Assembly: GCF_019084045.1 (NCBI RefSeq)
Contig: NZ_JAHRED010000001.1
Coordinates: forward strand, 186,001 to 250,000
Length of the DNA: 64,000 bases
Reading direction: 5' to 3'
From: Paeniglutamicibacter quisquiliarum
Lineage (GTDB): Bacteria > Actinomycetota > Actinomycetes > Actinomycetales > Micrococcaceae
Part shown: positions 1 to 64,000 of the stretch, in pieces
How positions within the stretch are numbered: the first letter of the stretch is position 1
Layout of the letters: every line of letters starts with the position of its first letter
Made by a program: the position numbers and the translations under genes
Notes under the pieces: generated by a model
The model's input: only the letters and a program-made list of their open reading frames with translations
Database searches by the model: none
Told to the model about the DNA's origin: nothing

Positions 1-2
1 GC

Positions 3-944
3 TGGGATGAACTTGAAGAGATCGTAGGTACTCAACTGATCAACCCCGTGGGGGCAGTCGACTACGGACCCACCCGTAACCCCCGCAACCTTGCCAACGT
101 GCTGGAACAGGTGGGCATTGAACACGAGCTGATGGGTGCTGCAGAGGCACGCGAGCGCTTTGCCGGCATTGCCTTTGATACCGAGGTTCTGTGGCAGCCC
201 GGGGCGGGTGTCATCGACGCCGAGGCGTCCGTGCTGGCGATGGTTGCCGAGGCGGAAAATCATGGGGCCCGTGTGGAGATCAACTGGCCGGTGAAGAGCA
301 TCGAGTCCACCGCCACCGGATACAGGATCCATTGTGAGGACGGCCGAACCCAGGACTGCGCCAAGGTCATTGTTGCCGCCGGTGGTTGGTTGCCGGAATT
401 GCTGGGCAACCTGTCACTCCCCAGTGGATTCGTATCGGGCATTCCAGCCTTTGAAGTCTTCCAGGAGCAGGCCTTCCACTTCCCCTACGCAGATTCCAAT
501 CCGGAGTCCGTTGGCGCGTGGCCCACATACATCCACAAGGCAGCCGAGTTCCAGTCCTATGGACTGCCGGGGGGACGAGACGCCGAGTTCCGTGGGCAGA
601 AGGTTGCCGAATACAAGGGTGGGCGCATCATGAGGGATGCCTCCGAACAGGACGGATTGGTCAGCACCGCCAACCGCGAGCGCGTGATCAACTACGTGAA
701 GAAGTTCCTGCCGGGCCTGATTCCGGTGCCCTATGCGGAGACCACCTGCATCTTCACCAGTACGCCCACCGAAGACTTCATCCTTGATGAAACCAACGGA
801 ATCACCATCATGTCCCCTTGCTCGGGTCACGGTGCCAAGTTCGCCCCGCTGCTCGGTGATCTTGCAGCGGATCTGGCCACAGGTACTGCGGGTGTGCCGG
901 AGGTTTTCCGCCCGGGATCCAAGGCCGCAAGCCTGCTCCTCTAG
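3..944 (+). CDS. FAD-dependent amine/sarcosine oxidase-like protein (5' end outside window)
   Basis: The reading frame is open to the window edge, so the N-terminal Rossmann/FAD motif is missing; about 313 residues are visible. The C-terminal half matches monomeric sarcosine oxidase/N-methyltryptophan oxidase enzymes: a CIFTSTPTEDFILD segment, whose Cys sits where this family attaches FAD covalently, followed by SPCSGHGAKFAP, the conserved SGHG(F)K stretch near the flavin. Such enzymes oxidise N-methyl or secondary amino acids in the cytoplasm, giving peroxide. It lies 53 bp upstream of an N-carbamoyl amino acid amidohydrolase on the same strand, which fits a pathway releasing and then oxidising an N-substituted amino acid such as sarcosine. 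Family is secure; the substrate is inferred. Confidence 0.85.
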   Translation, partial: WDELEEIVGTQLINPVGAVDYGPTRNPRNLANVLEQVGIEHELMGAAEARERFAGIAFDTEVLWQPGAGVIDAEASVLAMVAEAENHGARVEINWPVKSIESTATGYRIHCEDGRTQDCAKVIVAAGGWLPELLGNLSLPSGFVSGIPAFEVFQEQAFHFPYADSNPESVGAWPTYIHKAAEFQSYGLPGGRDAEFRGQKVAEYKGGRIMRDASEQDGLVSTANRERVINYVKKFLPGLIPVPYAETTCIFTSTPTEDFILDETNGITIMSPCSGHGAKFAPLLGDLAADLATGTAGVPEVFRPGSKAASLLL

Positions 945-997
945 CTAGACATTCAGCAGCCTCCACCTTGCACAGCATCACGAACTCAGGAGAACCA

Positions 998-2233
998 ATG
1001 CCGCAGTCAACCACCACCGCGATGAGCACCGTCACCGGGCTCATGAACCAGATATCGGGAACCGGACAGGATGCGATCCGCGGGGGATACACCCGTCCGG
1101 TGTACTCGGACGCGGAGATCGAGCTGCGCCAGTGGTTCATTGAACAGGCGGAAAGCCGTGGGCTCAGCGTAGAGCAAGACGGTAACGGGGCGCTCTGGGC
1201 ATGGTGGGACCTACCTTCTGGGAACCGTACCGACGCGCTGGTCACCGGGAGCCACCTGGACTCAGTTCCCGGTGGTGGACCATTCGACGGGCCGCTCGGT
1301 GTTGCCAGCGCGCTGGTGGCGCTGGACCGGCTCAAGACCCGGGAGCTGGAACGCAATAGAGCGCTGGCAATTGTGGTCTTCCCCGAAGAGGAAGGATCGC
1401 GCTTCGGTGTGGCCTGCCTGGGGACGCGCCTGCTGACAGGTGCCATAACAGTAGAGAAGGCGCTGAACCTCAGGGATCAGGACGGAACCACCTTTGCGGA
1501 CGTGGCACGAAGCAATGGGCTCGACACCCGACTCATGGGACCGGACGCAAAACGTCTGGCCCAAATCGGCGCATTCGTTGAGTTGCACGTGGAACAGGGA
1601 CTCGGACTTGGGGACCTGGATCACCCGGTGGCCATTGGCGGTTCGATCCTGGGCCACGGTCGCTGGCGCTTGAGCGTCACCGGACAGGGGAACCACGCCG
1701 GAACCACGCTTATGGCTGGCCGCCGAGACCCGATGGTGGCCGCAGCCCAAATGGTGGTGGCCATTCGCGATATCGCTCGGGCCCAGCCCCACGCTCGGGC
1801 AACCGTAGGACGAATCGAACCTGTACCTGGCGGAACCAACGTGATCGCTTCTGCCGTGAATTTCTGGCTCGATGTCCGCCACCCGGACGATGCAATCACC
1901 GCCACGCTCATCCAACGCATCCACGACACTTCTCTGGAACTTGCGGCATCCGAGGGCTGCTCACTTGCCCTCAACCAGGAATCGCTGAGCCCCACCGTCA
2001 CCTTCGACGCGAAGCTGACCTCGCGACTGCAAGGAGCACTGGCGAACGCCCCGGTGCTGGACACCGGCGCCGGACACGACGCCGGCGTACTTGCAGCCCA
2101 CGTACCCAGCGCCATGATCTTCGTGCGCAACCCCAGCGGCATCTCGCACTCGCCCGAGGAATACGTCGAGGACGCAGACGCCGAGATCGGGGCAGTGGCG
2201 CTCGCCGATGCCCTCGAGGGAATGCTGAATTAA
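998..2233 (+). CDS. M20-family N-carbamoyl-L-amino acid hydrolase / allantoate amidohydrolase-like
   Basis: A 411-residue Zn amidohydrolase. Metal-binding motifs of the M20 hydantoinase/carbamoylase group are visible: GSHLDSVPGGGPFDG (His and Asp ligands), an EEEGSRFG Glu pair, ELHVEQG, and a late GAGHDAG His. These enzymes hydrolyse N-carbamoyl amino acids or allantoate/ureidoglycolate. The ATG at 998 is chosen over an upstream TTG at 968 because AGGAG (988-992) lies just before it; a further ATG at 1022 is possible. It follows an amine oxidase, so N-carbamoylsarcosine-type chemistry is plausible but unproven. Confidence 0.85.
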   Translation: MPQSTTTAMSTVTGLMNQISGTGQDAIRGGYTRPVYSDAEIELRQWFIEQAESRGLSVEQDGNGALWAWWDLPSGNRTDALVTGSHLDSVPGGGPFDGPLGVASALVALDRLKTRELERNRALAIVVFPEEEGSRFGVACLGTRLLTGAITVEKALNLRDQDGTTFADVARSNGLDTRLMGPDAKRLAQIGAFVELHVEQGLGLGDLDHPVAIGGSILGHGRWRLSVTGQGNHAGTTLMAGRRDPMVAAAQMVVAIRDIARAQPHARATVGRIEPVPGGTNVIASAVNFWLDVRHPDDAITATLIQRIHDTSLELAASEGCSLALNQESLSPTVTFDAKLTSRLQGALANAPVLDTGAGHDAGVLAAHVPSAMIFVRNPSGISHSPEEYVEDADAEIGAVALADALEGMLN

Positions 2234-2405
2234 CTTCGGGCCGCCAGCGGCAATTATGGCAAGGACAGAGGACTGATCCGAAGTCTCTTGTTCTTGTGGC
2301 TTACTCACCTTCTATAGAAGTGAGGGTTGAATTACCCGTGAGTCCTGAGATTTCCGGAAGACAATGGGATGCTCAGTCGCCGACAACAGATGCCATGGCA
2401 TGCAC

Positions 2406-2441
2406 GACGCCCCCGTCAAGCTCAAGCTCGCCGGGGGCGTC
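2406..2441 (+). terminator. Rho-independent-type hairpin after the M20 hydrolase
   Basis: A 10-bp perfect stem GACGCCCCCG / CGGGGGCGTC (2406-2415 and 2432-2441) with a 16-nt loop, followed by a short T-containing tail. It lies 170 bp past the hydrolase stop and before the convergent lipoprotein gene, so it may serve both strands. Confidence 0.55.
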
Positions 2442-2460
2442 TCATGTTAATGGGGTGGTC

Positions 2461-2924
2461 TTACTTCTTTAGCTTAACCTTTGTAGTGGTTCCAAGTGCG
2501 GAAACCTTATAGCTGATGGTGTCGCCCTCATATGTAAACTCTTTGGTGTCGTCACTGGATGCTAGGAGTGCTGACTCGGTAGCTTTTACATCCCGTTTGA
2601 CGACCACACGTAGGGCGCAGTCGCGTCCGTCGGAGCTTTGAAAGTACCAATCCAATACGTAGAGGTCGTATCGCCGCCATCGGAAACCCACTCCACAGTG
2701 ATCGTGTCGGCGGTGATCGTGGCCTGCTGGTAGGAATCTTCGCTGGCGGAGTTACTCTGCTTCCATTCGCCAGCCAGATTGGGAATCTTTTGTGTTTCTT
2801 TGGCTGGTTTGGAGTCCGTGACAATGGTCGGAGTGGCGGTTGTTCCGCCGCAAGCGGTCAAGGTGAGTGCAAAAGCGAGAACGAGTGGCGCGAGGATTTT
2901 CTTCAGAATCGCATCTTGGCACAC
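2461..2924 (-). pseudogene. Small lipoprotein gene split by a one-base frameshift
   Basis: Read from 2924, the product begins with a Lys-containing n-region, a hydrophobic segment (ILAPLVLAFALTLTACGG) and a lipobox LTAC, so it is an exported, lipid-anchored protein. A conserved-looking domain follows, but the frame stops at TAA after SSNGM (about 2586). The next frame continues with DVKATESALLASSDDTKEF and ends in TTTKVKLKK at 2461. Adding one G to the GGG run near 2597 would restore NGDVKATES and one protein of about 154 residues. From memory, small Gram-positive lipoproteins of this kind keep the ALLASS/TKxFTY and MGTTTKVKL-type ends together. Either a real disabling mutation or a base-call error. 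The GTG at 2924 is only 3 nt after GGAGG, so the start is uncertain. Confidence 0.7.
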
Positions 2925-3123
2925 ACCTCCGACGCAAAGTGATCTGTGGTTGTTCGGCTATTACAAATATGACGCGGTATATGTCCGAGAACCTCGCATA
3001 AAGCAATTGGCCAACCAACAACGAGGTAAATCCCAGCAAACTCGGGTGTGCTTTGTCGAGGGCGACGGGACAGTCTTTCGGCGGCCTGCATGTTAAGAAA
3101 TGGTTGGGGCAGGCTGAAAATCG

Positions 3124-3158
3124 AGAGGCCGCGCACCCGTGTGGGGTGCGCGGCCTCT
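3124..3158 (-). terminator. Strong hairpin after the cyclodeaminase-like gene
   Basis: Perfect 15-bp stem AGAGGCCGCGCACCC / GGGTGCGCGGCCTCT (3124-3138 and 3144-3158) with a 5-nt loop, just past the stop of the minus-strand gene; the outgoing minus strand continues with a short T run (CGATTTTC). Confidence 0.75.
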
Positions 3159-3174
3159 GGAGACGTGCGGGGGA

Positions 3175-4305
3175 CTACGCCATGACCGGCGCTGCCCAGA
3201 GGTTGAGCACCTGGCCGATCTCCTTCTCCTCGGCGGTGCGGTAGAGCTCGGTGGCCCAGGCAACGTCTTCGGTTGGCATGCCGCCCACCGAGTAGAGGAT
3301 GATTTCCTCGTCGTTGCGGCGGGCCGGGATCGCACCGGTGGCAACGTCGGCGATTTCTTCGAGCTTGGACTCGGGCAGCTTGCCGGCGCGCATCAGGTCA
3401 TGGAAGTGGGTGCCCGGAATGCCCAGCAGCTGGTAGGCCTGCGTCTCGTATTCTTCGGCCCAGGCGTTGTAGAGGCCGCGGGCGTCGAGCACCAGGCGGG
3501 CGTCGTTGATGATGAAGTCATCGTCGAAGCGTGCTGCTGCAGGCAGCAGCATCAGGGCGCCGGGCTTGATGGCGTGCTTGGGGAAGTACGGGAAGGCATC
3601 CGAGCCGGCGATGTCGGTCGTGGTGGTCGCGATGACAATGTCGGCATTGGCAATCGCGGTCTCGATGGAATCGGCGATCTCGATGGTGGTGATCTGCGGG
3701 TACTTGTCCTTGACGTACGCGGCGAAGGTTTCGGCGCCGGAGGTGCTGCGGCCCTTGATCTTTACGGTGTGGATACCCGGGCGCAGGGTCAGGGTCGCAT
3801 CGATGACGGACTTAGCGATGACGCCGGGGCCAACGACTGCGACAACTTCGGAGTCTTCCTTGGCCAGGTGCTTCACGCCAACACCCGGAACCGCACCGGT
3901 GCGGTAGGCAGAGAGCAGGTTGGCGCTCAAGATGGCCAGCGGGGCACCGGACTCGGTGTCGTTCAGGGTGAAGAGGTGGATGGAGCGAGGCAGACCCTTC
4001 TTGCGGTTCTCGGCGTTGGAGCCGTACCACTTCACTCCGGTGGTGTTGAAGCGTCCACCAAGGTAGGCGGGCATGGCCATGAAACGGCGGTCAGGACCAT
4101 CTGCCGGCATGCCTGCGTGCTGCGGGATCTGCGGGAAGGTGATCATGGCGCCGTGCGAGTTGCCGTTCTCTCCGGCCATCACGTAATCGCCCTTGCGCAT
4201 CAAGACGAGGGTTTCCTCCATGACGTCCACGCAGCGTGCAATGTCGGTGACGCCGGCTTCGATCATGTCTGCTTCGCTCAGGTAGCGGAAGTCGATGTTT
4301 GTCAT
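3175..4305 (-). CDS. Ornithine cyclodeaminase/mu-crystallin-family NAD(P)-binding protein (tyramine oxidase subunit B-like)
   Basis: A 376-residue member of the ornithine cyclodeaminase/mu-crystallin fold: substrate-side Lys in GVKWYGSN, LSAYRTGAVPGVG, a nucleotide-binding loop VVGPGVIAKSV and a later Asp-rich segment. The loop reads GPGV and lacks the usual GxGxQA, and the protein is longer than the usual 310-350 residues; both fit a subgroup that databases often name tyramine oxidase subunit B. Catalytic role in this subgroup is unclear. It is the last gene after amt-glnK on the same strand, but a 152-bp gap with a hairpin separates it, so co-transcription may be partial. No tyramine oxidase large subunit is in the window. 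Confidence 0.8.
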   Translation of the reverse strand: MTNIDFRYLSEADMIEAGVTDIARCVDVMEETLVLMRKGDYVMAGENGNSHGAMITFPQIPQHAGMPADGPDRRFMAMPAYLGGRFNTTGVKWYGSNAENRKKGLPRSIHLFTLNDTESGAPLAILSANLLSAYRTGAVPGVGVKHLAKEDSEVVAVVGPGVIAKSVIDATLTLRPGIHTVKIKGRSTSGAETFAAYVKDKYPQITTIEIADSIETAIANADIVIATTTTDIAGSDAFPYFPKHAIKPGALMLLPAAARFDDDFIINDARLVLDARGLYNAWAEEYETQAYQLLGIPGTHFHDLMRAGKLPESKLEEIADVATGAIPARRNDEEIILYSVGGMPTEDVAWATELYRTAEEKEIGQVLNLWAAPVMA

Positions 4306-4374
4306 GGGTGGGGGTCCTTTCTCAAGACAACTAGGTGATTCGGCGCGGGGCCGGAAAATCGGGAAGTTCAGGTA

Positions 4375-4424
4375 CTGCTGCGGCGGCCAATCGGTCTTTT
4401 CGAACCGGCGCGCCGCCGCAGCAG
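4375..4424 (-). terminator. Hairpin between glnK and the cyclodeaminase-like gene
   Basis: A 13-bp perfect stem CTGCTGCGGCGGC / GCCGCCGCAGCAG (4375-4387, 4412-4424), with a smaller inner stem in the loop. It lies just past the glnK stop. The following minus strand has no long T run, so it may be a terminator, an attenuator or a 3'-end stabiliser. Confidence 0.55.
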
Positions 4425-4440
4425 GATTATGGGTGGAGGG

Positions 4441-4788
4441 TTAGATGGCAGCTTCGTCGAGCTCACCGGTACGAACGCGCACTACGCGTTCCACCGGTGT
4501 CACCCAGACCTTGCCGTCGCCGATCTCGCCGTCGTCTCCGGTGCGGGCGGCCGCGACGATCACGTCAATGGCCTTGTCGACATCGTTCTCGTCGACCAGC
4601 AGCTCGATGCACATCTTGGTGCGGAACTCCACGGCGAATGCCTGGCCGCGGTAATACTCGGTGCGTCCTGCCTGGGCGCCGCGGCCCTGGATTTCGCTGA
4701 CGCTCAATCCGCTGAAGCCGGCCTTCTCCAATTCCTTGGATACCGTTTCCACGCGGATCGGTTTGATCACTGCGGTTATGAGTTTCAT
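4441..4788 (-). CDS. glnK: P-II nitrogen regulatory protein (GlnK-type) with Phe at position 51
   Basis: A 115-residue P-II protein starting MKLITAVIKP; an upstream in-frame extension was rejected because it lacks family similarity. The ATP/2-oxoglutarate features are present: the T-loop, GDGKVWV near residue 90 and RVRTGELDEAAI at the C-terminus. The T-loop reads EYYRGQAFAVEF, so Tyr46 is kept but position 51, the Tyr uridylylated in enteric bacteria and adenylylated by GlnD in actinobacteria, is Phe. It sits 43 bp after amt. Actinobacterial operons are usually amt-glnK-glnD; here glnD is absent and a cyclodeaminase-like gene takes its place. It should still bind effectors and gate Amt, but not be modified at residue 51. 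Confidence 0.93.
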   Translation of the reverse strand: MKLITAVIKPIRVETVSKELEKAGFSGLSVSEIQGRGAQAGRTEYYRGQAFAVEFRTKMCIELLVDENDVDKAIDVIVAAARTGDDGEIGDGKVWVTPVERVVRVRTGELDEAAI

Positions 4789-4831
4789 GTGGAAGTGCCT
4801 TTCACGCGTTGGTGTGTGCCACGAGCGGGTG

Positions 4832-6070
4832 TTAGAAGGTGCGGCCCTCGTAGGCCGTTTCGGCGTGGACGGAACGGTCAAGCCCAATTTCCTCGTCCTC
4901 GGCGCTCACCCGGATCGGAACGATCTTGTTCATGGTCCAGGCAATCGCGTAGGTCATGGCGAAGCTGTAGACCATGGTGACCAGCAGCGCGATACCTTCG
5001 CGCCAGAGCAGGTCGAATCCGCCGCCGAAGACTATGCCGCTGATTCCCGCCGGGGCCGCGGCGTTGGCGAAGAAGACCGCGAAGAGGGAGCCGGTGATGC
5101 CGGCGATGCCGTGGATGGCAAAGACATCAAGGGCATCGTCGATGCGGTGCCTGCGCTTCCAGGTGATGGCCCACGCAGCCGCGGACGCCGCCACGAAGCC
5201 GACCATCAGCGCGCCAACGGGTCCCACAGCGTCGGCCACCGGGGTGATCCCGACCAGGCCGGCGATCGCGCCGGTGCCCAGGCCCAGCATGGTGGCGTGG
5301 CCGTCGCGGAACCGTTCAATCGTGATGAATCCCAGCATGCCGCCGGCCAGGGCCAACAGGGACGTGAGCGTCACGTACTGGGCCAGGAAGTTTGCGCCGC
5401 CCGCCGTGGCGCCGTTGAATCCCATCCAGCCAGTGCATAGCAGGGCTACTCCCACGAGCATCAACGGCAGGTTGTGCGGGCGGCTAACCCCGGCCCGGCG
5501 CCGACCGAGGACCAATGCCAGGGCCAGCCCCGCGGCGCCGGCGTTCAGGTGGATTGCGGTGCCGCCGGCGAAGTCGTGTAGCCCGAGCCGGTTGCGCATC
5601 CAGCCGCCGATGACGCCGGTTTCCTCATCGGAAAAGGCGAAGACCCAGTGGCCGAGCGGCGCGTAGACCAGCAACACCCAGACGGCGACGAAGACCAGCC
5701 AGGCGCCGAACTTCATGCGGCCCGCTGCTCCGGAGGCAACTAAGGCGACACTGATGCCTGCGAAAAGGATGTAGAAAGCTGCCCAGAGCGGACCGCCGCT
5801 TCCGTCGTCCTCCATCATCGTGGAGAAGAACGAGAACTCGAAGGGGTTGCCGATGATGCCCGCCCCTCCGACCGATTCGCCCAGCACCATTCCGTGCCCC
5901 ACCGCGACGTACACCACTGCCGTCACGGCCAGGGAGCTGAGGACCATGAGGACCATGTTCAGGACGTTGCGCCCGTTGAGCATGCCACCGTAGAGCATGG
6001 CGAGGCCCGGGAACATCAGTAGAACCAAGGCGAAAGCTGCCAGTATCCATGCTGTATCTGCGGGTTCCAT
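4832..6070 (-). CDS. amt: Ammonium transporter
   Basis: A 412-residue polytopic membrane protein of the Amt/Mep/Rh family, conducting ammonium/ammonia across the cytoplasmic membrane. The paired pore histidines are seen in FAGGTAIHLNAGAAG and DVFAIHGIAGITG; the opening FPGLAMLYGGMLNGRNVL and TGWMGFNGATAGG match the family. The cytoplasmic tail ends EDEEIGLDRSVHAETAYEG, typical of the P-II-contacting C-terminus. The ATG at 6070 was chosen because GGGAG lies 8 nt upstream (CCCTTCCC on the plus strand) and the protein then begins in the first helix; an upstream extension encodes no family sequence. First gene of the amt-glnK unit. Confidence 0.95.
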   Translation of the reverse strand: MEPADTAWILAAFALVLLMFPGLAMLYGGMLNGRNVLNMVLMVLSSLAVTAVVYVAVGHGMVLGESVGGAGIIGNPFEFSFFSTMMEDDGSGGPLWAAFYILFAGISVALVASGAAGRMKFGAWLVFVAVWVLLVYAPLGHWVFAFSDEETGVIGGWMRNRLGLHDFAGGTAIHLNAGAAGLALALVLGRRRAGVSRPHNLPLMLVGVALLCTGWMGFNGATAGGANFLAQYVTLTSLLALAGGMLGFITIERFRDGHATMLGLGTGAIAGLVGITPVADAVGPVGALMVGFVAASAAAWAITWKRRHRIDDALDVFAIHGIAGITGSLFAVFFANAAAPAGISGIVFGGGFDLLWREGIALLVTMVYSFAMTYAIAWTMNKIVPIRVSAEDEEIGLDRSVHAETAYEGRTF

Positions 6071-6593
6071 GTGTTGCTCCCTTCCCAATGTGTTTGTGCG
6101 AGTAGGACAAACGTATCGGCGCGAGATTCCGTGGGGCTTTCTGTTTTGTTTCGCGGAGAATAATGAAAAAGGCGCTTTTGACCTGATGTTTCCGGCGCAT
6201 GAAAACGCCGTGAAACCTGTGAAAGCAGTGACTTCTTCTTGACGCGAGCCGGTGCCTTGGTGGATTGTGGGCACGCTCGGTGGGAATTCCAGACCGCGAC
6301 AATGGAGGTGCCGCTACGCCGTCGGCAGCTGGATTCTTATTGCGTAGCTGGCCGGCTTGCGGACTATTTGGGGCATAGACTCACAGCCCGGGAAACTGCG
6401 CCACGCTGGGCAGCCGAGGGGAGTGGGAAGCCCTTGGAACTGCAGCGTCCCAGAACTTTGATTGATCACACGGGGTGCCCAGGGGAATCGCGTTTCCGGG
6501 CTCTTTCCGGTGCAGAGGAGGAAGCCCGAGAAATAAGGGCCCAGTGGCACGGAGAATGCAGGAATCCAGGTCACACAGTGCAGAAGTTCTATA
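6071..6593. promoter_or_regulatory. amt upstream region with 9-bp-spaced GTGAAA repeats
   Basis: No convincing gene in this 523-bp gap. At 6210-6232 the plus strand carries GTGAAA, GTGAAA and GTGAC spaced exactly 9 bp apart, preceded by a related ATGAAAA. The minus strand reads GTCAC-n6, which partly resembles actinobacterial GlnR half-sites, but the partner half-site is poor. The cluster lies about 140 bp upstream of the amt start and is a candidate nitrogen-control operator. The rest of the gap shows nothing recognisable. Confidence 0.35.
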
Positions 6594-7361
6594 TCACTCC
6601 CAGGAGTCCTTGAACCCCGGCGGCAGGCAGCTGGTGATTTCCGGGCCGTGCGAGTTCAGCAGCGCCACCAGATCGGCAATCCGCTCCTCGGTCATGTAGA
6701 CGCTGGGTGCCGAGACCGAGATCGAGGCGATCGGCTCCCCGCTCAGGTCGGGGATCGGGATGGCCACGCAGATGATGCCGAGCTCGTTCTCCTGGTTGTC
6801 CAGGGAATAGCCGCGCTCGCGGATCGCCGTCAATTCCTTGTCGAAGTCCTCCACGGAGGTGATGGAGTGCTCCGTGATCGTTGCGGAGGGATCGAAGCGG
6901 GCCAGTGCCTCGGCTCGTGGCCGCAGGGCGAGCAGCATCTTGCCCATTGCCGTGTTCTGCGCGCGCAGCCGGCCGCCGGGCCGCGAGGCCATTTCGATGC
7001 CCCGGCTGCCGCGGGCCTTGGCAAGGTAGAGGACGTCATCCGCCTCGAGGATGCCCAGGTGAGTGGTGTCGCGGGTGGCCTCGGCGATCTCCGCTAGCCG
7101 GGCCTGTATTTCCTCGGGAAGGTTCAGGCTGCGTTGGGTCTGGGCGCCGAGTTCCATGAGCTTAAGTCCGAGCCGGTAGCGGTTGTCCGCACCCAGGGAG
7201 AGGTACCGCCCTGCAACCAGGGAGGTCAGCATCCGGTGGGTCGAGGAGCGGCTCAGGCCGGCCGCGGCGGCGATGTCGTCAAGCCGATCGACGCCGGCCG
7301 CCACGTGGTCCAGCAGCTCGAGACCGCGCTCGAGGGTCTTGGCTCCGGTCGGTTTTTCCAT
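6594..7361 (-). CDS. IclR-family transcriptional regulator
   Basis: A 255-residue IclR protein: an N-terminal winged HTH (residues about 5-65, DDIAAAAGLSRSSTHRMLTS) and an effector domain with the family's DTTHLGILEADDVLYLAKA and ELGIICVAIPIPDLSG segments. It is divergent from the sugar-acid operon starting at 7519 with a 157-bp shared promoter region, the usual place for an IclR-type controller of a ketodeoxygluconate/idonate pathway. The effector is likely a pathway intermediate, by analogy with KdgR-type IclR proteins; that part is inference. Confidence 0.9.
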   Translation of the reverse strand: MEKPTGAKTLERGLELLDHVAAGVDRLDDIAAAAGLSRSSTHRMLTSLVAGRYLSLGADNRYRLGLKLMELGAQTQRSLNLPEEIQARLAEIAEATRDTTHLGILEADDVLYLAKARGSRGIEMASRPGGRLRAQNTAMGKMLLALRPRAEALARFDPSATITEHSITSVEDFDKELTAIRERGYSLDNQENELGIICVAIPIPDLSGEPIASISVSAPSVYMTEERIADLVALLNSHGPEITSCLPPGFKDSWE

Positions 7362-7460
7362 GCCATCAGTCTTGCATGACTTCGCCTGTCACCTGCGTCA
7401 ACGTGGGATCGTGTGACGGGGGTTGCATTCGCGGGTGTGATGTGGCTTATAGTTGGACTA

Positions 7461-7487
7461 TTGAAAGTGGGACGCTATCCCTATAAT
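7461..7487 (+). promoter_or_regulatory. Promoter and candidate IclR operator of the sugar-acid operon
   Basis: A consensus -10 TATAAT at 7482-7487 with a TTGAAA -35-like element at 7461-7466 (15-bp spacer, short). Between them is an inverted repeat GGGA-N5-TCCC (7469-7481), well placed for a repressor to block polymerase. Transcription should start near 7494, so the ATG at 7492 cannot be the true start of the transporter; the ATG at 7519 is used. Confidence 0.55.
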
Positions 7488-7518
7488 AGGTATGGCAAGA
7501 ATCTTTGGATTGGTGACT

Positions 7519-8898
7519 ATGAACGAGAACAACGGTGTTCCCGCCGGCGGAACAGTGACGGCCGGCGCGCAGCCCGCCGCCACGACGCTGCGGCATGACC
7601 AGAAGAACGTCCGACGCGCCGCCTGGGCGGGCCTGGTCGGCACGGCACTTGAACAGTACGACTTCGTGATCTACGGAACCGCGTCGGCGATCATCTTCAA
7701 CACGATCTTCTTCCCCAACGTCAGCCCAGCGGTAGGCATCATCGCCTCCTTCGGCGCCTATGCCGTCGGCTTCGGCGCACGCCCCCTCGGCGGGTTGTTC
7801 TTCTCCCGCTACGGCGACCGCCTGGGACGCAAATGGGTGCTGGTCTGCACGCTGATGCTCATGGGCGTCGCCACCTTCGCGATCGGCCTGCTGCCGACCT
7901 ACGCCCAGGCAGGTGTCTGGGCGCCGATCCTGCTGGTGGCCTGCCGCTTCCTGCAGGGATTCGGCGCCGGTGCCGAACAGGCCGGCGGCGTGGTGCTGCT
8001 GACCGAGCTCGCCGCCAAGGGCAAGCGCGGCCGCTTCGCCTCGCTGGTCTTCGTCGGTGCCGCCGCGGGCACCGCCATGGGCGCCGTCGTCTGGATGCTG
8101 GTGCAGCTCATGCCACGGGAAGCGCTGCTGTCCTACGGCTGGCGGCTGGTCTTCTTCTCCTCGATCTTCGTCACCATCGCGGCCTGGCTGATCCGCCGCA
8201 ACCTCAAGGAATCCCCGGTCATGGCGGAGCTCAAGGCCGAGGTCGGCATGGCCGAACGCCAGAAGACCCCTGCCGCCGACGTATTCAAGAACGGCCGCCG
8301 CGGCCTGTTCAGCGTCTTCTTCATGAACGTGGGCGCCAACGCGCACTCCTACATCTTCCAGACCTTCATGGGCTCCTACCTGATCACCTACCTGGCCGTG
8401 GACTCCACCTTCATCCCGAAGGTGCTGTTCATCGGCGCCATGTTCGCCTGCGTCTCGGCCTGGGTCGCCGGCAACCTCTCGGACAAGTTCGGCCGCCGCC
8501 CGCTCTACCTGGGCATCACCGGTTTCCTGCTGCTCTTCCCGTTCCCCGCCTTCATGTTGCTGAACACCGGCAACCTCTTCTGGATCGGCGTGGTCATCGT
8601 GCTCGGGTTCATCTTCGCCGCGCAGGGCACCGTGGGCGTGCAGGCAGCCTACTTCCCGGAGCTCTTCGGCTCCCGCTACCGCTACGCCGGCGTGGCGCTC
8701 GGACGCGAGTTCTCCTCGGTCTTCGGCGGCGGCATCGCCCCGCTGATCTGCTCGGCGCTGGTCACCTGGGCCTCGGGCTCCTGGATCCCCGTGGCTATCT
8801 ACATGATGTTGATGATGGCCATCACCTTCATCGCCGCACTCAAGGCCCCCGAAACCCGGGACCGCGACCTACTCACGGAAGAAGACGCCCACAAATGA
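7519..8898 (+). CDS. MFS transporter, metabolite:H+ symporter (MHS) family
   Basis: A 459-residue, 12-helix MFS protein of the MHS group (ProP/KgtP/ShiA-like). Signature features are EQYDFVIYGTASA in helix 1, the loop motif RYGDRLGRKWVL after helix 2, and LQGFGAGAEQAGGVVLL in helix 4. As the first gene of an operon for ketogluconate/idonate-type catabolism, it probably imports the sugar acid with protons. The start at 7519 (MNENNG) is preferred because the promoter -10 lies at 7482. Its stop overlaps the next start (ATGA at 8895). Confidence 0.88.
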   Translation: MNENNGVPAGGTVTAGAQPAATTLRHDQKNVRRAAWAGLVGTALEQYDFVIYGTASAIIFNTIFFPNVSPAVGIIASFGAYAVGFGARPLGGLFFSRYGDRLGRKWVLVCTLMLMGVATFAIGLLPTYAQAGVWAPILLVACRFLQGFGAGAEQAGGVVLLTELAAKGKRGRFASLVFVGAAAGTAMGAVVWMLVQLMPREALLSYGWRLVFFSSIFVTIAAWLIRRNLKESPVMAELKAEVGMAERQKTPAADVFKNGRRGLFSVFFMNVGANAHSYIFQTFMGSYLITYLAVDSTFIPKVLFIGAMFACVSAWVAGNLSDKFGRRPLYLGITGFLLLFPFPAFMLLNTGNLFWIGVVIVLGFIFAAQGTVGVQAAYFPELFGSRYRYAGVALGREFSSVFGGGIAPLICSALVTWASGSWIPVAIYMMLMMAITFIAALKAPETRDRDLLTEEDAHK

Positions 8899-9872
8899 GC
8901 ATCCGCACCTTGATCACCGACTGCGACCACGACTCGATCGCCGTCGAGCAGGAAGTCGCAGCAGCGGCAGGGGTCGAACTGGTCCTGGCCCAGTGCCACA
9001 CCGAGGACGAGGTCATCGCGGCAGCCGCAGATTTCGACGGCATCGTGGTGCAGTACGCGCCGATCACCGCACGCGTCATGGACGCCCTGCCCAGGCTCAA
9101 GGCCATTGGCCGCTACGGCGTGGGCGTTGACACCCTGGACGTGGAGGCAGCCACCGCACGCGGGATCGTGGTCTCCAATGTCCCGGACTACGGCACCGAG
9201 GACGTCTCGGATCACGCGATCTGCCTGGCCGCCACCCTGGCCCGCGGGATCACCCGCCTGGACCGCGAGCTGCGCGAAGGGTACTTCTCGCTCGAGTCGG
9301 TCAAGCCGCTGCGCCGCATCCGCGGCCGCGTCTTCGGCGTGATCGGGCTGGGCCTGATCGGCGCCGCCACCGGGCGGAAGGCCAAGGGCCTGGGCTATAA
9401 GGTTATCGGCTCGGACCCGGCCCGCGAGGTCGGCACCACCACCGAAGAGGGCATTGAGGTGCTCAGCATGGAGCAGGTCCTCGAACAGGCGGATGTCATC
9501 TCCCTGCACGTACCGCTCAATGCGCACACCCACCACCTGGTCAACGACGACTTCCTGGCCAAGGCCAAGGACGGGGCGGTGCTCATCAACACCTGCCGCG
9601 GCGGGGTCGTGGAATCCGCCGCCGTGGTGCGCGCCCTGCGCTCGGGCAAGCTCTACGGTGCCGGCCTGGACGTCTTCGAGGAAGAACCGCTTCCGGTGGA
9701 TTCGGACCTGCTCACCGAGCCCAATGCGGTGTTGACCCCGCACGCGGCCTGGTACTCCGAGGAGTCCTACACCGAACTGAAGTCACGCGCCCTGGGCAAC
9801 GTCATTGACGTGTGCCAGGGCAAGGAACCACGCAACATCTACAACCCGGCAGCACTCGCTGTTGCCCGCTAG
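8895..9872 (+). CDS. D-isomer-specific 2-hydroxyacid dehydrogenase (2-ketogluconate reductase-like)
   Basis: A 325-residue NAD(P)-dependent dehydrogenase. The Rossmann motif GLGLIGAATGRKAKGLG, the arginine loop VLINTCRGGVVES, the Asp/Glu segment GLDVFEEEPLP and the catalytic His in LTPHAAWYS are all present. In this operon the likely job is reduction of a 2-keto sugar acid to its 2-hydroxy form, or use of a hydroxyacid as entry substrate; glyoxylate/hydroxypyruvate reductase is the alternative. The ATG overlaps the preceding stop by 4 bp (translational coupling). Confidence 0.85.
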   Translation: MSIRTLITDCDHDSIAVEQEVAAAAGVELVLAQCHTEDEVIAAAADFDGIVVQYAPITARVMDALPRLKAIGRYGVGVDTLDVEAATARGIVVSNVPDYGTEDVSDHAICLAATLARGITRLDRELREGYFSLESVKPLRRIRGRVFGVIGLGLIGAATGRKAKGLGYKVIGSDPAREVGTTTEEGIEVLSMEQVLEQADVISLHVPLNAHTHHLVNDDFLAKAKDGAVLINTCRGGVVESAAVVRALRSGKLYGAGLDVFEEEPLPVDSDLLTEPNAVLTPHAAWYSEESYTELKSRALGNVIDVCQGKEPRNIYNPAALAVAR

Positions 9873-9882
9873 GAGCTCTACC

Positions 9883-10659
9883 GTGTCCACCCACACGACC
9901 CAGACCGGGGGAGTCTTCGACATCTCCGGTCGCACCGCAGTGATCACGGGAGCCTCCCGCGGCATCGGACTGCACATAGCCTTGGGCCTCATGCGCCAGG
10001 GCGCGAACGTCATCACCCTGCAGCGCGGCGAGCTGGCGCCCGAGCTCGAGCAGCTGGCGAAGGAAACCGGGCGAACCGCCCACGCGATCGCCGTGGATTT
10101 GGGCGACGAGGCCTCGGTCGCCCAGGCCGCCACGCAGGCACTGGCCCTGGGCCAGGTGGACATCCTGGTGAACAACGCAGGAACCCAGATCCGCCACGAC
10201 GCGGTCGAGTTCCCGCTGACCGACTTCGATACCGTGATGAACGTGAACGCCCGTGCCGTATTCCAGCTCTGCCAGCTCTTTGGCGCCCCGATGCTGGAAC
10301 GCGGGAACGGCAAGATCATCAACCTCGCCTCGATGCTCACCTTCCAGGGCGGCTTCCGGGTTCCCGCCTACGCGGCCTCCAAGGGCGCGGTGGCGCAGCT
10401 GACCAAGGCCCTGTGCAACGAATGGGCGGGACGCGGAGTGAACGTGAACGCGGTGGCCCCCGGCTACATCGCCACCGACATGAACGAGGCGCTGCTGGCC
10501 GATGAGGCACGCAACGAACAGATCCTGGTGCGCATCCCGGCAGGGCGCTGGGGCAACCCGGATGACCTGGCCGGCGCTGTCCTCTTCCTGGCAAGCCCCG
10601 CGGCCGACTACATCCACGGCACGGTCCTTCCGGTGGACGGCGGGTGGCTGTCGCGATGA
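9883..10659 (+). CDS. SDR oxidoreductase, gluconate 5-dehydrogenase-like
   Basis: A 258-residue classical short-chain dehydrogenase. TGASRGIG cofactor loop, NNAG, a catalytic Ser in LASMLTF, and YAASKGA with Tyr and Lys are present, plus PGYIATDMN. Similarity of arrangement to IdnO/gluconate 5-dehydrogenase, and an idonate dehydrogenase-like gene in the same operon, suggest 5-keto-D-gluconate to gluconate conversion; a KduD-type role is the alternative. The GTG at 9883 is chosen because AGGAG (9871-9875, overlapping the previous stop) sits 7 nt upstream. Confidence 0.85.
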   Translation: MSTHTTQTGGVFDISGRTAVITGASRGIGLHIALGLMRQGANVITLQRGELAPELEQLAKETGRTAHAIAVDLGDEASVAQAATQALALGQVDILVNNAGTQIRHDAVEFPLTDFDTVMNVNARAVFQLCQLFGAPMLERGNGKIINLASMLTFQGGFRVPAYAASKGAVAQLTKALCNEWAGRGVNVNAVAPGYIATDMNEALLADEARNEQILVRIPAGRWGNPDDLAGAVLFLASPAADYIHGTVLPVDGGWLSR

Positions 10660-11321
10660 GCACCAACACGAATCGCCCGGCCCCCGGCGCGCTGCTGCGC
10701 GAAACCCCGATCGTGGCGGTCCTTAGGGCCAAGCATGCCAGCGAATACGCCCCGGTCATCGACGCGCTGGTGGCAGGAGGGATCACCAGCATCGAGCTGA
10801 CGCTCAGCACCGCCGGCGTCTTCGAGGAACTGCCCGCGCTGCGCGCCCGCTACGGAACCGCGGCGGAGGTCGGGGTCGGCACCGTCACCACCGTGGAGGA
10901 AGCCGAGGCCGCCATTTCGGGTGGCGCCGGCTTCATTGTCACTCCGATCACCGACACAAGAATCGTTGCCGCTGCGGTGGCGGCGGGCATCCCTGTCTAC
11001 CCGGGCGGCATGACGCCCACCGAGCTGTTCGCCGGCTGGAGGGCCGGGGCCACCGCGGTGAAGATCTTCCCCGCCTCCCAGGTGGGCCCCGGGTTCCTCA
11101 AGGACCTGCGCGGTCCCTTCCCGGATATCCAGGCCGTCCCCTCGGGTGGCGTCGGCGTTGCCGAGGCTGTTGAGTGGATCCGTGCCGGGGCGCTCGCTGT
11201 GAGCGTGGGCGGCCCGCTGCTCGGAGACGCCTTCAAGGGCGGGAACCCGGACGAGCTCACGGCCCGGGCCAAAGCCCTGGTCGCCGCCGTCGCGGCCGCC
11301 CGGGACGAGGAAAAGGCATGA
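10656..11321 (+). CDS. KDPG/KHG-family aldolase
   Basis: A 221-residue class I aldolase of the Eda family. The Schiff-base Lys is in AVKIFPASQVGP and the catalytic Glu in SIELTLST; GVGTVTT and the phosphate-binding PSGGVG segment follow the family layout. It should split 2-keto-3-deoxy-6-phosphogluconate into pyruvate and glyceraldehyde 3-phosphate. The motif FIVTPITD replaces the more common SPG-type loop, so a related 2-keto-3-deoxy phosphate sugar acid is possible. The start overlaps the previous stop (ATGA at 10656) and its own stop overlaps the kinase start. Confidence 0.88.
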   Translation: MSTNTNRPAPGALLRETPIVAVLRAKHASEYAPVIDALVAGGITSIELTLSTAGVFEELPALRARYGTAAEVGVGTVTTVEEAEAAISGGAGFIVTPITDTRIVAAAVAAGIPVYPGGMTPTELFAGWRAGATAVKIFPASQVGPGFLKDLRGPFPDIQAVPSGGVGVAEAVEWIRAGALAVSVGGPLLGDAFKGGNPDELTARAKALVAAVAAARDEEKA

Positions 11322-12277
11322 GCCAGGACGAGTGCACCGACGTGGTGACCCTGGGGGAAACCATGGCGCTGATGCGCGGCACCAGTGCCGGCCCGCTGGC
11401 CCACGCCTCCACCCTGGGCCTGGGCATGGGAGGCTCGGAGTCGAACTTCGCCATCGCGCTGCGCCGCCTGGGCACCTCCGTGTCCTGGATCGGACGGCTG
11501 GGAGCAGACAGCCTGGGCGACCTGGTTCATCGAGAAATCCGCGCCGAGGACGTAAACACCGTGGTGGTGCGCGACGCGTCGGCTCCCACGGGCCTGATGA
11601 TCAAGGAACGCCGCACCGAGACCCACCAAAAGGTCTGGTACTACCGATCCGGTTCCGCCGGTTCGAAGTTGTGCGCGGCGGACCTTCCGCAGTCCCTGAT
11701 CTCGAACGCCAAGTTGCTGCACCTGACCGGGATCACCCCGGCCCTTTCGACCGAGGCCGCCGGCGCGGTGGATGCGGCCATCGAGATCGCCCACGCCGCC
11801 GGGCTGCTGGTTTCCTTCGACCTGAACTATCGGGCGGGGCTGTGGAGCGAGGAAGAAGCGGGGGAGGCCTACCGGGCCATCCTGCCCAAGGTCGACGTGG
11901 TCTTTGCCGGGGACGAGGAAGCCGCCATTGCCGTGGGTCCAAGCGATGACCCCATGGAGTTGGCCCGCCGGATCGCCGAGCTGGGCCCGCGCCAGGTCAT
12001 CATCAAGCTGGGGGATGCGGGCGCCGTGGCGCTGATCGACGGCAATGAATACCGTCGCGAGGCGATCAAGGTGCCGGTGGTTGACACCGTCGGTGCCGGG
12101 GACGCGTTCGTCGCCGGCTACATTGCCGAGCTGTTGGCGGGTCTGGATCCGCTCCAGCGGCTGGAAACTGCGGTGCGCACCGGGGCCTTTGCCTGCATGG
12201 TTCCTGGCGACTGGGAGGGCATGCCGCGCCGCGACGAGCTCGGGATGCTTGAACAGAGCGAGCCTGTGGCCCGCTAG
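11318..12277 (+). CDS. PfkB-family sugar kinase, 2-keto-3-deoxygluconate kinase-like
   Basis: A 319-residue ribokinase/PfkB protein. The N-terminal GMGGSESNFAIALRRLG substrate region and the C-terminal VDTVGAGDAFVAGYIAELL motif, with the catalytic Asp in GAGD, are clear. Placed after an Eda-type aldolase and beside hexonate dehydrogenases, it most likely phosphorylates 2-keto-3-deoxygluconate to KDPG. No gluconate dehydratase that would make KDG is in the window, so that step must be encoded elsewhere. ATGA overlap with the aldolase. Confidence 0.88.
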   Translation: MSQDECTDVVTLGETMALMRGTSAGPLAHASTLGLGMGGSESNFAIALRRLGTSVSWIGRLGADSLGDLVHREIRAEDVNTVVVRDASAPTGLMIKERRTETHQKVWYYRSGSAGSKLCAADLPQSLISNAKLLHLTGITPALSTEAAGAVDAAIEIAHAAGLLVSFDLNYRAGLWSEEEAGEAYRAILPKVDVVFAGDEEAAIAVGPSDDPMELARRIAELGPRQVIIKLGDAGAVALIDGNEYRREAIKVPVVDTVGAGDAFVAGYIAELLAGLDPLQRLETAVRTGAFACMVPGDWEGMPRRDELGMLEQSEPVAR

Positions 12278-12335
12278 GAACGGCCCGAACCGGAGGGCAT
12301 GCAAGACCAGAGAGAAACGAATTCAAGGAGTTGTA

Positions 12336-13367
12336 GTGAAGGCAGTAGTGGTGCACGGGCCCAAGCACCTGCGCGTGGAAGAAGTGCAGGAATCGCCGGT
12401 TGGTCCCGGGGAGGTGGCCGTGGATATCGCCTATGGCGGGATCTGCGGATCCGACCTGCACTATTGGCAACATGGCCGCAACGGCTCCTTCGAGGTCAAG
12501 GAGCCGCTGGTCTTGGGCCACGAAGTGGTCGGCCGGGTCCGTGAGCTGGGGGAGGGTGTCACCGGTTGGAGAGTCGGGGATGCCGTGGCGATTCACCCGG
12601 CAACTCCGTGCCCGGAACCCGGGGCAAAACCGACCGGCATGCACCTGGTCCAAGGAGGCACCTATTTGGGAAGCGCCAGCACCACCCCGCACACCCAGGG
12701 AGGCCTGGTCGAGGTGCTGCACGTCCAGGCGCGACAGCTGCGCCGGCTGCCGGCGAGCCTGGACCTGCGCACTGCGGCGTTGGCCGAACCGCTGGCCATT
12801 GCCTTGCACGGGATCGACCGGGCGGCGGGCCTCATTGAGGGTGCACGCTGCTTCGTCAGCGGTGCGGGGCCGATCGGCCTGCTGGCCGCGGCGGTGCTGA
12901 AGCTGCGCGGTGCGGCATATGTTGCAATCTCGGACCTGCAGCCCCGTGCGCTGGAAGTGGCCAGCTCCATGAGCGTTGACGAAACCTTCAACATCCTGCA
13001 AGGCGAAGGCCCTGAATCGCTCGACTATGACGTGAGTGTGGAAGCGGCCGGCGCTGCCGCGAGCCTGCAGACCGTGCTGGATGCGACCCGCCGCGGCGGA
13101 ACGGTGGTGCAGCTGGGGATACTGCCCCGCGACGCCGTGTCGATCTCGCTCTCGGAACTCGGGCTGCGCGAGCTGACGGTTTTTGGTTCGCAGCGCTTCG
13201 AGACGGAGCTGGACGAGGCGGTGGAATTGTTGGCAGAGCACACGTTCCTGGCCCAGGTCATCAGCCACGACTACGCACTACACGAGGCCGCAGCGGCCTT
13301 CACCATGGCGCTGGACTCGGCAGCCTCTTCGAAAGTGTTGATCAAAGTAGCCGACCTCAGAGCATAA
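12336..13367 (+). CDS. Zinc-type alcohol dehydrogenase, L-idonate 5-dehydrogenase-like, lacking the structural-zinc cysteines
   Basis: A 343-residue medium-chain dehydrogenase. The catalytic zinc site is present: Cys in GGICGSDLHYW and His-Glu in LGHEVVG. NAD-binding GAGPIGLLAAAVLKLRG follows. The lobe that usually carries four Cys for a structural zinc reads HPATPCPEPGAKPTG, with only one Cys, so that zinc is probably lost. The GSAS...PHTQGG stretch matches idonate dehydrogenases. Predicted reaction is L-idonate to 5-ketogluconate, feeding the SDR at 9883. The GTG at 12336 has AAGGAG at 12324-12329; 58 bp separate it from the kinase. It closes the operon. Confidence 0.82.
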   Translation: MKAVVVHGPKHLRVEEVQESPVGPGEVAVDIAYGGICGSDLHYWQHGRNGSFEVKEPLVLGHEVVGRVRELGEGVTGWRVGDAVAIHPATPCPEPGAKPTGMHLVQGGTYLGSASTTPHTQGGLVEVLHVQARQLRRLPASLDLRTAALAEPLAIALHGIDRAAGLIEGARCFVSGAGPIGLLAAAVLKLRGAAYVAISDLQPRALEVASSMSVDETFNILQGEGPESLDYDVSVEAAGAAASLQTVLDATRRGGTVVQLGILPRDAVSISLSELGLRELTVFGSQRFETELDEAVELLAEHTFLAQVISHDYALHEAAAAFTMALDSAASSKVLIKVADLRA

Positions 13368-13593
13368 ATGGCGAAGGGACCTCGATCGCACGTTGCGCGC
13401 AAGACGATTTTCTGCCGTTGGAAACCGACTCTTCAATTTCGGGGTACTGAACACCCGGTCACCAAACATAAAGCCGGAGAACCGAATTAAGCTACCGAAA
13501 CAATTGGGGAAAAGATTTTCTTTATTTGATCCGCGGCCACATAATTAGACCATTAGTTCGCACGGTGTTAGGGAAAATGCACACCCACTAGGG
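13368..13593. other. A/T-richer junction between the sugar-acid operon and the defence island
   Basis: No gene, tRNA or clear terminator was found. The stretch at 13480-13570 is visibly richer in A and T (AAAGATTTTCTTTATTTGAT) than either flank, and it marks where metabolic genes end and the island begins. The promoter of the island's first gene is expected here, but no consensus -35/-10 pair with proper spacing could be picked. Confidence 0.4.
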
Positions 13594-16365
13594 GTGCTGC
13601 CGGTGGACAATGCGAGCGAAAGGTGGCGGGGGATAGTGCTCGAGGTTGTCGGAGGCGGCACCAGCGCTGTTGCTTCGTCGGCTCATGCGGCGTGCGAGCG
13701 GTTCCGGGGCACCGATCCACTAATTACGGGGATGACTCGCCGAAAGCTCGCGAAGGCAGTGGGGGTCGCGGAGACAGTGGGAACGATTCCGCAGGCGCGA
13801 TGGATGCGAGCGATGACGTTCGAGCGGATGGTTCGCAACGAAAAATTCGCGGGGCAGATTGCCACACGCACCGTCGGTGCGCTGTCGCTTAGTCGTCCGA
13901 CTGAGGTCGTCACTGTGGACGCACACTCGAATGTCGACCGGACGGCGCAAGTGCTCGAAGCGGCACACGATCGTGCAATCAATACGGGCGCAGCCACTCT
14001 CATTTTCCAGCTGGCGGTGCCATTCGTGGGCTTCGAGGGGACGCGCGCGACCGACGTGATGCCCGACTTCGCGATCGTGGCACCAGCCTTCGGTGACCAG
14101 CACTCGTCCTGGCTGGTGATGGGCGATGCAAAAGACTATGAACGCGTACGGTCTCGCATTGATGACGAACGGATGCTCAAGGGATTCTTGCAAGTTGCAG
14201 TTGGTGCGGAGTCGGCACGGACTTGGTCGCGCCTTCCCAAAGACATGGGAGTCCACACCTTCGGTGTTCTCGCCGTGCCCAAAAATGCCTTCTTCCAGCC
14301 TGAACCGGTAGTGGAAAACCTGCACGATTACCAAGAAGAAGTAAAATTGCGCATCGAAGAGCGTCGACGCGAGGCCAAAGAATCGGGTCACACACCAGGC
14401 CAAGACATAGAGTCTCTCGTTCAACATCTTGAAGCGACATTCGACCCTGCTGCCTGCGCAAGCTGCACGCTCTTCTCATACTGCCGCAGCGAATTGCGTC
14501 ATTCGCAAACCCCTCTTGACCTCTTGATTGAACTTGGCGTAGGCCGTGACATGCGAGGCCAGGCGTTGGGCCTCGTTGACGGCGTCAACGATGTCGGTCG
14601 TGTACCGGCGTCTACGGCCGCGAACATCGCCGCGACCCTGACTGGCGTCGCGCAGTTGACGGGCCAACGACGTGTTGACCCGGCCGGGATGCCGGGGACG
14701 GTCAACGTTGTGATTGCCAAGTCGGATTCCGCACCGCTCGATGTCCACGGTATCGGCGTACAGCGCGTCACGATAGATGGACGAGCTGAGTGGGAATACA
14801 CGACTTTTGACAACCCACAGTCGCTCGAAACGCGCCGCCTTATAGTGAGGCGTATCGGTACCGCGCTGAACCATGCCATGCGTGATCAACGCAAGTCCGC
14901 AGGGAACGGAATTCCCGATTCTGTGCACCTCGTGGTCCCTGACAGTGATACAGCGGACGTACTTGTTTCCATTGCCGACAACCTGGCGGGCATCGAACTG
15001 AGCCGATTGCGCTGGAAACGCGACAAGGATCAGGGGCGCCCGGTGCTGACCTACGATGGCGAGCCAGCAACAGTTCCGCGCGGTATTTCCGAAGCAGAGC
15101 GTACTGCCATCGCGTTACTGCTCGAGGACGACCGCGCCCGGGCTTTCCAGCTACGGTTGCCTGTCATCGACCTTCGTAAAGTGCTTGCGCGTCGAATCGT
15201 CGCTGGTGGGCCGAGCATTAACTCTGGTCGTCTCGACTATCTCGTTGGGTGGGCTGAGGCCCGCGAATCGGCACCGATTGATCATCGTGCATTCGCTGAC
15301 CAGATCGAGGATTCTGTGCACACCTCCGGAGCCAGACTGACGAGCCTGGCGTCCGATGCGATCCATAACGCACTCGTGGGGCGTAGCGGAAAGGCGAACG
15401 ACGCGCCAGTCGCCGACCCCGTGCTGTACAAGGACCTTGTAACCGAGGAACTGGAATACAAGGCGCAGATCCTCGAACGTGCCCTGGCTTCTCTCGATGG
15501 TTTTCAAGCTTCGACGTTGCGTGCGGTGTACCGCGCGATCGAGTCCGATGCGCAGGTGGTGTGGCGTCGGCGTCTCACGCTGCACGCTTCGGACCTAGTG
15601 CGCTTTGGCCGTACCTATCGTCCCTGGCGCAACTCTCTTGTGCCGATGATTGAGAGCGACGGAACCTGCGCCTCCCAGCTCTTCGCGCTGTCGAATCCGC
15701 AGGCGGCGCACGACCTTGCGTCCGACGCTGGCAACCGTTTTGTCAGCTTTGCGAAGGTTGTGTCCGTCAATCCGCTGGTGATCGACGTGGACTCACGCCG
15801 TATCACTGCAGATTCACGAGTGGTGCTCCTTGCCAACAATGGCGAGGCCTGCGCTGAAATGCCAGGTGTTTCAGTCGATTCAAGTGCGCGTGGGTCGTTT
15901 AAGATTGATGGTCTGGCGATCGGTCCGCTCGAATTATTCGACGAGGACTTCCCGAAGCGACTGCACTGGGATCCCCAAGTCGTTCCCCACGTAGCGGCCG
16001 GCGACGAATTGGTGATTGCCGACTTTGCATGGTTCTCCGCGCTCAAGGGCAACAAAATACTCTCAGTGCAAAAGCCGCAACAAGACTCGACCTCGGCGCC
16101 AAAGGACGGTTGCCAGCCCGAGTCTTACGGCGACGAGCCGCAGTTGCATCTGTGGTGCTGCCGTCCGCATGAGGATCGCGAGGCCGAGTTTTCGGATCTG
16201 TTGGCAGAGCGACGGGCGCGGGGCGAACTGAACCCCGAGACGTGGCCACCGGTACGCGACGGCGACGGGTTCGAGGTCGCCGCGGACGGCTCCGCGGAGG
16301 GCAACCCTTTCGAACTGGCACCGATGCCCGTGCCGGAGCACCTGACGTTGGATGATCTGGAGTGA
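13594..16365 (+). CDS. Large protein with N-terminal Fe-S PD-(D/E)XK nuclease domain (Cas4/TM0106-like)
   Basis: A 923-residue cytoplasmic protein. Residues 150-200 hold a RecB-type nuclease core: MPDF (D158), then GDAKDYE (D178, K180), a D...DxK arrangement. Cys288, Cys291 and Cys297 form CASCTLFSYC, and Cys34 could be the fourth ligand, the split pattern seen in Cas4/AddB iron-sulfur nucleases. Residues about 380-900 show no motif that could be named; a degenerate nuclease or RNase H-like fold is possible. The GTG start is the only one fitting the N-terminal domain. The stop overlaps the next gene's start. Single proteins joining a RecB-like nuclease to a DNA2-like helicase (TM0106 family) are known; here the two halves are separate genes. 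Confidence 0.72.
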   Translation: MLPVDNASERWRGIVLEVVGGGTSAVASSAHAACERFRGTDPLITGMTRRKLAKAVGVAETVGTIPQARWMRAMTFERMVRNEKFAGQIATRTVGALSLSRPTEVVTVDAHSNVDRTAQVLEAAHDRAINTGAATLIFQLAVPFVGFEGTRATDVMPDFAIVAPAFGDQHSSWLVMGDAKDYERVRSRIDDERMLKGFLQVAVGAESARTWSRLPKDMGVHTFGVLAVPKNAFFQPEPVVENLHDYQEEVKLRIEERRREAKESGHTPGQDIESLVQHLEATFDPAACASCTLFSYCRSELRHSQTPLDLLIELGVGRDMRGQALGLVDGVNDVGRVPASTAANIAATLTGVAQLTGQRRVDPAGMPGTVNVVIAKSDSAPLDVHGIGVQRVTIDGRAEWEYTTFDNPQSLETRRLIVRRIGTALNHAMRDQRKSAGNGIPDSVHLVVPDSDTADVLVSIADNLAGIELSRLRWKRDKDQGRPVLTYDGEPATVPRGISEAERTAIALLLEDDRARAFQLRLPVIDLRKVLARRIVAGGPSINSGRLDYLVGWAEARESAPIDHRAFADQIEDSVHTSGARLTSLASDAIHNALVGRSGKANDAPVADPVLYKDLVTEELEYKAQILERALASLDGFQASTLRAVYRAIESDAQVVWRRRLTLHASDLVRFGRTYRPWRNSLVPMIESDGTCASQLFALSNPQAAHDLASDAGNRFVSFAKVVSVNPLVIDVDSRRITADSRVVLLANNGEACAEMPGVSVDSSARGSFKIDGLAIGPLELFDEDFPKRLHWDPQVVPHVAAGDELVIADFAWFSALKGNKILSVQKPQQDSTSAPKDGCQPESYGDEPQLHLWCCRPHEDREAEFSDLLAERRARGELNPETWPPVRDGDGFEVAADGSAEGNPFELAPMPVPEHLTLDDLE

Positions 16366-17888
16366 TGGTGGAGCACGGAGCGAGCAGCCACTTCGCTGAC
16401 CCGTTGGTCGTCGCGACGAGCGGCGTTCACCACGAGGGCGCAGCGATCCTTAACGACCGCGTTGCCGATGAGGCCAGTATCGAGTTGGCTGACATGTTGT
16501 CGGGTACATCGCCGATGGAGCGCATGTTGCTCAAGGCTGCGGCAGGCGCTGGAAAGTCGTACGCGCTCAAGCGCCTCGTCGTCGAGGCAGCACAGCATCC
16601 GCGCGGCGAGCGCATCGCGATCACCGCGTTCACGAATAAGCAGGTGCGACCTCTCGCCGTCTCCCTGGGGGAATCACTAGGGAAGGACTCCGTTGCGCTG
16701 CTTGCGAGCAAGGCTGCATACGAGGAGATACCGACAGAGGTGCTCGATGCTGCGACGGTAGTGACCTCCACGAAGGATCTGCCTAGCACTGTGAAGGTTG
16801 TGATCGCTACTGTTGCGCGCTTCGGAGCGATGGGCGAGATTAAGCGTCTGCGCGACCACCTCGGCATGGCGGCGAACGGAACCACTCCCTTTGGCCTGCT
16901 GTTCGTCGACGAGGCCTGGCAGATCGCACACCACCTCTTCGACAAAGTTACGAAGCTCGCACCACTTTGGCTGGGTGTGGGCGACGTCGGGCAGCTGCCG
17001 CCACTCGAAATAGGCGAGAACCCGTGGCGCGGCGACCCTGGGTACAACCCCTACCGTGCGTGGCCGACCGACTACGACGAGGACCCGCGTACTTGGTCGA
17101 GGGAATTGCCGGCCGTGTGGCGCCCGGCGGCCGGGCACCTCGCGTTGTGGCGGGCTTTCTACCCGGAATGGACATCGCTCGACTGCGTTGCGGGGCCCGG
17201 CGATCGAGCTATCGACCTCGGATCGATGGATGAAGGCGCGGCCGAGATTTGGCGGCAGGTAGGTACAGGTGTGCCGACCTTGCTCGAAGTCGATGGGCTG
17301 CCGGAACCGGAGGCTGCCGACATCGACCTACCCTTGATGGAATTCGTAGAATCGCTGCTGGACGAGTTCTTCGAGGCGGAGGCATCGCTAGTCTCGGCGG
17401 TGTATGACAACGACGTACCGGGCCGACAGTCCGGACTAAGGGAAACTACGCGCCTTCGGGGGGATCAAGTAGACCCGGTGGTCACCATCCTCGCGACGCG
17501 GAACCAATCGGTTGACGATGCAATTGAGGCGGTGGAGCGTCTTCAGAAGAAGCACGATCTGACCGACCGCGACATTGTCGCGTCGACGGTCGACTCGTGG
17601 CAGGGCCAGACGAACGGCATCACGATCGCAGTCCACCCGCTCAACGGTGCGACCGATCTGGACGCGTTCAACTCGGCGTTTGGGCGTCTTGCCGTGGCTT
17701 GCACGCGGGCGACGCACGGGCTTTTGATGGTGGCACGGCCGGGTCTAGATGAGTTGCTGGCAGCGGCACCCGCCCGCCCGGGCACACCGTTCGGGGAGCC
17801 AGGCACCAGGCAGCTGCCGCGGCAGACGCACGCGCGCATCCTCGCGACATTTGCGCGCAGCACAATCGACGTGTCGGATGATGAGTGA
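16362..17888 (+). CDS. SF1B (DNA2/Upf1-like) helicase partner of the nuclease
   Basis: About 508 residues (start GTG 16362 or ATG 16365, both overlapping the upstream stop). Helicase motifs in order: Walker A AGAGKS (61-66), motif Ia ITAFTNKQV, Walker B LLFVDEAWQ (about 179-187), motif III GDVGQLPP (207-214), motif V STVDSWQGQTNG, and motif VI AVACTRATHGLLMVAR. This is the SF1B DNA2/Upf1 layout, compact and without accessory domains. Translational coupling to the Fe-S nuclease strongly suggests one complex that unwinds and cuts DNA or RNA. The spacing to the methylase gene is only 54 bp on the same strand, so all four plus-strand genes are probably one transcript. Confidence 0.85.
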   Translation: MMVEHGASSHFADPLVVATSGVHHEGAAILNDRVADEASIELADMLSGTSPMERMLLKAAAGAGKSYALKRLVVEAAQHPRGERIAITAFTNKQVRPLAVSLGESLGKDSVALLASKAAYEEIPTEVLDAATVVTSTKDLPSTVKVVIATVARFGAMGEIKRLRDHLGMAANGTTPFGLLFVDEAWQIAHHLFDKVTKLAPLWLGVGDVGQLPPLEIGENPWRGDPGYNPYRAWPTDYDEDPRTWSRELPAVWRPAAGHLALWRAFYPEWTSLDCVAGPGDRAIDLGSMDEGAAEIWRQVGTGVPTLLEVDGLPEPEAADIDLPLMEFVESLLDEFFEAEASLVSAVYDNDVPGRQSGLRETTRLRGDQVDPVVTILATRNQSVDDAIEAVERLQKKHDLTDRDIVASTVDSWQGQTNGITIAVHPLNGATDLDAFNSAFGRLAVACTRATHGLLMVARPGLDELLAAAPARPGTPFGEPGTRQLPRQTHARILATFARSTIDVSDDE

Positions 17889-17942
17889 TCGTCGCCCGAC
17901 TGGAAGAATTGAACTAAATCCCGTTCCCCATGAAGGAGTGCC

Positions 17943-20066
17943 GTGTCCCGGCTAAATGACCTGCTGAGGCGGCTTGAGAACAACGATCCCGCCCTGGCGA
18001 AAGACCTGAAGCGCGAGGTCGACGCACTCGCTGGACGCCGCGCGTTTGGTCTAAACTTTGAGCGCCACGCGCCAGAAGCCGTTGAAATTCCAGGTCGTCC
18101 CGTGAGGCGTGGCGACAAGGTGCGCATCCTCCCTCCGCGCGGAGCAAAAGCTAGCGCAAGCGACGACAGATTATGGCGAGTCGTCTCAATTCGGAAAGAC
18201 GCTGAAGGCTTCCGCGCTGCATCTCTCGAGCTAATCGGTGAAGAAGATGACAGTGTCGATGCGTTCGTCGAAGATCTGGTTGTGGTTGCCGAATTCCGAG
18301 ACCCGATCTATCCGGGATTGGTCTCGACGAGCAAGGTGGAACGTGGGGGGGACAAGCCCTATCATGCGGTCATCAACGCCGAGAACTACCATGCCCTCCA
18401 GACATTGCTCTTTACACATCGCTCGAAAATCGACGCGATCTACATCGATCCGCCATACAACACAGGTGCGAAGGACTGGAAGTATAACAACGACTACGTG
18501 GAGGGTGAGGATCTCTACCGCCACTCGAAGTGGCTCGCGTTCATGGAGCGGCGTCTCAAGCTCGCCAAGGAGCTGCTCAATCCGGACGACTCTGTACTCA
18601 TCGTCACGATTGATGAGAAGGAGTACCTGAGGCTTGGGTTATTGCTCGAACAGGTCTTCCCCGAAACCCGAATTCAGATGATCAGCGATGTGATCAACCC
18701 CAGCGGTTCGTCGCGGCGCGACATGTTCTCGCGGAGTGATGAGTACATCTATTACGTGTTTCTCGGTTCAGCTGCGCTGGTTGAAACGTCCGATGACATG
18801 TTGAACGCAGCGCGCATCGAAGGGTCCGTCGAAGTGCGTTGGGACTCGCTCATGCGCCGTGGGGAGAACGGCCGCAGAGCACGGCGCCCGAACCTTTTCT
18901 ATCCGCTTTACTTTCGGGAGTCGGACGGCGGATTTGAGGGGTTCGGCGGTGCGGTACCGCCTGGAACGACCGAAGCTCCTCATATTCCAGGCTGTGTAGC
19001 CGTACTTCCGGTTCGAGACGACGGTGCCGAAATGACTTGGGGTGTCCAAGGTGGGGTCTTCGAAAGCAGGCTTTCCAACGGATATGTCCGTCACTACCGT
19101 AATACTGCGGGGAAGATGGTCATTCGGGTACTTCAGTCGGGGACGATCGACGAGATCGAATCGGGTCTGATTCTCCGCGATGGAGTTGATGAACACGGAT
19201 TCGACCGATTCATCTACTCCAAGTCAAAGACGGTTCGCCCGATGACGAACTGGAAACGTGCGTCTCATTCGGCCTCGGACTATGGCACGCCTATGCTGAC
19301 CGCGTTGATCCCGGGGCGTCGCTTCCCCTTCCCCAAATCCCTTTACGGAGTTGAGGATGCCGTGCGATTCTGCGTTGCTGACAAGCCGGAAGCAGTTGTT
19401 CTCGACTTCTTTTCAGGTTCCGGTACGACCGCACATGCCGTCATGCGCCTCAACAAGCAGGATGGGGGGCTACGCCGGTCGATCAGCGTCACCAACAATG
19501 AGGTCGGCGTCGACGAGCAGAAGCGACTCCGCGCCGAGGGCCTCCGGCCAGGTGATCCCGAGTGGGAGAAGTGGGGGATCTGCAACTACATTACGAAACC
19601 ACGGGTAGCCGCCGCGATCACGGGGAGGACGCCATCCGGCGACGCCATCAAGGGCGACTACAAGTTCACCGATGAGTTCCCGATATCCGATGGGTTCGAG
19701 GAGAATGTCGAATTCTTCACCCTCACTTACGAAGCTCCGCTGAGAGTCTCTTCTAATCGCGAGTTTGCAAAGATCGCGCCCCTGTTGTGGCTCCGAGCTG
19801 GATCGGAAGGGCGGCGGATCGAGGATATCGCGGTGGGCTGGGACGTAGCCGATACGTACGGTGTGCTCGGCGACTTGAACCAGACTGAGGCGTTCGTCGA
19901 GGCCATCGTGGCAAAAGACGGGATCCGGGCCGCGTTCATCGTGACTGATGAAGATCGTTTGTTCGAGGCTGTCGTGAGAGAGCTGCCTGACCACGTCGAG
20001 CCAGTACGGATGTACGAGGCCTACCTGCACAACTTCGAGATCGAAACAGGCCGGAGCGCGCTGTGA
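17943..20066 (+). CDS. Type III restriction-modification methyltransferase (Mod)
   Basis: A 707-residue beta-class adenine methyltransferase: motif IV DPPYNTG at about residue 169 comes before the AdoMet motif DFFSGSGTT at about 488. The 230-450 stretch between them should carry the target recognition domain. It begins with a short helical segment, as in other Mod proteins. The GTG at 17943 has a strong GAAGGAG upstream. Its last codons overlap the Res start (20063-20066). It should methylate one strand of a short asymmetric site and direct Res. The recognition sequence cannot be read from the protein. Confidence 0.92.
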   Translation: MSRLNDLLRRLENNDPALAKDLKREVDALAGRRAFGLNFERHAPEAVEIPGRPVRRGDKVRILPPRGAKASASDDRLWRVVSIRKDAEGFRAASLELIGEEDDSVDAFVEDLVVVAEFRDPIYPGLVSTSKVERGGDKPYHAVINAENYHALQTLLFTHRSKIDAIYIDPPYNTGAKDWKYNNDYVEGEDLYRHSKWLAFMERRLKLAKELLNPDDSVLIVTIDEKEYLRLGLLLEQVFPETRIQMISDVINPSGSSRRDMFSRSDEYIYYVFLGSAALVETSDDMLNAARIEGSVEVRWDSLMRRGENGRRARRPNLFYPLYFRESDGGFEGFGGAVPPGTTEAPHIPGCVAVLPVRDDGAEMTWGVQGGVFESRLSNGYVRHYRNTAGKMVIRVLQSGTIDEIESGLILRDGVDEHGFDRFIYSKSKTVRPMTNWKRASHSASDYGTPMLTALIPGRRFPFPKSLYGVEDAVRFCVADKPEAVVLDFFSGSGTTAHAVMRLNKQDGGLRRSISVTNNEVGVDEQKRLRAEGLRPGDPEWEKWGICNYITKPRVAAAITGRTPSGDAIKGDYKFTDEFPISDGFEENVEFFTLTYEAPLRVSSNREFAKIAPLLWLRAGSEGRRIEDIAVGWDVADTYGVLGDLNQTEAFVEAIVAKDGIRAAFIVTDEDRLFEAVVRELPDHVEPVRMYEAYLHNFEIETGRSAL

Positions 20067-22654
20067 AATTTACTCTGAAGGACTATCAAGAAGACGCAGT
20101 CGAGGACGTCCTCAACGCACTCGAGCGCGCCCGTACGGCGTGGGAGCGCGACGGAGACGTCTCGTCGCTTGCGCTAACTGCGCCCACTGGCGCCGGCAAG
20201 ACCGTGATGGCTGCTGCCGCGATCGAAGCGCTGTTCCATGGTTCTGAAAAGTTCGACATTGAACCCGATGAAGGAGCGGTAGTGATCTGGTTCTCGGATG
20301 ACCCGAACCTCAATGATCAGACGCGCATGCGGCTTATGGATGCGTCGGAGAAGTTCACCTCTTCCGACCTCATCACCATCGAGCCGCCGTTCTCAAAGCC
20401 GAAGTTGGACCCTGGTCGCGTGTACTTCCTCAACACGCAGAAGCTGTCGAAAAACTCGAAGCTCACCCGTGGCCACGTCGCTGACGAGAACCAGATCGAC
20501 TTTTCCACCCTCGCAACACCTGATATGCAGGGCTATACGCTCTGGGAAACGATCGCCAACACGATCCAAGACGAAGATCTCACTCTCTATCTCGTGCTCG
20601 ATGAGGCGCACCGTGGCTTCAACACCACGACCAGTCGTGACAAAACGACGCTCGTGCGGCGCCTTGTACAGGGCCACGCTGGCTACCCTTCCATCCCGAT
20701 CGTGTGGGGCATCTCGGCCACGATCGAGCGCTTCAACACAGCGATGAAGGAAGCAGACGCCTCCAAAGATAGGCGCGCGTTCCCTGCAGTCATGGTTGAT
20801 CCGGCCCGTGTACAGGAGTCAGGTCTCGTCAAGGATGTTGTCATCCTTGACATACCCAACGAGGCCGGTAACTTCGATACGACACTCGTGAAGCTTGCTG
20901 CTCAGAAACTAGCTGCTTCATCAGAGCGCTGGGCTGAGTACGCGAAGACTCAGGGTCTTACCGAGCTGGTCGTCCCGTTGCTAGTCCTGCAGACACCGAA
21001 TACGCCTGACCATGAGCAGATCGGTCGTGCGCTCGATACGATCGCTGAAGTCATGCCAGAGCTGTACAGCGGCAACGTGAGCCACGTATTCGGCGATCAC
21101 ACCCGCCAACACTTCGGCCGATGGGACGTTGAATGGATCGAGCCGCAGCGCGTGCAAGAGACCCCCTCCATCCGCGTGCTCATCGCGAAGGACGCGATTT
21201 CGACGGGGTGGGACTGCCCCCGCGCCGAAGTGATGGTCTCGTTTCGTCCGGCGAAGGACAGCACACACATCACGCAGCTCCTGGGTCGCATGGTCCGTAG
21301 CCCGCTGGCTCGTCGTGTGCCGGGAGACGAAGTCCTCAACTCGGTGGAGTGCATCCTGCCGTTCTTCGACCGCACCACCGCCGGCAAGGTCGTGCGATAC
21401 CTGACCGGGCAGCTAGAGGAGATGCCGGGCGGTGATGGTGGCAAAAAGATCTTGCTTGACGGACGGGAGCTGCGGCCTAATCCGGCCATCCCCGAGGCTG
21501 TTTGGGCGGTCTGGGACAAACTTCCAACGCAAACCCTTCCGAAACGCGGGGCACGCCCAGTAAAGCGAATGGTCTCTCTCGCTCAGGCTCTCGCGATGGA
21601 TGGCGTCCAACACCGCGCCTTGGCCAACGCAGAAACGGAGATGCACGCGGTACTCGACGGTTATTCAGCTCGCTACCTACAACTGCTCGACAAACAGATC
21701 GAAGATGTTTGGCGCGTCAACGTGCAGCAGGTCATGGGCAATTCGGGGACTAGCAAGCTCACCTACCGTGATTTCTCGATGCGCGCTGACGACCGGGCGA
21801 TCCGTTCGGCATTCGAGGAGGCGAAGAAGGCGTTCGGCGCGGATATCGCCCAGTCATATGTAAACCACCTCGCGGGTTCCGACGACGAAGACGACGACGG
21901 ATTGCGGGAAGCCTATGTCAAGACTGCGGCGCTCAGTATGATCAAGGAGATCCGCGAGAAGGTCGATATCGAGGCGAACGAACTGGTTGACCGATGGTTT
22001 GCACAACATCGCGTATCGATCAAATCACTGCCCGACGTTCGTCAGCAGGATTACGAAGAAATTCGGGCCATGACTATTGAGCCGCAGAAGGGCGAATTGG
22101 GAAGACCGCGTTCGCGGATGGAGGACTACCAGATTCTTGACGCTGACGACCAAATCGCGCTGGCACCGCTTGAGACGCTCCACCTTATGTCGGACGAAGC
22201 GGGGATGTTCCCGTTGTCATCTCTTAACACATGGGAGCGCAAGGTCGTGGACGTCGAGCTCAAGCGCTCCGGAGCCCTCGGCTGGTACCGAAATCCTCCG
22301 CGTTCGGCTGTCGATTCGCTCGGTATCGCCTACCGTGACGCTAAGGGTAACTGGCGCAGCATGCACCCTGACTTTGTGTTCTTCCATGAGGTCCGCGGCG
22401 AGGTGAAGGCCTCGATCGTTGACCCGCACGGCACACATCTCGACGATGCTGTAATCAAGTTAAAGGCTCTCGCGGAATTCGCGAAAGAATTCGGGGATGC
22501 TTTCCACCGGATCGAGGCCGTAGCCATGGCCGGGAGCTCGATGATGGTGCTCGACATGACGATTCCCGCCGTACGGGACGGCGTACTCTACGAGGACAAG
22601 CCGGCTGTCGAGTTCTACAGATCCGACTTTGCAGTCGAATTCGCGGACTTCTAA
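20063..22654 (+). CDS. Type III restriction enzyme helicase-nuclease subunit (Res)
   Basis: An 863-residue SF2 translocase-nuclease. Walker A is TAPTGAGKTVMAA (near residue 40), the DEAH box is LVLDEAHRG, motif III is WGISATIER, and the motif VI region is ITQLLGRMVRSPLAR. The C-terminal endonuclease shows HPDF (D770) and GEVKA (E780, K782), the PD-(D/E)XK signature of Res subunits. It should need Mod and two head-to-head sites for cleavage. It overlaps mod by 4 bp. The stop codon lies inside a perfect palindromic terminator. Confidence 0.93.
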   Translation: MKFTLKDYQEDAVEDVLNALERARTAWERDGDVSSLALTAPTGAGKTVMAAAAIEALFHGSEKFDIEPDEGAVVIWFSDDPNLNDQTRMRLMDASEKFTSSDLITIEPPFSKPKLDPGRVYFLNTQKLSKNSKLTRGHVADENQIDFSTLATPDMQGYTLWETIANTIQDEDLTLYLVLDEAHRGFNTTTSRDKTTLVRRLVQGHAGYPSIPIVWGISATIERFNTAMKEADASKDRRAFPAVMVDPARVQESGLVKDVVILDIPNEAGNFDTTLVKLAAQKLAASSERWAEYAKTQGLTELVVPLLVLQTPNTPDHEQIGRALDTIAEVMPELYSGNVSHVFGDHTRQHFGRWDVEWIEPQRVQETPSIRVLIAKDAISTGWDCPRAEVMVSFRPAKDSTHITQLLGRMVRSPLARRVPGDEVLNSVECILPFFDRTTAGKVVRYLTGQLEEMPGGDGGKKILLDGRELRPNPAIPEAVWAVWDKLPTQTLPKRGARPVKRMVSLAQALAMDGVQHRALANAETEMHAVLDGYSARYLQLLDKQIEDVWRVNVQQVMGNSGTSKLTYRDFSMRADDRAIRSAFEEAKKAFGADIAQSYVNHLAGSDDEDDDGLREAYVKTAALSMIKEIREKVDIEANELVDRWFAQHRVSIKSLPDVRQQDYEEIRAMTIEPQKGELGRPRSRMEDYQILDADDQIALAPLETLHLMSDEAGMFPLSSLNTWERKVVDVELKRSGALGWYRNPPRSAVDSLGIAYRDAKGNWRSMHPDFVFFHEVRGEVKASIVDPHGTHLDDAVIKLKALAEFAKEFGDAFHRIEAVAMAGSSMMVLDMTIPAVRDGVLYEDKPAVEFYRSDFAVEFADF

Positions 22655-22693
22655 GTCCTGACGGGGCGGCGTAGCCGCCCCGTCAGGACTTAG
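22651..22693. terminator. Perfect 20-bp bidirectional terminator overlapping both flanking coding ends
   Basis: The arms CTAAGTCCTGACGGGGCGGC (22651-22670) and its exact complement (22674-22693) leave a 3-nt loop. The res stop codon (22652-22654) lies in the left arm; the last codons and the stop of the convergent helicase (22683 onward) lie in the right arm. It ends both transcripts. Confidence 0.85.
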
Positions 22694-25595
22694 TGGCAGC
22701 CGAGCAGATTCGCCGCACGTCGCACTCCCGGCACTTGCTGCGACCGGGCTTCGGCTCGAAATCCCTGCGGCGGAGGCTGTCGATCGTCGCGATGATCTGA
22801 GTCTCAGCCTTGCCGATCGCATTCTTGTCGATCTCTACGTCATAGCGCTGCTCCGCGCCGAGATCGTGGATGAACGCGGCTCCCACGTCGAGGCCTTCCC
22901 TGCGCCCTGCTTCCGTGTAGATCTGTAGTTGGAGCGGGTCGATTTGGCCGCCCGTCGACGTCTTGTAGTCCACGATTGCCAGGCGGCCTACTTGGCCTTC
23001 TTGGTTGTCGTAGATAACGTCGGCGCGGCCTGCGATCACTGCGCCGTCGAGATGGAGTTCGAACGGTCGCTCGGTAGCCCAGGTATTCAACAGGTCGGTC
23101 GAATTCTCGTTCACGTATCGCAGCACGAGCCTGCGGGCCTTCTCACGCATCTCCTTGTGACCGGCTTTGTTGGCATATGGAAGGAAGAACTCGGATTCGA
23201 GCAGCTGGTTGATTTCCTGAACCGTTGGAACGGCTCCCGCCGCTTGCGTACGTTCGGCGAGCACGCGCATCGTATGGTGCACGGCGTTGCCGTAACCGAG
23301 CTCTTGCTGGATAGCGGGCATGAACCCGAGCTCGTTTTTTAACAGATAACTTCGTGGGCACGTCTCGAACGCCGCAAGTTCGCTGTACGTTATCGCCAAA
23401 TCTGCGTTTGCGGAGGATGCCTTGCTCGTAGCCGAGGTAGGTGCTCCCGCTTTCGTAAAGCATTTCACGACTTCGTCGTAGTAGGGCGACGCAGCACGGT
23501 TCTTTCCGCCGTTCAGCTGGGAGAAGCTCGACAGCAACACTGCTTCTCGCGCGCGTGTGATCGCGACGTAGAACAGGCGTCGCTCATCAGCATCGGTGCC
23601 CTCGTAGCGCTGCTTATCGAAGCGGCCCTGCAAATCCTCGGGCCAGTTCTGGGCTCGGCCGTTCATGCTCGAAGGGAAACGCGTCTTTACGAGCGAAGGT
23701 AAGAACACAACCGGCCACTCGAGGCCCTTTGAACCGTGAACGGTGCCAAGTGCGACGCCTTCGTCCAGGTGGCCGTCCTCACCTGAGAAGTCGTCATAGC
23801 TGCTAACGGCGTAATTCGACAGTAAGATCGCGAGGTTCTTGTAGAACCATTCGCCTCCGCTGCGGCCACCAACTTGCTCGCCTGGTGCATCTCGGTCCTT
23901 GCGCGATCGCCAACTGACACCTTCGTAGTCGGCGAGCACCTTCGTGAACCGTGCGATTGTTCCCAAACGGTTACGAACCAGGTCTTCCGACACGTCCCAG
24001 TGCTGGACTCCGAGCAACTCAATGAGTTGATAGAAGTCGCGCACGAGGCTCTCATTGAACTTGCTAACGAGCGCCTTCCTCTTCCAGGCTTCGAGATGTG
24101 ACGACAACGTTTGCCGCATCACATCGGGGAGACTGAAAGCGGTGGTGTAATCGTCGAGAAGCTGATCGAGTGTTATTTGCTGCCCTGGAGCGTACTGTGC
24201 CGACTTCCAATCGATGTCGCCGATCCATGCGTATGTCGCTCCGAATACCAGCGGTTCAACCTGCGTGAACAGACCAGACCGTCCGCCTGCCTGCACGGGG
24301 ATCTCGGCTTTCTCGAGCGCATGCATAAGCGAGGGGTACGCAGAGCGTCCGCGTACGAGGATTGCGATGTCGCGGTAGGGTAGTCCGTTCGCGTGGAGAT
24401 CGAGGATCTGACGGGCGATGTCGTCGGCTGAGTCGTGTTCGTTGCCCGGGTCGCGGGAGAACGCAACACTTGGTCCGTCGACCGCGCGGAACGGCAGCAT
24501 CTGCTTGTCGATGCGGCCTGGAATCGACTGGGCGAACAAGTTCGCGACCTCGACGATGCCGGGGCGCGAACGACGGTTCGTGAGCAGCTTGAACTGCGTG
24601 ACCCCGCTGTAGCGGTCGGCAAACGTGACGATGTTTTTGACCGATGAACCACGCCATTGATAGATCGCTTGGTCGTCGTCACCCACGACTACGAGGTCGG
24701 CCGTGCCGTGCGGCTTCGCGAGCAGCCCGACGAGCCTCTCCTGCGCGGGGTTTACATCCTGATACTCATCCACGATGAGGTGACGCAGAGGAGCTGTCAC
24801 CGCGGCATGCACAGAAGGGTCGTCCAGCGCTTCAACCGCCCGCACGATCTGCGTTCCAAACGACATGAACTGGTGGCGGTCCAGCGTGTCGTAGTACGCC
24901 TCGACCGCGGTCTTGAGGTTGCCCGCTGGCAGTGAATCGACGTCGATCAGTTCGTTCTCGATCACGTCGATGCCGCGCTGAAACGTTGCGATGCCCTTGA
25001 ACGTACCGTTGGTCGGGGCTAGATCAGTGATGCCGATGATCCGGCTTTCCTTGTAGACGAAATTCGTCAGCTGGTTTGTGTCAAGCGGCGTGTAAGTTTC
25101 GTACTTCGGCACATATGTCTGCAACATGCGGAAGCAGTACGCGTGAATCGTGCCAACAAACAGCCGCCCCAACTGATCTGTCGCAGCGGTGCCCATACGC
25201 GCGGTCACCCGCTCACGGATACGCTCTTTTAGCTCGGACGCTGCCTTCTCGGTGAAGGTGAACGCCACGATCGACTCAGGCGCTTCGCCGCTGGCGAGCA
25301 ATGACGCCACTCGTTGCGAGACAACCTCGGTCTTCCCCGACCCGGCCGCGGCGATGATCTGGATGTGGCTTCCGCGGTGGGCGACGGCCGCCGCAGCGTC
25401 TCCATCCAGGTGTGGGATGACAGCAGCCGTTGCTGCTGGTCCATGCGTAACAGGGCCAACAGCCGGGCCCGGAACTACTTGAACGGGCGGGAGAACGATG
25501 TCTGGTGCCGATTTCGGAGGTGCCGGCGTCGCTGCGAACGGTTTTGGAACCTGCTGCGTCGATTTCTTTGCTGGCGAGACCCACTTGAATTTCAT
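22683..25595 (-). CDS. UvrD/PcrA-type helicase fused to an Fe-S PD-(D/E)XK nuclease domain
   Basis: A 970-residue SF1A helicase-nuclease. An N-terminal 70-residue Pro/Ala-rich segment precedes Walker A (AAAGSGKTEVVSQR), FTFTEKAASELKERI, Walker B DEYQDVNPAQE, VVGDDDQAIYQWRG and LGTVHGSKGLEWPVV. The C-terminal nuclease has GRADVIYD, IVDYKTSTGG, and an iron-sulfur cluster formed by Cys in ETCPRSY plus KCRECDVRRIC, as in AddB/AdnAB-type enzymes. The start at 25595 is chosen for GAGGGGG 7 nt upstream. Converging on res with a shared terminator, it belongs physically to the R-M/nuclease block. A solo AdnAB-like protein suggests end processing of foreign DNA. Confidence 0.9.
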   Translation of the reverse strand: MKFKWVSPAKKSTQQVPKPFAATPAPPKSAPDIVLPPVQVVPGPAVGPVTHGPAATAAVIPHLDGDAAAAVAHRGSHIQIIAAAGSGKTEVVSQRVASLLASGEAPESIVAFTFTEKAASELKERIRERVTARMGTAATDQLGRLFVGTIHAYCFRMLQTYVPKYETYTPLDTNQLTNFVYKESRIIGITDLAPTNGTFKGIATFQRGIDVIENELIDVDSLPAGNLKTAVEAYYDTLDRHQFMSFGTQIVRAVEALDDPSVHAAVTAPLRHLIVDEYQDVNPAQERLVGLLAKPHGTADLVVVGDDDQAIYQWRGSSVKNIVTFADRYSGVTQFKLLTNRRSRPGIVEVANLFAQSIPGRIDKQMLPFRAVDGPSVAFSRDPGNEHDSADDIARQILDLHANGLPYRDIAILVRGRSAYPSLMHALEKAEIPVQAGGRSGLFTQVEPLVFGATYAWIGDIDWKSAQYAPGQQITLDQLLDDYTTAFSLPDVMRQTLSSHLEAWKRKALVSKFNESLVRDFYQLIELLGVQHWDVSEDLVRNRLGTIARFTKVLADYEGVSWRSRKDRDAPGEQVGGRSGGEWFYKNLAILLSNYAVSSYDDFSGEDGHLDEGVALGTVHGSKGLEWPVVFLPSLVKTRFPSSMNGRAQNWPEDLQGRFDKQRYEGTDADERRLFYVAITRAREAVLLSSFSQLNGGKNRAASPYYDEVVKCFTKAGAPTSATSKASSANADLAITYSELAAFETCPRSYLLKNELGFMPAIQQELGYGNAVHHTMRVLAERTQAAGAVPTVQEINQLLESEFFLPYANKAGHKEMREKARRLVLRYVNENSTDLLNTWATERPFELHLDGAVIAGRADVIYDNQEGQVGRLAIVDYKTSTGGQIDPLQLQIYTEAGRREGLDVGAAFIHDLGAEQRYDVEIDKNAIGKAETQIIATIDSLRRRDFEPKPGRSKCRECDVRRICSAATKS

Positions 25596-25899
25596 CGCAT
25601 TCCCCCTCGTTAGGCCGAAGCTGCGAATCGCCCCGGCTAACTTCATAATGCCAGATCTCTACCTCTCTGGGTGGGATGGAACTATTACGTCCTAACGGGT
25701 CCAGTTATTGATCGCATGACAACCTGTGAGGCCAGCCGTATGACTTCCTAATCGGAGCAACAAATACCAGTGGAATAGGGGCGACTGATCCTGATGAAAT
25801 CTTGGACTGAAGCCTAATCTTGCCGCCCACAAGACGACGGTCAGGTCCTCGGAATGGGTCATCTTCCAGTACACACGGGCCCTGTGAAATTTGATTGTT
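25596..25899. other. Intergenic region upstream of the UvrD-nuclease gene
   Basis: About 300 bp between the divergently read helicase start and the end of a small minus-strand gene (both are minus strand, so this is the helicase's upstream region). Short open frames exist but none resembles a protein. The promoter of the helicase should be here; no consensus elements were certain. Confidence 0.3.
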
Positions 25900-26310
25900 T
25901 TAGAGCTTGTCGATCCAGGTGTCTTCTTCGCGATCATCCCAGGCCGAGTTCTGTGTCGTCTCGACCCGCCGCCCGGTTCTGTCGATGTGGCTGAGAATGG
26001 CCATCACCTCTCGAGAAAACAACTGGCGGATGTTCTCCACTTGTCGCCCGGTGCTCTCTTGGATGATTTGCTGCCGTTCGTCCATTGAGGTGATTGCGGC
26101 GCCTTCGAAGGCAGACCGAAGCTGCTCGATTTGGCGTGGACTGATTGGCGAATCCGGGCTCGCGGCGGTGGCGGGCTTGGCGCCGGGTAAATCGAAAAGT
26201 CCATCGTGCGGCAACGTGACCAGTCCTAGGATCGGGAATATGGCGTAAGGCAATATTCTAGCGGCGGATGCCGCCCTCGAGTTACTTACGCAAGATGGTG
26301 TAGATCCCAT
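25900..26310 (-). CDS. Small hypothetical protein downstream of the GIY-YIG gene
   Basis: The stretch from about residue 20 onward has coding-like composition: a short hydrophobic segment (LPYAIFPILGLVTLP), then a hydrophilic, Glu/Arg-rich helical part (ISPRQIEQLRSAFEG, MDERQQIIQESTGRQ) ending DDREEDTWIDKL. The start is uncertain: an ATG at 26310 overlaps the GIY-YIG gene by 29 bp, and a TTG at 26253 lies just after it; neither has a good ribosome site. Not recognised. The tight link to the GIY-YIG gene suggests a partner or a broken C-terminal extension of it. Confidence 0.45.
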   Translation of the reverse strand: MGSTPSCVSNSRAASAARILPYAIFPILGLVTLPHDGLFDLPGAKPATAASPDSPISPRQIEQLRSAFEGAAITSMDERQQIIQESTGRQVENIRQLFSREVMAILSHIDRTGRRVETTQNSAWDDREEDTWIDKL

Positions 26311-27241
26311 TGCTGACGTTGATCTGAAGGCGCTCGTTGCGCTCCCGCAGTCCACGCATGTAGTCAACGCCCACGCCTAGGGTCCCGGAACGAGAGCCGT
26401 TGGGTCGCCAGGGAGCATCGATCATGACACCACCGAGGACGACCTTGAGCTGGGCGGCCATATCAGGGAAGGCATGTTTGGACACAGCCGGGATGCGAAG
26501 GTAGCTCCGCGTCCGATCCTTGTCTGTCACTGGTTGCGATTGGACCCTCAACTCGGCGGCCGAGGAATCGGTGGTTCTTGGCACAGTGGTCGTTTGTTCG
26601 ACGGGTTTCGTGGCAGATTGGTTTGCCACTGCCTGCGCGGGAACCTTGTAATTCGACAATCCGTGGCGCTTGTGGAGGCCTTTTGCCACGTCGACATTGG
26701 CAAAGGGAGCAACTCTTTCAGTATCAAACAACTGACGCCGGTGAGCAGGATCGATACTGGTCGCAAATGCAGAGATTATGGATTGTTCACGAGTCGAGAC
26801 TTCGTCGCACGGCGCAAAGTGGACGTACAACCGATCAAGACCTTCAAGAGTCTTCAGCCACCAACCACCAGCATGCGGCGCGCGAGCGCCCAGCTTGGTG
26901 GAGTAGTACTGACCAACTCGGGTGCGAATCGACGTGCCCGCCATGCCGATGTAGAGGACTGGTTCGTTCGGGAGCCAAAAACTCCCAATCCGTTCGGCCA
27001 ATGTGCTCGGAGTTGCGAGAGCGCCGTCGATGCATGTCGCTGGGCAGACTGACAGGAGTTCGGCGTAGGCCGAGGGCGAAGGTATATAGCTACCTTTGGT
27101 CACGTTTGTGGCCTCCGAGTCGGAGGACCAACTGACGCAGTAGATGCCTGGAACGTTTGGAAGAGTCCGTTCGCCCCATTTGACGACGCCGGTTGGAATT
27201 AGATCTGCGGCTGCAAATAGCTCGCGAATTGATAGTGGCAC
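26282..27241 (-). CDS. Protein with N-terminal GIY-YIG nuclease-like domain
   Basis: A 319-residue protein (GTG start). The GIY (32-34, in VPGIYCVSW) and YIG (97-99, in VLYIGMAGTSIRTRVGQYY) motifs, an Arg after YIG and a downstream Glu in STREQSII match a GIY-YIG endonuclease core, with a long insert between the two strands. Residues about 200-240 are a low-complexity Ser/Thr/Gln linker; the C-terminal 80 residues contain Trp/Arg-rich sequence of unknown fold. It is divergent from a DUF262/HNH gene, so two nuclease-type genes share a 155-bp promoter region. A stand-alone GIY-YIG in such an island may act as a restriction or homing-type nuclease. Confidence 0.7.
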   Translation of the reverse strand: MPLSIRELFAAADLIPTGVVKWGERTLPNVPGIYCVSWSSDSEATNVTKGSYIPSPSAYAELLSVCPATCIDGALATPSTLAERIGSFWLPNEPVLYIGMAGTSIRTRVGQYYSTKLGARAPHAGGWWLKTLEGLDRLYVHFAPCDEVSTREQSIISAFATSIDPAHRRQLFDTERVAPFANVDVAKGLHKRHGLSNYKVPAQAVANQSATKPVEQTTTVPRTTDSSAAELRVQSQPVTDKDRTRSYLRIPAVSKHAFPDMAAQLKVVLGGVMIDAPWRPNGSRSGTLGVGVDYMRGLRERNERLQINVSNGIYTILRK

Positions 27242-27396
27242 CGTGACAATTTATCGGAAAATTCCTGCCGCTAGGGGAATCTCGTTCTCATCTGTCGAGG
27301 TATCAAGCCCAATCGGCCGGAATAGCGCTAATGTGAAGATTCAATGTCTCGGAGAGCAAGAACCGTGGCAGGAGCCTAGATTTTTTGGGGGAATTT

Positions 27397-29115
27397 GTGG
27401 AGGCATTAAACAGGGATCTCAAGAATTGGTTTCAAGCGATTGAAGGTGGCCGCCTGCGATTGCCACGTTTTCAGCGCTTCGAGGCATGGTCCCACAACGA
27501 GGTGTCTAGCCTCGTTGAGACGGTGCTTCGTAAGTTGCCGGCGGGAGCACTACTGACGCTCAGCGTAGATAACGATGAACCTTTTCTGAGCCGCGGGCTG
27601 ACAACGTCACCGCAAAGTAGTCCAGGAACCCGCGTCACGGAACACCTCTTGGACGGACAGCAGCGACTCACCGCCCTTTGGTGAGCACTGCATGACAATT
27701 ATGAATCGCGTACATATTTCATCAAGCTGGATGAAGACGAGGACGAAGACGGTGTACTTGATGGTCCGCGTGTCCTGTCGCAGTACCGCTGGGATAAAAA
27801 CGGTTCACGGTATCCACTCTGGTGCAACAACCCCACCGATGTTTTGGATCGAGGATACGTGCCTCTTCGACTCCTTAACCCGTTGACTACATCCGGACGA
27901 GATGAGTGGGTGCTTGCGGCAATGAACGATGACCACGCAAGGGCCTGGAAACTCAATTCACAGATCAGCGAGCTGGCCCACGAGGTAGCGATCTACAACA
28001 TCCCGTATTTGAGCCTGCCGGTTACAACACCCAAAGATGTAGCACTGGACGTTTTCATCAAGATGAATACGTCGTCGGTTCGCCTGAGCGCCTACGACAT
28101 CGTAGTGGCACAGTTGGAAGAAGCAACAGGGCAATCCCTGCACGATCTCGTTGAAGATTTGGAAACAGCGGTGCCTGCGGTGACGAGATACTTCGAAACC
28201 GGATCGCTCGTACTCGATGTTGCCGCTTTGCGTTCCGATCGACCCGCAACACAACGAAGTTACTCACTGCTCAACTACGAGACGCTTGCCGCTGAATGGT
28301 CACAGGTCGTAGACGGAATCAAGTGGGTCGTTGAGTTTTTGGAGTCAGAGCGTGTTTACGACAAGCAACGCCTTCCGTCTGTCACACCGATTCCCGTCCT
28401 CGCTGCCCTTGCCGAGTACATACCACTCTCATTGGATGAAGCAGGCAATGTAAGGCGGTTGCTGCGAGCCTATCTTTGGCGATCGTTCATCACCCGTCGT
28501 TATGACCAGTCAGCTTCGTCTCGTGCACTTCAGGATTTCAGAGGCCTGCGGAGACTACTGCTTGGAGAAGAAACCGACTGGACCTCGGTCCCGATTTTTG
28601 ACGAAGATATGAACCCGCTGCCGACGTCGATGGATCTCGAGTCTGCCTCATGGCCGCGCAATAGGGACGTCATTGCGAGGGGGATCCTTGCGGCCACCCT
28701 GCGCGAGGGAGCACGGGACATAGCTGACGACCAAACGGTAAATAGCGGCAATCTTGTGCATCGTGAATACCATCATCTTTTTCCGGATTCTCTGCTGAAC
28801 CAGATCGGAGCCGTTGGTCAGCAGTCTTCATATCGTGCGCTCAACTGTGCCCTCATAACGTGGTCCACCAACAGAAACATCTCCAACAAGGCACCTTTGC
28901 AATATCTGAATGACCGAGTCGACCGTTCTGATGTTGGCGAGAGTGCAATCCGGGACCGACTAGCATCCCACCTGATCCCGTATGACGAGCTGGCCTCGGC
29001 AGGGCCCTACACAGAAGATGACAAAGTCAGGCTCAGGGACGATTACCAGCGTTTCATTCATGCACGAGCTCAGCTCGTCCTGATGAGAGTGCTAAGTCTT
29101 TGTAACGGTCAGTGA
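27397..29115 (+). pseudogene. DUF262/DUF1524 (GmrSD-like, HNH) gene interrupted by one in-frame TGA
   Basis: The N-terminal part (LPRFQRFEAWSHNEV and HLLDGQQRLTALW) is the ParB-like DUF262 domain of GmrSD restriction proteins. A TGA at 27682-27684 (codon 96) interrupts it; the same frame continues immediately as ALHDNYESRTYFIKLDEDED and runs to 29115. Restoring Arg (CGA) would give the expected LTALWRALHDNY. The far C-terminus has EYHHLFPDS and NCALITWSTNRNIS, the DUF1524 His-Asn-His nuclease. The start is a GTG with GGGGGA 5 nt upstream. Single DUF262-DUF1524 proteins act against modified DNA or DNA backbone. As written the gene is a nonsense mutant; readthrough or reinitiation downstream (27844) would make only a fragment. 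Confidence 0.85.
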
Positions 29116-29490
29116 CGCCAGCAGTCGTGAAAAGGAACGGAATTAGCCACAGGGTCCCCTGCTGAGACCATATCGAACGAGGACTACGCAAGGATGCCCA
29201 GTCCATCCTGTTTCAGGGCGCGCAGCAGAGCATGCGGAATGAGGACTAACTGAGATCGACCGGCCCTCGATGTCCGGGTGGCCACTGCGGGGTTTGATCC
29301 AGATGGCGCGGGCGGGGACCACCGACACAATCATTCCCAGCGAAGAAGGTTTGCAGTAACTGCGGGCAGGCAACGGTACCGGAACTGTCAGGCGATGATC
29401 GTTCTGCCGGCCGCAGGAAGTCGCCGCGTCATCGTGAAGTCTCTATTCGGAATGAAACGAATCGTCCGGCCGGTCCAGTAACCTGGCAGG
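29116..29490. other. Gap upstream of the DUF3427 helicase
   Basis: A 375-bp stretch with no recognised gene or RNA. Composition is mixed and several short frames are open, so it may be a decayed remnant. The promoter of the gene at 29491 should lie near its end; none was assigned. Confidence 0.35.
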
Positions 29491-32400
29491 ATGGACAACC
29501 GTGAAGCAAATAGCGCTTTCGACTTGGGTGAAGGAATTTTCGAGAGTCTGATTACGGATCATCTGGCTGGTCGGTTGCAATCCTTGACCGGATACACGCG
29601 CTTCGTGGAATCGGTCAACGCCGAAACTGCCCCGGGTGAATTGGCTCGATTTCTTGGCCATGCGATTGAGGCACGATTAAGCGCGCTTGAACCTGACCAG
29701 ATGATTGCGTTGACCAACCAGCTTCTCGCCATTGTCGGGCACACCGAAGATGTGCTTCCAGGTCCCCAGAAACTTATGAAGCTGCAACGCGACGATGGTG
29801 TCCGTACTCGCTCGTTCAAACGACCGCAGACCTCATTGAGCTCGGCTGCCCTGCTCACAAACAGCCGCGAAGATCCGCAATTGGCCGCCGAACTGCGAGC
29901 CGAACTCTCCTCAGCGGATCGCGTTGATCTGTTGTGCGCTTTCATCAAATGGGAAGGCTTGCGACTCCTTTCAGAATCGCTCGAGGTACTCAAGGATTAC
30001 GGCATCCCGATACGGGTCATCACCACGACCTATATGGGCGCAACCCAACGCCACGCCATTGACGAACTAGTTCGTCGATTCGGCGCAGAAGTCCGCATCA
30101 ACTACGAGACCAATGCGACCCGGCTCCACGCCAAGGCCTGGATGTTCCACCGGAATTCCGGATTCGACACCGCTTACGTCGGGAGCTCCAACCTCAGCCG
30201 TCCGGCACTGCTTGACGGGCTCGAATGGAATGTCCGGCTCTCTGGCGTGGCGACTCCCGGTCTCCTGCAAAAGTTCTCGATGACATTCGACAGCTACTGG
30301 GAAGACGACGCCTTCGTTCCCTACGATCCGGAGAAGGATGCAGAGCGCCTGGACGCAGCATTGAAGCGGGCAGGTGGAACCACGGCAGAACGGATGCTCG
30401 GATCCACCGGGCTCGAAGTGCTTCCGTTATTGCACCAAAAGGAAATGCTGGAAGAACTCGAGGCTGCCCGTACCAACCGCAACGAACATCGGAACTTGGT
30501 GGTTGCCGCGACGGGGACCGGCAAGACCGTGCTCGCAGCGCTGGATTACAAACGCCTGTGCGAAGCCGCAGGCCGGGAACTTACGCTCTTGTTCGTGGCG
30601 CACCGCAAGGAGATCCTCGAGCAATCGCTCAAAACGTATCGCAAGGTCCTGGGTAAGGGCTCCTTCGGAGAACTGTTCGTGGATGGACAAAAACCGGAGG
30701 CCTGGAAACAGGTGTTCGCCAGTGTCCAGTCTCTGGCCGCCTTCGGGCGCTCCAAGGTCGAACCGCGAACCTTTGAAATTGTGGTGATCGACGAGTTCCA
30801 CCATGCCGAGGCATCCTCGTACCGCCGGCTCATCGAGCATCTGAATCCTATCGAGCTCCTTGGACTTACGGCAACGCCCGAACGCGGCGACGGCATCAAT
30901 GTTGCCGACACTTACTTTGACGGCAGGATTGCCTCGGAGCTGCGCCTCTGGGATGCCTTGGACGCCGACCTGTTGGTTCCCTTCCACTACTTCGGTGTGG
31001 CAGACGACGTCGACCTCACCGCTATCGAATGGAGGCGCGGCTCCTACGACCTGGAACAACTCAGCAATGTGTACACGGGTAATGACATTCGTGCACTGAA
31101 GATCATCAACGAACTTCGTGACAAGGTGCTCAGCACGTCCATGATGCGTGCACTTGGTTTCTGCGTCTCGGTCCAGCACGCGCACTACATGGCGAAGGTC
31201 TTCAACGAGGCGGGAATCCCATCGGTGGCCGTGTCGGGAATATCAACCACCGAGGAACGCGAGGGAGCGCTGGCCAAGCTGCGTGCCCGCGAACTGAACT
31301 GCATCTTTGCCGTTGACCTCTTCAACGAGGGTCTCGACGTACCGGAGATCGACACCATCCTCCTGCTGCGTCCCACGCAGAGCTCGACGATCTTCCTCCA
31401 ACAACTCGGACGCGGACTGCGTCGCGCCGACGACAAGGCGGTGCTCACCGTGCTTGACTTCATTGGACAGCAACGCAGGGAATTCCGCTTCGACGTCAAG
31501 TACCGCGCTCTACTGGATGTGCCACGGAAGAAGCTCGAACGCATCATCGATGATGGTGCGCCCGGGTTGCCCTCGGGCTGCCAGCTGATGCTCGATCGGG
31601 TGGCGCGTAATATCGTGCTGGAAAATATTCGTTCGCAGCTCAAGCTGAACAAACGTGCGCTGATTCGTGACATCAAGTCCCATGGGCTGATCGGACTGGA
31701 TGACTATCTCGAGGAGTCCGGCCGAGACGTCAAAGATGTCTACCGCAAGACGGGGGATTCGTGGACCGATCTGATCCGTGGAGCCGGCTTGATCTCATCG
31801 CGTTCTCCCTGGGAGGAAGGTCTTGTCGTATTCGGTGATGTCCAGCGTGATGAGGAACGCGATCTGCTCAAGCGGGTCACTCGCTTCCTCCATGTTGACG
31901 ACGCCGAGCGTGCTGATGCTTATTCGGCGCTGCTTTCCAAAGATGCACCGCGTTACGCGGAGTCGGAGCCGCGGATCCAGATATTTGCGCGCATGTTGTT
32001 CTATACGTTTTGGGACGACGGCGGTGGATTCGACTCCTATGACCAAGGGCTGAATCAGATTCGTGCAAATGGGTATCTGGTTGAAGAGCTGCGTGCCGCG
32101 TTTGCACGCGGTGTGGACCGTAGCGCTCATGCGCCGAAGGGACTTCCTCTTGGGCTGCAACAGATTCCACTTTACTCGCATGCCACGTACTGGCGGTCTG
32201 AAGTCCTTGCGGCACTTGAGTACGGTTCTTTGGAACAGGGAAAGGGGGTCAACCACCGGGAGGGGGTGGCATGGTGTCCGGAGACGAGCACCGATGCGCT
32301 CTTCGTGACGCTGGACAAGGATGAAACGGTCCACAACCCAAACACGCTTTACAAGGATTATGCGATCAGTCCACGGCTCTTTCACTGGGAATCGCAGAAC

Positions 32401-32643
32401 GCTACCAGTCCAACCAGCCCGACCGGCCAGCGCTACTTGAACCGTAAAGAGCACGCTTCACACATCTTGCTCTTTACCCGTGACGCTTCGAAGGACATTG
32501 ATGGCCTCGTCTTGCCATTCACGTGCTTGGGCGCAGTCGACTACGTGAAGCACCAAGGCTCCAAGCCCATCGCCATCACTTGGAACCTGCATCGAGAGAT
32601 GCCGGTCGGTGTATTCACGTCGGCGAACTCCGTGGCACGCTAA
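29491..32643 (+). CDS. PLD nuclease-SF2 helicase-DUF3427 restriction-like protein
   Basis: A 1050-residue protein with three parts. Residues about 120-270 form a phospholipase D-type nuclease domain with the half-motif RLHAKAWMFHR ... YVGSSNLS. Residues about 310-690 are an SF2 helicase: ATGTGKTVLAA, VVIDEFHHAEASS, LGLTATPERGDG, FLQQLGRGLRR. The remaining 350 residues match the DUF3427 layout found at the C-terminus of such predicted restriction enzymes (ATSPTSPTGQRYLNRKEH). This three-part protein is known as a stand-alone defence factor. It has no methylase neighbour. Confidence 0.88.
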   Translation: MDNREANSAFDLGEGIFESLITDHLAGRLQSLTGYTRFVESVNAETAPGELARFLGHAIEARLSALEPDQMIALTNQLLAIVGHTEDVLPGPQKLMKLQRDDGVRTRSFKRPQTSLSSAALLTNSREDPQLAAELRAELSSADRVDLLCAFIKWEGLRLLSESLEVLKDYGIPIRVITTTYMGATQRHAIDELVRRFGAEVRINYETNATRLHAKAWMFHRNSGFDTAYVGSSNLSRPALLDGLEWNVRLSGVATPGLLQKFSMTFDSYWEDDAFVPYDPEKDAERLDAALKRAGGTTAERMLGSTGLEVLPLLHQKEMLEELEAARTNRNEHRNLVVAATGTGKTVLAALDYKRLCEAAGRELTLLFVAHRKEILEQSLKTYRKVLGKGSFGELFVDGQKPEAWKQVFASVQSLAAFGRSKVEPRTFEIVVIDEFHHAEASSYRRLIEHLNPIELLGLTATPERGDGINVADTYFDGRIASELRLWDALDADLLVPFHYFGVADDVDLTAIEWRRGSYDLEQLSNVYTGNDIRALKIINELRDKVLSTSMMRALGFCVSVQHAHYMAKVFNEAGIPSVAVSGISTTEEREGALAKLRARELNCIFAVDLFNEGLDVPEIDTILLLRPTQSSTIFLQQLGRGLRRADDKAVLTVLDFIGQQRREFRFDVKYRALLDVPRKKLERIIDDGAPGLPSGCQLMLDRVARNIVLENIRSQLKLNKRALIRDIKSHGLIGLDDYLEESGRDVKDVYRKTGDSWTDLIRGAGLISSRSPWEEGLVVFGDVQRDEERDLLKRVTRFLHVDDAERADAYSALLSKDAPRYAESEPRIQIFARMLFYTFWDDGGGFDSYDQGLNQIRANGYLVEELRAAFARGVDRSAHAPKGLPLGLQQIPLYSHATYWRSEVLAALEYGSLEQGKGVNHREGVAWCPETSTDALFVTLDKDETVHNPNTLYKDYAISPRLFHWESQNATSPTSPTGQRYLNRKEHASHILLFTRDASKDIDGLVLPFTCLGAVDYVKHQGSKPIAITWNLHREMPVGVFTSANSVAR

Positions 32644-32796
32644 TGACTATTCTTGCCCATTCGGGCAACCTAGGAAAGGGTTGGCAACCAAACCTGTAAG
32701 TCTATGTTTTGGTACCCATAAGTGGTTAGCATGATTCACCGAATGAACCTCGTTGAGCATTGAGTCCCCTTGAAGCCCAGATCAGTCAGCATGCTC

Positions 32797-32825
32797 TTGA
32801 ATACTTTTAGTAAAAGTGATATAAG
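32797..32825 (+). promoter_or_regulatory. Promoter of the zinc-ribbon gene
   Basis: TTGAAT (32797-32802) and TATAAG (32820-32825) with the ideal 17-bp spacer, giving a start near 32832 and a 30-nt leader before the ATG at 32862. The surrounding DNA is A/T-rich for this genome. Confidence 0.6.
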
Positions 32826-32861
32826 GAATTTTCATACGGAAAACTAAGTCAGGATTGATTT

Positions 32862-33650
32862 ATGACTACGTTCCGCCGGCGCGGTCACTACCGAAGAGGA
32901 CCAAATGGTCAACAAGTATGGGTATCTGAGCACTTCGTGACTAGAACTGGTTCGCTGACGACCGGACGCACCTATTCCAAATCGATGCGACAAGTGGCAT
33001 CGCCTTCAAGAAGTCTGGCAGCGATGCCGAGGCCGATCGCAAGATCGAACGTGGTTAGGTCGTCAGGGCTTACCTGCTGGTTGAATCCGAATGCATTCTG
33101 TCCCGTGTGTGGAGCGAAGGTTTACTTCTATGCGAATGAATTTGGCAGTCGTGTCTACTTCGACGAAATTGGACCGCCCTGGCCCAAACATCCATGCACG
33201 GATACACGAGATGCGCGGGATGCAGGGTTTGATCGCGACAGGGCGTTGATGCTTAGGGCGACCCGGATAGAACCAGTGCGGTTTGCGGATTCTGTAGGTC
33301 GTAAGAAACTGGCGGAAGCGCGTCGGAGTTATGCCGAAAAAGGCGCGACTACCCCCAACTACTTCGACAGCCATATCGAGGCCCTTGCTTACGAAGTTGA
33401 ATCTGTTGCTAGAAATGAGGGGACTGCTCAGATTTGCCTTCGGGAACTCTATAAAAGGTCTCCCTCCGAATTCTGGGGAACGGGTAGTCCGATCGTTCCT
33501 GACGTCGGACAAATCGTGTTTGTTTATGCCGGAGAACTTTCATATTTGGAAGTTGACAGGATGAGGGTTGTGCGCATTTCTGTCAAGTTCCTTTTCCTTG
33601 CCAACAAGAAGACCTTTTTGGAACGAATGCGTATTCGTTTTGATCGCTAA
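32862..33650 (+). CDS. Hypothetical protein with a zinc-ribbon-like CxxC
   Basis: A 262-residue soluble protein. The N-terminus is Arg/Gly/Trp-rich (FRRRGHYRRGPNGQQVWVS), a pattern seen on many uncharacterised bacterial proteins. A central FCPVCGAKVYFYANEFGSR gives one CxxC pair; a His-Cys (KHPCTD) some 30 residues later could complete a metal site. The C-terminal 100 residues have no recognisable motif. No function can be given. Codon use is looser and more A/T-ending than the chromosomal flanks, in line with horizontal transfer. A clear promoter precedes it, so it is probably transcribed alone. Confidence 0.65.
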   Translation: MTTFRRRGHYRRGPNGQQVWVSEHFVTRTGSLTTGRTYSKSMRQVASPSRSLAAMPRPIARSNVVRSSGLTCWLNPNAFCPVCGAKVYFYANEFGSRVYFDEIGPPWPKHPCTDTRDARDAGFDRDRALMLRATRIEPVRFADSVGRKKLAEARRSYAEKGATTPNYFDSHIEALAYEVESVARNEGTAQICLRELYKRSPSEFWGTGSPIVPDVGQIVFVYAGELSYLEVDRMRVVRISVKFLFLANKKTFLERMRIRFDR

Positions 33651-33820
33651 CGATCTTGTGTCCTTCTTTCTGACCGGCTCAAGAAGTCTGCCAAAGCGAG
33701 CGAGTCGGTGAACAACGCGCTTCGGCGGTTGACCCTGCTGTAAAAGAACGAATGGGCACGCAACGGCACCGCTACGCACCATTGGCGTACCTGCAGGCAG
33801 GGCTCGCCACGTGATCCGGG

Positions 33821-33925
33821 GATGCGGGCCACAACTACTTCGGGATCTACACCATCGTGTTACTGCTGGTGGTGGGAGCTTTCACGGTGCTCACGGTGCG
33901 CGAGACTCGCGGCTTCGGGTTTTAG
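33821..33925 (+). pseudogene. C-terminal remnant of an MFS transporter
   Basis: Thirty-four residues ending in a stop read DAGHNYFGIYTIVLLLVVG and VLTVRETRGFGF: one last transmembrane helix and the short VRETR tail usual at the C-terminus of MHS-type transporters. Nothing upstream (33651-33820) continues it. It lies before an IclR remnant, so the ancestral order was probably transporter then regulator. Confidence 0.65.
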
Positions 33926-34054
33926 CCAGGACCTGCACACGATGCCAAGACGGGAGGGGGTGGATGAACCGGCCGGTTCCCCAAAGCAGCATTGGGCCTC
34001 CGGCGCGTAGGACCATGGAAGTAGGTGCCGAGCTATCCAGCTGGTCTACCGAGG

Positions 34055-34653
34055 CCTTGCGCTGCAGGATGAGCAGCATCGCTATTGCGCCGGACCGAAC
34101 CTGTTGCCGGACACCCACAAAGCGCCGTGCGCAAACTCGTCGCGCAGGTACGCCCGCGTCTTAAGCAGTTGGCTGCCGCAGTGGGGGAGACCGTGAACCT
34201 GGTGGAGCGGGTGGGAACGAGCTCTCGGTTTCTGTTCAGTGTCGAAGGGCCGCAGCTGTTGCGGATCGGGAACCGTGCCGGAACGGTGCTGCCCACACAT
34301 ACGTCCTCTGGTGGCCAAGCGGCGTTGGCCCTGCTCTCCGCGTCTGCGGTGGCTCAGCTCTATCAGGGGAGGGTCACCCAACGCGCCGGCGGCACGCTTG
34401 GTGCCGAAGAGCTGGCCAGGCTGCAAGGCGAACTGGCGGGGGGGTGCAGGAACGCGGCTACGCCTTGAACATCGGCCTGACCGAACCGGACCTAGCCGCC
34501 GTCGGCGCGGCGGTAGGTCAAGCGAATCGTCCACGTGTTCTGGCCCTGTCATTGAGCGTCCCGATATCCCGCGCCGAGGCATTGCAACGCCCCTACGTGA
34601 TTTCCAATTTGCTGGCTTCCTGCCGAGGAATTCGCAACGAGCTCAACTGCTAA
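34055..34653 (+). pseudogene. IclR-family regulator remnant, copy 1 (5' truncated, frameshifted)
   Basis: LQDEQHRYCAGPNLL resembles the wing end of an IclR DNA-binding domain. In another frame AVRKLVAQVRPRLKQLAAAVG, ETVNLVERVG and HTSSGGQAALALLSA are the effector domain. A second shift occurs in a run of seven G (34438-34444), after which QERGYALNIGLTEPDLAAV and VISNLLASCRGIRNEL finish the family's C-terminus. Start and HTH are missing. Clearly non-functional. A related copy lies at 38560. Confidence 0.8.
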
Positions 34654-34728
34654 AGGCCTCGCGGTGGACGCAATGCCCTCATGTGCAACCTGGGCCGCCG
34701 AGTCACCCAAGGGGCCAACCGTTCTATG
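34294..34728 (+). repeat. Direct repeat, left copy (IclR 3' end and following DNA)
   Basis: From about 34294 to 34728 the sequence matches 38560-38988 in the same orientation, including the IclR 3' end, the shared TGCTAAAGGCCTCGCGGTGG stretch after its stop and the following 80 bp. By eye the last 300 bp are roughly 85-90% identical, with more divergence and small gaps before that. The two copies enclose the macro-SIR2/NERD-helicase cassette. Confidence 0.8.
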
Positions 34729-34786
34729 TCTCGAATCAAAGTTGGGCAACTAATCACAAAATTGATGCGCGGTCAGGATTTTACGG

Positions 34787-36367
34787 TTACAGCTCGTGCC
34801 CGAGCGATGCCATCATGGTGTGGACGATCTTCATGGCCCCGGGTGAGGCGTCCTCGGGGAGATGCGCTGCAAGATCAAGCAATTTGTCCCTCAAGTGGCG
34901 GTCGGGGTCGCTGAGGGCGCCCTCGTATTTATGGGCCAGCAGGTATGTGTGGTTGGCAGCCAGACGAGCGCTGAGCATGTCCAAGAATATTTCGAGGGTT
35001 CTGCCCGCATCTTCAAGGGGCGTGTCGGCTGGGGACATGTGGACGATGTCTAAGTGCTTCTCCCAGAGGCCACGTTGCAAAGCGTCTTCCGTTAAGACCA
35101 ATGCCGTTCCCAGTGCATGCGGGGTATTGGAAGTGTGGGGAATGGCGCGGCGGACGTCGTGGATGATCTCATGGAAGTGTTGATCGCTCAGGCCGAATCC
35201 GACGAACAACATATGGTGGGTCATCAAGTGTGCCTGCACCAAGCCGGTGAGGGCTTGCTTGTTCGCCTTGAAGCCCAGATAATCGTCCCGGGTCAAGACG
35301 ATCGAATCCGGGAGACTGACTGTCCCGTGGAGCTTGAGCAGCCATCGCTGGTGGGTGTTTGAATCAGTGCTCGAAGGGATGATGGATCGGGGCTTGCCTT
35401 GGTCCGCGGAAGCTGTCTCAAATAGCTCGTCATAGTTGAGGGTGATTGCTCCGTCCGAGGGGATAGATGCCAAAAGTGCAGGTGCCAGACCGTATCGTTT
35501 TAGAGCAACCTTCGATGCAATGGCTGCTCGAAAATCTTGATTTGACCGAGCGGCGTCTTTTGATGCCCGTTCCGCGAATCGTTCCTGAATCAACGACGCC
35601 TGGTCTAGCGAACCGAGTTTTTGCAGAGCCTCCCTGTGCTCGCCGAGACCGATTTCGCTGGCAAGATCGTTAAGCAGAGTTGACCACTGCGGTCCACCGC
35701 CGCTCACGCTTGTGCCGGCTCCCATGAATGGCACGAGCTTGCCGAGACTTCCTATGTCCGTCAGGCGACGAACCTGCTCCTGTAAGCGCTCTTCCAAGGT
35801 TGGCCATGCATCGGCGGATGCGCGCCGCATTGACTGGGCAAGACCATAGGCAGCTGGATCCCAGAGCACCAAGACGGCGTCTACTCCGTGTCGCTCGGTG
35901 CCGGCGGCAAGACCCTCTAGCAACACCTTGATGATTTCGCCTCGTTGCATGTCCCCGCCGGCGCCGCCGGTTCCGAAGAATGGAACGGCAAGTAGTCGAT
36001 TTGACCTACCTGACTTCAACGGGGTGTTGGCGGTCTCCAGCTGTTGGGCGGCAGCGTCGAAAAACGCATCTAATGGCGCCCTCAATTGCGATGGAGCATC
36101 CAACCCATAAAGGGGAACAGCCGTTGCGATGGGAAGGGGGCGATCTCCGTCCAGTAAGGGAAGAGGTTTAGCCAGCACGTCGCCAAGCTCGAATGCTGTG
36201 CCCCTTAGCTTATGAATACCCGCTACTAGATCTGAGTCGTCTTGCCACGAGGGGGAAACGTTCAGCATGCTATCCGTCGGCAACAGCCACGCATCGCAAT
36301 TGATGTTCCGGATGTCGCCCATGATGACGAAAAGGTGGCCGGAAGGCCGAGAAAGATTGTTGGACAT
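34787..36367 (-). CDS. Macro-domain-SIR2 fusion protein (predicted NAD-depleting defence effector)
   Basis: A 526-residue protein. Residues about 5-190 resemble a macro domain: MGDIRNINCDAWLLPTDS opens it and VPFFGTGGAGGDMQRGEI gives the ADP-ribose loop pattern. From about residue 215 a SIR2 domain follows: VPFMGAGTSVSGGGPQW, ITLNYDELFE (the catalytic Asn-Tyr-Asp), LLKLHGTVS (catalytic His) and LFVGFGLSD. In defence systems SIR2 proteins cleave NAD+ to stop infected cells; macro domains bind or hydrolyse ADP-ribose products. The start at 36367 is chosen for CAGGAG 5 nt upstream. It follows a NERD-helicase gene on the same strand. The macro call is from motif shape and less sure than SIR2. Confidence 0.8.
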   Translation of the reverse strand: MSNNLSRPSGHLFVIMGDIRNINCDAWLLPTDSMLNVSPSWQDDSDLVAGIHKLRGTAFELGDVLAKPLPLLDGDRPLPIATAVPLYGLDAPSQLRAPLDAFFDAAAQQLETANTPLKSGRSNRLLAVPFFGTGGAGGDMQRGEIIKVLLEGLAAGTERHGVDAVLVLWDPAAYGLAQSMRRASADAWPTLEERLQEQVRRLTDIGSLGKLVPFMGAGTSVSGGGPQWSTLLNDLASEIGLGEHREALQKLGSLDQASLIQERFAERASKDAARSNQDFRAAIASKVALKRYGLAPALLASIPSDGAITLNYDELFETASADQGKPRSIIPSSTDSNTHQRWLLKLHGTVSLPDSIVLTRDDYLGFKANKQALTGLVQAHLMTHHMLFVGFGLSDQHFHEIIHDVRRAIPHTSNTPHALGTALVLTEDALQRGLWEKHLDIVHMSPADTPLEDAGRTLEIFLDMLSARLAANHTYLLAHKYEGALSDPDRHLRDKLLDLAAHLPEDASPGAMKIVHTMMASLGHEL

Positions 36368-36550
36368 GAGGCTCCTGATAAGGGGTGCTAATGCGTTTTG
36401 GCCGCGCAAGGTCAGAATTCATTCTTGCGGGGTTATCTACTTTGATGGCGCAGCGCGAGGATGATCCGGGGTCACGACGGTCTGCCTCCGATCCCCGGAA
36501 ATTCGAGGCAACTTCATGGAATGAAGCGGCTCGAGATATCCAGAGTGGGT

Positions 36551-36577
36551 ATCGGATCCATCGGATCCATCGGATTC
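36551..36577. repeat. Three tandem 9-bp repeats upstream of the macro-SIR2 gene
   Basis: ATCGGATCC, ATCGGATCC and ATCGGATTC lie head to tail, about 185-215 bp upstream of the macro-SIR2 start. The 277-bp gap between the two defence genes holds nothing else recognisable. Copy-number change would alter spacing, so it may be an operator array or a length-variable element. Confidence 0.6.
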
Positions 36578-36644
36578 TCGAGACACGATTCCAACGAGGA
36601 ACTCTCTCACCGAATCGACGTTTCATCGTGGCACATACTTAGTC

Positions 36645-38375
36645 TCATCTTGGGTCAACTGTCGTATTTAGGGCAATGACCGGTCTCCAAGATTCGGCAC
36701 CGTCGAGGGCAGACTTCAATTCGTCACCACAAGCTTTTGCGATCAAGCTCTCGTCACCTACAACGACGAGCAGGGATCGGGCACGGGAGAAGCCGACATA
36801 GAGCAATTCCACGGCGCGGTCCAGATCCTTGAAACCGTTGACACACAGGATGATGACTGAGCGTTCCAGTCCTTTGAATCCAAGCACGTGCCCGTAGAAT
36901 TCTGAGCTGTCTGCATGAAATTCTTGCCAATATTCAGTATCAATAGTCCCGCTGTCGTATGCGTCCTGATGGATGGGATGACGTCGATGAGTGGTCAGTA
37001 GTGCGATCTGGTTGTTGGCCCAGCCCTCATCAACTAGTGCATCAACGCAGTCTGAAGCCGTATCGATGGCGTCTTCCGTGGCGCATTGGACGAATCGAAC
37101 TGGCATGCCTGTGCCACCGCGTGATTTGAAATGTTCGCCATTCAGCGATTTGAAAGTGTCTGCGATCCGACGTGTATTTCGAAGGTTTTCATCAACGTGG
37201 ATTGGAATCATAGGTGATTCCTGCCCATAGCTCCCGCCCAGTGGTTCTCCGTCCCATCGTCGGTAGACGTCCTGCCGGTTATCCATAAAAGCGAAGACCT
37301 GGCCGTTCAGAGGGTCCTTGGTGCAGGCGAGGAGCGACGCCCACCAATCTGGTGCGAAATCCTGGGCCTCGTCGACAATGATCGCATCGAATTTCTCATG
37401 TTCGGCCATCTTGTCAGCGTGCTCTCGGAGCAGGTGAGGCATCTCCACATCAAAGTAGGTCTGGCCTTTGCCGTCGGGTATGCCGAGAGAACGTACATAC
37501 TCATGAAACTCCCCGGTATGAACTGGTTTGTTTTGACGCCAACGAGCGACCTCAGACTTGAGGAATTGTCCGAGTCCTTTGTTGTAGCAGAAGAGCCCCA
37601 CTCGCTTGTTTTGAGCGCATAGACCCTTCGCCTTTTCGACCGCCAACCAAGTTTTTCCGCTGCCGGCTCCACCCACAAACATGACGCGATCCAGCGACCG
37701 CGTTGCTGAAAGCAGAGTTGCTTGTCTTTGTGTAAGGGAATTTTGAACATCTTCGTTACCACGGGCTTCGGCTTCCGTTACGTGAATGGCTTCAAGATCG
37801 CCAGACAAATGCGGGAGCATGCGTTGCACAAATGTCGGAGCCAAACCGCTGAAGCCGCCGCCCTGAAGCTCAATTGCACTTCGAAGTCGATGCTCAATTG
37901 TTGACAGATCCTTCTGATCAATCACGAGTTCACGGGGGATCCCTGCCATTTCCCAGTTTTGGTTAACGGATGTATAGGGAAAACACACAATATGAGCGAA
38001 CCGGCTGCTAATTCGAGTTCCCATGCGCTCGCTAATCCAATCCTGGAAGGCGTGCGCCGCTCCCTGGACCTGAGCCATGGGATTTTGGATCCTATGCGGA
38101 CCTTGCCGATCCGATTGGTACCACTGAGCCTGATCGCAGCTAACCAGGCCGCCCTTGACCTCGATCGCGGCTAGGCCGACATTGGGCCACAGGACCAGTA
38201 GATCTATTTCGTGCTCAGACTTTCCGTGGCGAACCGAAACGGAGTGCAGTAGCACCACATCATCGGGTAGGGACTCGCGCAGCTTTTCCCAGACGACACG
38301 TTCTGCAGCCAATTTCTCGGGAAAGTCAGGCGCTTCGGGAATGCAATGGACCACGGAACCCTCGAGACTAGACAT
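36645..38375 (-). CDS. NERD nuclease-SF1 helicase protein
   Basis: A 576-residue protein. The N-terminal NERD domain has the nuclease core HEIDLLVLWP and AIEVKGG (Asp and Glu-x-Lys) and an upstream Glu (LAAERVVWEKL). From residue about 215 an SF1 motor follows: TQRQATLLSA (Q motif), FVGGAGSGKTWLAVEKA, IIVDEAQDFAPDWW, and the C-terminal LYVGFSRARSLLVVVGD. This is the nuclease-helicase layout of Nhi-like immunity proteins. It is upstream of macro-SIR2 on the same strand, 277 bp apart, and both are enclosed by repeats, so they probably act as one two-gene system: DNA sensing or cutting plus NAD depletion. ATG start; no strong Shine-Dalgarno. Confidence 0.85.
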   Translation of the reverse strand: MSSLEGSVVHCIPEAPDFPEKLAAERVVWEKLRESLPDDVVLLHSVSVRHGKSEHEIDLLVLWPNVGLAAIEVKGGLVSCDQAQWYQSDRQGPHRIQNPMAQVQGAAHAFQDWISERMGTRISSRFAHIVCFPYTSVNQNWEMAGIPRELVIDQKDLSTIEHRLRSAIELQGGGFSGLAPTFVQRMLPHLSGDLEAIHVTEAEARGNEDVQNSLTQRQATLLSATRSLDRVMFVGGAGSGKTWLAVEKAKGLCAQNKRVGLFCYNKGLGQFLKSEVARWRQNKPVHTGEFHEYVRSLGIPDGKGQTYFDVEMPHLLREHADKMAEHEKFDAIIVDEAQDFAPDWWASLLACTKDPLNGQVFAFMDNRQDVYRRWDGEPLGGSYGQESPMIPIHVDENLRNTRRIADTFKSLNGEHFKSRGGTGMPVRFVQCATEDAIDTASDCVDALVDEGWANNQIALLTTHRRHPIHQDAYDSGTIDTEYWQEFHADSSEFYGHVLGFKGLERSVIILCVNGFKDLDRAVELLYVGFSRARSLLVVVGDESLIAKACGDELKSALDGAESWRPVIALNTTVDPR

Positions 38376-38559
38376 ATTGATTAGGTTTCTTCGGATAGTA
38401 GCTACAAGCGAATCCTACGATCGCGTTGGCCTTGTGCGTCTCTTTCTGCCCATTGTTACCCACTCGAATGACGAAGGTGCGTCCGAATCTTGAGTAGTCA
38501 TGGTCGATGGTCCGCGGCCATAGCGACTCGTTGACTGAACTGGAACGATCTTGCCGGCC

Positions 38560-38911
38560 CACACGTCATCTGGCGGGCAGCCGGCTTTGGCTCACTTTTA
38601 CAAATCGGCGGTGGTTCAGGTTTACAAGGGCGGGCAACACAACGCGCCGGTGGCATGCTGCCGCCCGTGCCGGCGGCCAAGGTGCAAGGAAGATTGCTGC
38701 GGGATCGGGAACTGGGCTACGCCTTGAATTTCGGGCTGACTGAACCGGACCTTGGCGCCGTCGGCGCGGCGGTGGGTCAATTGAATCGTCCACGTGTTCT
38801 GGCCCTGTCCTTGAGCGCCCCGATATCCCGCGCCGAGGCATTGCAACGCCCCGACGTGATTTCCAATTTGCTGGCTACCTGCCGGGGAATTCGCAACGAG
38901 CTCAACTGCTA
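38560..38911 (+). pseudogene. IclR-family regulator remnant, copy 2
   Basis: The frame GYALNFGLTEPDLGAVGAA to NLLATCRGIRNELNC is the C-terminus of the same IclR type as copy 1; the upstream 140 bp match the copy-1 effector domain but in broken frames with small deletions. No HTH remains. It ends about 70 bp before the isochorismatase-like gene, which is convergent with it. Confidence 0.75.
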
Positions 38912-38988
38912 AAGGCCTCGCGGTGGACGCAGTGTCCTCATATGCGATTTGGCACGCCGGGGCACCCAATGGTCCAACCGTTCTAGGC
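38560..38988 (+). repeat. Direct repeat, right copy
   Basis: Counterpart of 34294-34728, same orientation. It runs up to the stop codon of the isochorismatase-like gene, so the right copy keeps the probable ancestral neighbour and the left copy the ancestral upstream side. Confidence 0.8.
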
Positions 38989-39594
38989 TTCGATGGGCTC
39001 TTCCACCGGTGCCCAGTGAAGTTCGTTGGAGGTGGTGATGGAAGTAAGAAGTCCAAGCGATTCGATGCTTGCTGCATGAGCCTCGGGAGTGGCCGCGGAA
39101 CACGCGTCTTCCACGACGACCACCCGATATCCGTGGTCCGAAGCCGCCCGCGCGGTGCTCTCCACGGATATGTTGGTCGCGACACCGGCGATGAGCAGCG
39201 TATCGATCCCACGGTCCTCAAGGATGCTGACCAGCTCCGGGGAGAATCCGCCGACCCGCTGATTGGTCACCACGAGGTCGCTGCCGGCCGGGGTCAGCGC
39301 TTCAATGATTTCGGTGAGATCGGATCCCTCCTGGAGACTTCCTTTTTGCTGGACGATCTGGAGTAGCGGCGAGTTGGTATTCAGGTCGCTGTAATCCGGT
39401 TTGAAGACGATTTTGGTGTAGATGACCGTTGCGTCGGCATCCCGTGCAACAGTCAGCAGGGCGGAAATCTTGTTGACGACACCACGGCGGACGATCTCCG
39501 CATGGAAGAAGTCGGCGAATGCTCCGTTTGCGCCGATGATGTCACCCTGGCCGTGGAGGGCGATCAAGGCAGTTCTGCGTGGATCAAGTTTCAT
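38983..39594 (-). CDS. Isochorismatase-fold protein with all three usual catalytic residues replaced
   Basis: A 203-residue protein of the cysteine-hydrolase/isochorismatase fold: an N-terminal RTALIALHGQGDI strand, VVTNQRVGGF and IAGVATNISVESTARAA. The family's Asp-Lys-Cys triad aligns with His14, Asn111 and Ser143 here, so nucleophile, base and Lys are all changed. The fold and the cis-peptide region GVATN are kept. It may be a binding protein or use another chemistry; I believe some related actinobacterial proteins share the Cys to Ser change, but could not check. It sits next to an IclR remnant. Likely single-gene transcript. Confidence 0.82.
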   Translation of the reverse strand: MKLDPRRTALIALHGQGDIIGANGAFADFFHAEIVRRGVVNKISALLTVARDADATVIYTKIVFKPDYSDLNTNSPLLQIVQQKGSLQEGSDLTEIIEALTPAGSDLVVTNQRVGGFSPELVSILEDRGIDTLLIAGVATNISVESTARAASDHGYRVVVVEDACSAATPEAHAASIESLGLLTSITTSNELHWAPVEEPIEA

Positions 39595-40116
39595 TTTCGC
39601 GTTTCCTTCAATGTTGAGATGACGGATTTAGCTAGTTTGAAAACCGGGTAATACAACGACGAGCGGTGACTCTTCCTCGCGTTCTGTACTGCGTCGCGCT
39701 CATCTTGGTACTCCGCCGCGGTCTGGCTGATACGTTCAACTGCGATAACCGAACATGACCGTATCGCGCCCGGAGAGTCCATGTGGGACCAAGATTAGCG
39801 GGGTGTCATTCGGGAGCGCCAGCATTTCGGCGCATGGGTTCCGGAGTTTGTTCCTTAGTTCATTGCTTGCCTGTGGAACGCCCCGGCGACAACGTTCTCG
39901 GTGGCGTTCGTTGCCTTGGGGGAAACCGGGAACCCGTGCGGTAGAGTCGCATTTAACACTTGAAGCTACAAGCAATAAGTGTATGCTGGAACAGGAGAAC
40001 TTTCCGCGACCGTCCCTGTGATCGGTGGCTGCCGTTCCATACCTCCCGCCGATGCGCTGGGTAACCGAGGCACAACTTGGCTCCCGGATCCCACAACCAA
40101 AGGAACCGATCCCCGA
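39595..40116. promoter_or_regulatory. Divergent promoter region; candidate promoter at 39960-39987
   Basis: No gene in this 520-bp gap. On the plus strand TTGAAG (39960-39965) and TATGCT (39982-39987) with a 16-bp spacer could start the esterase-monooxygenase transcript, with a leader of about 120 nt. CACTT...AAGTG flanks the spacer as a loose inverted repeat. The minus-strand promoter for the isochorismatase-like gene was not identified. Confidence 0.4.
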
Positions 40117-40767
40117 ATGACCACCACACTGCGCGACGTACGCTCGACCGGATGGACCACCAACGACGTTCCCGACGGGGTCGTGCTCTTTCTGCACGGC
40201 TTCGGTTCCAACGAACAGGACCTCAGCGGACTGGCCCCGGCACTCGGGCTAGACCTTCCCTGGGCCTCCTTGCGTGCTCCGCTTGAGCTCGGCAACGGCG
40301 GGGCCGCTTGGTTCGAGATCACCACTCCGGGCGCCCCGGATGCTGCCCCGGTAGAGGCGGCAACCGCCGCCATCTGGGCCTGGATCGATGAAAACGTCGA
40401 CCCGGCCACCCGCATCGTGCCGATCGGTTTCTCCCAGGGCGGGCTCATGGCCAGCCAACTGCTGCGCACCCGCCCCGAGCGCGTGATCGCCCCGGTGATC
40501 CTCGGTGGATTCGTCCTCGGTGCGACCCAGCCCGGCGACGAGGACCTGCGCGAAAACCTTCCGGCCGTGTTCTGGGGCCGCGGGTCCGAGGATCGGGTCA
40601 TTGCCCCGGTCGCGATCACCCGCACCACCGAATTCCTTCCGGCCCACTCCGCTCTCGTTGAGAAGGTCTACCCGGGACTGGCCCACGGCATCAACGCCGC
40701 TGAGCTCGACGACGTCCGCGACTTCATCACCGCCCACATCGGCGCCGAGGTGGTCTCCGGCGCATGA
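40117..40767 (+). CDS. Alpha/beta-hydrolase, carboxylesterase/phospholipase family
   Basis: A 216-residue serine hydrolase. FLHGFGSNEQDL is the oxyanion region, GFSQGG holds the nucleophile, GRGSEDRVI the Asp and GLAHGI the His. Similar to small acyl-protein thioesterase-like carboxylesterases. The ATG at 40117 (MTTTLRD) is chosen because upstream sequence lacks family features; a weak AAAGGA lies 12 nt upstream. ATGA overlap with the flavin monooxygenase at 40764 implies linked function, for example ester or lactone hydrolysis with oxidation. Confidence 0.85.
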   Translation: MTTTLRDVRSTGWTTNDVPDGVVLFLHGFGSNEQDLSGLAPALGLDLPWASLRAPLELGNGGAAWFEITTPGAPDAAPVEAATAAIWAWIDENVDPATRIVPIGFSQGGLMASQLLRTRPERVIAPVILGGFVLGATQPGDEDLRENLPAVFWGRGSEDRVIAPVAITRTTEFLPAHSALVEKVYPGLAHGINAAELDDVRDFITAHIGAEVVSGA

Positions 40768-41798
40768 GTTCCGCCAACCCGTTCGAGATCGGAATCTTCA
40801 CCTTCGGCGAGCTCACCCGCGATGCGGCCGGCAAGCCGATCGACGCCGCCACGCGCATGCGCGACATTCTCGAATGGGCCCGGGTGGCTGACGAGGCCGG
40901 ACTCGACGTCTTTGGCGTGGGGGAGCATCACCGCGAGGACTTTGCGGTCTCCTCCCCGCCGGTCGTGCTTGCCGCCGCCGCCGCGCAAACCAAGAACATC
41001 CGCCTGACCAGCACCGTCACGGTGCTCTCCAGTGCGGACCCGGTGCGCGTGTTCGAGGACTTCGCGACGCTGGATTTGATCAGCTCCGGACGGGCCGAGC
41101 TCACTGCGGGGCGCGGCGCCTACCTGGAGTCTTTTCCGCTCTTCGGCCAGGACCTGCAGCACTACGACGAGTACTTCGATGACCGGCTCGAGCTGCTGCT
41201 GAAAATCCGCGACGAAAACCCGGTCACGTGGAGCGGCAGCACCCGCCCGCCGCTGCACGATGCAGGTGTCTTCCCGCGCCCGGTCCAGGACTCCCTGCCG
41301 ATCTGGGCTGCCGTGGGCGGGACGCCCGCCTCGGCGGTGCGTGCCGGAAAGCTGGGCATGCCGCTGTACCTGGCCATCCTGGGGGACCCGCCGCGCTTCG
41401 CGCCGCTGGCCGAACTGTACCGCCGCTCCGCCGCTGCCGCGGGACGCGAGCCCGGGCAGATCGGGGTGACCTCGCACTTCTATGTCGAGGAGACCTCGCA
41501 GGGAGCCAGAGACACGTTTTTCCCGCACTACAGCTCCTACATCGGACAGAACATGCCGCGGGCCGGCCGCCTGGACCGGGAGGCCTTCGAATCCTGGGCA
41601 TCGCCGAGCCGGGCGCTCTTCGCCGGCAGCCCGGCGGAGATCGTGGAGAAGATCCTCTGGGAGCACGAGGTCCTGGGCCACACCCGATTCCTGGCCCAGG
41701 TCGGGCTCGGCGGCCTGTCCCAGGCGCAGACGCTGCGCTCCATCGAACTGCTGGCCACCGAGGTGCTCCCCGCCGTCCGGGCGGCGTTGAAGAACTAA
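40764..41798 (+). CDS. LLM-class flavin-dependent oxidoreductase (luciferase-like monooxygenase)
   Basis: A 344-residue TIM-barrel flavoprotein. Family segments include FGVGEHHREDF, ADPVRVFEDFATLDLIS, GRAELTAGRGAYLESF and PLYLAILG. These use reduced FMN from a partner reductase; two FMN-reductase-like genes (one truncated) occur at 46.2 and 63.1 kb, but no direct link is shown. It shares start and stop bases with the esterase upstream. The substrate is unknown. Confidence 0.87.
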   Translation: MSSANPFEIGIFTFGELTRDAAGKPIDAATRMRDILEWARVADEAGLDVFGVGEHHREDFAVSSPPVVLAAAAAQTKNIRLTSTVTVLSSADPVRVFEDFATLDLISSGRAELTAGRGAYLESFPLFGQDLQHYDEYFDDRLELLLKIRDENPVTWSGSTRPPLHDAGVFPRPVQDSLPIWAAVGGTPASAVRAGKLGMPLYLAILGDPPRFAPLAELYRRSAAAAGREPGQIGVTSHFYVEETSQGARDTFFPHYSSYIGQNMPRAGRLDREAFESWASPSRALFAGSPAEIVEKILWEHEVLGHTRFLAQVGLGGLSQAQTLRSIELLATEVLPAVRAALKN

Positions 41799-41810
41799 CG
41801 GCTCCACAGC

Positions 41811-41848
41811 AAAGGCTGGCCAGCGATCACGATCGCGGGCCAGCCTTT
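41811..41848. terminator. Bidirectional terminator between convergent genes
   Basis: 11-bp stem AAAGGCTGGCC (41811-41821) / GGCCAGCCTTT (41838-41848); T-rich on both exits, between the monooxygenase and the minus-strand MFS gene. Confidence 0.75.
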
Positions 41849-41855
41849 GTGGCAG

Positions 41856-43274
41856 TTACTCCACGGGCGACGATTCAACCTCGTCGGTGATGTGCTCAGG
41901 GGTCGGTTCAACGGCCTTGCGGGATCCGGGTAGTAGGAACAGGCTGGCGGCGGCGAGGAAGCAGAGGATCGCCGCGGTGATACAGGCGATCAGGTAGCTG
42001 CCCGACACGTCGCGGCCGATGCCCGCGGTCAGCGCGCCAACCCCGGCGCCGACCATGTGGAAGGCGAAGACCCAGCCGAAGACCACCGCGGCCCGCACCG
42101 GGCCGAAGTATTGCCGGCACAGCACGACGGTGGGCGGGACGGTTGCCACCCAGTCCAAGCCGTAGAAGAGAATGAAGATCCACAGCACCGGCTCCACCGT
42201 GGGGCCGAGCAGCGAGTGGACGGTCAGCAGCGATGCCCCGCGCAGGCCGTAGTAGAAGACCAGCAACAGCCACGGGCGCACCCGGTCGGTCAGCCAGCCC
42301 GAGGCAATGGTGCCGATGATGTCGAAGACGCCGATCAATGCCAGCAGCCCGGAGGCGGTGGTCGCCGGCATGCCGTGGTCGTGGGATGCGGGAATGAAGT
42401 GGGTCTGGATCAGCCCGTTGGTTGACCAGCCGCAGATCCAGAACGTGAACGCCAGGATCCAGAAGGCCCGGAACCTCATCGCATGGCGGAGCACCCCCAG
42501 GGTCTCGGCCACGGCGTTGCCGGCGGGGCGGGCTTTCGCCGGTGCCGCCTCGGCGTCCGCATCATCGTCGGCACCGTAGGCCGTGGTCTTCGCCTCGGCC
42601 GGGCTGTTGGCAAACGGCCAGAACAACAGGGGAACAATGGCCAGCGCAAAGCCCGCTACCAGCAGCGAGGCGGTGCGCCAGCCGTGGAGTCCGGTGAGAT
42701 GCACGATGGTGGGCAGGAAGATCAGCTGGCCGCAGGCGTTGGCCGCGGAAAAGATTCCCATCACCAGCCCGCGCCGCGCGGAGAACCAGCGGTTGGCCAC
42801 CACCGCCCCAAAGACCAGCGCAATGGCACCGGTGCCGATTCCCACCAGTCCGCCCCACAGGAGCCAGAGCTGCCACACCTCGGATACGAAGACCGCGAGC
42901 CCGGCGCCGCCCGAGACCAGACCCAAGGCCAGGGCGGCTACGAAGCGCATCGAGAACCGTTCCAGCAGCGTCGCCGCGAACGGCGCCACCAATCCGTAGA
43001 CCACGAGATTGATCGTCACCGCGGTGGAGAGCTGGGAACGGGTCCACCCGAACTCGGATTCCAGCGGCTCAAAGAACGCGCCGGTGGTGGAGCGGAAGGC
43101 GGCGGCTGCCACGAGGGCGAGTACCGTCACCGCGGCCACAAGCCAGGCGCGGTGGATGCGAGGCGTTTTGCGCGGCACCGTGTTGTGGGCGGGATCGGCG
43201 GACGATGAAGGCAGTGTCAAGGGCTTGGCTTTCTGACAGGGGTGGGCGTCACCTAACGGTTGCACATCCGGCAC
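41856..43274 (-). CDS. MFS transporter (monocarboxylate/oxalate-formate antiporter-like)
   Basis: A polytopic protein of up to 472 residues with 12 predicted helices and a central Asp/Ala-rich cytoplasmic loop (YGADDDADAEAAPAKARP). The EFGWTRSQLSTAVTINLVVYG start of helix 2 and RRGLVMGIFSAANACGQ of helix 5 are typical of the monocarboxylate-porter branch of MFS. The first 40 residues are hydrophilic and the true start may be internal, for example GTG before PRKTPRIHRAW. It stands alone; the substrate is probably a carboxylate but cannot be read. Confidence 0.82.
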   Translation of the reverse strand: MPDVQPLGDAHPCQKAKPLTLPSSSADPAHNTVPRKTPRIHRAWLVAAVTVLALVAAAAFRSTTGAFFEPLESEFGWTRSQLSTAVTINLVVYGLVAPFAATLLERFSMRFVAALALGLVSGGAGLAVFVSEVWQLWLLWGGLVGIGTGAIALVFGAVVANRWFSARRGLVMGIFSAANACGQLIFLPTIVHLTGLHGWRTASLLVAGFALAIVPLLFWPFANSPAEAKTTAYGADDDADAEAAPAKARPAGNAVAETLGVLRHAMRFRAFWILAFTFWICGWSTNGLIQTHFIPASHDHGMPATTASGLLALIGVFDIIGTIASGWLTDRVRPWLLLVFYYGLRGASLLTVHSLLGPTVEPVLWIFILFYGLDWVATVPPTVVLCRQYFGPVRAAVVFGWVFAFHMVGAGVGALTAGIGRDVSGSYLIACITAAILCFLAAASLFLLPGSRKAVEPTPEHITDEVESSPVE

Positions 43275-43758
43275 TGTTGGTCGAAGTATGTCACGTGATT
43301 CCCGTGGAATCGGGTCTTCGGGCGGACTCCGGTCGGCAGGCCCTGAAGGAGAATCCCAGACCGAAAGCGGCGGGGAAATTTCGCGAGCGAACCACCGTGC
43401 CGCAGGTTACTAATGGCAAGCCTAGAAGGAAACCGGCGAAATGTACTTGCCGATTCTCGCCCGGTTCCCGGTCCGCAGGAAAGAAAATATATGTTTCCAT
43501 TCGTTTCAGGGCGAGAATATAGCCGATCGTCCTGTGCCTGCACCTAATGTCCTTCCAAAGCCGACGCCGATTCTGGCGAAACCCATGTCAGTGCTGTGTT
43601 GGCGTCGCATTGTCGTCACGAACGGGCCTCGCGCGCCGCTTGTCTCGCCGCCGCGACCGCTTGGCGCTTGTGACGGCGGTCACCCATTGACCGGTGCGGG
43701 GCAGTCGGCAAGCGTGGGTCGTGCACTCGCACTGCACAAAACCAAAGAGGGTATAAAC
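43275..43758. other. Divergent intergenic region between MFS and exported peptidase
   Basis: 484 bp without a recognised gene. An in-frame extension of the peptidase reaches back to 43441 but has no family similarity, and a good ribosome site at 43745 marks the real start. A stretch at 43480-43520 is A/T-rich and may contain a promoter; none was assigned with confidence. Confidence 0.35.
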
Positions 43759-45306
43759 ATGGACATCACACGTGATTTGGGCGAGGCCGCAAAGACGCCG
43801 CTGCGCCGCCGCACATTCCTGGGAGGCGTTGCCGCACTGGGTGCCGCCGGCGTTGTCGGCGGGGGAGTCTTCGCCTCGACAACCGGGGCCAACCCCGCAG
43901 CTGCCGCCTCGGCGGTGCCGGAATCGGACAAGGACGCACTCGACCTGCTCCAGCGAATGCTCCGCTTCGACACGCAGAACTTCGGGCAGGGCGCCGACAC
44001 CCGGCCGCATGCCGAGATGCTCAAGGCCGTGTGGGAGAACGCGGGCATTCCCGTGGAAATCATCGACACCCCGCAGCCGAACAACGTCCACCTGATTGCG
44101 CGCATCCCCGGAACGGGCACCGAGAAACCATTGCTCATCCTCGGCCACTCCGACGTTGTGCCGGTGGAACGCGAGAACTGGACGGTGGACCCGTTCTCCG
44201 GAGAGGTGCGCGACGGCGAGGTCTACGGGCGTGGGGCCCTGGACATGAAGGGCGCCAACTCGGCCACGATCAGTGCCCTGCTGCGGCACATCTCCGAGGG
44301 CGCCACCTTCGACCGGGACATCATCGTTCTCACCGACTGCGACGAGGAAGCCGGGTCCTTCGGCTCGAGGTGGCTGGCCGCCAACCACTGGGACAAGCTG
44401 GACGCCGGCATGGTGCTGACCGAGGGCGGCTGGTTCCTGGCGCAGAAGGACAAGACCACCCCGATGCTCATCACCGCCACCCGGCAGGACAAGGTCTACT
44501 TCAACCTGGACCTGACCGCCGGCGGGACCGCGACCCACTCCTCCAAGCCCAACCCCGACTCCGCCATCGTGGCGCTCTCCCGCGCGGTTGCCGAACTCGG
44601 CGACTGGCAGGCGCCGGTGCACCTCACCGAGGTGACCCGCGAATACTTCTCCGCCCTTGCCAAGGCCTCGGAGGACGCCGGGTTCAAGCGGGCCGTCGAG
44701 TTGCTGCTCTCTGCCCGCAGCCAGAACGCCCGCGAGCGCGCCGCCCGCGTCATGGTCTCCAAATCAAGCTACCCGTGGCTGCACAGCGCCCTGCTGCGCA
44801 CCACCCACGCCTTCGTCATCGAGGACGCGGGATACAAGGAGAACGTGATTCCCTCCTCGGCCCACGTGCGCATCAACTGCCGGGCGATCCCCGGCGGACA
44901 GAAGCCGCGCGAGTTCCTGGCGCAGGTGCGCGAGATGATGGCCGCGCGTGACGTCGAGGTGGCGCTGGCCGTGGCCGAGGGAGTGAGCGAGGAGGAAACG
45001 CTGGCCGAACTCGACAAGACCTGGGCCACCCCGCCGGCGGACATCGACACCCCGCTGTTCAAGGCGCTGGGCGCAGCCGCGGAGGAGACCTACCCGGACG
45101 CGGCCTTCGCCCCGGCGCTCTTCGAGGCCGGCACCTCCCTGGCCCCGTGGCGCGCCCGCGGCATCCCCGGCTACGGCGTCTACCCGTACGTGCTGGACAA
45201 CGACCAGCTCATCGGAATGCACGGCAACGACGAGCGGATCTACGTCGAGGCGCTGCGCCAGGGCAGCGACTACATGTATAAGGTGTTCTCCCGCTTCCGC
45301 AACTGA
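43759..45306 (+). CDS. Tat-exported M20-family metallopeptidase
   Basis: A 515-residue protein. The N-terminus LRRRTFLGGVAALGAAG is a twin-arginine signal, ending near AAAASAVP, so the enzyme folds in the cytoplasm and is exported. M20 zinc ligands are seen in LGHSDVVPV, GRGALDMKG, TDCDEEAG and a late HGNDERI. M20 carboxypeptidases of this length remove amino acids from peptides or N-acyl amino acids. The ATG at 43759 follows AGAGGG by 8 nt. It stands alone between two divergent/convergent neighbours, so it may supply amino acids outside the cell. Confidence 0.87.
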   Translation: MDITRDLGEAAKTPLRRRTFLGGVAALGAAGVVGGGVFASTTGANPAAAASAVPESDKDALDLLQRMLRFDTQNFGQGADTRPHAEMLKAVWENAGIPVEIIDTPQPNNVHLIARIPGTGTEKPLLILGHSDVVPVERENWTVDPFSGEVRDGEVYGRGALDMKGANSATISALLRHISEGATFDRDIIVLTDCDEEAGSFGSRWLAANHWDKLDAGMVLTEGGWFLAQKDKTTPMLITATRQDKVYFNLDLTAGGTATHSSKPNPDSAIVALSRAVAELGDWQAPVHLTEVTREYFSALAKASEDAGFKRAVELLLSARSQNARERAARVMVSKSSYPWLHSALLRTTHAFVIEDAGYKENVIPSSAHVRINCRAIPGGQKPREFLAQVREMMAARDVEVALAVAEGVSEEETLAELDKTWATPPADIDTPLFKALGAAAEETYPDAAFAPALFEAGTSLAPWRARGIPGYGVYPYVLDNDQLIGMHGNDERIYVEALRQGSDYMYKVFSRFRN

Positions 45307-45331
45307 TCCGGCGCACCCCAAGAACGAGGCT

Positions 45332-45368
45332 GGCTTCCCGCTACGGGCTCATTCCGTGGCGGGAAGCC
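45332..45368. terminator. Bidirectional terminator hairpin
   Basis: GGCTTCCCGC (45332-45341) pairs with GCGGGAAGCC (45359-45368), 17-nt loop, between the convergent peptidase and membrane-protein genes. Confidence 0.65.
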
Positions 45369-45371
45369 GCA

Positions 45372-45896
45372 TTAGGCGCGGTCTGCGCTGCCAATGCCCT
45401 GAGCGGCGCCGCGGAAAGCCGCGCGTCGCTTCCAGTAACCGGAGGTTGCCACCAGCTCGAGCGGTCCCCAGAGAAGCATCGGTGCGTAGCAGGCAACCAT
45501 GATTGCCAGCGGGATCCCGGAGACCAGGCCGTTGTCGGGCCGGCGGCCGGCAAGGACCTGTGTCGTCATCCAAATGGTGAATAGCCATGTCACGGCAAGA
45601 CCGCCAAGCATGGCGACCACGAGAACCGGTGCGAGAAGTACCCGCCGGCCCAGGAATCTCTCGCCCCAGGGCCGAACAAGCCCGATCGTGAGAAAGCCCG
45701 CGGTGAGTTGGACCACGCTCAAGGCGAAGACGTATACGTAATTCGCGACAGGGTCGCCGGCCAGCTCAAATTGTCGGAGCGCCTCGGTCCCGGGCAGCAG
45801 TCCAAGGATCATGAGAATCCGCCACAGCGCGGAGGGGACTGTCGCGAGGAATGCTCCCCACGCCGCGATCACGGCCCAGCGCTGAACTCCTGGCAT
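45372..45896 (-). CDS. Hypothetical four-helix membrane protein
   Basis: A 174-residue protein with four likely transmembrane segments, at about residues 5-30, 48-70, 85-110 and 125-150 (AVIAAWGAFLATVPSALWRI starts the first). Loops are short and the C-terminus is Arg-rich, so it is cytoplasmic. The inner ATG at 45896 is preferred over 45914 because AAAGGTGG lies 8 nt before it. No family recognised; it looks like small actinobacterial permease-like proteins of unknown role. It is alone, followed by a terminator. Confidence 0.7.
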   Translation of the reverse strand: MPGVQRWAVIAAWGAFLATVPSALWRILMILGLLPGTEALRQFELAGDPVANYVYVFALSVVQLTAGFLTIGLVRPWGERFLGRRVLLAPVLVVAMLGGLAVTWLFTIWMTTQVLAGRRPDNGLVSGIPLAIMVACYAPMLLWGPLELVATSGYWKRRAAFRGAAQGIGSADRA

Positions 45897-46144
45897 GTTG
45901 GAACCACCTTTCATCGTCGTACGCTAGCCATGAACTTCGCAGGTGGCAAGGGCTTCCTGCTCGGCATCAAACGGAGACTAGACGTGTCCGTCGTGGTGGT
46001 GGGGACGAGAGGCAGAGAGCTGCCGCGGGCGCGATCCAACGCGCAGGGAATCGCCGAAGGGATTGAAAGTCCGGGCGAGAAGGTTTCCAATCGGAGCGGT
46101 GAACAGAAGGCTCCCGGACTTCCGGAACCCGGGCCGCACACAAC

Positions 46145-46191
46145 GGGAGCGCGTTGCCGGGGCATGTAGACCGCCCCGGCAACGCGCTCCC
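46145..46191. terminator. Perfect 19-bp hairpin after the truncated FMN reductase
   Basis: GGGAGCGCGTTGCCGGGGC (46145-46163) is exactly complementary to 46173-46191, 9-nt loop; it lies 9 bp past the stop of the minus-strand gene at 46201. Confidence 0.75.
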
Positions 46192-46200
46192 TGATTGTCG

Positions 46201-46771
46201 TTACGGGGCCTCGACCGGGTCCGCATCGCCAATGTGGCCTGCGGCATTGGCATCCAGGACGCGCTCGACAAACGCTGCGAACTCGCTCATGTAGTGGCCG
46301 AGGAAATCGGCAGTCCCGCTGTCGGAGACGTTGCCCTCGGCATCAAAGATCTCCGGCTTGAAGGCGATGTAGCCCTCGGGGGAGTTCAGCTGCGGGGCGT
46401 CCAGGAAGCTGAGGACGCTGCGCATGGATGACTGCATGACCGCGGTGCCGATGGCGCCAACGGAGGCACCGATGATGCCACTGGGCTTGCAGGCGAAGGA
46501 GTTGGCACCCCAGGGGCGTGAACCCCAGTCGATGGCGTTCTTCAGTGCGCCGGGAATCGATCGGTTGTATTCGGGGGAGACGAACAATATGCCGTCCGAA
46601 GACTCGACTGCCTGTTTGAATGCGGTGCCGTCGGGCGGGTAGTTGGCGTCGAAGTCGTAGTTGTACAACGGGAGGTCCTTGATGGGGATCTCGGTGAATT
46701 GAAGGTTGTCCGGGGCCAGCTTGATCAACGCCTTGGACAGGGTGCGGTTGATGGAGCTGGTGGACAAGGAA
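46201..46771 (-). pseudogene. NAD(P)H-dependent FMN reductase, 5'-truncated copy
   Basis: From SINRTLSKALIKLAPDNLQF to the C-terminus DADPVEAP this is nearly identical to the intact gene at 63095, but the first 16 codons (MTNYNIGYFVGSLSTN in the intact copy) are replaced by unrelated sequence. The match breaks at about 46771, after GGTGGACAAGGA. The lost part holds the GS(x)S phosphate loop that begins FMN binding, and no good start or ribosome site precedes the break. A fused frame is open upstream to 46980 but has no sense as a protein. Probably inactive. Confidence 0.85.
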
Positions 46772-46900
46772 AGCGATACGTAGATTCGCGCCAGGAACCA
46801 TGAATTTGAGAGCGCACTTTCACTGTGATTAACAGTGCGAACTACGAAGCATTGTGGGTGCGGCATCCGGCTTCGGATGACACACCCACAGTGAATCAAA

Positions 46901-47362
46901 TTATTTGTGCGTCGATTGACGAAGCGCTGCAGGGAATAGCGCGAGTAGGCCTCGTCGAAGCTTCGCATAGGATTCTTCACCGATGTCGGCTGCCCATTCA
47001 GCTTCGACCTTTGACTGAGCCGATTCTACGATCTTCAATGCAGCAATGCCGCGTTCGGCAATCTGGAAGCTGCCCGAGTTGGTCTGTCTTGAGTTGTCAA
47101 GCGCGCTGACGTACTCGTTCTCGGCAAGTAGTCCTAGCAAGTTCGCAAGGATCTGGCGTGGGATTTGCAAGCGCTGCCAGAGTACATCGGCAGTGGTTGG
47201 CTGTGACCCCATGCGCACTAGAACATGTAATGCAGTCTTGGTCAGATCTTTGTGCCCGGCAGCAGACAGATCACCGAGAATACGTCCCATCATGAGGTGG
47301 TAGGAAGCCGAAAGTAGCGATCCGATGTTGGGGTTGCTTTCTGCTTCAGCTGGGATTGTCAT
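46901..47362 (-). CDS. MarR-like winged-helix regulator
   Basis: A 153-residue protein with the MarR layout: an N-terminal dimer helix, a winged HTH in the middle (ADVLWQRLQIPRQILANLLG), a wing (NEYVSALDNSRQTNSGSFQIAERG) and a C-terminal helix. The ATG at 47362 follows AAGGACC. It is just upstream of the truncated reductase and downstream of the MHS transporter gene, all on the minus strand. MarR proteins often control aromatic or phenolic catabolism; the target here could be the block to its right. Alternative: another GntR/PadR-like wing protein. Confidence 0.65.
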   Translation of the reverse strand: MTIPAEAESNPNIGSLLSASYHLMMGRILGDLSAAGHKDLTKTALHVLVRMGSQPTTADVLWQRLQIPRQILANLLGLLAENEYVSALDNSRQTNSGSFQIAERGIAALKIVESAQSKVEAEWAADIGEESYAKLRRGLLALFPAALRQSTHK

Positions 47363-47431
47363 AGAGGTCCTTCCGCCGATCTGAATACTACTAATAGGGA
47401 CAGTCCACCATTGCAATGGGGGTTAGGCAAA

Positions 47432-48760
47432 TCACATTTCGTGAGTTTCCTGGTCCTTGAGCGATGCCGCGAGTTTCGTGGCATAGTGTGCGGAAACGAA
47501 GGTGATCAGCCCCATCACCATGAGGTATGCCGCGATCGGCCACCACTGGCGTCCCGACCACGCGTAGAGTCCGGCTGCGATGAACGGAGAGAGCCCACCG
47601 GCGAACACGGACGCCACCTGGTAGCCGAGTGAAACGGCACTGGTGCGAACTTCTGCTGGGAAGAGCGAACTCATGATGGCAGGTTCGAGGGCGTACATCA
47701 CCGCAGCAAGTGCGATGCAGATTGTCATCGCGCCGGCAATGACGAAGAAATTGCCCGTATTGAGAAGCATGAAGAATGGGAACGCAACAGCAACGGAGCC
47801 CATGGCCGCAACAAGGAACAACCGTCGATGTCCAAATCTTTCGGACATTCGACCGAAGAGAGGGATCAGGGCAAGTTCAATCGCAGAACACACCATCACT
47901 GCGCTGAGCATGGGGCCGCGTTCCAAGCCCAAGGCATCGACACCGTAAGTGATGGCGAATACGGTGACAACGTAAAACACCGAGTTTTCGGAGAAACGGA
48001 TACCAGCTGCAATCAGGATGACTCGCCAGTGGTCGCGAACGGCGCTGATCATGGGGGTCTTTTCGATGCGCCCAGCCGCAGCGATTTTCTGGAATTCGGG
48101 TGATTCGGTCAGGGATATCCGAATGATCAGGCCGATGACAACGAGCGCGAGACTCGCAAGGAACGGAATGCGCCATCCCCACGCAAGGAAGTCCTCCTCG
48201 GGCAGCCTCGTCAACAGTGCAAACGAACCTGTTGCCATGAGAATTCCAACCGGAGCACCCATCTGCGGAATCGAACCGAAGAATCCCTTCTTGCTAGCGG
48301 GTGCGTGTTCTACGGCCATCAGAACAGCGGCCCCCCATTCGCCACCCACGCCAAAGCCCTGGACCAAACGCAGGAAAACCAGCAACAGGGGTGCTGCAAC
48401 ACCGATCTGGCCATGGGTGGGGAGCAAGCCAATACAGGCCGTGGCAATTCCCATGATCAACAGCGTGATCACCAAGGTGTTTTTGCGCCCCACTCGGTCT
48501 GCCAGATTTCCGAAGACTGCGCCACCTATGGGTCGGGCAGCGAATCCAACTCCAAACGAACCAAAGGCCAACAAGGTACCCATCAGTGGATCGTCGGTGG
48601 GGAAGAACAGCTTGCCGAAGACCAACGCCGAGGCTGTGCCGTAGAGGAAGAAATCGAACCATTCGATGCTTGTGCCAATAAAACTGGCAATCGCAACTTT
48701 GGTTGGTGATGAGTGTTTCGTGGGGGACGGCTGCTTTGTGATGGAACTCGAGGCTGTCAT
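47432..48760 (-). CDS. MHS-family MFS transporter
   Basis: A 442-residue, 12-helix transporter: IEWFDFFLYGTASALVFG, NLADRVGRKNTLV, LVQGFGVGGEWGAAVLMAVE and a C-terminal helix pair. The ShiA/KgtP-type signature suggests proton-linked uptake of a carboxylate, betaine or amino-acid-like compound. It ends the minus-strand run that starts with GcvPA-like, 132 bp after the dehydrogenase gene. In that gap GGACA (48854) and TGTCC (48874) lie in everted orientation, reminiscent of the operators upstream. Confidence 0.87.
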   Translation of the reverse strand: MTASSSITKQPSPTKHSSPTKVAIASFIGTSIEWFDFFLYGTASALVFGKLFFPTDDPLMGTLLAFGSFGVGFAARPIGGAVFGNLADRVGRKNTLVITLLIMGIATACIGLLPTHGQIGVAAPLLLVFLRLVQGFGVGGEWGAAVLMAVEHAPASKKGFFGSIPQMGAPVGILMATGSFALLTRLPEEDFLAWGWRIPFLASLALVVIGLIIRISLTESPEFQKIAAAGRIEKTPMISAVRDHWRVILIAAGIRFSENSVFYVVTVFAITYGVDALGLERGPMLSAVMVCSAIELALIPLFGRMSERFGHRRLFLVAAMGSVAVAFPFFMLLNTGNFFVIAGAMTICIALAAVMYALEPAIMSSLFPAEVRTSAVSLGYQVASVFAGGLSPFIAAGLYAWSGRQWWPIAAYLMVMGLITFVSAHYATKLAASLKDQETHEM

Positions 48761-48892
48761 GGAATACCTTCCTGCAAAGGCTAGAAGTCCTGTGCGCTAA
48801 TGATGTTCTTCTCGACCCTAGGTGAACGGACCGGAGCGTGGACTGGCCATGACGGACAATCCAAGCCGGTGTATGTCCACGATGGCTAGGGG

Positions 48893-49717
48893 CTACTTTT
48901 CCTCAGGCCAGCTAAAGAATCCCTGGCCACTCTTGCGGCCGAGTTTTCCTTGATCAACCATTTTTCGAAGCAATGCTGGTGGCTCGAAACGTGGACCCAG
49001 GGTGGCGGCGAGATGCTCACCGATCGCCAGCCGCGTGTCTAGGCCGACCATGTCCGTCATGCGAAGCGGCCCCACGCCATGTTGATAGCCGAGGATCATC
49101 CCATCGTCAATGTCGGAAGCAGATGCGATGTCTTCCTCAACCATGCGAATGGCTTCGAGGCCAATCGCGATGCCAAGCCGACTGGTGGCGAAACCCGGTG
49201 AATCGGCAACAACAATCGGTTTGCGTCCCAATTCTTCAGCGCATGCGCGCGCGAACTGAAGGGTTTCCGGTGAAGTCCTGGAGGTCGTGACGATTTCAAT
49301 GAGCTTGGTCCGGGGAACTGGCTGAAAGAAGTGCAGTCCAATGAATCGATCGGGGTGTTCGAGCACAGACTGCAACTCCCCGACACTTAGGGAACTGGTG
49401 TTGGTACAGAGGAGTTCGGGCTTCAGCAAACGCTCGACGGCGCTCAGCACGGCCGTCTTTAAGCCTGGATTCTCCGGAACAGTTTCAATGACAAATCGAG
49501 CGCCGCCCAGTTCGGCAACGTCACATGCCGTGATGAGGGACCCGCTGCCACCTGCTGCAGCTATCCTTTCAGTCGCTCGTTCCAACGTTTCTGTGGAAGG
49601 GTCGACGAGCTTTACAGCCCAGCCGTGGCCCACGAAGGTTTCAGCGATGCCAGAACCCATCGTTCCCGCTCCGACGACGACAACTTCTTTTCCGAAGCGA
49701 TCGGCAAAAATTCCCAT
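48893..49717 (-). CDS. 3-hydroxyacyl-CoA dehydrogenase-family protein
   Basis: A 274-residue NAD-dependent dehydrogenase. NAD loop VVGAGTMGSGIAETF, CTNTSSLSVGEL, the catalytic His segment LHFFQPVPRTKLIEIV, and the C-terminal GLDTRLAIGEHL and GRKSGQGFFSWPEE are family features. Length matches stand-alone 3-hydroxybutyryl-CoA dehydrogenases. It lies 10 bp after the SDR gene in the GcvP-like operon. It may act on a hydroxyacyl-CoA or on a free hydroxyacid such as in gulonate/carnitine-type dehydrogenases. Confidence 0.85.
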   Translation of the reverse strand: MGIFADRFGKEVVVVGAGTMGSGIAETFVGHGWAVKLVDPSTETLERATERIAAAGGSGSLITACDVAELGGARFVIETVPENPGLKTAVLSAVERLLKPELLCTNTSSLSVGELQSVLEHPDRFIGLHFFQPVPRTKLIEIVTTSRTSPETLQFARACAEELGRKPIVVADSPGFATSRLGIAIGLEAIRMVEEDIASASDIDDGMILGYQHGVGPLRMTDMVGLDTRLAIGEHLAATLGPRFEPPALLRKMVDQGKLGRKSGQGFFSWPEEK

Positions 49718-49727
49718 GTTTTCCTAC

Positions 49728-50480
49728 CTATAGCCTTGGTGCCAGTTGCAGTCCGCCGGCAACGTGGAGTACCTCGCCGGTGATAAATGACGAGTCTTGA
49801 CCCGCGAAGAATGACGTGGCAGCGGCCACGTCGGCCGGTGTCGCGACCCGTTGAAGCGGCGTCTGCGCCGCATAGCGCTCAAAGTTGCTTTCGCGTGTTT
49901 CGCCCATGCCCATCCCGTCGACGAAGCCGGTGTTGACGGGGCCGGGAGCCACCACGTTGCATGTTCCGCCCGTTGCCGCGATTTCTTGGGCAACGGTTCT
50001 GCACAGACCCACGATGCCAGCCTTGGAAGCCGTGTATGCGGGGTTGCCACCGGATAACCAGGTCCTGGAACCGATCATGATGACCCGTCCTTCGGATCCA
50101 CTGTGAGCCAACCATTCCATGGCCGCGGATGTCACCAGATAGGCGCCTCGGAGGTTGATGGACAAAGTGCGATCGAAGTCTTCGAGCTCGGTGGTCCTCA
50201 TGCCACCGGGCGGTGCCACACCTGCATTGTTGACGACAGTGTCGATGCGTCCGGTTCGTTCGGCAATCCAGGCCATGGCCTCACCCACCGATTTGTCGTC
50301 CGTGACATCCAGCGTGCAAGCGAAGGCGCCAGGGATCAGTGCCGCTGCTTCGGCGGCCCGTGTCGGGTTCGCGTCAGTGACGGCGACCTTGAATCCATCG
50401 GACGACAAGCGGGCGGCGATAGCGCTGCCGAAGGCACCGCCGCCGCCGGTGACAACAGCTACCTTAGTGGGGGAGGGCAT
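49728..50480 (-). CDS. SDR-family oxidoreductase
   Basis: A 250-residue classical SDR. The cofactor loop is TGGGGAFGSAIA, then VNNAGVAPPGG, IMIGSRTW with the catalytic Ser and YTASKAGIVGL with Tyr/Lys, and a C-terminus LHVAGGLQLAP. The inner ATG at 50480 gives the canonical N-terminus (MPSPTKVAVVTG) with AAAGGAAG upstream; a longer start at 50513 exists. Its place between a hydroxyacyl-CoA dehydrogenase-like and an AcoX-like gene suggests oxidation of an alcohol in the same degradation route. The substrate is not known. Confidence 0.85.
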   Translation of the reverse strand: MPSPTKVAVVTGGGGAFGSAIAARLSSDGFKVAVTDANPTRAAEAAALIPGAFACTLDVTDDKSVGEAMAWIAERTGRIDTVVNNAGVAPPGGMRTTELEDFDRTLSINLRGAYLVTSAAMEWLAHSGSEGRVIMIGSRTWLSGGNPAYTASKAGIVGLCRTVAQEIAATGGTCNVVAPGPVNTGFVDGMGMGETRESNFERYAAQTPLQRVATPADVAAATSFFAGQDSSFITGEVLHVAGGLQLAPRL

Positions 50481-50518
50481 CGGTTCGTACTTCCTTTCGT
50501 GGGACAGGATCATTCAGA

Positions 50519-51652
50519 CTACGCATTCTTCAGGTGTATAACTGCTTCTTGACGTCGGCCGATGATGACGCGACGTGGTCCGGCCAACGCAAGCGACAGC
50601 TCCGGATCCGGAGTGTCAATCCAAAACGGTCCGCCACCCAACGAACCCAGCTTCTCCGGCGTACACACGACTATCAGCCGCTCGCCGGTAAGCCGGGTCA
50701 GCAGGGTTTCGTCGAGTTGTTGGTTACCGCGACCCAACAGGAATCCCTGACCGCCAATGGGGGAGACGATGGCCTGAAGCGGGTACCCGCTTGTGACGGA
50801 ACGCAACTCGGACGCCGAACAATTTGTCGAAATGACCTTCCCATCGTGAACGACATCGATTCCCAGAAGCGTTGATTTCAGACCCCAGGAGAGCGCCACA
50901 GCAGCAACTGTGGTGCCGGGGCCCAGCAGCACCATTGCCTTTGGATCCAGGCGCTGGCCGACTTCGAAAGCGATGCCGCCCAAGACCTCACGTGGTGCCG
51001 CCTGCGACCCGATCTTTCCGCCTTGCATTTGCTTCGAGGAGCCCAAGACGTTGACTCGGCCGAAGAGCCGCGAGCCCAGGATGCCTCGACGCCGTGCGTC
51101 CTCATCGATATCTACTACTTCCGCCACACTCGTTCGTCCTGAACCTCGAACCGCATCGGCCAGGATTCCCGCCGCGGCCTCGGGAGACCTGGCGAAAACA
51201 CCGGAGTGCATCTTGACCCCGGCCGGGATCCCGAGGACCACGGTGTCCGGGCCGATTCCATCCATCACATCCCGGGCCGTTCCGTCTCCACCGGCGAAGA
51301 CGATGACATTGACGTTGCTCTCGAGGAGCGCGGCGGCAACCGCGGTGGTGTCCGCGGCCGTGGTAGCCGTTGCTGGCGCGGCGATGACAATATCCGGAAT
51401 CCAACCGGCGCGCCGGGCAGCGTCTTCGCCCATCGGTCCCGCAGGCACAACGAGCCGGATGGGAACCTCACGCCGGGACAATTCGCGAAGCATCCGCCCC
51501 ACCCGATCTGCGGACCGGGGAAGGGATCCACGCCGAATTGCTTCTGCCTGGATCCCTTCCCCATCGCTGCCGCTCAGCCCGGCGGGACCGCCCAGACCTG
51601 CCACGGGGTTGACCACCAGCCCAACGGTCCACGAACCGAGGGTGCTCATCAT
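50519..51652 (-). CDS. ATP-NAD kinase/AcoX-family protein
   Basis: A 377-residue protein of the NAD-kinase fold. The glycine-rich VGLVVNPVAGLGG start and the VIVFAGGDGTARDVMDGIG motif (GGDGT) are diagnostic; GIPAGVKMHSGVFA follows. It is longer than housekeeping NAD kinases and matches the AcoX branch named from acetoin catabolism operons, where its role is still unclear. It overlaps the GcvPB-like gene by 4 bp, so it is translationally coupled. It could phosphorylate NAD(H) or a pathway metabolite. Confidence 0.78.
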   Translation of the reverse strand: MMSTLGSWTVGLVVNPVAGLGGPAGLSGSDGEGIQAEAIRRGSLPRSADRVGRMLRELSRREVPIRLVVPAGPMGEDAARRAGWIPDIVIAAPATATTAADTTAVAAALLESNVNVIVFAGGDGTARDVMDGIGPDTVVLGIPAGVKMHSGVFARSPEAAAGILADAVRGSGRTSVAEVVDIDEDARRRGILGSRLFGRVNVLGSSKQMQGGKIGSQAAPREVLGGIAFEVGQRLDPKAMVLLGPGTTVAAVALSWGLKSTLLGIDVVHDGKVISTNCSASELRSVTSGYPLQAIVSPIGGQGFLLGRGNQQLDETLLTRLTGERLIVVCTPEKLGSLGGGPFWIDTPDPELSLALAGPRRVIIGRRQEAVIHLKNA

Positions 51653-53322
51653 CTGTGGTGGGCCTTGGGAGGACGGGGGCGCACCGGAAGCTCCCCGTCC
51701 GGTTCCCAGCGGGGAGCCAAGGCGAATTCAGCGCCTTGGTATTTGCGGCGGTAAGCCCTCCACGAGGTGGCCCATGTGTCCGGATCAGTCATGGCGTCAA
51801 CGTCAACCGTGTGGATGCTGGAGCGGTGTGGCGCATCTTGGAGCACCTCGGGCTCCACACGGGCTTCCATAGCGGTGTTGCGCAGGGCGGCAATGTACTC
51901 ATCGAGTTCGCGTTTTGAATAGGATTCCGTGGGTTCGAGCGTGACCGGCTCCGGGACAATATACGGATGGTGGCTTGTCCAGTAGTGCATCCCATAATCG
52001 GCCATTCGAGCGCCGATCTGCGCTGAGCCGATCCCGGTCTCATCGGTCAGCTCCGACCAGGAATATCGGACCTGTTCCACACGGTGTTGTCCGGCGGCGT
52101 AGGGGGCGCTGATGCCATCGATCTTGAGGATTTCGGCCAGCAGGTAGTTGTTGTTCAGCACCGCGATTTCTGAGACTTGCCGTAAGCCCTCGGCACCCAG
52201 AGACCGGATCCAACTGTAGGCACGGATCAAGTTGGGAATAACGCCGTGGAACGGACGGATATCGGCCGTTGCCAGTTCATCGGGCACTTGCCAGACGTAG
52301 CCGTTCGCACCTTTGACCACGCGCCGTCCGGGTAGGAACGGGGCGAGCTGAGCGCTTGAGCCGATGGCTCCGGCTGCCGGACCACCGCAGGCATGCGGGG
52401 TGGAGAAGGTCTTGTGTAGGTTGAAGTGGCAGAGGTCAAAGCCTGCTTCCCTGGCACGGGCGATGCCCAGCAGACCGTTGGCGTTCGCCTGGTCGTAGAC
52501 GCACAGGCCGCCGACTTCATGGACTGCATCGACATATTCGGTGATACGCGGGTTGAAGATCCCGGTGTCCTCGGGGTTGGTGATGAATAGCGCCGCGGTG
52601 CGTTCGCTGGTGACGGACTTGAGCGCCTCCAGATCCGGGAATCCGTTCTCATCCGGGTACAGGGTAATGACCTTGTACCCCGCGGTCTTCGCGGTCGCGG
52701 CGTTGGAGGGGTGGGAGAAAATTGTGGTGATGATTTCATCGCGAACATCGCCCTCGCCGCGGGCCTCGTGGTACGCCTGGACGACCTTGACGTTTCCATA
52801 GATTGCCGCCGACCCGGAACCTGCCTGCAGGCTTACCGCGTCCATGCCCGAGACCTCGCCCAGATAGGATTCGAGCTCGTGGAGGATCTGTAGGGTCCCC
52901 TGCATCGTCGAGGCATCCTGCAGCGGGTGGGTATCGACCGACTGGCCCGAACCGGCGAACCGCTCGTTGACCTTGGGGCTGTACTTCATGGTGCAGGTGC
53001 CCTGGCCGATGTCGACGTTGAGGTCCGCGCCCAGTGTTTCCTGGGACAGACGCAGGTAATGGCGCAGCACTTGAGACTGGCCGATCTGCGGCAGGGAGGG
53101 AACATCCTTGCGGCGGAAGGAGTTCTCTGGAGTGTCCGCCAGCTGTGACTCATCGGAGCTTGGCACGGCGATACCGCGGTGTCCCTCGGCATCCAGCTGG
53201 AAGATCAGCGGCTCATCCCATCGCGCCGCGTGATAGCGACGCAACAGTGGCTTCTCAACCTGCAGGGGGGCTTCCCGAGCAGTCTTGGTGGCGGACGTTG
53301 GTTCGGTCTGGATGGTCGTCAT
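51649..53322 (-). CDS. Glycine dehydrogenase (decarboxylating) subunit 2-like PLP protein
   Basis: A 557-residue fold-type I PLP protein of the GcvPB group. The PLP Lys lies in CHFNLHKTFSTPHACGGP; GTCTMKYSPKVNE and LQAGSGSAAIYGNVKVV match the family. It is about 60-70 residues longer than usual split P-protein subunit 2, with an N-terminal extension. Some positions differ (GQGTCTMKY for the usual LGSCTMKY). The ATG at 53322 overlaps the stop of the subunit 1-like gene. No GcvT, GcvH or lipoamide dehydrogenase is in the window, so it may act on an amine other than glycine. Confidence 0.82.
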   Translation of the reverse strand: MTTIQTEPTSATKTAREAPLQVEKPLLRRYHAARWDEPLIFQLDAEGHRGIAVPSSDESQLADTPENSFRRKDVPSLPQIGQSQVLRHYLRLSQETLGADLNVDIGQGTCTMKYSPKVNERFAGSGQSVDTHPLQDASTMQGTLQILHELESYLGEVSGMDAVSLQAGSGSAAIYGNVKVVQAYHEARGEGDVRDEIITTIFSHPSNAATAKTAGYKVITLYPDENGFPDLEALKSVTSERTAALFITNPEDTGIFNPRITEYVDAVHEVGGLCVYDQANANGLLGIARAREAGFDLCHFNLHKTFSTPHACGGPAAGAIGSSAQLAPFLPGRRVVKGANGYVWQVPDELATADIRPFHGVIPNLIRAYSWIRSLGAEGLRQVSEIAVLNNNYLLAEILKIDGISAPYAAGQHRVEQVRYSWSELTDETGIGSAQIGARMADYGMHYWTSHHPYIVPEPVTLEPTESYSKRELDEYIAALRNTAMEARVEPEVLQDAPHRSSIHTVDVDAMTDPDTWATSWRAYRRKYQGAEFALAPRWEPDGELPVRPRPPKAHHR

Positions 53323-54713
53323 GAAAGGATTTCCTTGAGTGCGTTGGCCAGCGCGTTGATGTCGTTCGAGGTATGGAGTTCGGTTGTGCAATACACGGCC
53401 GTGTCTGGGCTGCCGGCGGCGAAGACCGTTGTAGCATCTGCCCCGCCGTAGATGCCGCGGGCCAGCAGGGCCTCATTCACTTGGCTCGCCTTGCGGCCGG
53501 GGAAACGGACAGCGAATTCCCGCCAGTGGGCACTGCGTTGGTGCAAGACTTCGAGTCCGGGGATCTCGGCGAGAGCTCCCATGGCCTCTCGGGTGCGCAC
53601 GGCGATGGTGTCACCCAATGTGCGCATCCCATGCGGCCCCATCAAGGCAAGGTAGGCGCCGGCGGTGATGCCCCAAAGCGCGGCGGCGGTGCCCACCCAT
53701 TCGACTCCGTCCTCGCGCATTGCCAGTGAGGTGCGCTCATAGGCAACATCGCAGAAACCAAGTTCCCCCTCAACACGGGTGGGCGCCAGGCCGAAGAGCC
53801 GCGACGGGAATTCAAAGACGAATCGCTCGTCATCGTGCGTGGCAATAAACCCGCCGTTTGCCCCGCCGAAGTGCAGGCCAAGGCCGAGAGACTGGATGTC
53901 ACCACAGACGATATCGGCACCCCACCTCGCCGGCGGCTCGGTGAAGCCAAGGCTAAGGGGATCGGTGGAGCAGACGAGCAGTGCGCCCTGGCGGTGGGCG
54001 AATTCGGCAATCTCTGCGGCATCGGCCTCGATGACTCCGATCATGTTGGGAGTTTCGAGGAATACAGCAGCGGTGTCGGGGCCCAACAATTCCACGACAT
54101 CATCATGGTGGATTCGTCCTGTTTCGGGGCGAGGTGCAACGAAATCGATGGTCAGGACGCCGGAAAGGAAGGTTTCGAGCTTGGCTCGCTTGCCGGCCGC
54201 GAGAGTGTCCGCTACGATCACGCGCCGGCGGTTGGTAATGCGTCCGGCCATGCGGAGTGCCGTTGCGGCAGCTTGGTAACCGTCATATGTAGGGACGTTA
54301 ACGACATCCATCTCGAGCAGTTCAGCCATCAGCGAGGTGTACTCGAACAAGGCCTGCCACTTTCCGTGGTCCTCGTAAGGCTCGCCTGCGTAGGCGGTGA
54401 GAAATTCTGCCCGTTGGTTGATTTCGTCGCATACCGCCGGGACATGGTGCGGGTAGCATCCGGACCCAAGGAACGAGAGCGCAGCAGTCGTGGGGCGGTT
54501 CCTGGAGAGCAGGCCGTTCATGTGGCGTTGCAGCTCCGCTTCGGCATCAAGCGCTGCCGGAATATCCAGCGGCCGCTTCATGCGCAACTCTTCGGGGATG
54601 ACATTGAAGAACTCATCAATCGATTCAACCCCGATGGCTTCAAGCATCGCCTGTTTTGTCGCCGGGGCCGAATTCGGGACATATGGGTGAACCGGCGTCG
54701 TTCCTTGGGCCAT
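53319..54713 (-). CDS. Glycine dehydrogenase (decarboxylating) subunit 1-like protein
   Basis: A 464-residue homologue of GcvPA. SFLGSGCYPHHVPAV, WQALFEYTSLMAELLEMDVVN and YDGYQAAATALRMAGR follow the family pattern, but the highly conserved Y-x-PEISQG-type segment reads GEPYEDHGKWQ, so a substrate-contact loop has changed. First gene of a minus-strand operon (subunit 1, subunit 2, AcoX-like, SDR, hydroxyacyl-CoA dehydrogenase-like, MHS transporter). Divergent from an amidohydrolase across a 161-bp region with two copies of a shared operator. Confidence 0.82.
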   Translation of the reverse strand: MAQGTTPVHPYVPNSAPATKQAMLEAIGVESIDEFFNVIPEELRMKRPLDIPAALDAEAELQRHMNGLLSRNRPTTAALSFLGSGCYPHHVPAVCDEINQRAEFLTAYAGEPYEDHGKWQALFEYTSLMAELLEMDVVNVPTYDGYQAAATALRMAGRITNRRRVIVADTLAAGKRAKLETFLSGVLTIDFVAPRPETGRIHHDDVVELLGPDTAAVFLETPNMIGVIEADAAEIAEFAHRQGALLVCSTDPLSLGFTEPPARWGADIVCGDIQSLGLGLHFGGANGGFIATHDDERFVFEFPSRLFGLAPTRVEGELGFCDVAYERTSLAMREDGVEWVGTAAALWGITAGAYLALMGPHGMRTLGDTIAVRTREAMGALAEIPGLEVLHQRSAHWREFAVRFPGRKASQVNEALLARGIYGGADATTVFAAGSPDTAVYCTTELHTSNDINALANALKEILS

Positions 54714-54793
54714 GAGTACCTCCTGGGATACGCGAATGTGGTCTGGGCAACTTCCTCTTATATGAACCTAGGAGATTTTTGGGCGCCAGCGGA

Positions 54794-54838
54794 TATCCGC
54801 GCTGGATAAGTTTTGGCCCTAGTTGTCCGCTACGGACA
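54794..54838. promoter_or_regulatory. Pair of inverted-repeat operators between the GcvPA-like and amidohydrolase genes
   Basis: TATCC-gcgct-GGATA at 54794-54808 and TGTCC-gctac-GGACA at 54824-54838, centres exactly 30 bp apart, i.e. on the same face of the helix. The same motif occurs at 58170. The region between the divergent genes also has GTGAC-g-GTCAC at 54849-54859. Best candidate binder is the PucR protein encoded at 56553, by proximity. Confidence 0.6.
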
Positions 54839-54874
54839 TCAGATTGTAGTGACGGTCACCAATAGGGTTGAGTC

Positions 54875-56515
54875 ATGAAACTAGACCTCATCATCAAGAA
54901 CGCCAATGTCCTCACACTCGATGAGAACCGCCCCGCCGCCTCCGCCGTTGGCATCTGGCACGGGCGCATCGTGGGCGTAGATGGCGAGATCGAGGGCCTG
55001 AGTGCACGCCGAGTTGTTGATGCCGCGGGGGCAACGCTCATTCCCGGTTTCCACGACGTGCACAACCACATGGCAACCTATGGCCAGCAGCTCCAAGAGA
55101 TCGACGCCAGCGGATTCACCGAAGCCGACCAGCTGTACGACGCGGTGGCTGCGGTAGCTGCGGCTGAACCGGGACGCGAGTGGATCACCGGTTCCGGGTA
55201 TGACCAGACCCGATTGGGAGGACACCCCGAGCGCGAAAAGCTGGACATGGCCTCCGGTGGCCGCAAGGTCATGTTCATCCACCGCACCTGCCACATGCTG
55301 GCAGCTAGCACCGCGGTTTTTGAAAGAATCGGTGCGATGAGCCCCGACTTCCCCGTTGCTCCGGGCGGATTCATTGAACGGGATGGGCAGGGGGTCCCCA
55401 CCGGTCTGGTGGCGGAACAGGCAATGACGCCGTTCAGGAACCTGCGCAAGCCATTCAGCGAAGCGGATCTGGTGACGGCGCTGGGCCTGGCCAGCGATCG
55501 CTTTCTCTCCGAGGGACTGACCTCTGTGGCGGAGGCGGGAATTGGTGACTCGCCGTTAGTTGGTTCTTCCCCCGTGGAACTGGCTGCCTACCAGCGCGGT
55601 CACGAAACGAACAAGATCCGCGTCAGAACGCAACTGATGGTGGCCATGGACAACTTCCACGAGATCACAACGGCCAGCGTGGATGATTATCATTTGGGAT
55701 TGGACCTTGGAATGCGTTCGGGTTTCGGAAACGAACGCTTATCGCTAGGGCCGCTGAAGGTCTTTACCGACGGGGCGCTCATGAGTCGAACCGCATCCAT
55801 GACGGAGAACTTCTGTGGCCATGACCATGCCGGGGTGATGCAATTCGGGGAAGCCGAATTGCGGGACATTGCAATTTCCGCGCACCGGGGCGGCTGGCAG
55901 CTGGCGGTGCACGCCATCGGAGACAACGCAGTGGACGTGGCTTTGGACATGATCCAGGCCGCGACTGAATCTAAGCCGCGAACCGACCCGCGGCATCGCA
56001 TTGAACACGCTTCCGTGGTTCGACCCGACCAGATGAGCCGCTTCGTGGAACTGGGGATCATCCCGTCTCCGCAGGGGCGCTTTGTCTATGAAATCGGGGA
56101 CGGCGTCGCCGAAGTCATCGGCGCGGGCAGGCTGCCGTGGACCTACCGGCACCGGTCGTTCCTCGAAGCCGGGTTGGTGGTACCCGGCGGGTCTGACCGT
56201 CCGGTGGTCCAAGGCGCGCCGCTGAAGGCGCTTCAGTCCATGGTGGAGCGCACGACTTCCAGCGGCGCGGAGTTCAATCTGCACGAGGGAGTCGGCGCTC
56301 TGGAGGCGCTCAAGAGCTACACCATGCACTCAGCCTATGCGTCCCGCGAGGAAGGATCAAAGGGGCGGATCAAGGAACGCTTCCTCGCGGATCTGGTGCT
56401 GCTTGATGCGGACCCGACGACCGTTGACGCGAAGGACATCGGGAAGATCTCGGTCTTAGCCACGCTGGTAGGCGGTACAGCGGAATACGATCCTCACGGA
56501 TTGTTCGCCTGCTGA
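54875..56515 (+). CDS. Amidohydrolase-family protein (YtcJ-like)
   Basis: A 546-residue metal-dependent amidohydrolase. FHDVHNHMATYG provides the HxH pair, a Lys/Glu region follows, LAVHAIGDNAVDVAL gives a metal His, RIEHASVV the next, and GGSDRPV the final Asp; this is the YtcJ-like layout. These enzymes hydrolyse amides, formamides or cyclic ureas. It starts 36 bp past the operator pair and is transcribed away from the GcvP-like operon, so both are probably induced together. The substrate is not known. Confidence 0.85.
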   Translation: MKLDLIIKNANVLTLDENRPAASAVGIWHGRIVGVDGEIEGLSARRVVDAAGATLIPGFHDVHNHMATYGQQLQEIDASGFTEADQLYDAVAAVAAAEPGREWITGSGYDQTRLGGHPEREKLDMASGGRKVMFIHRTCHMLAASTAVFERIGAMSPDFPVAPGGFIERDGQGVPTGLVAEQAMTPFRNLRKPFSEADLVTALGLASDRFLSEGLTSVAEAGIGDSPLVGSSPVELAAYQRGHETNKIRVRTQLMVAMDNFHEITTASVDDYHLGLDLGMRSGFGNERLSLGPLKVFTDGALMSRTASMTENFCGHDHAGVMQFGEAELRDIAISAHRGGWQLAVHAIGDNAVDVALDMIQAATESKPRTDPRHRIEHASVVRPDQMSRFVELGIIPSPQGRFVYEIGDGVAEVIGAGRLPWTYRHRSFLEAGLVVPGGSDRPVVQGAPLKALQSMVERTTSSGAEFNLHEGVGALEALKSYTMHSAYASREEGSKGRIKERFLADLVLLDADPTTVDAKDIGKISVLATLVGGTAEYDPHGLFAC

Positions 56516-56521
56516 GTTAGC

Positions 56522-56554
56522 GACCCGGGGGTGCGGCAAGCCGTGCCCTCGGTC
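56522..56554. terminator. Hairpin between the convergent amidohydrolase and PucR genes
   Basis: GGGTGCGGC-aa-GCCGTGCCC, with two G-T pairs, is extended by an outer GACC/GGTC; it overlaps the last codon of the minus-strand PucR gene by 2 bp. Confidence 0.45.
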
Positions 56555-58082
56555 AATTGCCGTTCCGGGCAAGTTCGCGAAATTCGCAGGCCAGCCACAA
56601 CTCAAGAAGATCCGCGGGATTGGCCAGGTTTCGCTGTGTTAGCTCGGTGATCTTTGCCAGTCGTGACCGCATCGTGTGTCTGTGGATTCCCAACGAGACA
56701 GCCGCGGACTCGATATTCGATGTGTTCTCCAAGTAGGCATGGAGCACCCGGCCGAGCTCGGAATTCGTTCGCTCGTCATACTCATCGAGGGCAGCGAGCA
56801 CCGAGTCGGAAAATGTGGCACGCTCGGCCGGATCCCCGAGCATGAGCATAGCCCGGTATCCGGCACTATCCGGAAGCACCACGCAATCAAGCCCGCGGCG
56901 CTCGGCCAGCGAGCGGGCGCGCCGTGCTTGCTTGAGACTGAGTGCTGCGTGGTCCAAACCGACCTCGGTGCCGATTCCCGCGGGCCCCGGCTTGGCGCGG
57001 CGGACTAAATCCGCAATCACGTCCGCCGCCTGCTTGGACGGATCGCATAGCAGGAGGACCCACTCGTCCTCCCGTTCCTTGGCCAGGATGTCACTGCAAT
57101 GTTCCTGCATTTGGGAGACTAACGTGGAGATGTGGGGTTCAGGGAGCCCTGCGGGTAGGACCACTGCCTGCAACGTCGTGCAATCAATTCCCGCCCGTGC
57201 GAGCCGAACGGTTGCCTCGAGGTCTGTGAGATCTCCCCCGAGTAGAGCTTCCATGGTGCGGCTTCGGACCTGGCGTTGCTGGTAGGAGCTGGAATGGCGC
57301 AATTCCAAGAGGACGCCCAGCAAAGAAAAAACCATGGTCAACAGCGCCCTATCGTAGGTGCTCAATTGGCCGGATTTGACGGCAATCATGACGCCGCGAC
57401 TACGCCCCTGCGTGCCAAGAGGCGAGACCACGGTGGATCGATGCGACTCATCATCGGTGATGATCCAGCGAACCCCCTCCAGCATGCGGGTAGTGATTTC
57501 TTGCTTGCGGGCGGCGAATTGCCCCGCCGCTTCATCGCCGGAACTTGCGAGCAGCTGGTGCGTTGGATCGTAAACCGCAGCGACGATGGTGGTGTTTGCG
57601 TTGAGTGCTTGGAGGACGGCCATCACCCCGTTTGGCTCGGTTGCGGCTTCGCTGAGTTGGCGCTGCGCGAGCAGGGCGCGCCTTAGGGGTTCTGTCTGTT
57701 CCTCATTGAGGGCATCGCTGACTCGACGCACGACCATTTGCATTGGGGTACCCTCGGGTACGTGTACAAGTTGCAGCCCAGTTTCCTCCGCAGCCTGGAG
57801 AAGTTCCGGCGGGACATTGGAGTGCGGCAGGGAGGCCCCGGTACTCAGGCCCAGTGCCGCGACTCCGGCCGCGACGAGTCTTGCGCAGTATTCGTGTGTA
57901 CTGGCGGAGTTCCTGAATAGCTTGAGTCCGGTAGTTAGAAGAAGTTCGTTGCCGGCGAGCCAAGGGGTTGGATCCGGCAGTTCACTGACATGGGCCCAGT
58001 GGACCTCGGGGTCGCTCGTCGCCTTGCCGATTCGAGTTAGGCCTAGCCCCGGAGCCAAAAGGGCCGTTGAAAGTCGAAGCAC
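56553..58082 (-). CDS. PucR-family transcriptional regulator
   Basis: A 509-residue regulator. Residues 1-120 are the PucR N-terminal domain (VHWAHVSELPDPTPWLAGNE, then LLLTTG); a GGDEF-like middle region follows; the C-terminus holds the PucR-type HTH (LENTSNIESAAVSLGIHRHT, then MRSRLAKI). PucR proteins activate or repress purine, amine or amino acid catabolism. The GTG at 58082 is chosen because AAAGGACC lies 6 nt upstream and the PucR domain then begins at once; the longer frame to 58406 would overlap the divergent transporter gene. It lies in the middle of its probable regulon, with operators on both sides. Confidence 0.88.
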   Translation of the reverse strand: MLRLSTALLAPGLGLTRIGKATSDPEVHWAHVSELPDPTPWLAGNELLLTTGLKLFRNSASTHEYCARLVAAGVAALGLSTGASLPHSNVPPELLQAAEETGLQLVHVPEGTPMQMVVRRVSDALNEEQTEPLRRALLAQRQLSEAATEPNGVMAVLQALNANTTIVAAVYDPTHQLLASSGDEAAGQFAARKQEITTRMLEGVRWIITDDESHRSTVVSPLGTQGRSRGVMIAVKSGQLSTYDRALLTMVFSLLGVLLELRHSSSYQQRQVRSRTMEALLGGDLTDLEATVRLARAGIDCTTLQAVVLPAGLPEPHISTLVSQMQEHCSDILAKEREDEWVLLLCDPSKQAADVIADLVRRAKPGPAGIGTEVGLDHAALSLKQARRARSLAERRGLDCVVLPDSAGYRAMLMLGDPAERATFSDSVLAALDEYDERTNSELGRVLHAYLENTSNIESAAVSLGIHRHTMRSRLAKITELTQRNLANPADLLELWLACEFRELARNGN

Positions 58083-58169
58083 AGGATTGGTCCTTTTCAG
58101 TCTTGCCAAGGATGGTGCGTTAATTCCGGAGGATTCATTCAGCCTGCCCGTAACCGTGATCCAAGGCAC

Positions 58170-58214
58170 TGTCCGCGCTGGACAGCGTTCGGCGTCAATT
58201 GTACGCAAGGGCGA
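58170..58214. promoter_or_regulatory. Operator between the PucR and MHS transporter genes, with a degenerate second site
   Basis: TGTCC-gcgct-GGACA at 58170-58184, the same core as at 54794/54824. A weaker match TGTAC-gcaag-GGCGA lies at 58200-58214, again 30 bp from centre to centre. Position is 88 bp upstream of the PucR start and about 115 bp upstream of the transporter start. Confidence 0.6.
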
Positions 58215-58300
58215 TGTTCCCGCGAGCGAAGAACTGAAATTGTCTTGTGATATGAGACATAGCCACGCCAAGTGGTTGTTCATTCGCAAGGAGACCAACA

Positions 58301-59644
58301 ATGTCATCCACCACCACTTCACCAAGGGAACTGCGGCGCGTAGCTGCTTCGGCGTTCGCCGGCACAGCCATGGAATGGTACGACTACATTCTGTACGGCA
58401 CAGCATCGGCAGTAGTTTTCACGCATTTATTCTTCCCCGCACATGATCTCGCCGTTGCAACGATGCTGTCCTTTGCGACCTTCGCCGCCGGATTCGTCGC
58501 TCGTCCCTTGGGCGCCGTCATTTTCGGCCACTTGGGTGATCGAATGGGGCGACGCGCAGCCGTCGTGGGGTCGATCATCTTGATGGGTGTTTCCACGGGA
58601 ATCATCGGTTTGCTTCCGCCGTACGCGGCAGCCGGAATTCTGGCGCCCTTGTCACTCTTGCTGATGCGCCTGTTCCAGGGCATTTCCGCGGGCGGCGAAT
58701 GGGGAGGTGCCATGACCCTTGTCATGGAGCACGCCCCGAAGCACAAGCACGGCATCTACGCGGCAATCCCTCAGCTGGGTTCGCCGGTGGCGACGTTGCT
58801 GTCCACCGGCGCCCTGGCCATCGTAGTCACGTTGCCGGAAGCCGACTTCCTGTCCTGGGGCTGGCGCATTCCATTCCTGATGGCCTTCCCGTTCCTCGCC
58901 GTCGGGTTGTACCTGCGGTACCGCGTCGAAGAATCGCCGGTGTTCAAGCAGCTTCAGGCAACGCAGACGATTTCAAAGGTGCCGCTGGTTTCTGCGGTTC
59001 GCCACACCGGCGGCCGCATGCTGCTCGGTGGCATGGCCGCACTCTTGGGTGGTTCGGGCTTTTTCATCATCACCACGTTCATGATCAGTTACGGAACCTC
59101 CGTGCTCGGACTGGAACGACAGACCATGCTCAACGCGACACTCTTTGGCGCACTCGGCCAGATCGTCGTGATCATCGTTTCAGGTCGCCTGGCTGATCGA
59201 TTTGGAGCCTGGAAGGTCTGCGCCACGGGTGCCGCGATCTCTGCTGTCATGGCATTCCCGGTCTTCGCCCTGGTGGACACGGGCAATCCGGTGCTGGCAA
59301 CCTTCGGCGTCGTCATCGGCATGGCCACCTTGACGATTCCGTACGGACCGATCGGCTCGCTGCTCACCAGCATTTTCCCCGCCCAGTACCGATACTCGGC
59401 AATGGCCGTTTCATACAACGTCTTCGGCATCATCGGCGGCTTCTTGCCGATGATCTCCCAGGCATTGCTCGTTGCGAATGGAAAAGCCTCTTGGGGCGTC
59501 GCACTGCTCTTGATGGGTGTGTCGCTGGTCAGCATGATCGGCGCAATTGGTGCAGGTTCCAAGCGGGTGGCTGCCAAGCGAGCCCAGGAAGACTTGGAAC
59601 TGGAAGCGGCCACCGAAGGAAACTTGGCCAGTACCGGCAACTAA
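58301..59644 (+). CDS. MHS-family MFS transporter
   Basis: A 447-residue, 12-helix transporter. MEWYDYILYGTASAVVFTH, HLGDRMGRRAAVVGSI and LFQGISAGGEWGGAMTLVME mark the MHS group. It resembles the transporter at 47432 in layout and probably imports a related compound. A strong AAGGAG lies 9 nt before the ATG. It starts a three-gene operon with the ThDP enzyme (40-bp gap) and the aldehyde dehydrogenase. Confidence 0.88.
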   Translation: MSSTTTSPRELRRVAASAFAGTAMEWYDYILYGTASAVVFTHLFFPAHDLAVATMLSFATFAAGFVARPLGAVIFGHLGDRMGRRAAVVGSIILMGVSTGIIGLLPPYAAAGILAPLSLLLMRLFQGISAGGEWGGAMTLVMEHAPKHKHGIYAAIPQLGSPVATLLSTGALAIVVTLPEADFLSWGWRIPFLMAFPFLAVGLYLRYRVEESPVFKQLQATQTISKVPLVSAVRHTGGRMLLGGMAALLGGSGFFIITTFMISYGTSVLGLERQTMLNATLFGALGQIVVIIVSGRLADRFGAWKVCATGAAISAVMAFPVFALVDTGNPVLATFGVVIGMATLTIPYGPIGSLLTSIFPAQYRYSAMAVSYNVFGIIGGFLPMISQALLVANGKASWGVALLLMGVSLVSMIGAIGAGSKRVAAKRAQEDLELEAATEGNLASTGN

Positions 59645-59684
59645 CCCAGCTTTCCACAGCAACTCTCAGAAGGACTGAACGACC

Positions 59685-61355
59685 GTGACTGCAGTCATCA
59701 ATTCCCCCGAAGTTTCACAAATGCTCGAGACGAGCGCTGGGCACCTCATTGTCCGGCAGCTCGAAAGCCACGGCATCCAGCGCGTCTATTGTGTGCCGGG
59801 CGAGAGCTACCTTGACACCATCGATGGACTATACGATTCCTCAATCAACACCGTGGTGTGCCGCCAAGAGGGAGGTGCAGGAATCATGGCGCTGGCCGAG
59901 GGACGTCTGACCGGACTTCCGGGCATCGCAATGGTGACACGTGGTCCCGGCGCGGCAAACTCGATGATTGCCGTTCACACCGCATGGCAGGATGGGACAC
60001 CGATGATTCTATTCGTCGGGTTGATTCCCACGGTGCAGCGCGGCCATGAGGCGTTTCAGGAGTTCAGCCTCGAGGGGTGGTTCGGCACGACGTCCAAGCG
60101 GGTATACGTCCTTGACGACCCGGCGCAGGCCGGTGCCGTGGTCGCCGAGGCCATGCACCTCGCCGTCTCCGGCAGGCCCGGACCGGTGATCATCGGGCTG
60201 CCGGAGGAAGTCCTGCGCGAACGAGTTCCAAACGTAGTTGCGCCGGTGCGCGCGTTGGCCTCCATGGCCGTTGAGGAGTCCGATATCGCGTCGATCGACG
60301 CGCTGATTGATGCTTCTTCCCGCCCGCTGGTGATTGCCGGCGGCGAAGGGTGGAGCGTCGACTCGGCGCTGGCCCTCGCATCTTGGGCCGAGACCCGGGC
60401 ACTGCCCGTGGCGACGGATTTCAGGTCCTACGATGTCCTAGACAACTCGAGTAGCGCCTACGTCGGCATGTTGGGCTACGGCCGCAGCCAGCAGTTGAGC
60501 GACTACGCCGGACGTGCTGACCTGATTATCTACCTTGGTGCCGTCCGCTCGGATGTTCTTAGTGACGCCTATTCACTGGGAGTCAACGCCACCACCGTGG
60601 TGGTCAGCGCCGATCCCCACCTGGTCGGTCACTACGGACGCTGCGATGTGCAACTTGTCGCGCCCCCGGCGCGCTTCGTCAAGCGAGCTTCCGAGATCTC
60701 CGAACCCCGCAAAGACAAGGGCGACTGGTTGGCTGAGGGTCGTGCTGCATGGGTCGAGTACTCGACACCGCTGCGGGATGGCGGAACCGGGGTCGACCTC
60801 TCGCAGGTCATGGAGCAACTGCAGGCATTGCTGCCGGCGGATGCCATCGTGACCTACGGTGCTGGAAACCACGCCATCTGGCCGCAGCGCTTCCTGCCGG
60901 CACGCATCTATCCGTCGGTGATAGGCCCCAAGAACGGCGCCATGGGTGTAGGCATACCCGCGGCCGTCGCTGCGGCGTTGGTCTTCCCCGCGCGACAGGT
61001 CCTATCGGTGGCTGGTGACGGTTGCTTCCTGATGAATGGCCAAGAGCTGTCAACCGCGGTCTCTCAGGGAACCAACATCGTCATCCTCATCGTGGATAAC
61101 TCTTGCTATGGGACCATTCGCCAGCACCAGGAACGCGAATACCCGGGCCGGCCAAGCGCCACGGAACTCAACAACCCCGACTTTGCAGCGCTGGCACGGG
61201 CATATGGGGCATTCGGCGTCCGACTGGAGTCGGCCGAAGGCTTCGCCGATGCCTATATGCAGGCCACAGCATTCGAAGGACCTGCAGTCATCCACTTGAT
61301 TGTCGATTCGTCGACGCGCGGTCCAGCTATTTCAAGGGAGAACGTGACCGAATGA
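59685..61355 (+). CDS. Thiamine diphosphate-dependent enzyme, acetolactate synthase-like
   Basis: A 556-residue ThDP enzyme. The activating Glu is in [17 protein letters not shown], the central domain is near residues 195-340, and the ThDP-Mg motif is [16 protein letters not shown] ... [17 protein letters not shown] and LPEEVLRE match the family. It lacks a regulatory-subunit partner and sits next to an aldehyde dehydrogenase, so a decarboxylase or a diketone/2-ketoacid-cleaving role is more likely than branched-chain amino acid synthesis. The cleavage product would be an aldehyde for the next enzyme. GTG start with AGAAGGACT upstream. Confidence 0.85.
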
Positions 61356-62767
61356 TTACTCTTGGCAATGTTATTGACGGGCAAGTCGTTTTTAGCGAAA
61401 CGTCACTTGCCTTCCACGACCCCGCAACAGGGCAAACGGTGGGAACGGCTCCCGACAGCACACCGGCCGAGGTGGACGAAGCGGTGCAGGCAGCCAAGCG
61501 GGCGTTCGCCTCGTGGAAGTCGACGACTCCGGCAGTACGTCAGCGCATCCTGTTACGGTTGGCGGACATTATCGAGTCGAAAGCAGACTTGTTCACCGAT
61601 GCCGAGGTCGCCTGCACCGGCAAGCCCCGAGAAGCAACGAAGGACATTGAGGTCTTGCGTTCGGCGGATCAGCTCCGTTTCTTCGCGGGCGCGGCTCGCA
61701 CCCTGGTGGGTCTGGGGCAAACCGAGTACTTGCCGGGGTACTCGACACACACCCGGCGTGAGCCCATCGGAGTGGTCGGCCAGATTACTCCGTGGAACTA
61801 CCCATTGATGATGGCCGTCTGGAAGATCGGTGCGGCGTTGTCCACGGGAAATACGCTGGTCATCAAGCCGGCCGAAACCACACCATATAGCACGGTGTTG
61901 TTGGCCCAGCTGGCGCAGGAGATTCTTCCTCCTGGCGTGCTGAACGTCGTGTGTGGCGGCCGCGAAACTGGAAAGGCGCTAGTTGCGCACCCGGTTCCCG
62001 AACTAGTTGCCATAACCGGTAGTACCCGCGCGGGGCGTCAGGTCATGGCTAGCGCCGCTGAGACGCTCAAGGAGGTGCACTTGGAGTTGGGTGGCAAGGC
62101 GCCGGCCTTGGTTTTCGACGATGCAGATATCGAACGAACGATTCAAGGGATTGTTTCGGCGGCTTTCTTCAACGCGGGACAGGACTGCACTGCCATTACG
62201 CGTGTCCTTGTCGACGAGAAGATCCACGACGATCTGTCCGAGCGTTTGGCAAGGGCCGCCGATGCCATCACCTACGGTGGTCCTGCTGATGGTTCCTATT
62301 TTATGGGGCCGTTAAATAGCGATGCCCAGCTCAAACGTGTTCGTGGGTACATTGAGCGCCTCCCCGAACACGCCAAGCTCCTTGCAGGTGGTACGAGTCG
62401 AGGGCCCGGAAACTTCTTTGCACCAACGGTTGTGGCAGGAGTACGTCAGGACGATGAAATTGTCAGAGACGAGCTCTTCGGTCCCGTGGTGACTATCCAA
62501 AAGTTTGTGTCTGAAGAAGAGGCGTTGGAACTGGCCAATGATTCTGAGTATGGATTGGCGGCCAGTGTTTGGACCAAAGACGTATCTCGAGCCACGCGGG
62601 TGATTAACGCGCTGGAGTACGGTGAGACGTGGGTCAATTGTCACCAAATTTGTCCCGCGGAGGCGCCTCACGGCGGGTTCAAGAATTCGGGCAATGCGAA
62701 GGACCTGTCGACCTACGCGCTTGAAAGCTACACCAGAGTGAAATCGGTGACGACTAGTCTGGACTAG
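61352..62767 (+). CDS. NAD(P)-dependent aldehyde dehydrogenase (aminobutyraldehyde/betaine aldehyde type)
   Basis: A 471-residue ALDH. Oxyanion Asn in [19 protein letters not shown] loop [11 protein letters not shown], the catalytic Glu in [12 protein letters not shown] and Cys in [13 protein letters not shown] are all present. NAGQDCTA is typical of gamma-aminobutyraldehyde dehydrogenases. It overlaps the ThDP gene by 4 bp (ATGA), so it probably oxidises the aldehyde that enzyme releases, perhaps an amino- or aryl-aldehyde. Last gene of the operon. Confidence 0.88.
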
Positions 62768-62794
62768 TCTGCGGGCGGAATGGCTGACTCGGGA

Positions 62795-62844
62795 ACGACA
62801 ACTGTCTAGGGGTACGATTGCTGCACTTCGCAGACGGTTGTCGT
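62795..62844 (+). terminator. Hairpin after the aldehyde dehydrogenase
   Basis: ACGACAACTGTCT (62795-62807) pairs with AGACGGTTGTCGT (62832-62844) with one mismatch and a 24-nt loop, 27 bp past the stop codon. Confidence 0.5.
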
Positions 62845-62890
62845 TGTGCGCTTAGTAGGAGTGCCCCCTTGCGGGTGAAGTCCACTGAAA

Positions 62891-63010
62891 GTGATGGTTG
62901 TGTGTCGCTTGCCCAACGCAGCAGCCGTGCTTGACCAGATCTGGGCGATCCATTGGACAGGCCTTGACGACCGCGCAATCTCTGACCCAGGGCGGTTTCT
63001 CAAACAGTGA
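62891..63010 (+). other. Short open frame in the gap between ALDH and FMN reductase
   Basis: A 39-codon frame from GTG 62891 (VMVVCRLPNAAAVLDQIWAI, ending DPGRFLKQ) has protein-like composition but no recognised family and no ribosome site; it could be the end of a lost gene. The rest of this 330-bp gap holds only the two hairpins. Confidence 0.25.
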
Positions 63011-63039
63011 GCGAAGCCCGATGAGGCAACCGGTCAACG

Positions 63040-63081
63040 CCACGAGGGCTGGGATCGGAAAGCCGATCCCAGCCCTCGTGG
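63040..63081. terminator. Perfect 19-bp hairpin after the intact FMN reductase
   Basis: CCACGAGGGCTGGGATCGG (63040-63058) is exactly complementary to 63063-63081, with a 4-nt AAAG loop, 13 bp past the minus-strand stop at 63095. Confidence 0.8.
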
Positions 63082-63094
63082 TTAATGGCAAAGG

Positions 63095-63697
63095 CTACGG
63101 AGCCTCGACCGGGTCCGCATCGCCAATGTGGCCTGCGGCATTGGCATCCAGGACGCGCTCGACAAACGCTGCAAACTCGCTCATGTAGTGACCGAGGAAA
63201 TCGGCAGTCCCGCTGTCGGAGACGTTGCCCTCGGCATCAAAGATCTCCGGCTTGAAGGCGATGTAGCCCTCCGGGGAGTTCAGCTGAGGGGCATCGAGGA
63301 AACTGAGGACGCTGCGCATGGATGACTGCATGACTGCGGTGCCGATGGCGCCGACGGAGGCGCCGATGATGCCGCTGGGCTTGCGGGCAAAGGAGTTGGC
63401 ACCCCAGGGGCGTGAACCCCAGTCGATGGCGTTCTTCAGTGCGCCGGGAATCGATCGGTTGTATTCGGGGGAGACGAACAGCAGGCCGTCCGAAGACTCG
63501 ACTGCCTGCTTGAATGCGGTGCCCTCGGGCGGGTAGTTGGCGTCGAAATCGTAGTTGTACAACGGGAGATCCTTGATGGAGATCTCGGTGAATTGAAGGT
63601 TGTCCGGTGCCAGCTTGATCAATGCCTTGGAAAGGGTGCGGTTGATGGAGTTGGTGGACAAGGAACCGACGAAATAACCAATGTTGTAGTTAGTCAT
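63095..63697 (-). CDS. NAD(P)H-dependent FMN reductase (intact copy)
   Basis: A 200-residue flavodoxin-fold reductase of the NADPH-dependent FMN reductase family. The FMN phosphate loop VGSLSTNSINRTLSKAL, PLYNYDFDANYP, FVSPEYNRSIPGALKNAIDW and GASVGAIGTAVMQSSM are all present, giving the usual size. It reduces FMN or quinone-like substrates in the cytoplasm. A nearly identical but 5'-truncated copy lies at 46201 on the same strand, 17 kb to the left. No good Shine-Dalgarno precedes the ATG, so the transcript may be leaderless. Confidence 0.92.
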   Translation of the reverse strand: MTNYNIGYFVGSLSTNSINRTLSKALIKLAPDNLQFTEISIKDLPLYNYDFDANYPPEGTAFKQAVESSDGLLFVSPEYNRSIPGALKNAIDWGSRPWGANSFARKPSGIIGASVGAIGTAVMQSSMRSVLSFLDAPQLNSPEGYIAFKPEIFDAEGNVSDSGTADFLGHYMSEFAAFVERVLDANAAGHIGDADPVEAP

Positions 63698-63851
63698 GGG
63701 GACAGTCCAACATGTAGACGGCGGAGCCGTCCATAGGCCTGAACTGAATTATTTGTGAACGCTCAACCCGCACGGCCGGCGTTCGCCAAGTTTGTTTGTG
63801 CAATACCTGCTGATCAACGATGTGGCCAGGCAGATGGAGCGTTTGGCAAAA

Positions 63852-64000
63852 CTAGGCCCGATCAAAGCTATTGCTCGGCGACAGTCCTTCCTTGAACTGG
63901 TTGATGTTCCGCGCGATTTCCGTCGCGCGACGGACGAAAGTCTGCCGCGCATGGCCCGAATGGTGTGGCGTCGCCATGACAGTGGGAAGTGCGGCGAAAC
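63852..64000 (-). CDS. D-2-hydroxyacid dehydrogenase, C-terminal end (runs off the window)
   Basis: Read on the minus strand from the edge, 49 residues are visible: LPTVMATPHHSGHARQTFVR and then ARNINQFKEGLSPSNSFDRA before the TAG at 63852-63854. The ATPHxxGH pattern is the catalytic-His segment near the C-terminus of D-isomer 2-hydroxyacid dehydrogenases (usual TPHxAGxT), followed by the usual last helix (A-x-N-I-x-x-F-x-x-G). The catalytic His is present. Start, cofactor domain and neighbours are outside the window. Confidence 0.75.
   Translation of the reverse strand, partial: FAALPTVMATPHHSGHARQTFVRRATEIARNINQFKEGLSPSNSFDRA

Follow-up and report, generated by a model that had tools for sequence, protein, structure and literature searches.

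Gene content and organization of the locus

The stretch of DNA analysed here (the window) comprises 64,000 nt of the Paeniglutamicibacter quisquiliarum contig NZ_JAHRED010000001.1, positions 186,001-250,000, and all coordinates below are those of the window. Five open reading frames were confirmed at their positions, and motif checks found every catalytic motif that was looked up to be intact. The block has the following features:

13594..16365, forward strand: P0001, 923 aa, with an N-terminal (about residues 1-305) Cas4/MGME1-type Fe-S PD-(D/E)XK nuclease
16362..17888, forward strand: P0002, 508 aa, an SF1B (Upf1/DNA2-type) helicase
17943..20066, forward strand: P0003, 707 aa, a type III Mod, predicted N6-adenine methyltransferase (PDLC03645)
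20063..22654, forward strand: P0004, 863 aa, a type III Res with an SF2 helicase-like ATPase and a PD...EVK nuclease
22652..22692, no strand: perfect 19-bp inverted repeat with loop GTA, a candidate shared terminator without a T-tract
22683..25646, reverse strand: P0005, a UvrD (SF1A) helicase fused to a Cas4-like Fe-S PD-(D/E)XK nuclease

The genes for P0001 and P0002 overlap by 4 nt, a gap of 54 nt separates P0002 from mod, and mod and res again overlap by 4 nt, in agreement with an earlier note on this DNA that had described a 923-aa gene overlapping an SF1B helicase gene 54 bp from an overlapping Mod-Res pair. Since the same spacings (-4, 54 and -4) were seen again in two related loci (L001 and L002), the forward genes appear to form a four-gene operon. 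The res gene and the UvrD gene converge across a 28-nt gap that is spanned by the inverted repeat, with both stop codons falling inside it. It was proposed in the earlier note that these two genes share one perfect terminator; the repeat is indeed perfect, but as the T-tract is missing it is a candidate bidirectional terminator at most, and it is absent from the output of a terminator scan that demands a T-tract. The UvrD gene had also been started at 25595, where there is an in-frame ATG preceded by a purine-rich stretch, but the first ATG lies at 25646 and gives a protein of 987 aa. In 2-kb steps the GC content was 0.58-0.63 across the block versus 0.63-0.69 just upstream, which fits acquired DNA.

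Other genes of possible interest lie further along the window. The sole, weak GmrSD_N match at 27844-29115 (+) is possibly a shortened GmrSD-type gene. A protein with PLD, ResIII and DUF3427 domains at 29491-32643 (+) is a near full-length match to the type IV mREase model PDLC03659 and has relatives near P0001 homologues in L003 and L013. A NERD and UvrD-like helicase at 36645-38375 (-), with relatives in L010 and L042, adjoins a SIR2_2-domain protein at 34787-36409 (-).

A type III restriction-modification system with a UvrD-Cas4 neighbour

In type III systems generally, Mod puts a methyl group on a single strand of its asymmetric site, and Mod-Res cuts unmodified DNA between two such sites. 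In classical type III restriction-modification (R-M) systems of the EcoP1I/EcoP15I type, mod and res overlap and carry standard motifs, as they do here. P0003 is a full-length MTase_III match (PDLC03645, 872 bits, residues 1-703 of 707), in which a DPPY motif at 168 precedes an FSGSG motif at 488, the order of beta-class N6 methyltransferases that is expected of a type III Mod. P0004 matches ResIII at 2.6e-13 and has both the SF2 helicase motifs and the C-terminal PD-(D/E)XK nuclease expected of a type III Res (PD at 769, EVK at 780). The window differs from the classical systems in its added helicase-nucleases and in that the PADLOC Res models match P0004 weakly, at best at 3.6e-10.

P0005 gave UvrD and PDDEXK_1 matches and carries CxxCx5C at its C-terminus, so that the earlier description of a UvrD helicase with its own Fe-S PD-(D/E)XK domain converging on Res was borne out. 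Lying beside Mod-Res, it has the make-up of the UvrD-Cas4 (pfam12705 Fe-S nuclease) fusion of type III loci. In 2017 Hudaiberdiev et al. linked UvrD-Cas4 to type III Mod-Res and suggested an ancillary role for it (PMC5704561), and P0005 with Mod-Res is the same association; section 8 of that paper names no pair resembling P0001-P0002, which the window does have. The sections of PMC10482375, PMC11706625 and PMC11090510 drawn on here likewise hold nothing on the pair, and searches of an open-access paper library without preprints found neither the pair nor a named system with this set of genes. Of the five-gene set, the UvrD-Cas4 and Mod-Res part had already been published.

Homologues of P0005 (E up to 1e-90) were found in 3 of 297 genomes of the window's order: in the window itself, in L154, where Wadjet-like genes adjoin, and in L155; a plasmid search at E up to 1e-80 gave no relative. 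The window's Mod lineage is present in 11 of these 297 genomes, and 2 of the 11 also have P0001, adjoining Mod in both. Eight further Mod loci, read from 7 of the other 9 Mod genomes, showed no P0001, P0002 or P0005, two of them saying less because the contig stops at mod (L104) or about 1 kb upstream of it (L098). That this Mod-Res lineage is often found without both add-ons counts against the explanation that we favour below, in which they degrade cut DNA, and it also weakens the idea that they serve to protect the host by clearing or repairing R-M breaks in the cell's own chromosome. DNA2 and UvrD-type enzymes do work in break repair. A recombination role for UvrD-Cas4 was also discussed by Hudaiberdiev et al. 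in the same paper (PMC5704561). Nonetheless, with no add-ons seen in those eight loci, and with their distribution being sporadic and partly plasmid-borne, we regard host protection as highly improbable.

P0001 and P0002 resemble a split DNA2-like enzyme

P0001 had no match in Pfam, NCBIfam or PADLOC 2.0.0 (PADLOC at E up to 0.01), and Pfam and NCBIfam scans of 24 aligned rows (the window and 23 of 45 related loci) at E up to 5 found no family in more than two of them. In the same alignment C34, E77, D158, D178-A-K180, Q200, C288, C291 and C297 are invariant, which is the Cas4/AddB-type pattern; the term "iron-staple nuclease" is used for such Fe-S nucleases in part of PMC7430649. The AlphaFold model of P0001 (pLDDT 81.5, pTM 0.82) contains a nuclease part resembling the MGME1, Cas4 and RecE folds (probability 0.69-0.98, E 0.01-0.2), followed by about 600 aa of unassigned helical and beta domains; Foldseek found no match to the model below E 0.001. 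P0001 appears to belong to an undescribed and unnamed protein family. Carriage by viruses or phages was considered and rejected, as none was confirmed in viral contigs and none was found in phage records.

P0002 carries SF1 motifs, and the three best solved folds for its model (pLDDT 82.5) are all DNA2 (E 2e-16 to 9e-16), followed by Ighmbp2, nsp13, Sen1 and Upf1. A four-cysteine Cas4-type Fe-S nuclease followed by an SF1B helicase is the domain content of DNA2 and of Bad, in the window divided over two genes. Bad, described in 2020, is a bacterial DNA2-like protein in which one chain carries an Fe-S cluster and works as a 5'-to-3' helicase-nuclease; it adjoins a type III-like Mod in Geobacilli, and its authors suggest a new restriction enzyme. 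Their paper also mentions that Mycobacteria and Rhodococcus have DNA2-like protein of a second class (PMC7430649). In make-up the window resembles Bad in that both have an Fe-S Cas4-type nuclease and an SF1B helicase beside a type III-like Mod, whereas Bad is one chain and the window has two genes (as do the loci in which both frames were called), a full Mod-Res and a UvrD-Cas4. With eukaryotic DNA2, the nearest solved fold of P0002, the window shares the nuclease-then-helicase order, but its genes are split and the middle region is different. Taken together, P0001 and P0002 look like a split DNA2/Bad-like helicase-nuclease, a reading that for P0001 is drawn from its predicted fold and motifs. 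A split form of the single-chain TM0106-type protein (TIGR03491) was rejected for want of hhalign support: P0001 gave no match to that family and P0002 was aligned in its N-terminal motor half only.

Distribution of the pair and its partners

A single GTDB genome scan yielded 45 loci related to P0001. Within the window's order a P0001 homologue is present in 5 of 297 genomes, and in the phylum sample in 2 of 396, the window's own genome being included in both counts; a sixth match listed for the order is a short, weak piece with stops. Two extra loci on Rhodococcus plasmids carry P0001, P0002, Mod and Res in that order, and P0005 has no match within the 30.7 kb covered. Homologues of P0001 and P0002 occur together in 43 of the 45 loci, in L045 as broken remnants (10044-10800), and in the two loci without a visible P0002 (L030, L044) the contig ends just past the P0001 homologue. 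Wherever that flank is visible, the P0002 homologue lies immediately downstream.

The window's Mod-Res lineage was found beside the pair in 12 of the 45 loci (the contig of L040 stops inside mod), and two others (L019, L031) have type III genes of a second lineage, in which Res precedes Mod, so that type III R-M adjoins the pair in 14 loci. UvrD-Cas4 was seen in 9 of these 14 and in none of the 31 others; of the five type III loci in which it was not visible, two (L002 and L040) are cut by a contig end. A further 11 loci have a single-chain type ISP R-M beside the pair, an assignment made on one example (L016, PF18135 and PDLC03597) and extended to the remaining loci by similarity. The type ISP gene is divergent from P0001 in 10 of the 11, with gaps of up to 104 nt or called-frame overlaps of up to 88 nt, and lies downstream in L008; its frame looks interrupted in L039 and L041, which counts against the favoured explanation. 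Translocation by type ISP enzymes and sliding by type III enzymes are covered in the abstracts of PMC4666363 and PMC11142916. No recognizable R-M was found beside the pair in the remaining 20 loci.

The recurrence of the pair with both type III and type ISP R-Ms would also suit a scheme in which it replaces or modifies the cutting step, the methylase marking self and the DNA2-like motor unwinding and degrading unmarked DNA, which is the idea that the authors of Bad, a neighbour of a type III-like Mod, proposed for that enzyme (PMC7430649, in part). The window, however, has a complete Res with intact motifs overlapping mod, Res follows mod with a 4-nt overlap in those type III loci of the lineage where both are visible, and the type ISP protein of L016 brings its own Mrr-type nuclease. 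A new restriction enzyme of this kind therefore seems improbable to us.

On a quick tree of 44 rows (the window and 43 loci, with SH-aLRT support only), from which L035 (frame called on the opposite strand) and L045 (broken copy) are omitted and on which L040 is labelled as having no partner although its contig stops inside mod, the partner labels required 10 changes, where shuffled labels need 21.2 and the lowest possible number is 3. Partners have thus been exchanged several times, but not freely. The tree also holds a supported clade of six loci without any partner beside the pair (L018, L024, L026, L029, L038, L043).

Searches for partner-type genes covered 38 of the 45 genomes. A type ISP gene was found in 13 of the 38, and in 9 of these it lies beside the pair; an N6_Mtase (type I-like) gene was found in 22 (E up to 1e-15), and beside the pair in none of them as far as eight HsdM queries tell. 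The Fisher tests run on the partner and UvrD-Cas4 counts gave p values of 1e-5 and 2e-6, with genomes treated as independent, which they are not. The sole HsdM-query matches near the pair were pieces of 57-60 aa at a single L044 site that lies about 6.6 kb from the P0001 homologue, with the type ISP gene between. For 18 of the 20 R-M-free loci the genome was searched, and in 4 of these genomes a partner type was matched in full at another place. The L018 and L035 genomes have type ISP, the L024 genome has a Mod of the window's own lineage and the L015 genome one of the second lineage; Mod matches that were weak and partial, found in the L007, L027, L036 and L038 genomes, were left uncounted. 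A conserved hidden partner was considered for the R-M-free loci and rejected, since an all-against-all comparison of these 20 and five type ISP loci gave no shared cluster wider than four loci, and a motif scan that recovers 9 of 12 type ISP frames found no methylase motif in their called frames. The pair thus can live alone or with unrecognized partners, and the R-M-free loci and the partnerless clade count against strict dependence on R-M.

These loci are a reason to consider that the two genes of the pair form a defence or DNA-repair system of their own, which shares defence islands with R-M but is not coupled to it, and the presence nearby of other defence genes, such as ZacABC (L005), BREX (L015) and a GmrSD-type gene (L023), is in keeping with it. 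Shared islands do not readily account for R-M partners that abut the pair directly, operon-like for type III and divergent for nearly all type ISP genes, or for recognized partners that are of two R-M classes while N6_Mtase, common in the same genomes, was not found adjoining. We consider an independent system rather unlikely, yet the strongest of the alternatives.

Several other genes were seen near P0001 homologues. Type I R-M was considered as a partner and rejected when the putative HsdR, HsdM and HsdS genes (C11, C16 and C12) were found to match ZacC, ZacB and ZacA on L005. ZacABC, which we take to be the Azaca system, lies within about 10 kb of P0001 homologues in L005 and L020, with parts in L012, L017, L021 and L041; it was identified on L005 and assigned elsewhere by clustering. 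Exonucleases of one cluster lie near P0001 homologues in five loci (L013, L015, L023, L035, L039), the L015 member being a DEDDh exonuclease with a BRCT domain that matches PDC-S48. In L105 a TrwC-type relaxase (14762-18055, -) close to the pair suggests a mobile element.

A distant three-gene form

In L155 three abutting genes, P0010, P0009 and P0011 (363, 522 and 434 aa), code for a nuclease, a middle protein and a helicase. The row converges on a UvrD-Cas4 (61% to P0005), which is followed by a third Mod-Res lineage (PDLC03634, PDLC03647). P0010 has the same nuclease residues as P0001 at similar spacing, and P0011 is related to P0002 (24% over 437 aa, E 1e-19). Using hhalign, P0010 was placed on P0001 residues 48-308 and P0009 on residues 438-640, in the same order as the genes but with low probabilities (26% and 7%); the link is invisible to plain BLAST and to the P0001 HMM. 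P0010-P0009 is a possible unfused form of P0001, judging from sequence comparison.

On two related Streptomyces plasmids the three-gene row stands directly before Wadjet jetABCD. In the three-gene loci L163 and L168-L171, queries for Mod, Res, type ISP and Jet matched nothing nearby, and the called frames showed no methylase motif. P0009 gave nothing in a class sample of 138 genomes (searched without a positive control) and none on plasmids. Helicases related to P0011 (E up to 1e-10) are found on 51 plasmid records, and on Xylanimonas and Rhodococcus plasmids (L160, L161) such an SF1 helicase ends a row of AAA ATPase, VWA, small and about 390-aa proteins.

Proposed reading: a type III system with add-on helicase-nucleases

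The earlier note took the block for one candidate five-gene defence system. This was not upheld, as the pair, Mod-Res and UvrD-Cas4 are each found in other combinations, and the pair accompanies the window's own Mod-Res lineage in only about a quarter of its loci. The note would have given up its view if the 923-aa and SF1B homologues lay mostly without Mod-Res, and the loci partly bear this out, with 14 beside type III, 11 beside type ISP and 20 beside no recognizable R-M. What survives is the proposal that the extra genes extend the R-M by degrading cut DNA: they are attached to it, and degradation is the best reading of them, but not as part of a fixed set. The block is best described as a type III R-M with two add-on modules, predicted to degrade DNA, of which one is apparently undescribed and swaps partners.

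The explanation that we find probable, if by no wide measure, is that both add-ons are helicase-nucleases that degrade DNA cut by the R-M, and that P0001-P0002 is a portable module. Mod would methylate one strand of its asymmetric site and Mod-Res would cut unmodified DNA between two sites. P0001 and P0002 may assemble into a two-subunit DNA2/Bad-like enzyme, in which the Fe-S nuclease is joined to a 5'-to-3' SF1B motor, and P0005 would add a second Fe-S nuclease fused to a 3'-to-5' UvrD motor, the opposite polarities following from family membership (SF1B versus UvrD). Loaded onto opposite strands at the broken ends, the two motors could then digest the cut DNA in the manner of RecBCD or BLM-DNA2, so that one cut would be neither repaired nor replicated. 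The module would also attach to other DNA-cutting defences, namely type ISP and the second type III lineage.

This explanation is favoured by the invariant motifs and cysteines of P0001, the DNA2 fold of P0002 and the near-constant joint presence of the two genes; by their position beside type III and type ISP R-Ms, with fewer partner changes than in shuffles; by the frequent adjacency of type ISP but not of N6_Mtase; and by the restriction of UvrD-Cas4 to the type III loci. The L155 row, with its UvrD-Cas4 and third Mod-Res lineage, argues in the same direction, as does the type III-like Mod adjoining Bad (PMC7430649, in part). Apart from the points against it given above, the lack of Foldseek matches to P0001 below E 0.001 and its blank comparison with the TM0106-type family also count against it.

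A broader proposal, which we put forward tentatively and hold to be possible, though more doubtful, is that actinobacteria possess a portable second-stage degrader, in the form of P0001-P0002 or of the three-gene row, that serves type ISP and three type III lineages and, as the three-gene row on the two Streptomyces plasmids, also Wadjet. If true, such a degrader would turn a single cut into complete destruction. Dealing with DNA after a restriction cut is usually seen as the task of housekeeping enzymes, RecBCD for example, and a dedicated, exchangeable degrader tied to type III and type ISP R-Ms would change this picture. It would also give a function to the unnamed P0001 family, and would open to direct test the question of why type III methylases have bacterial DNA2-like enzymes as neighbours.
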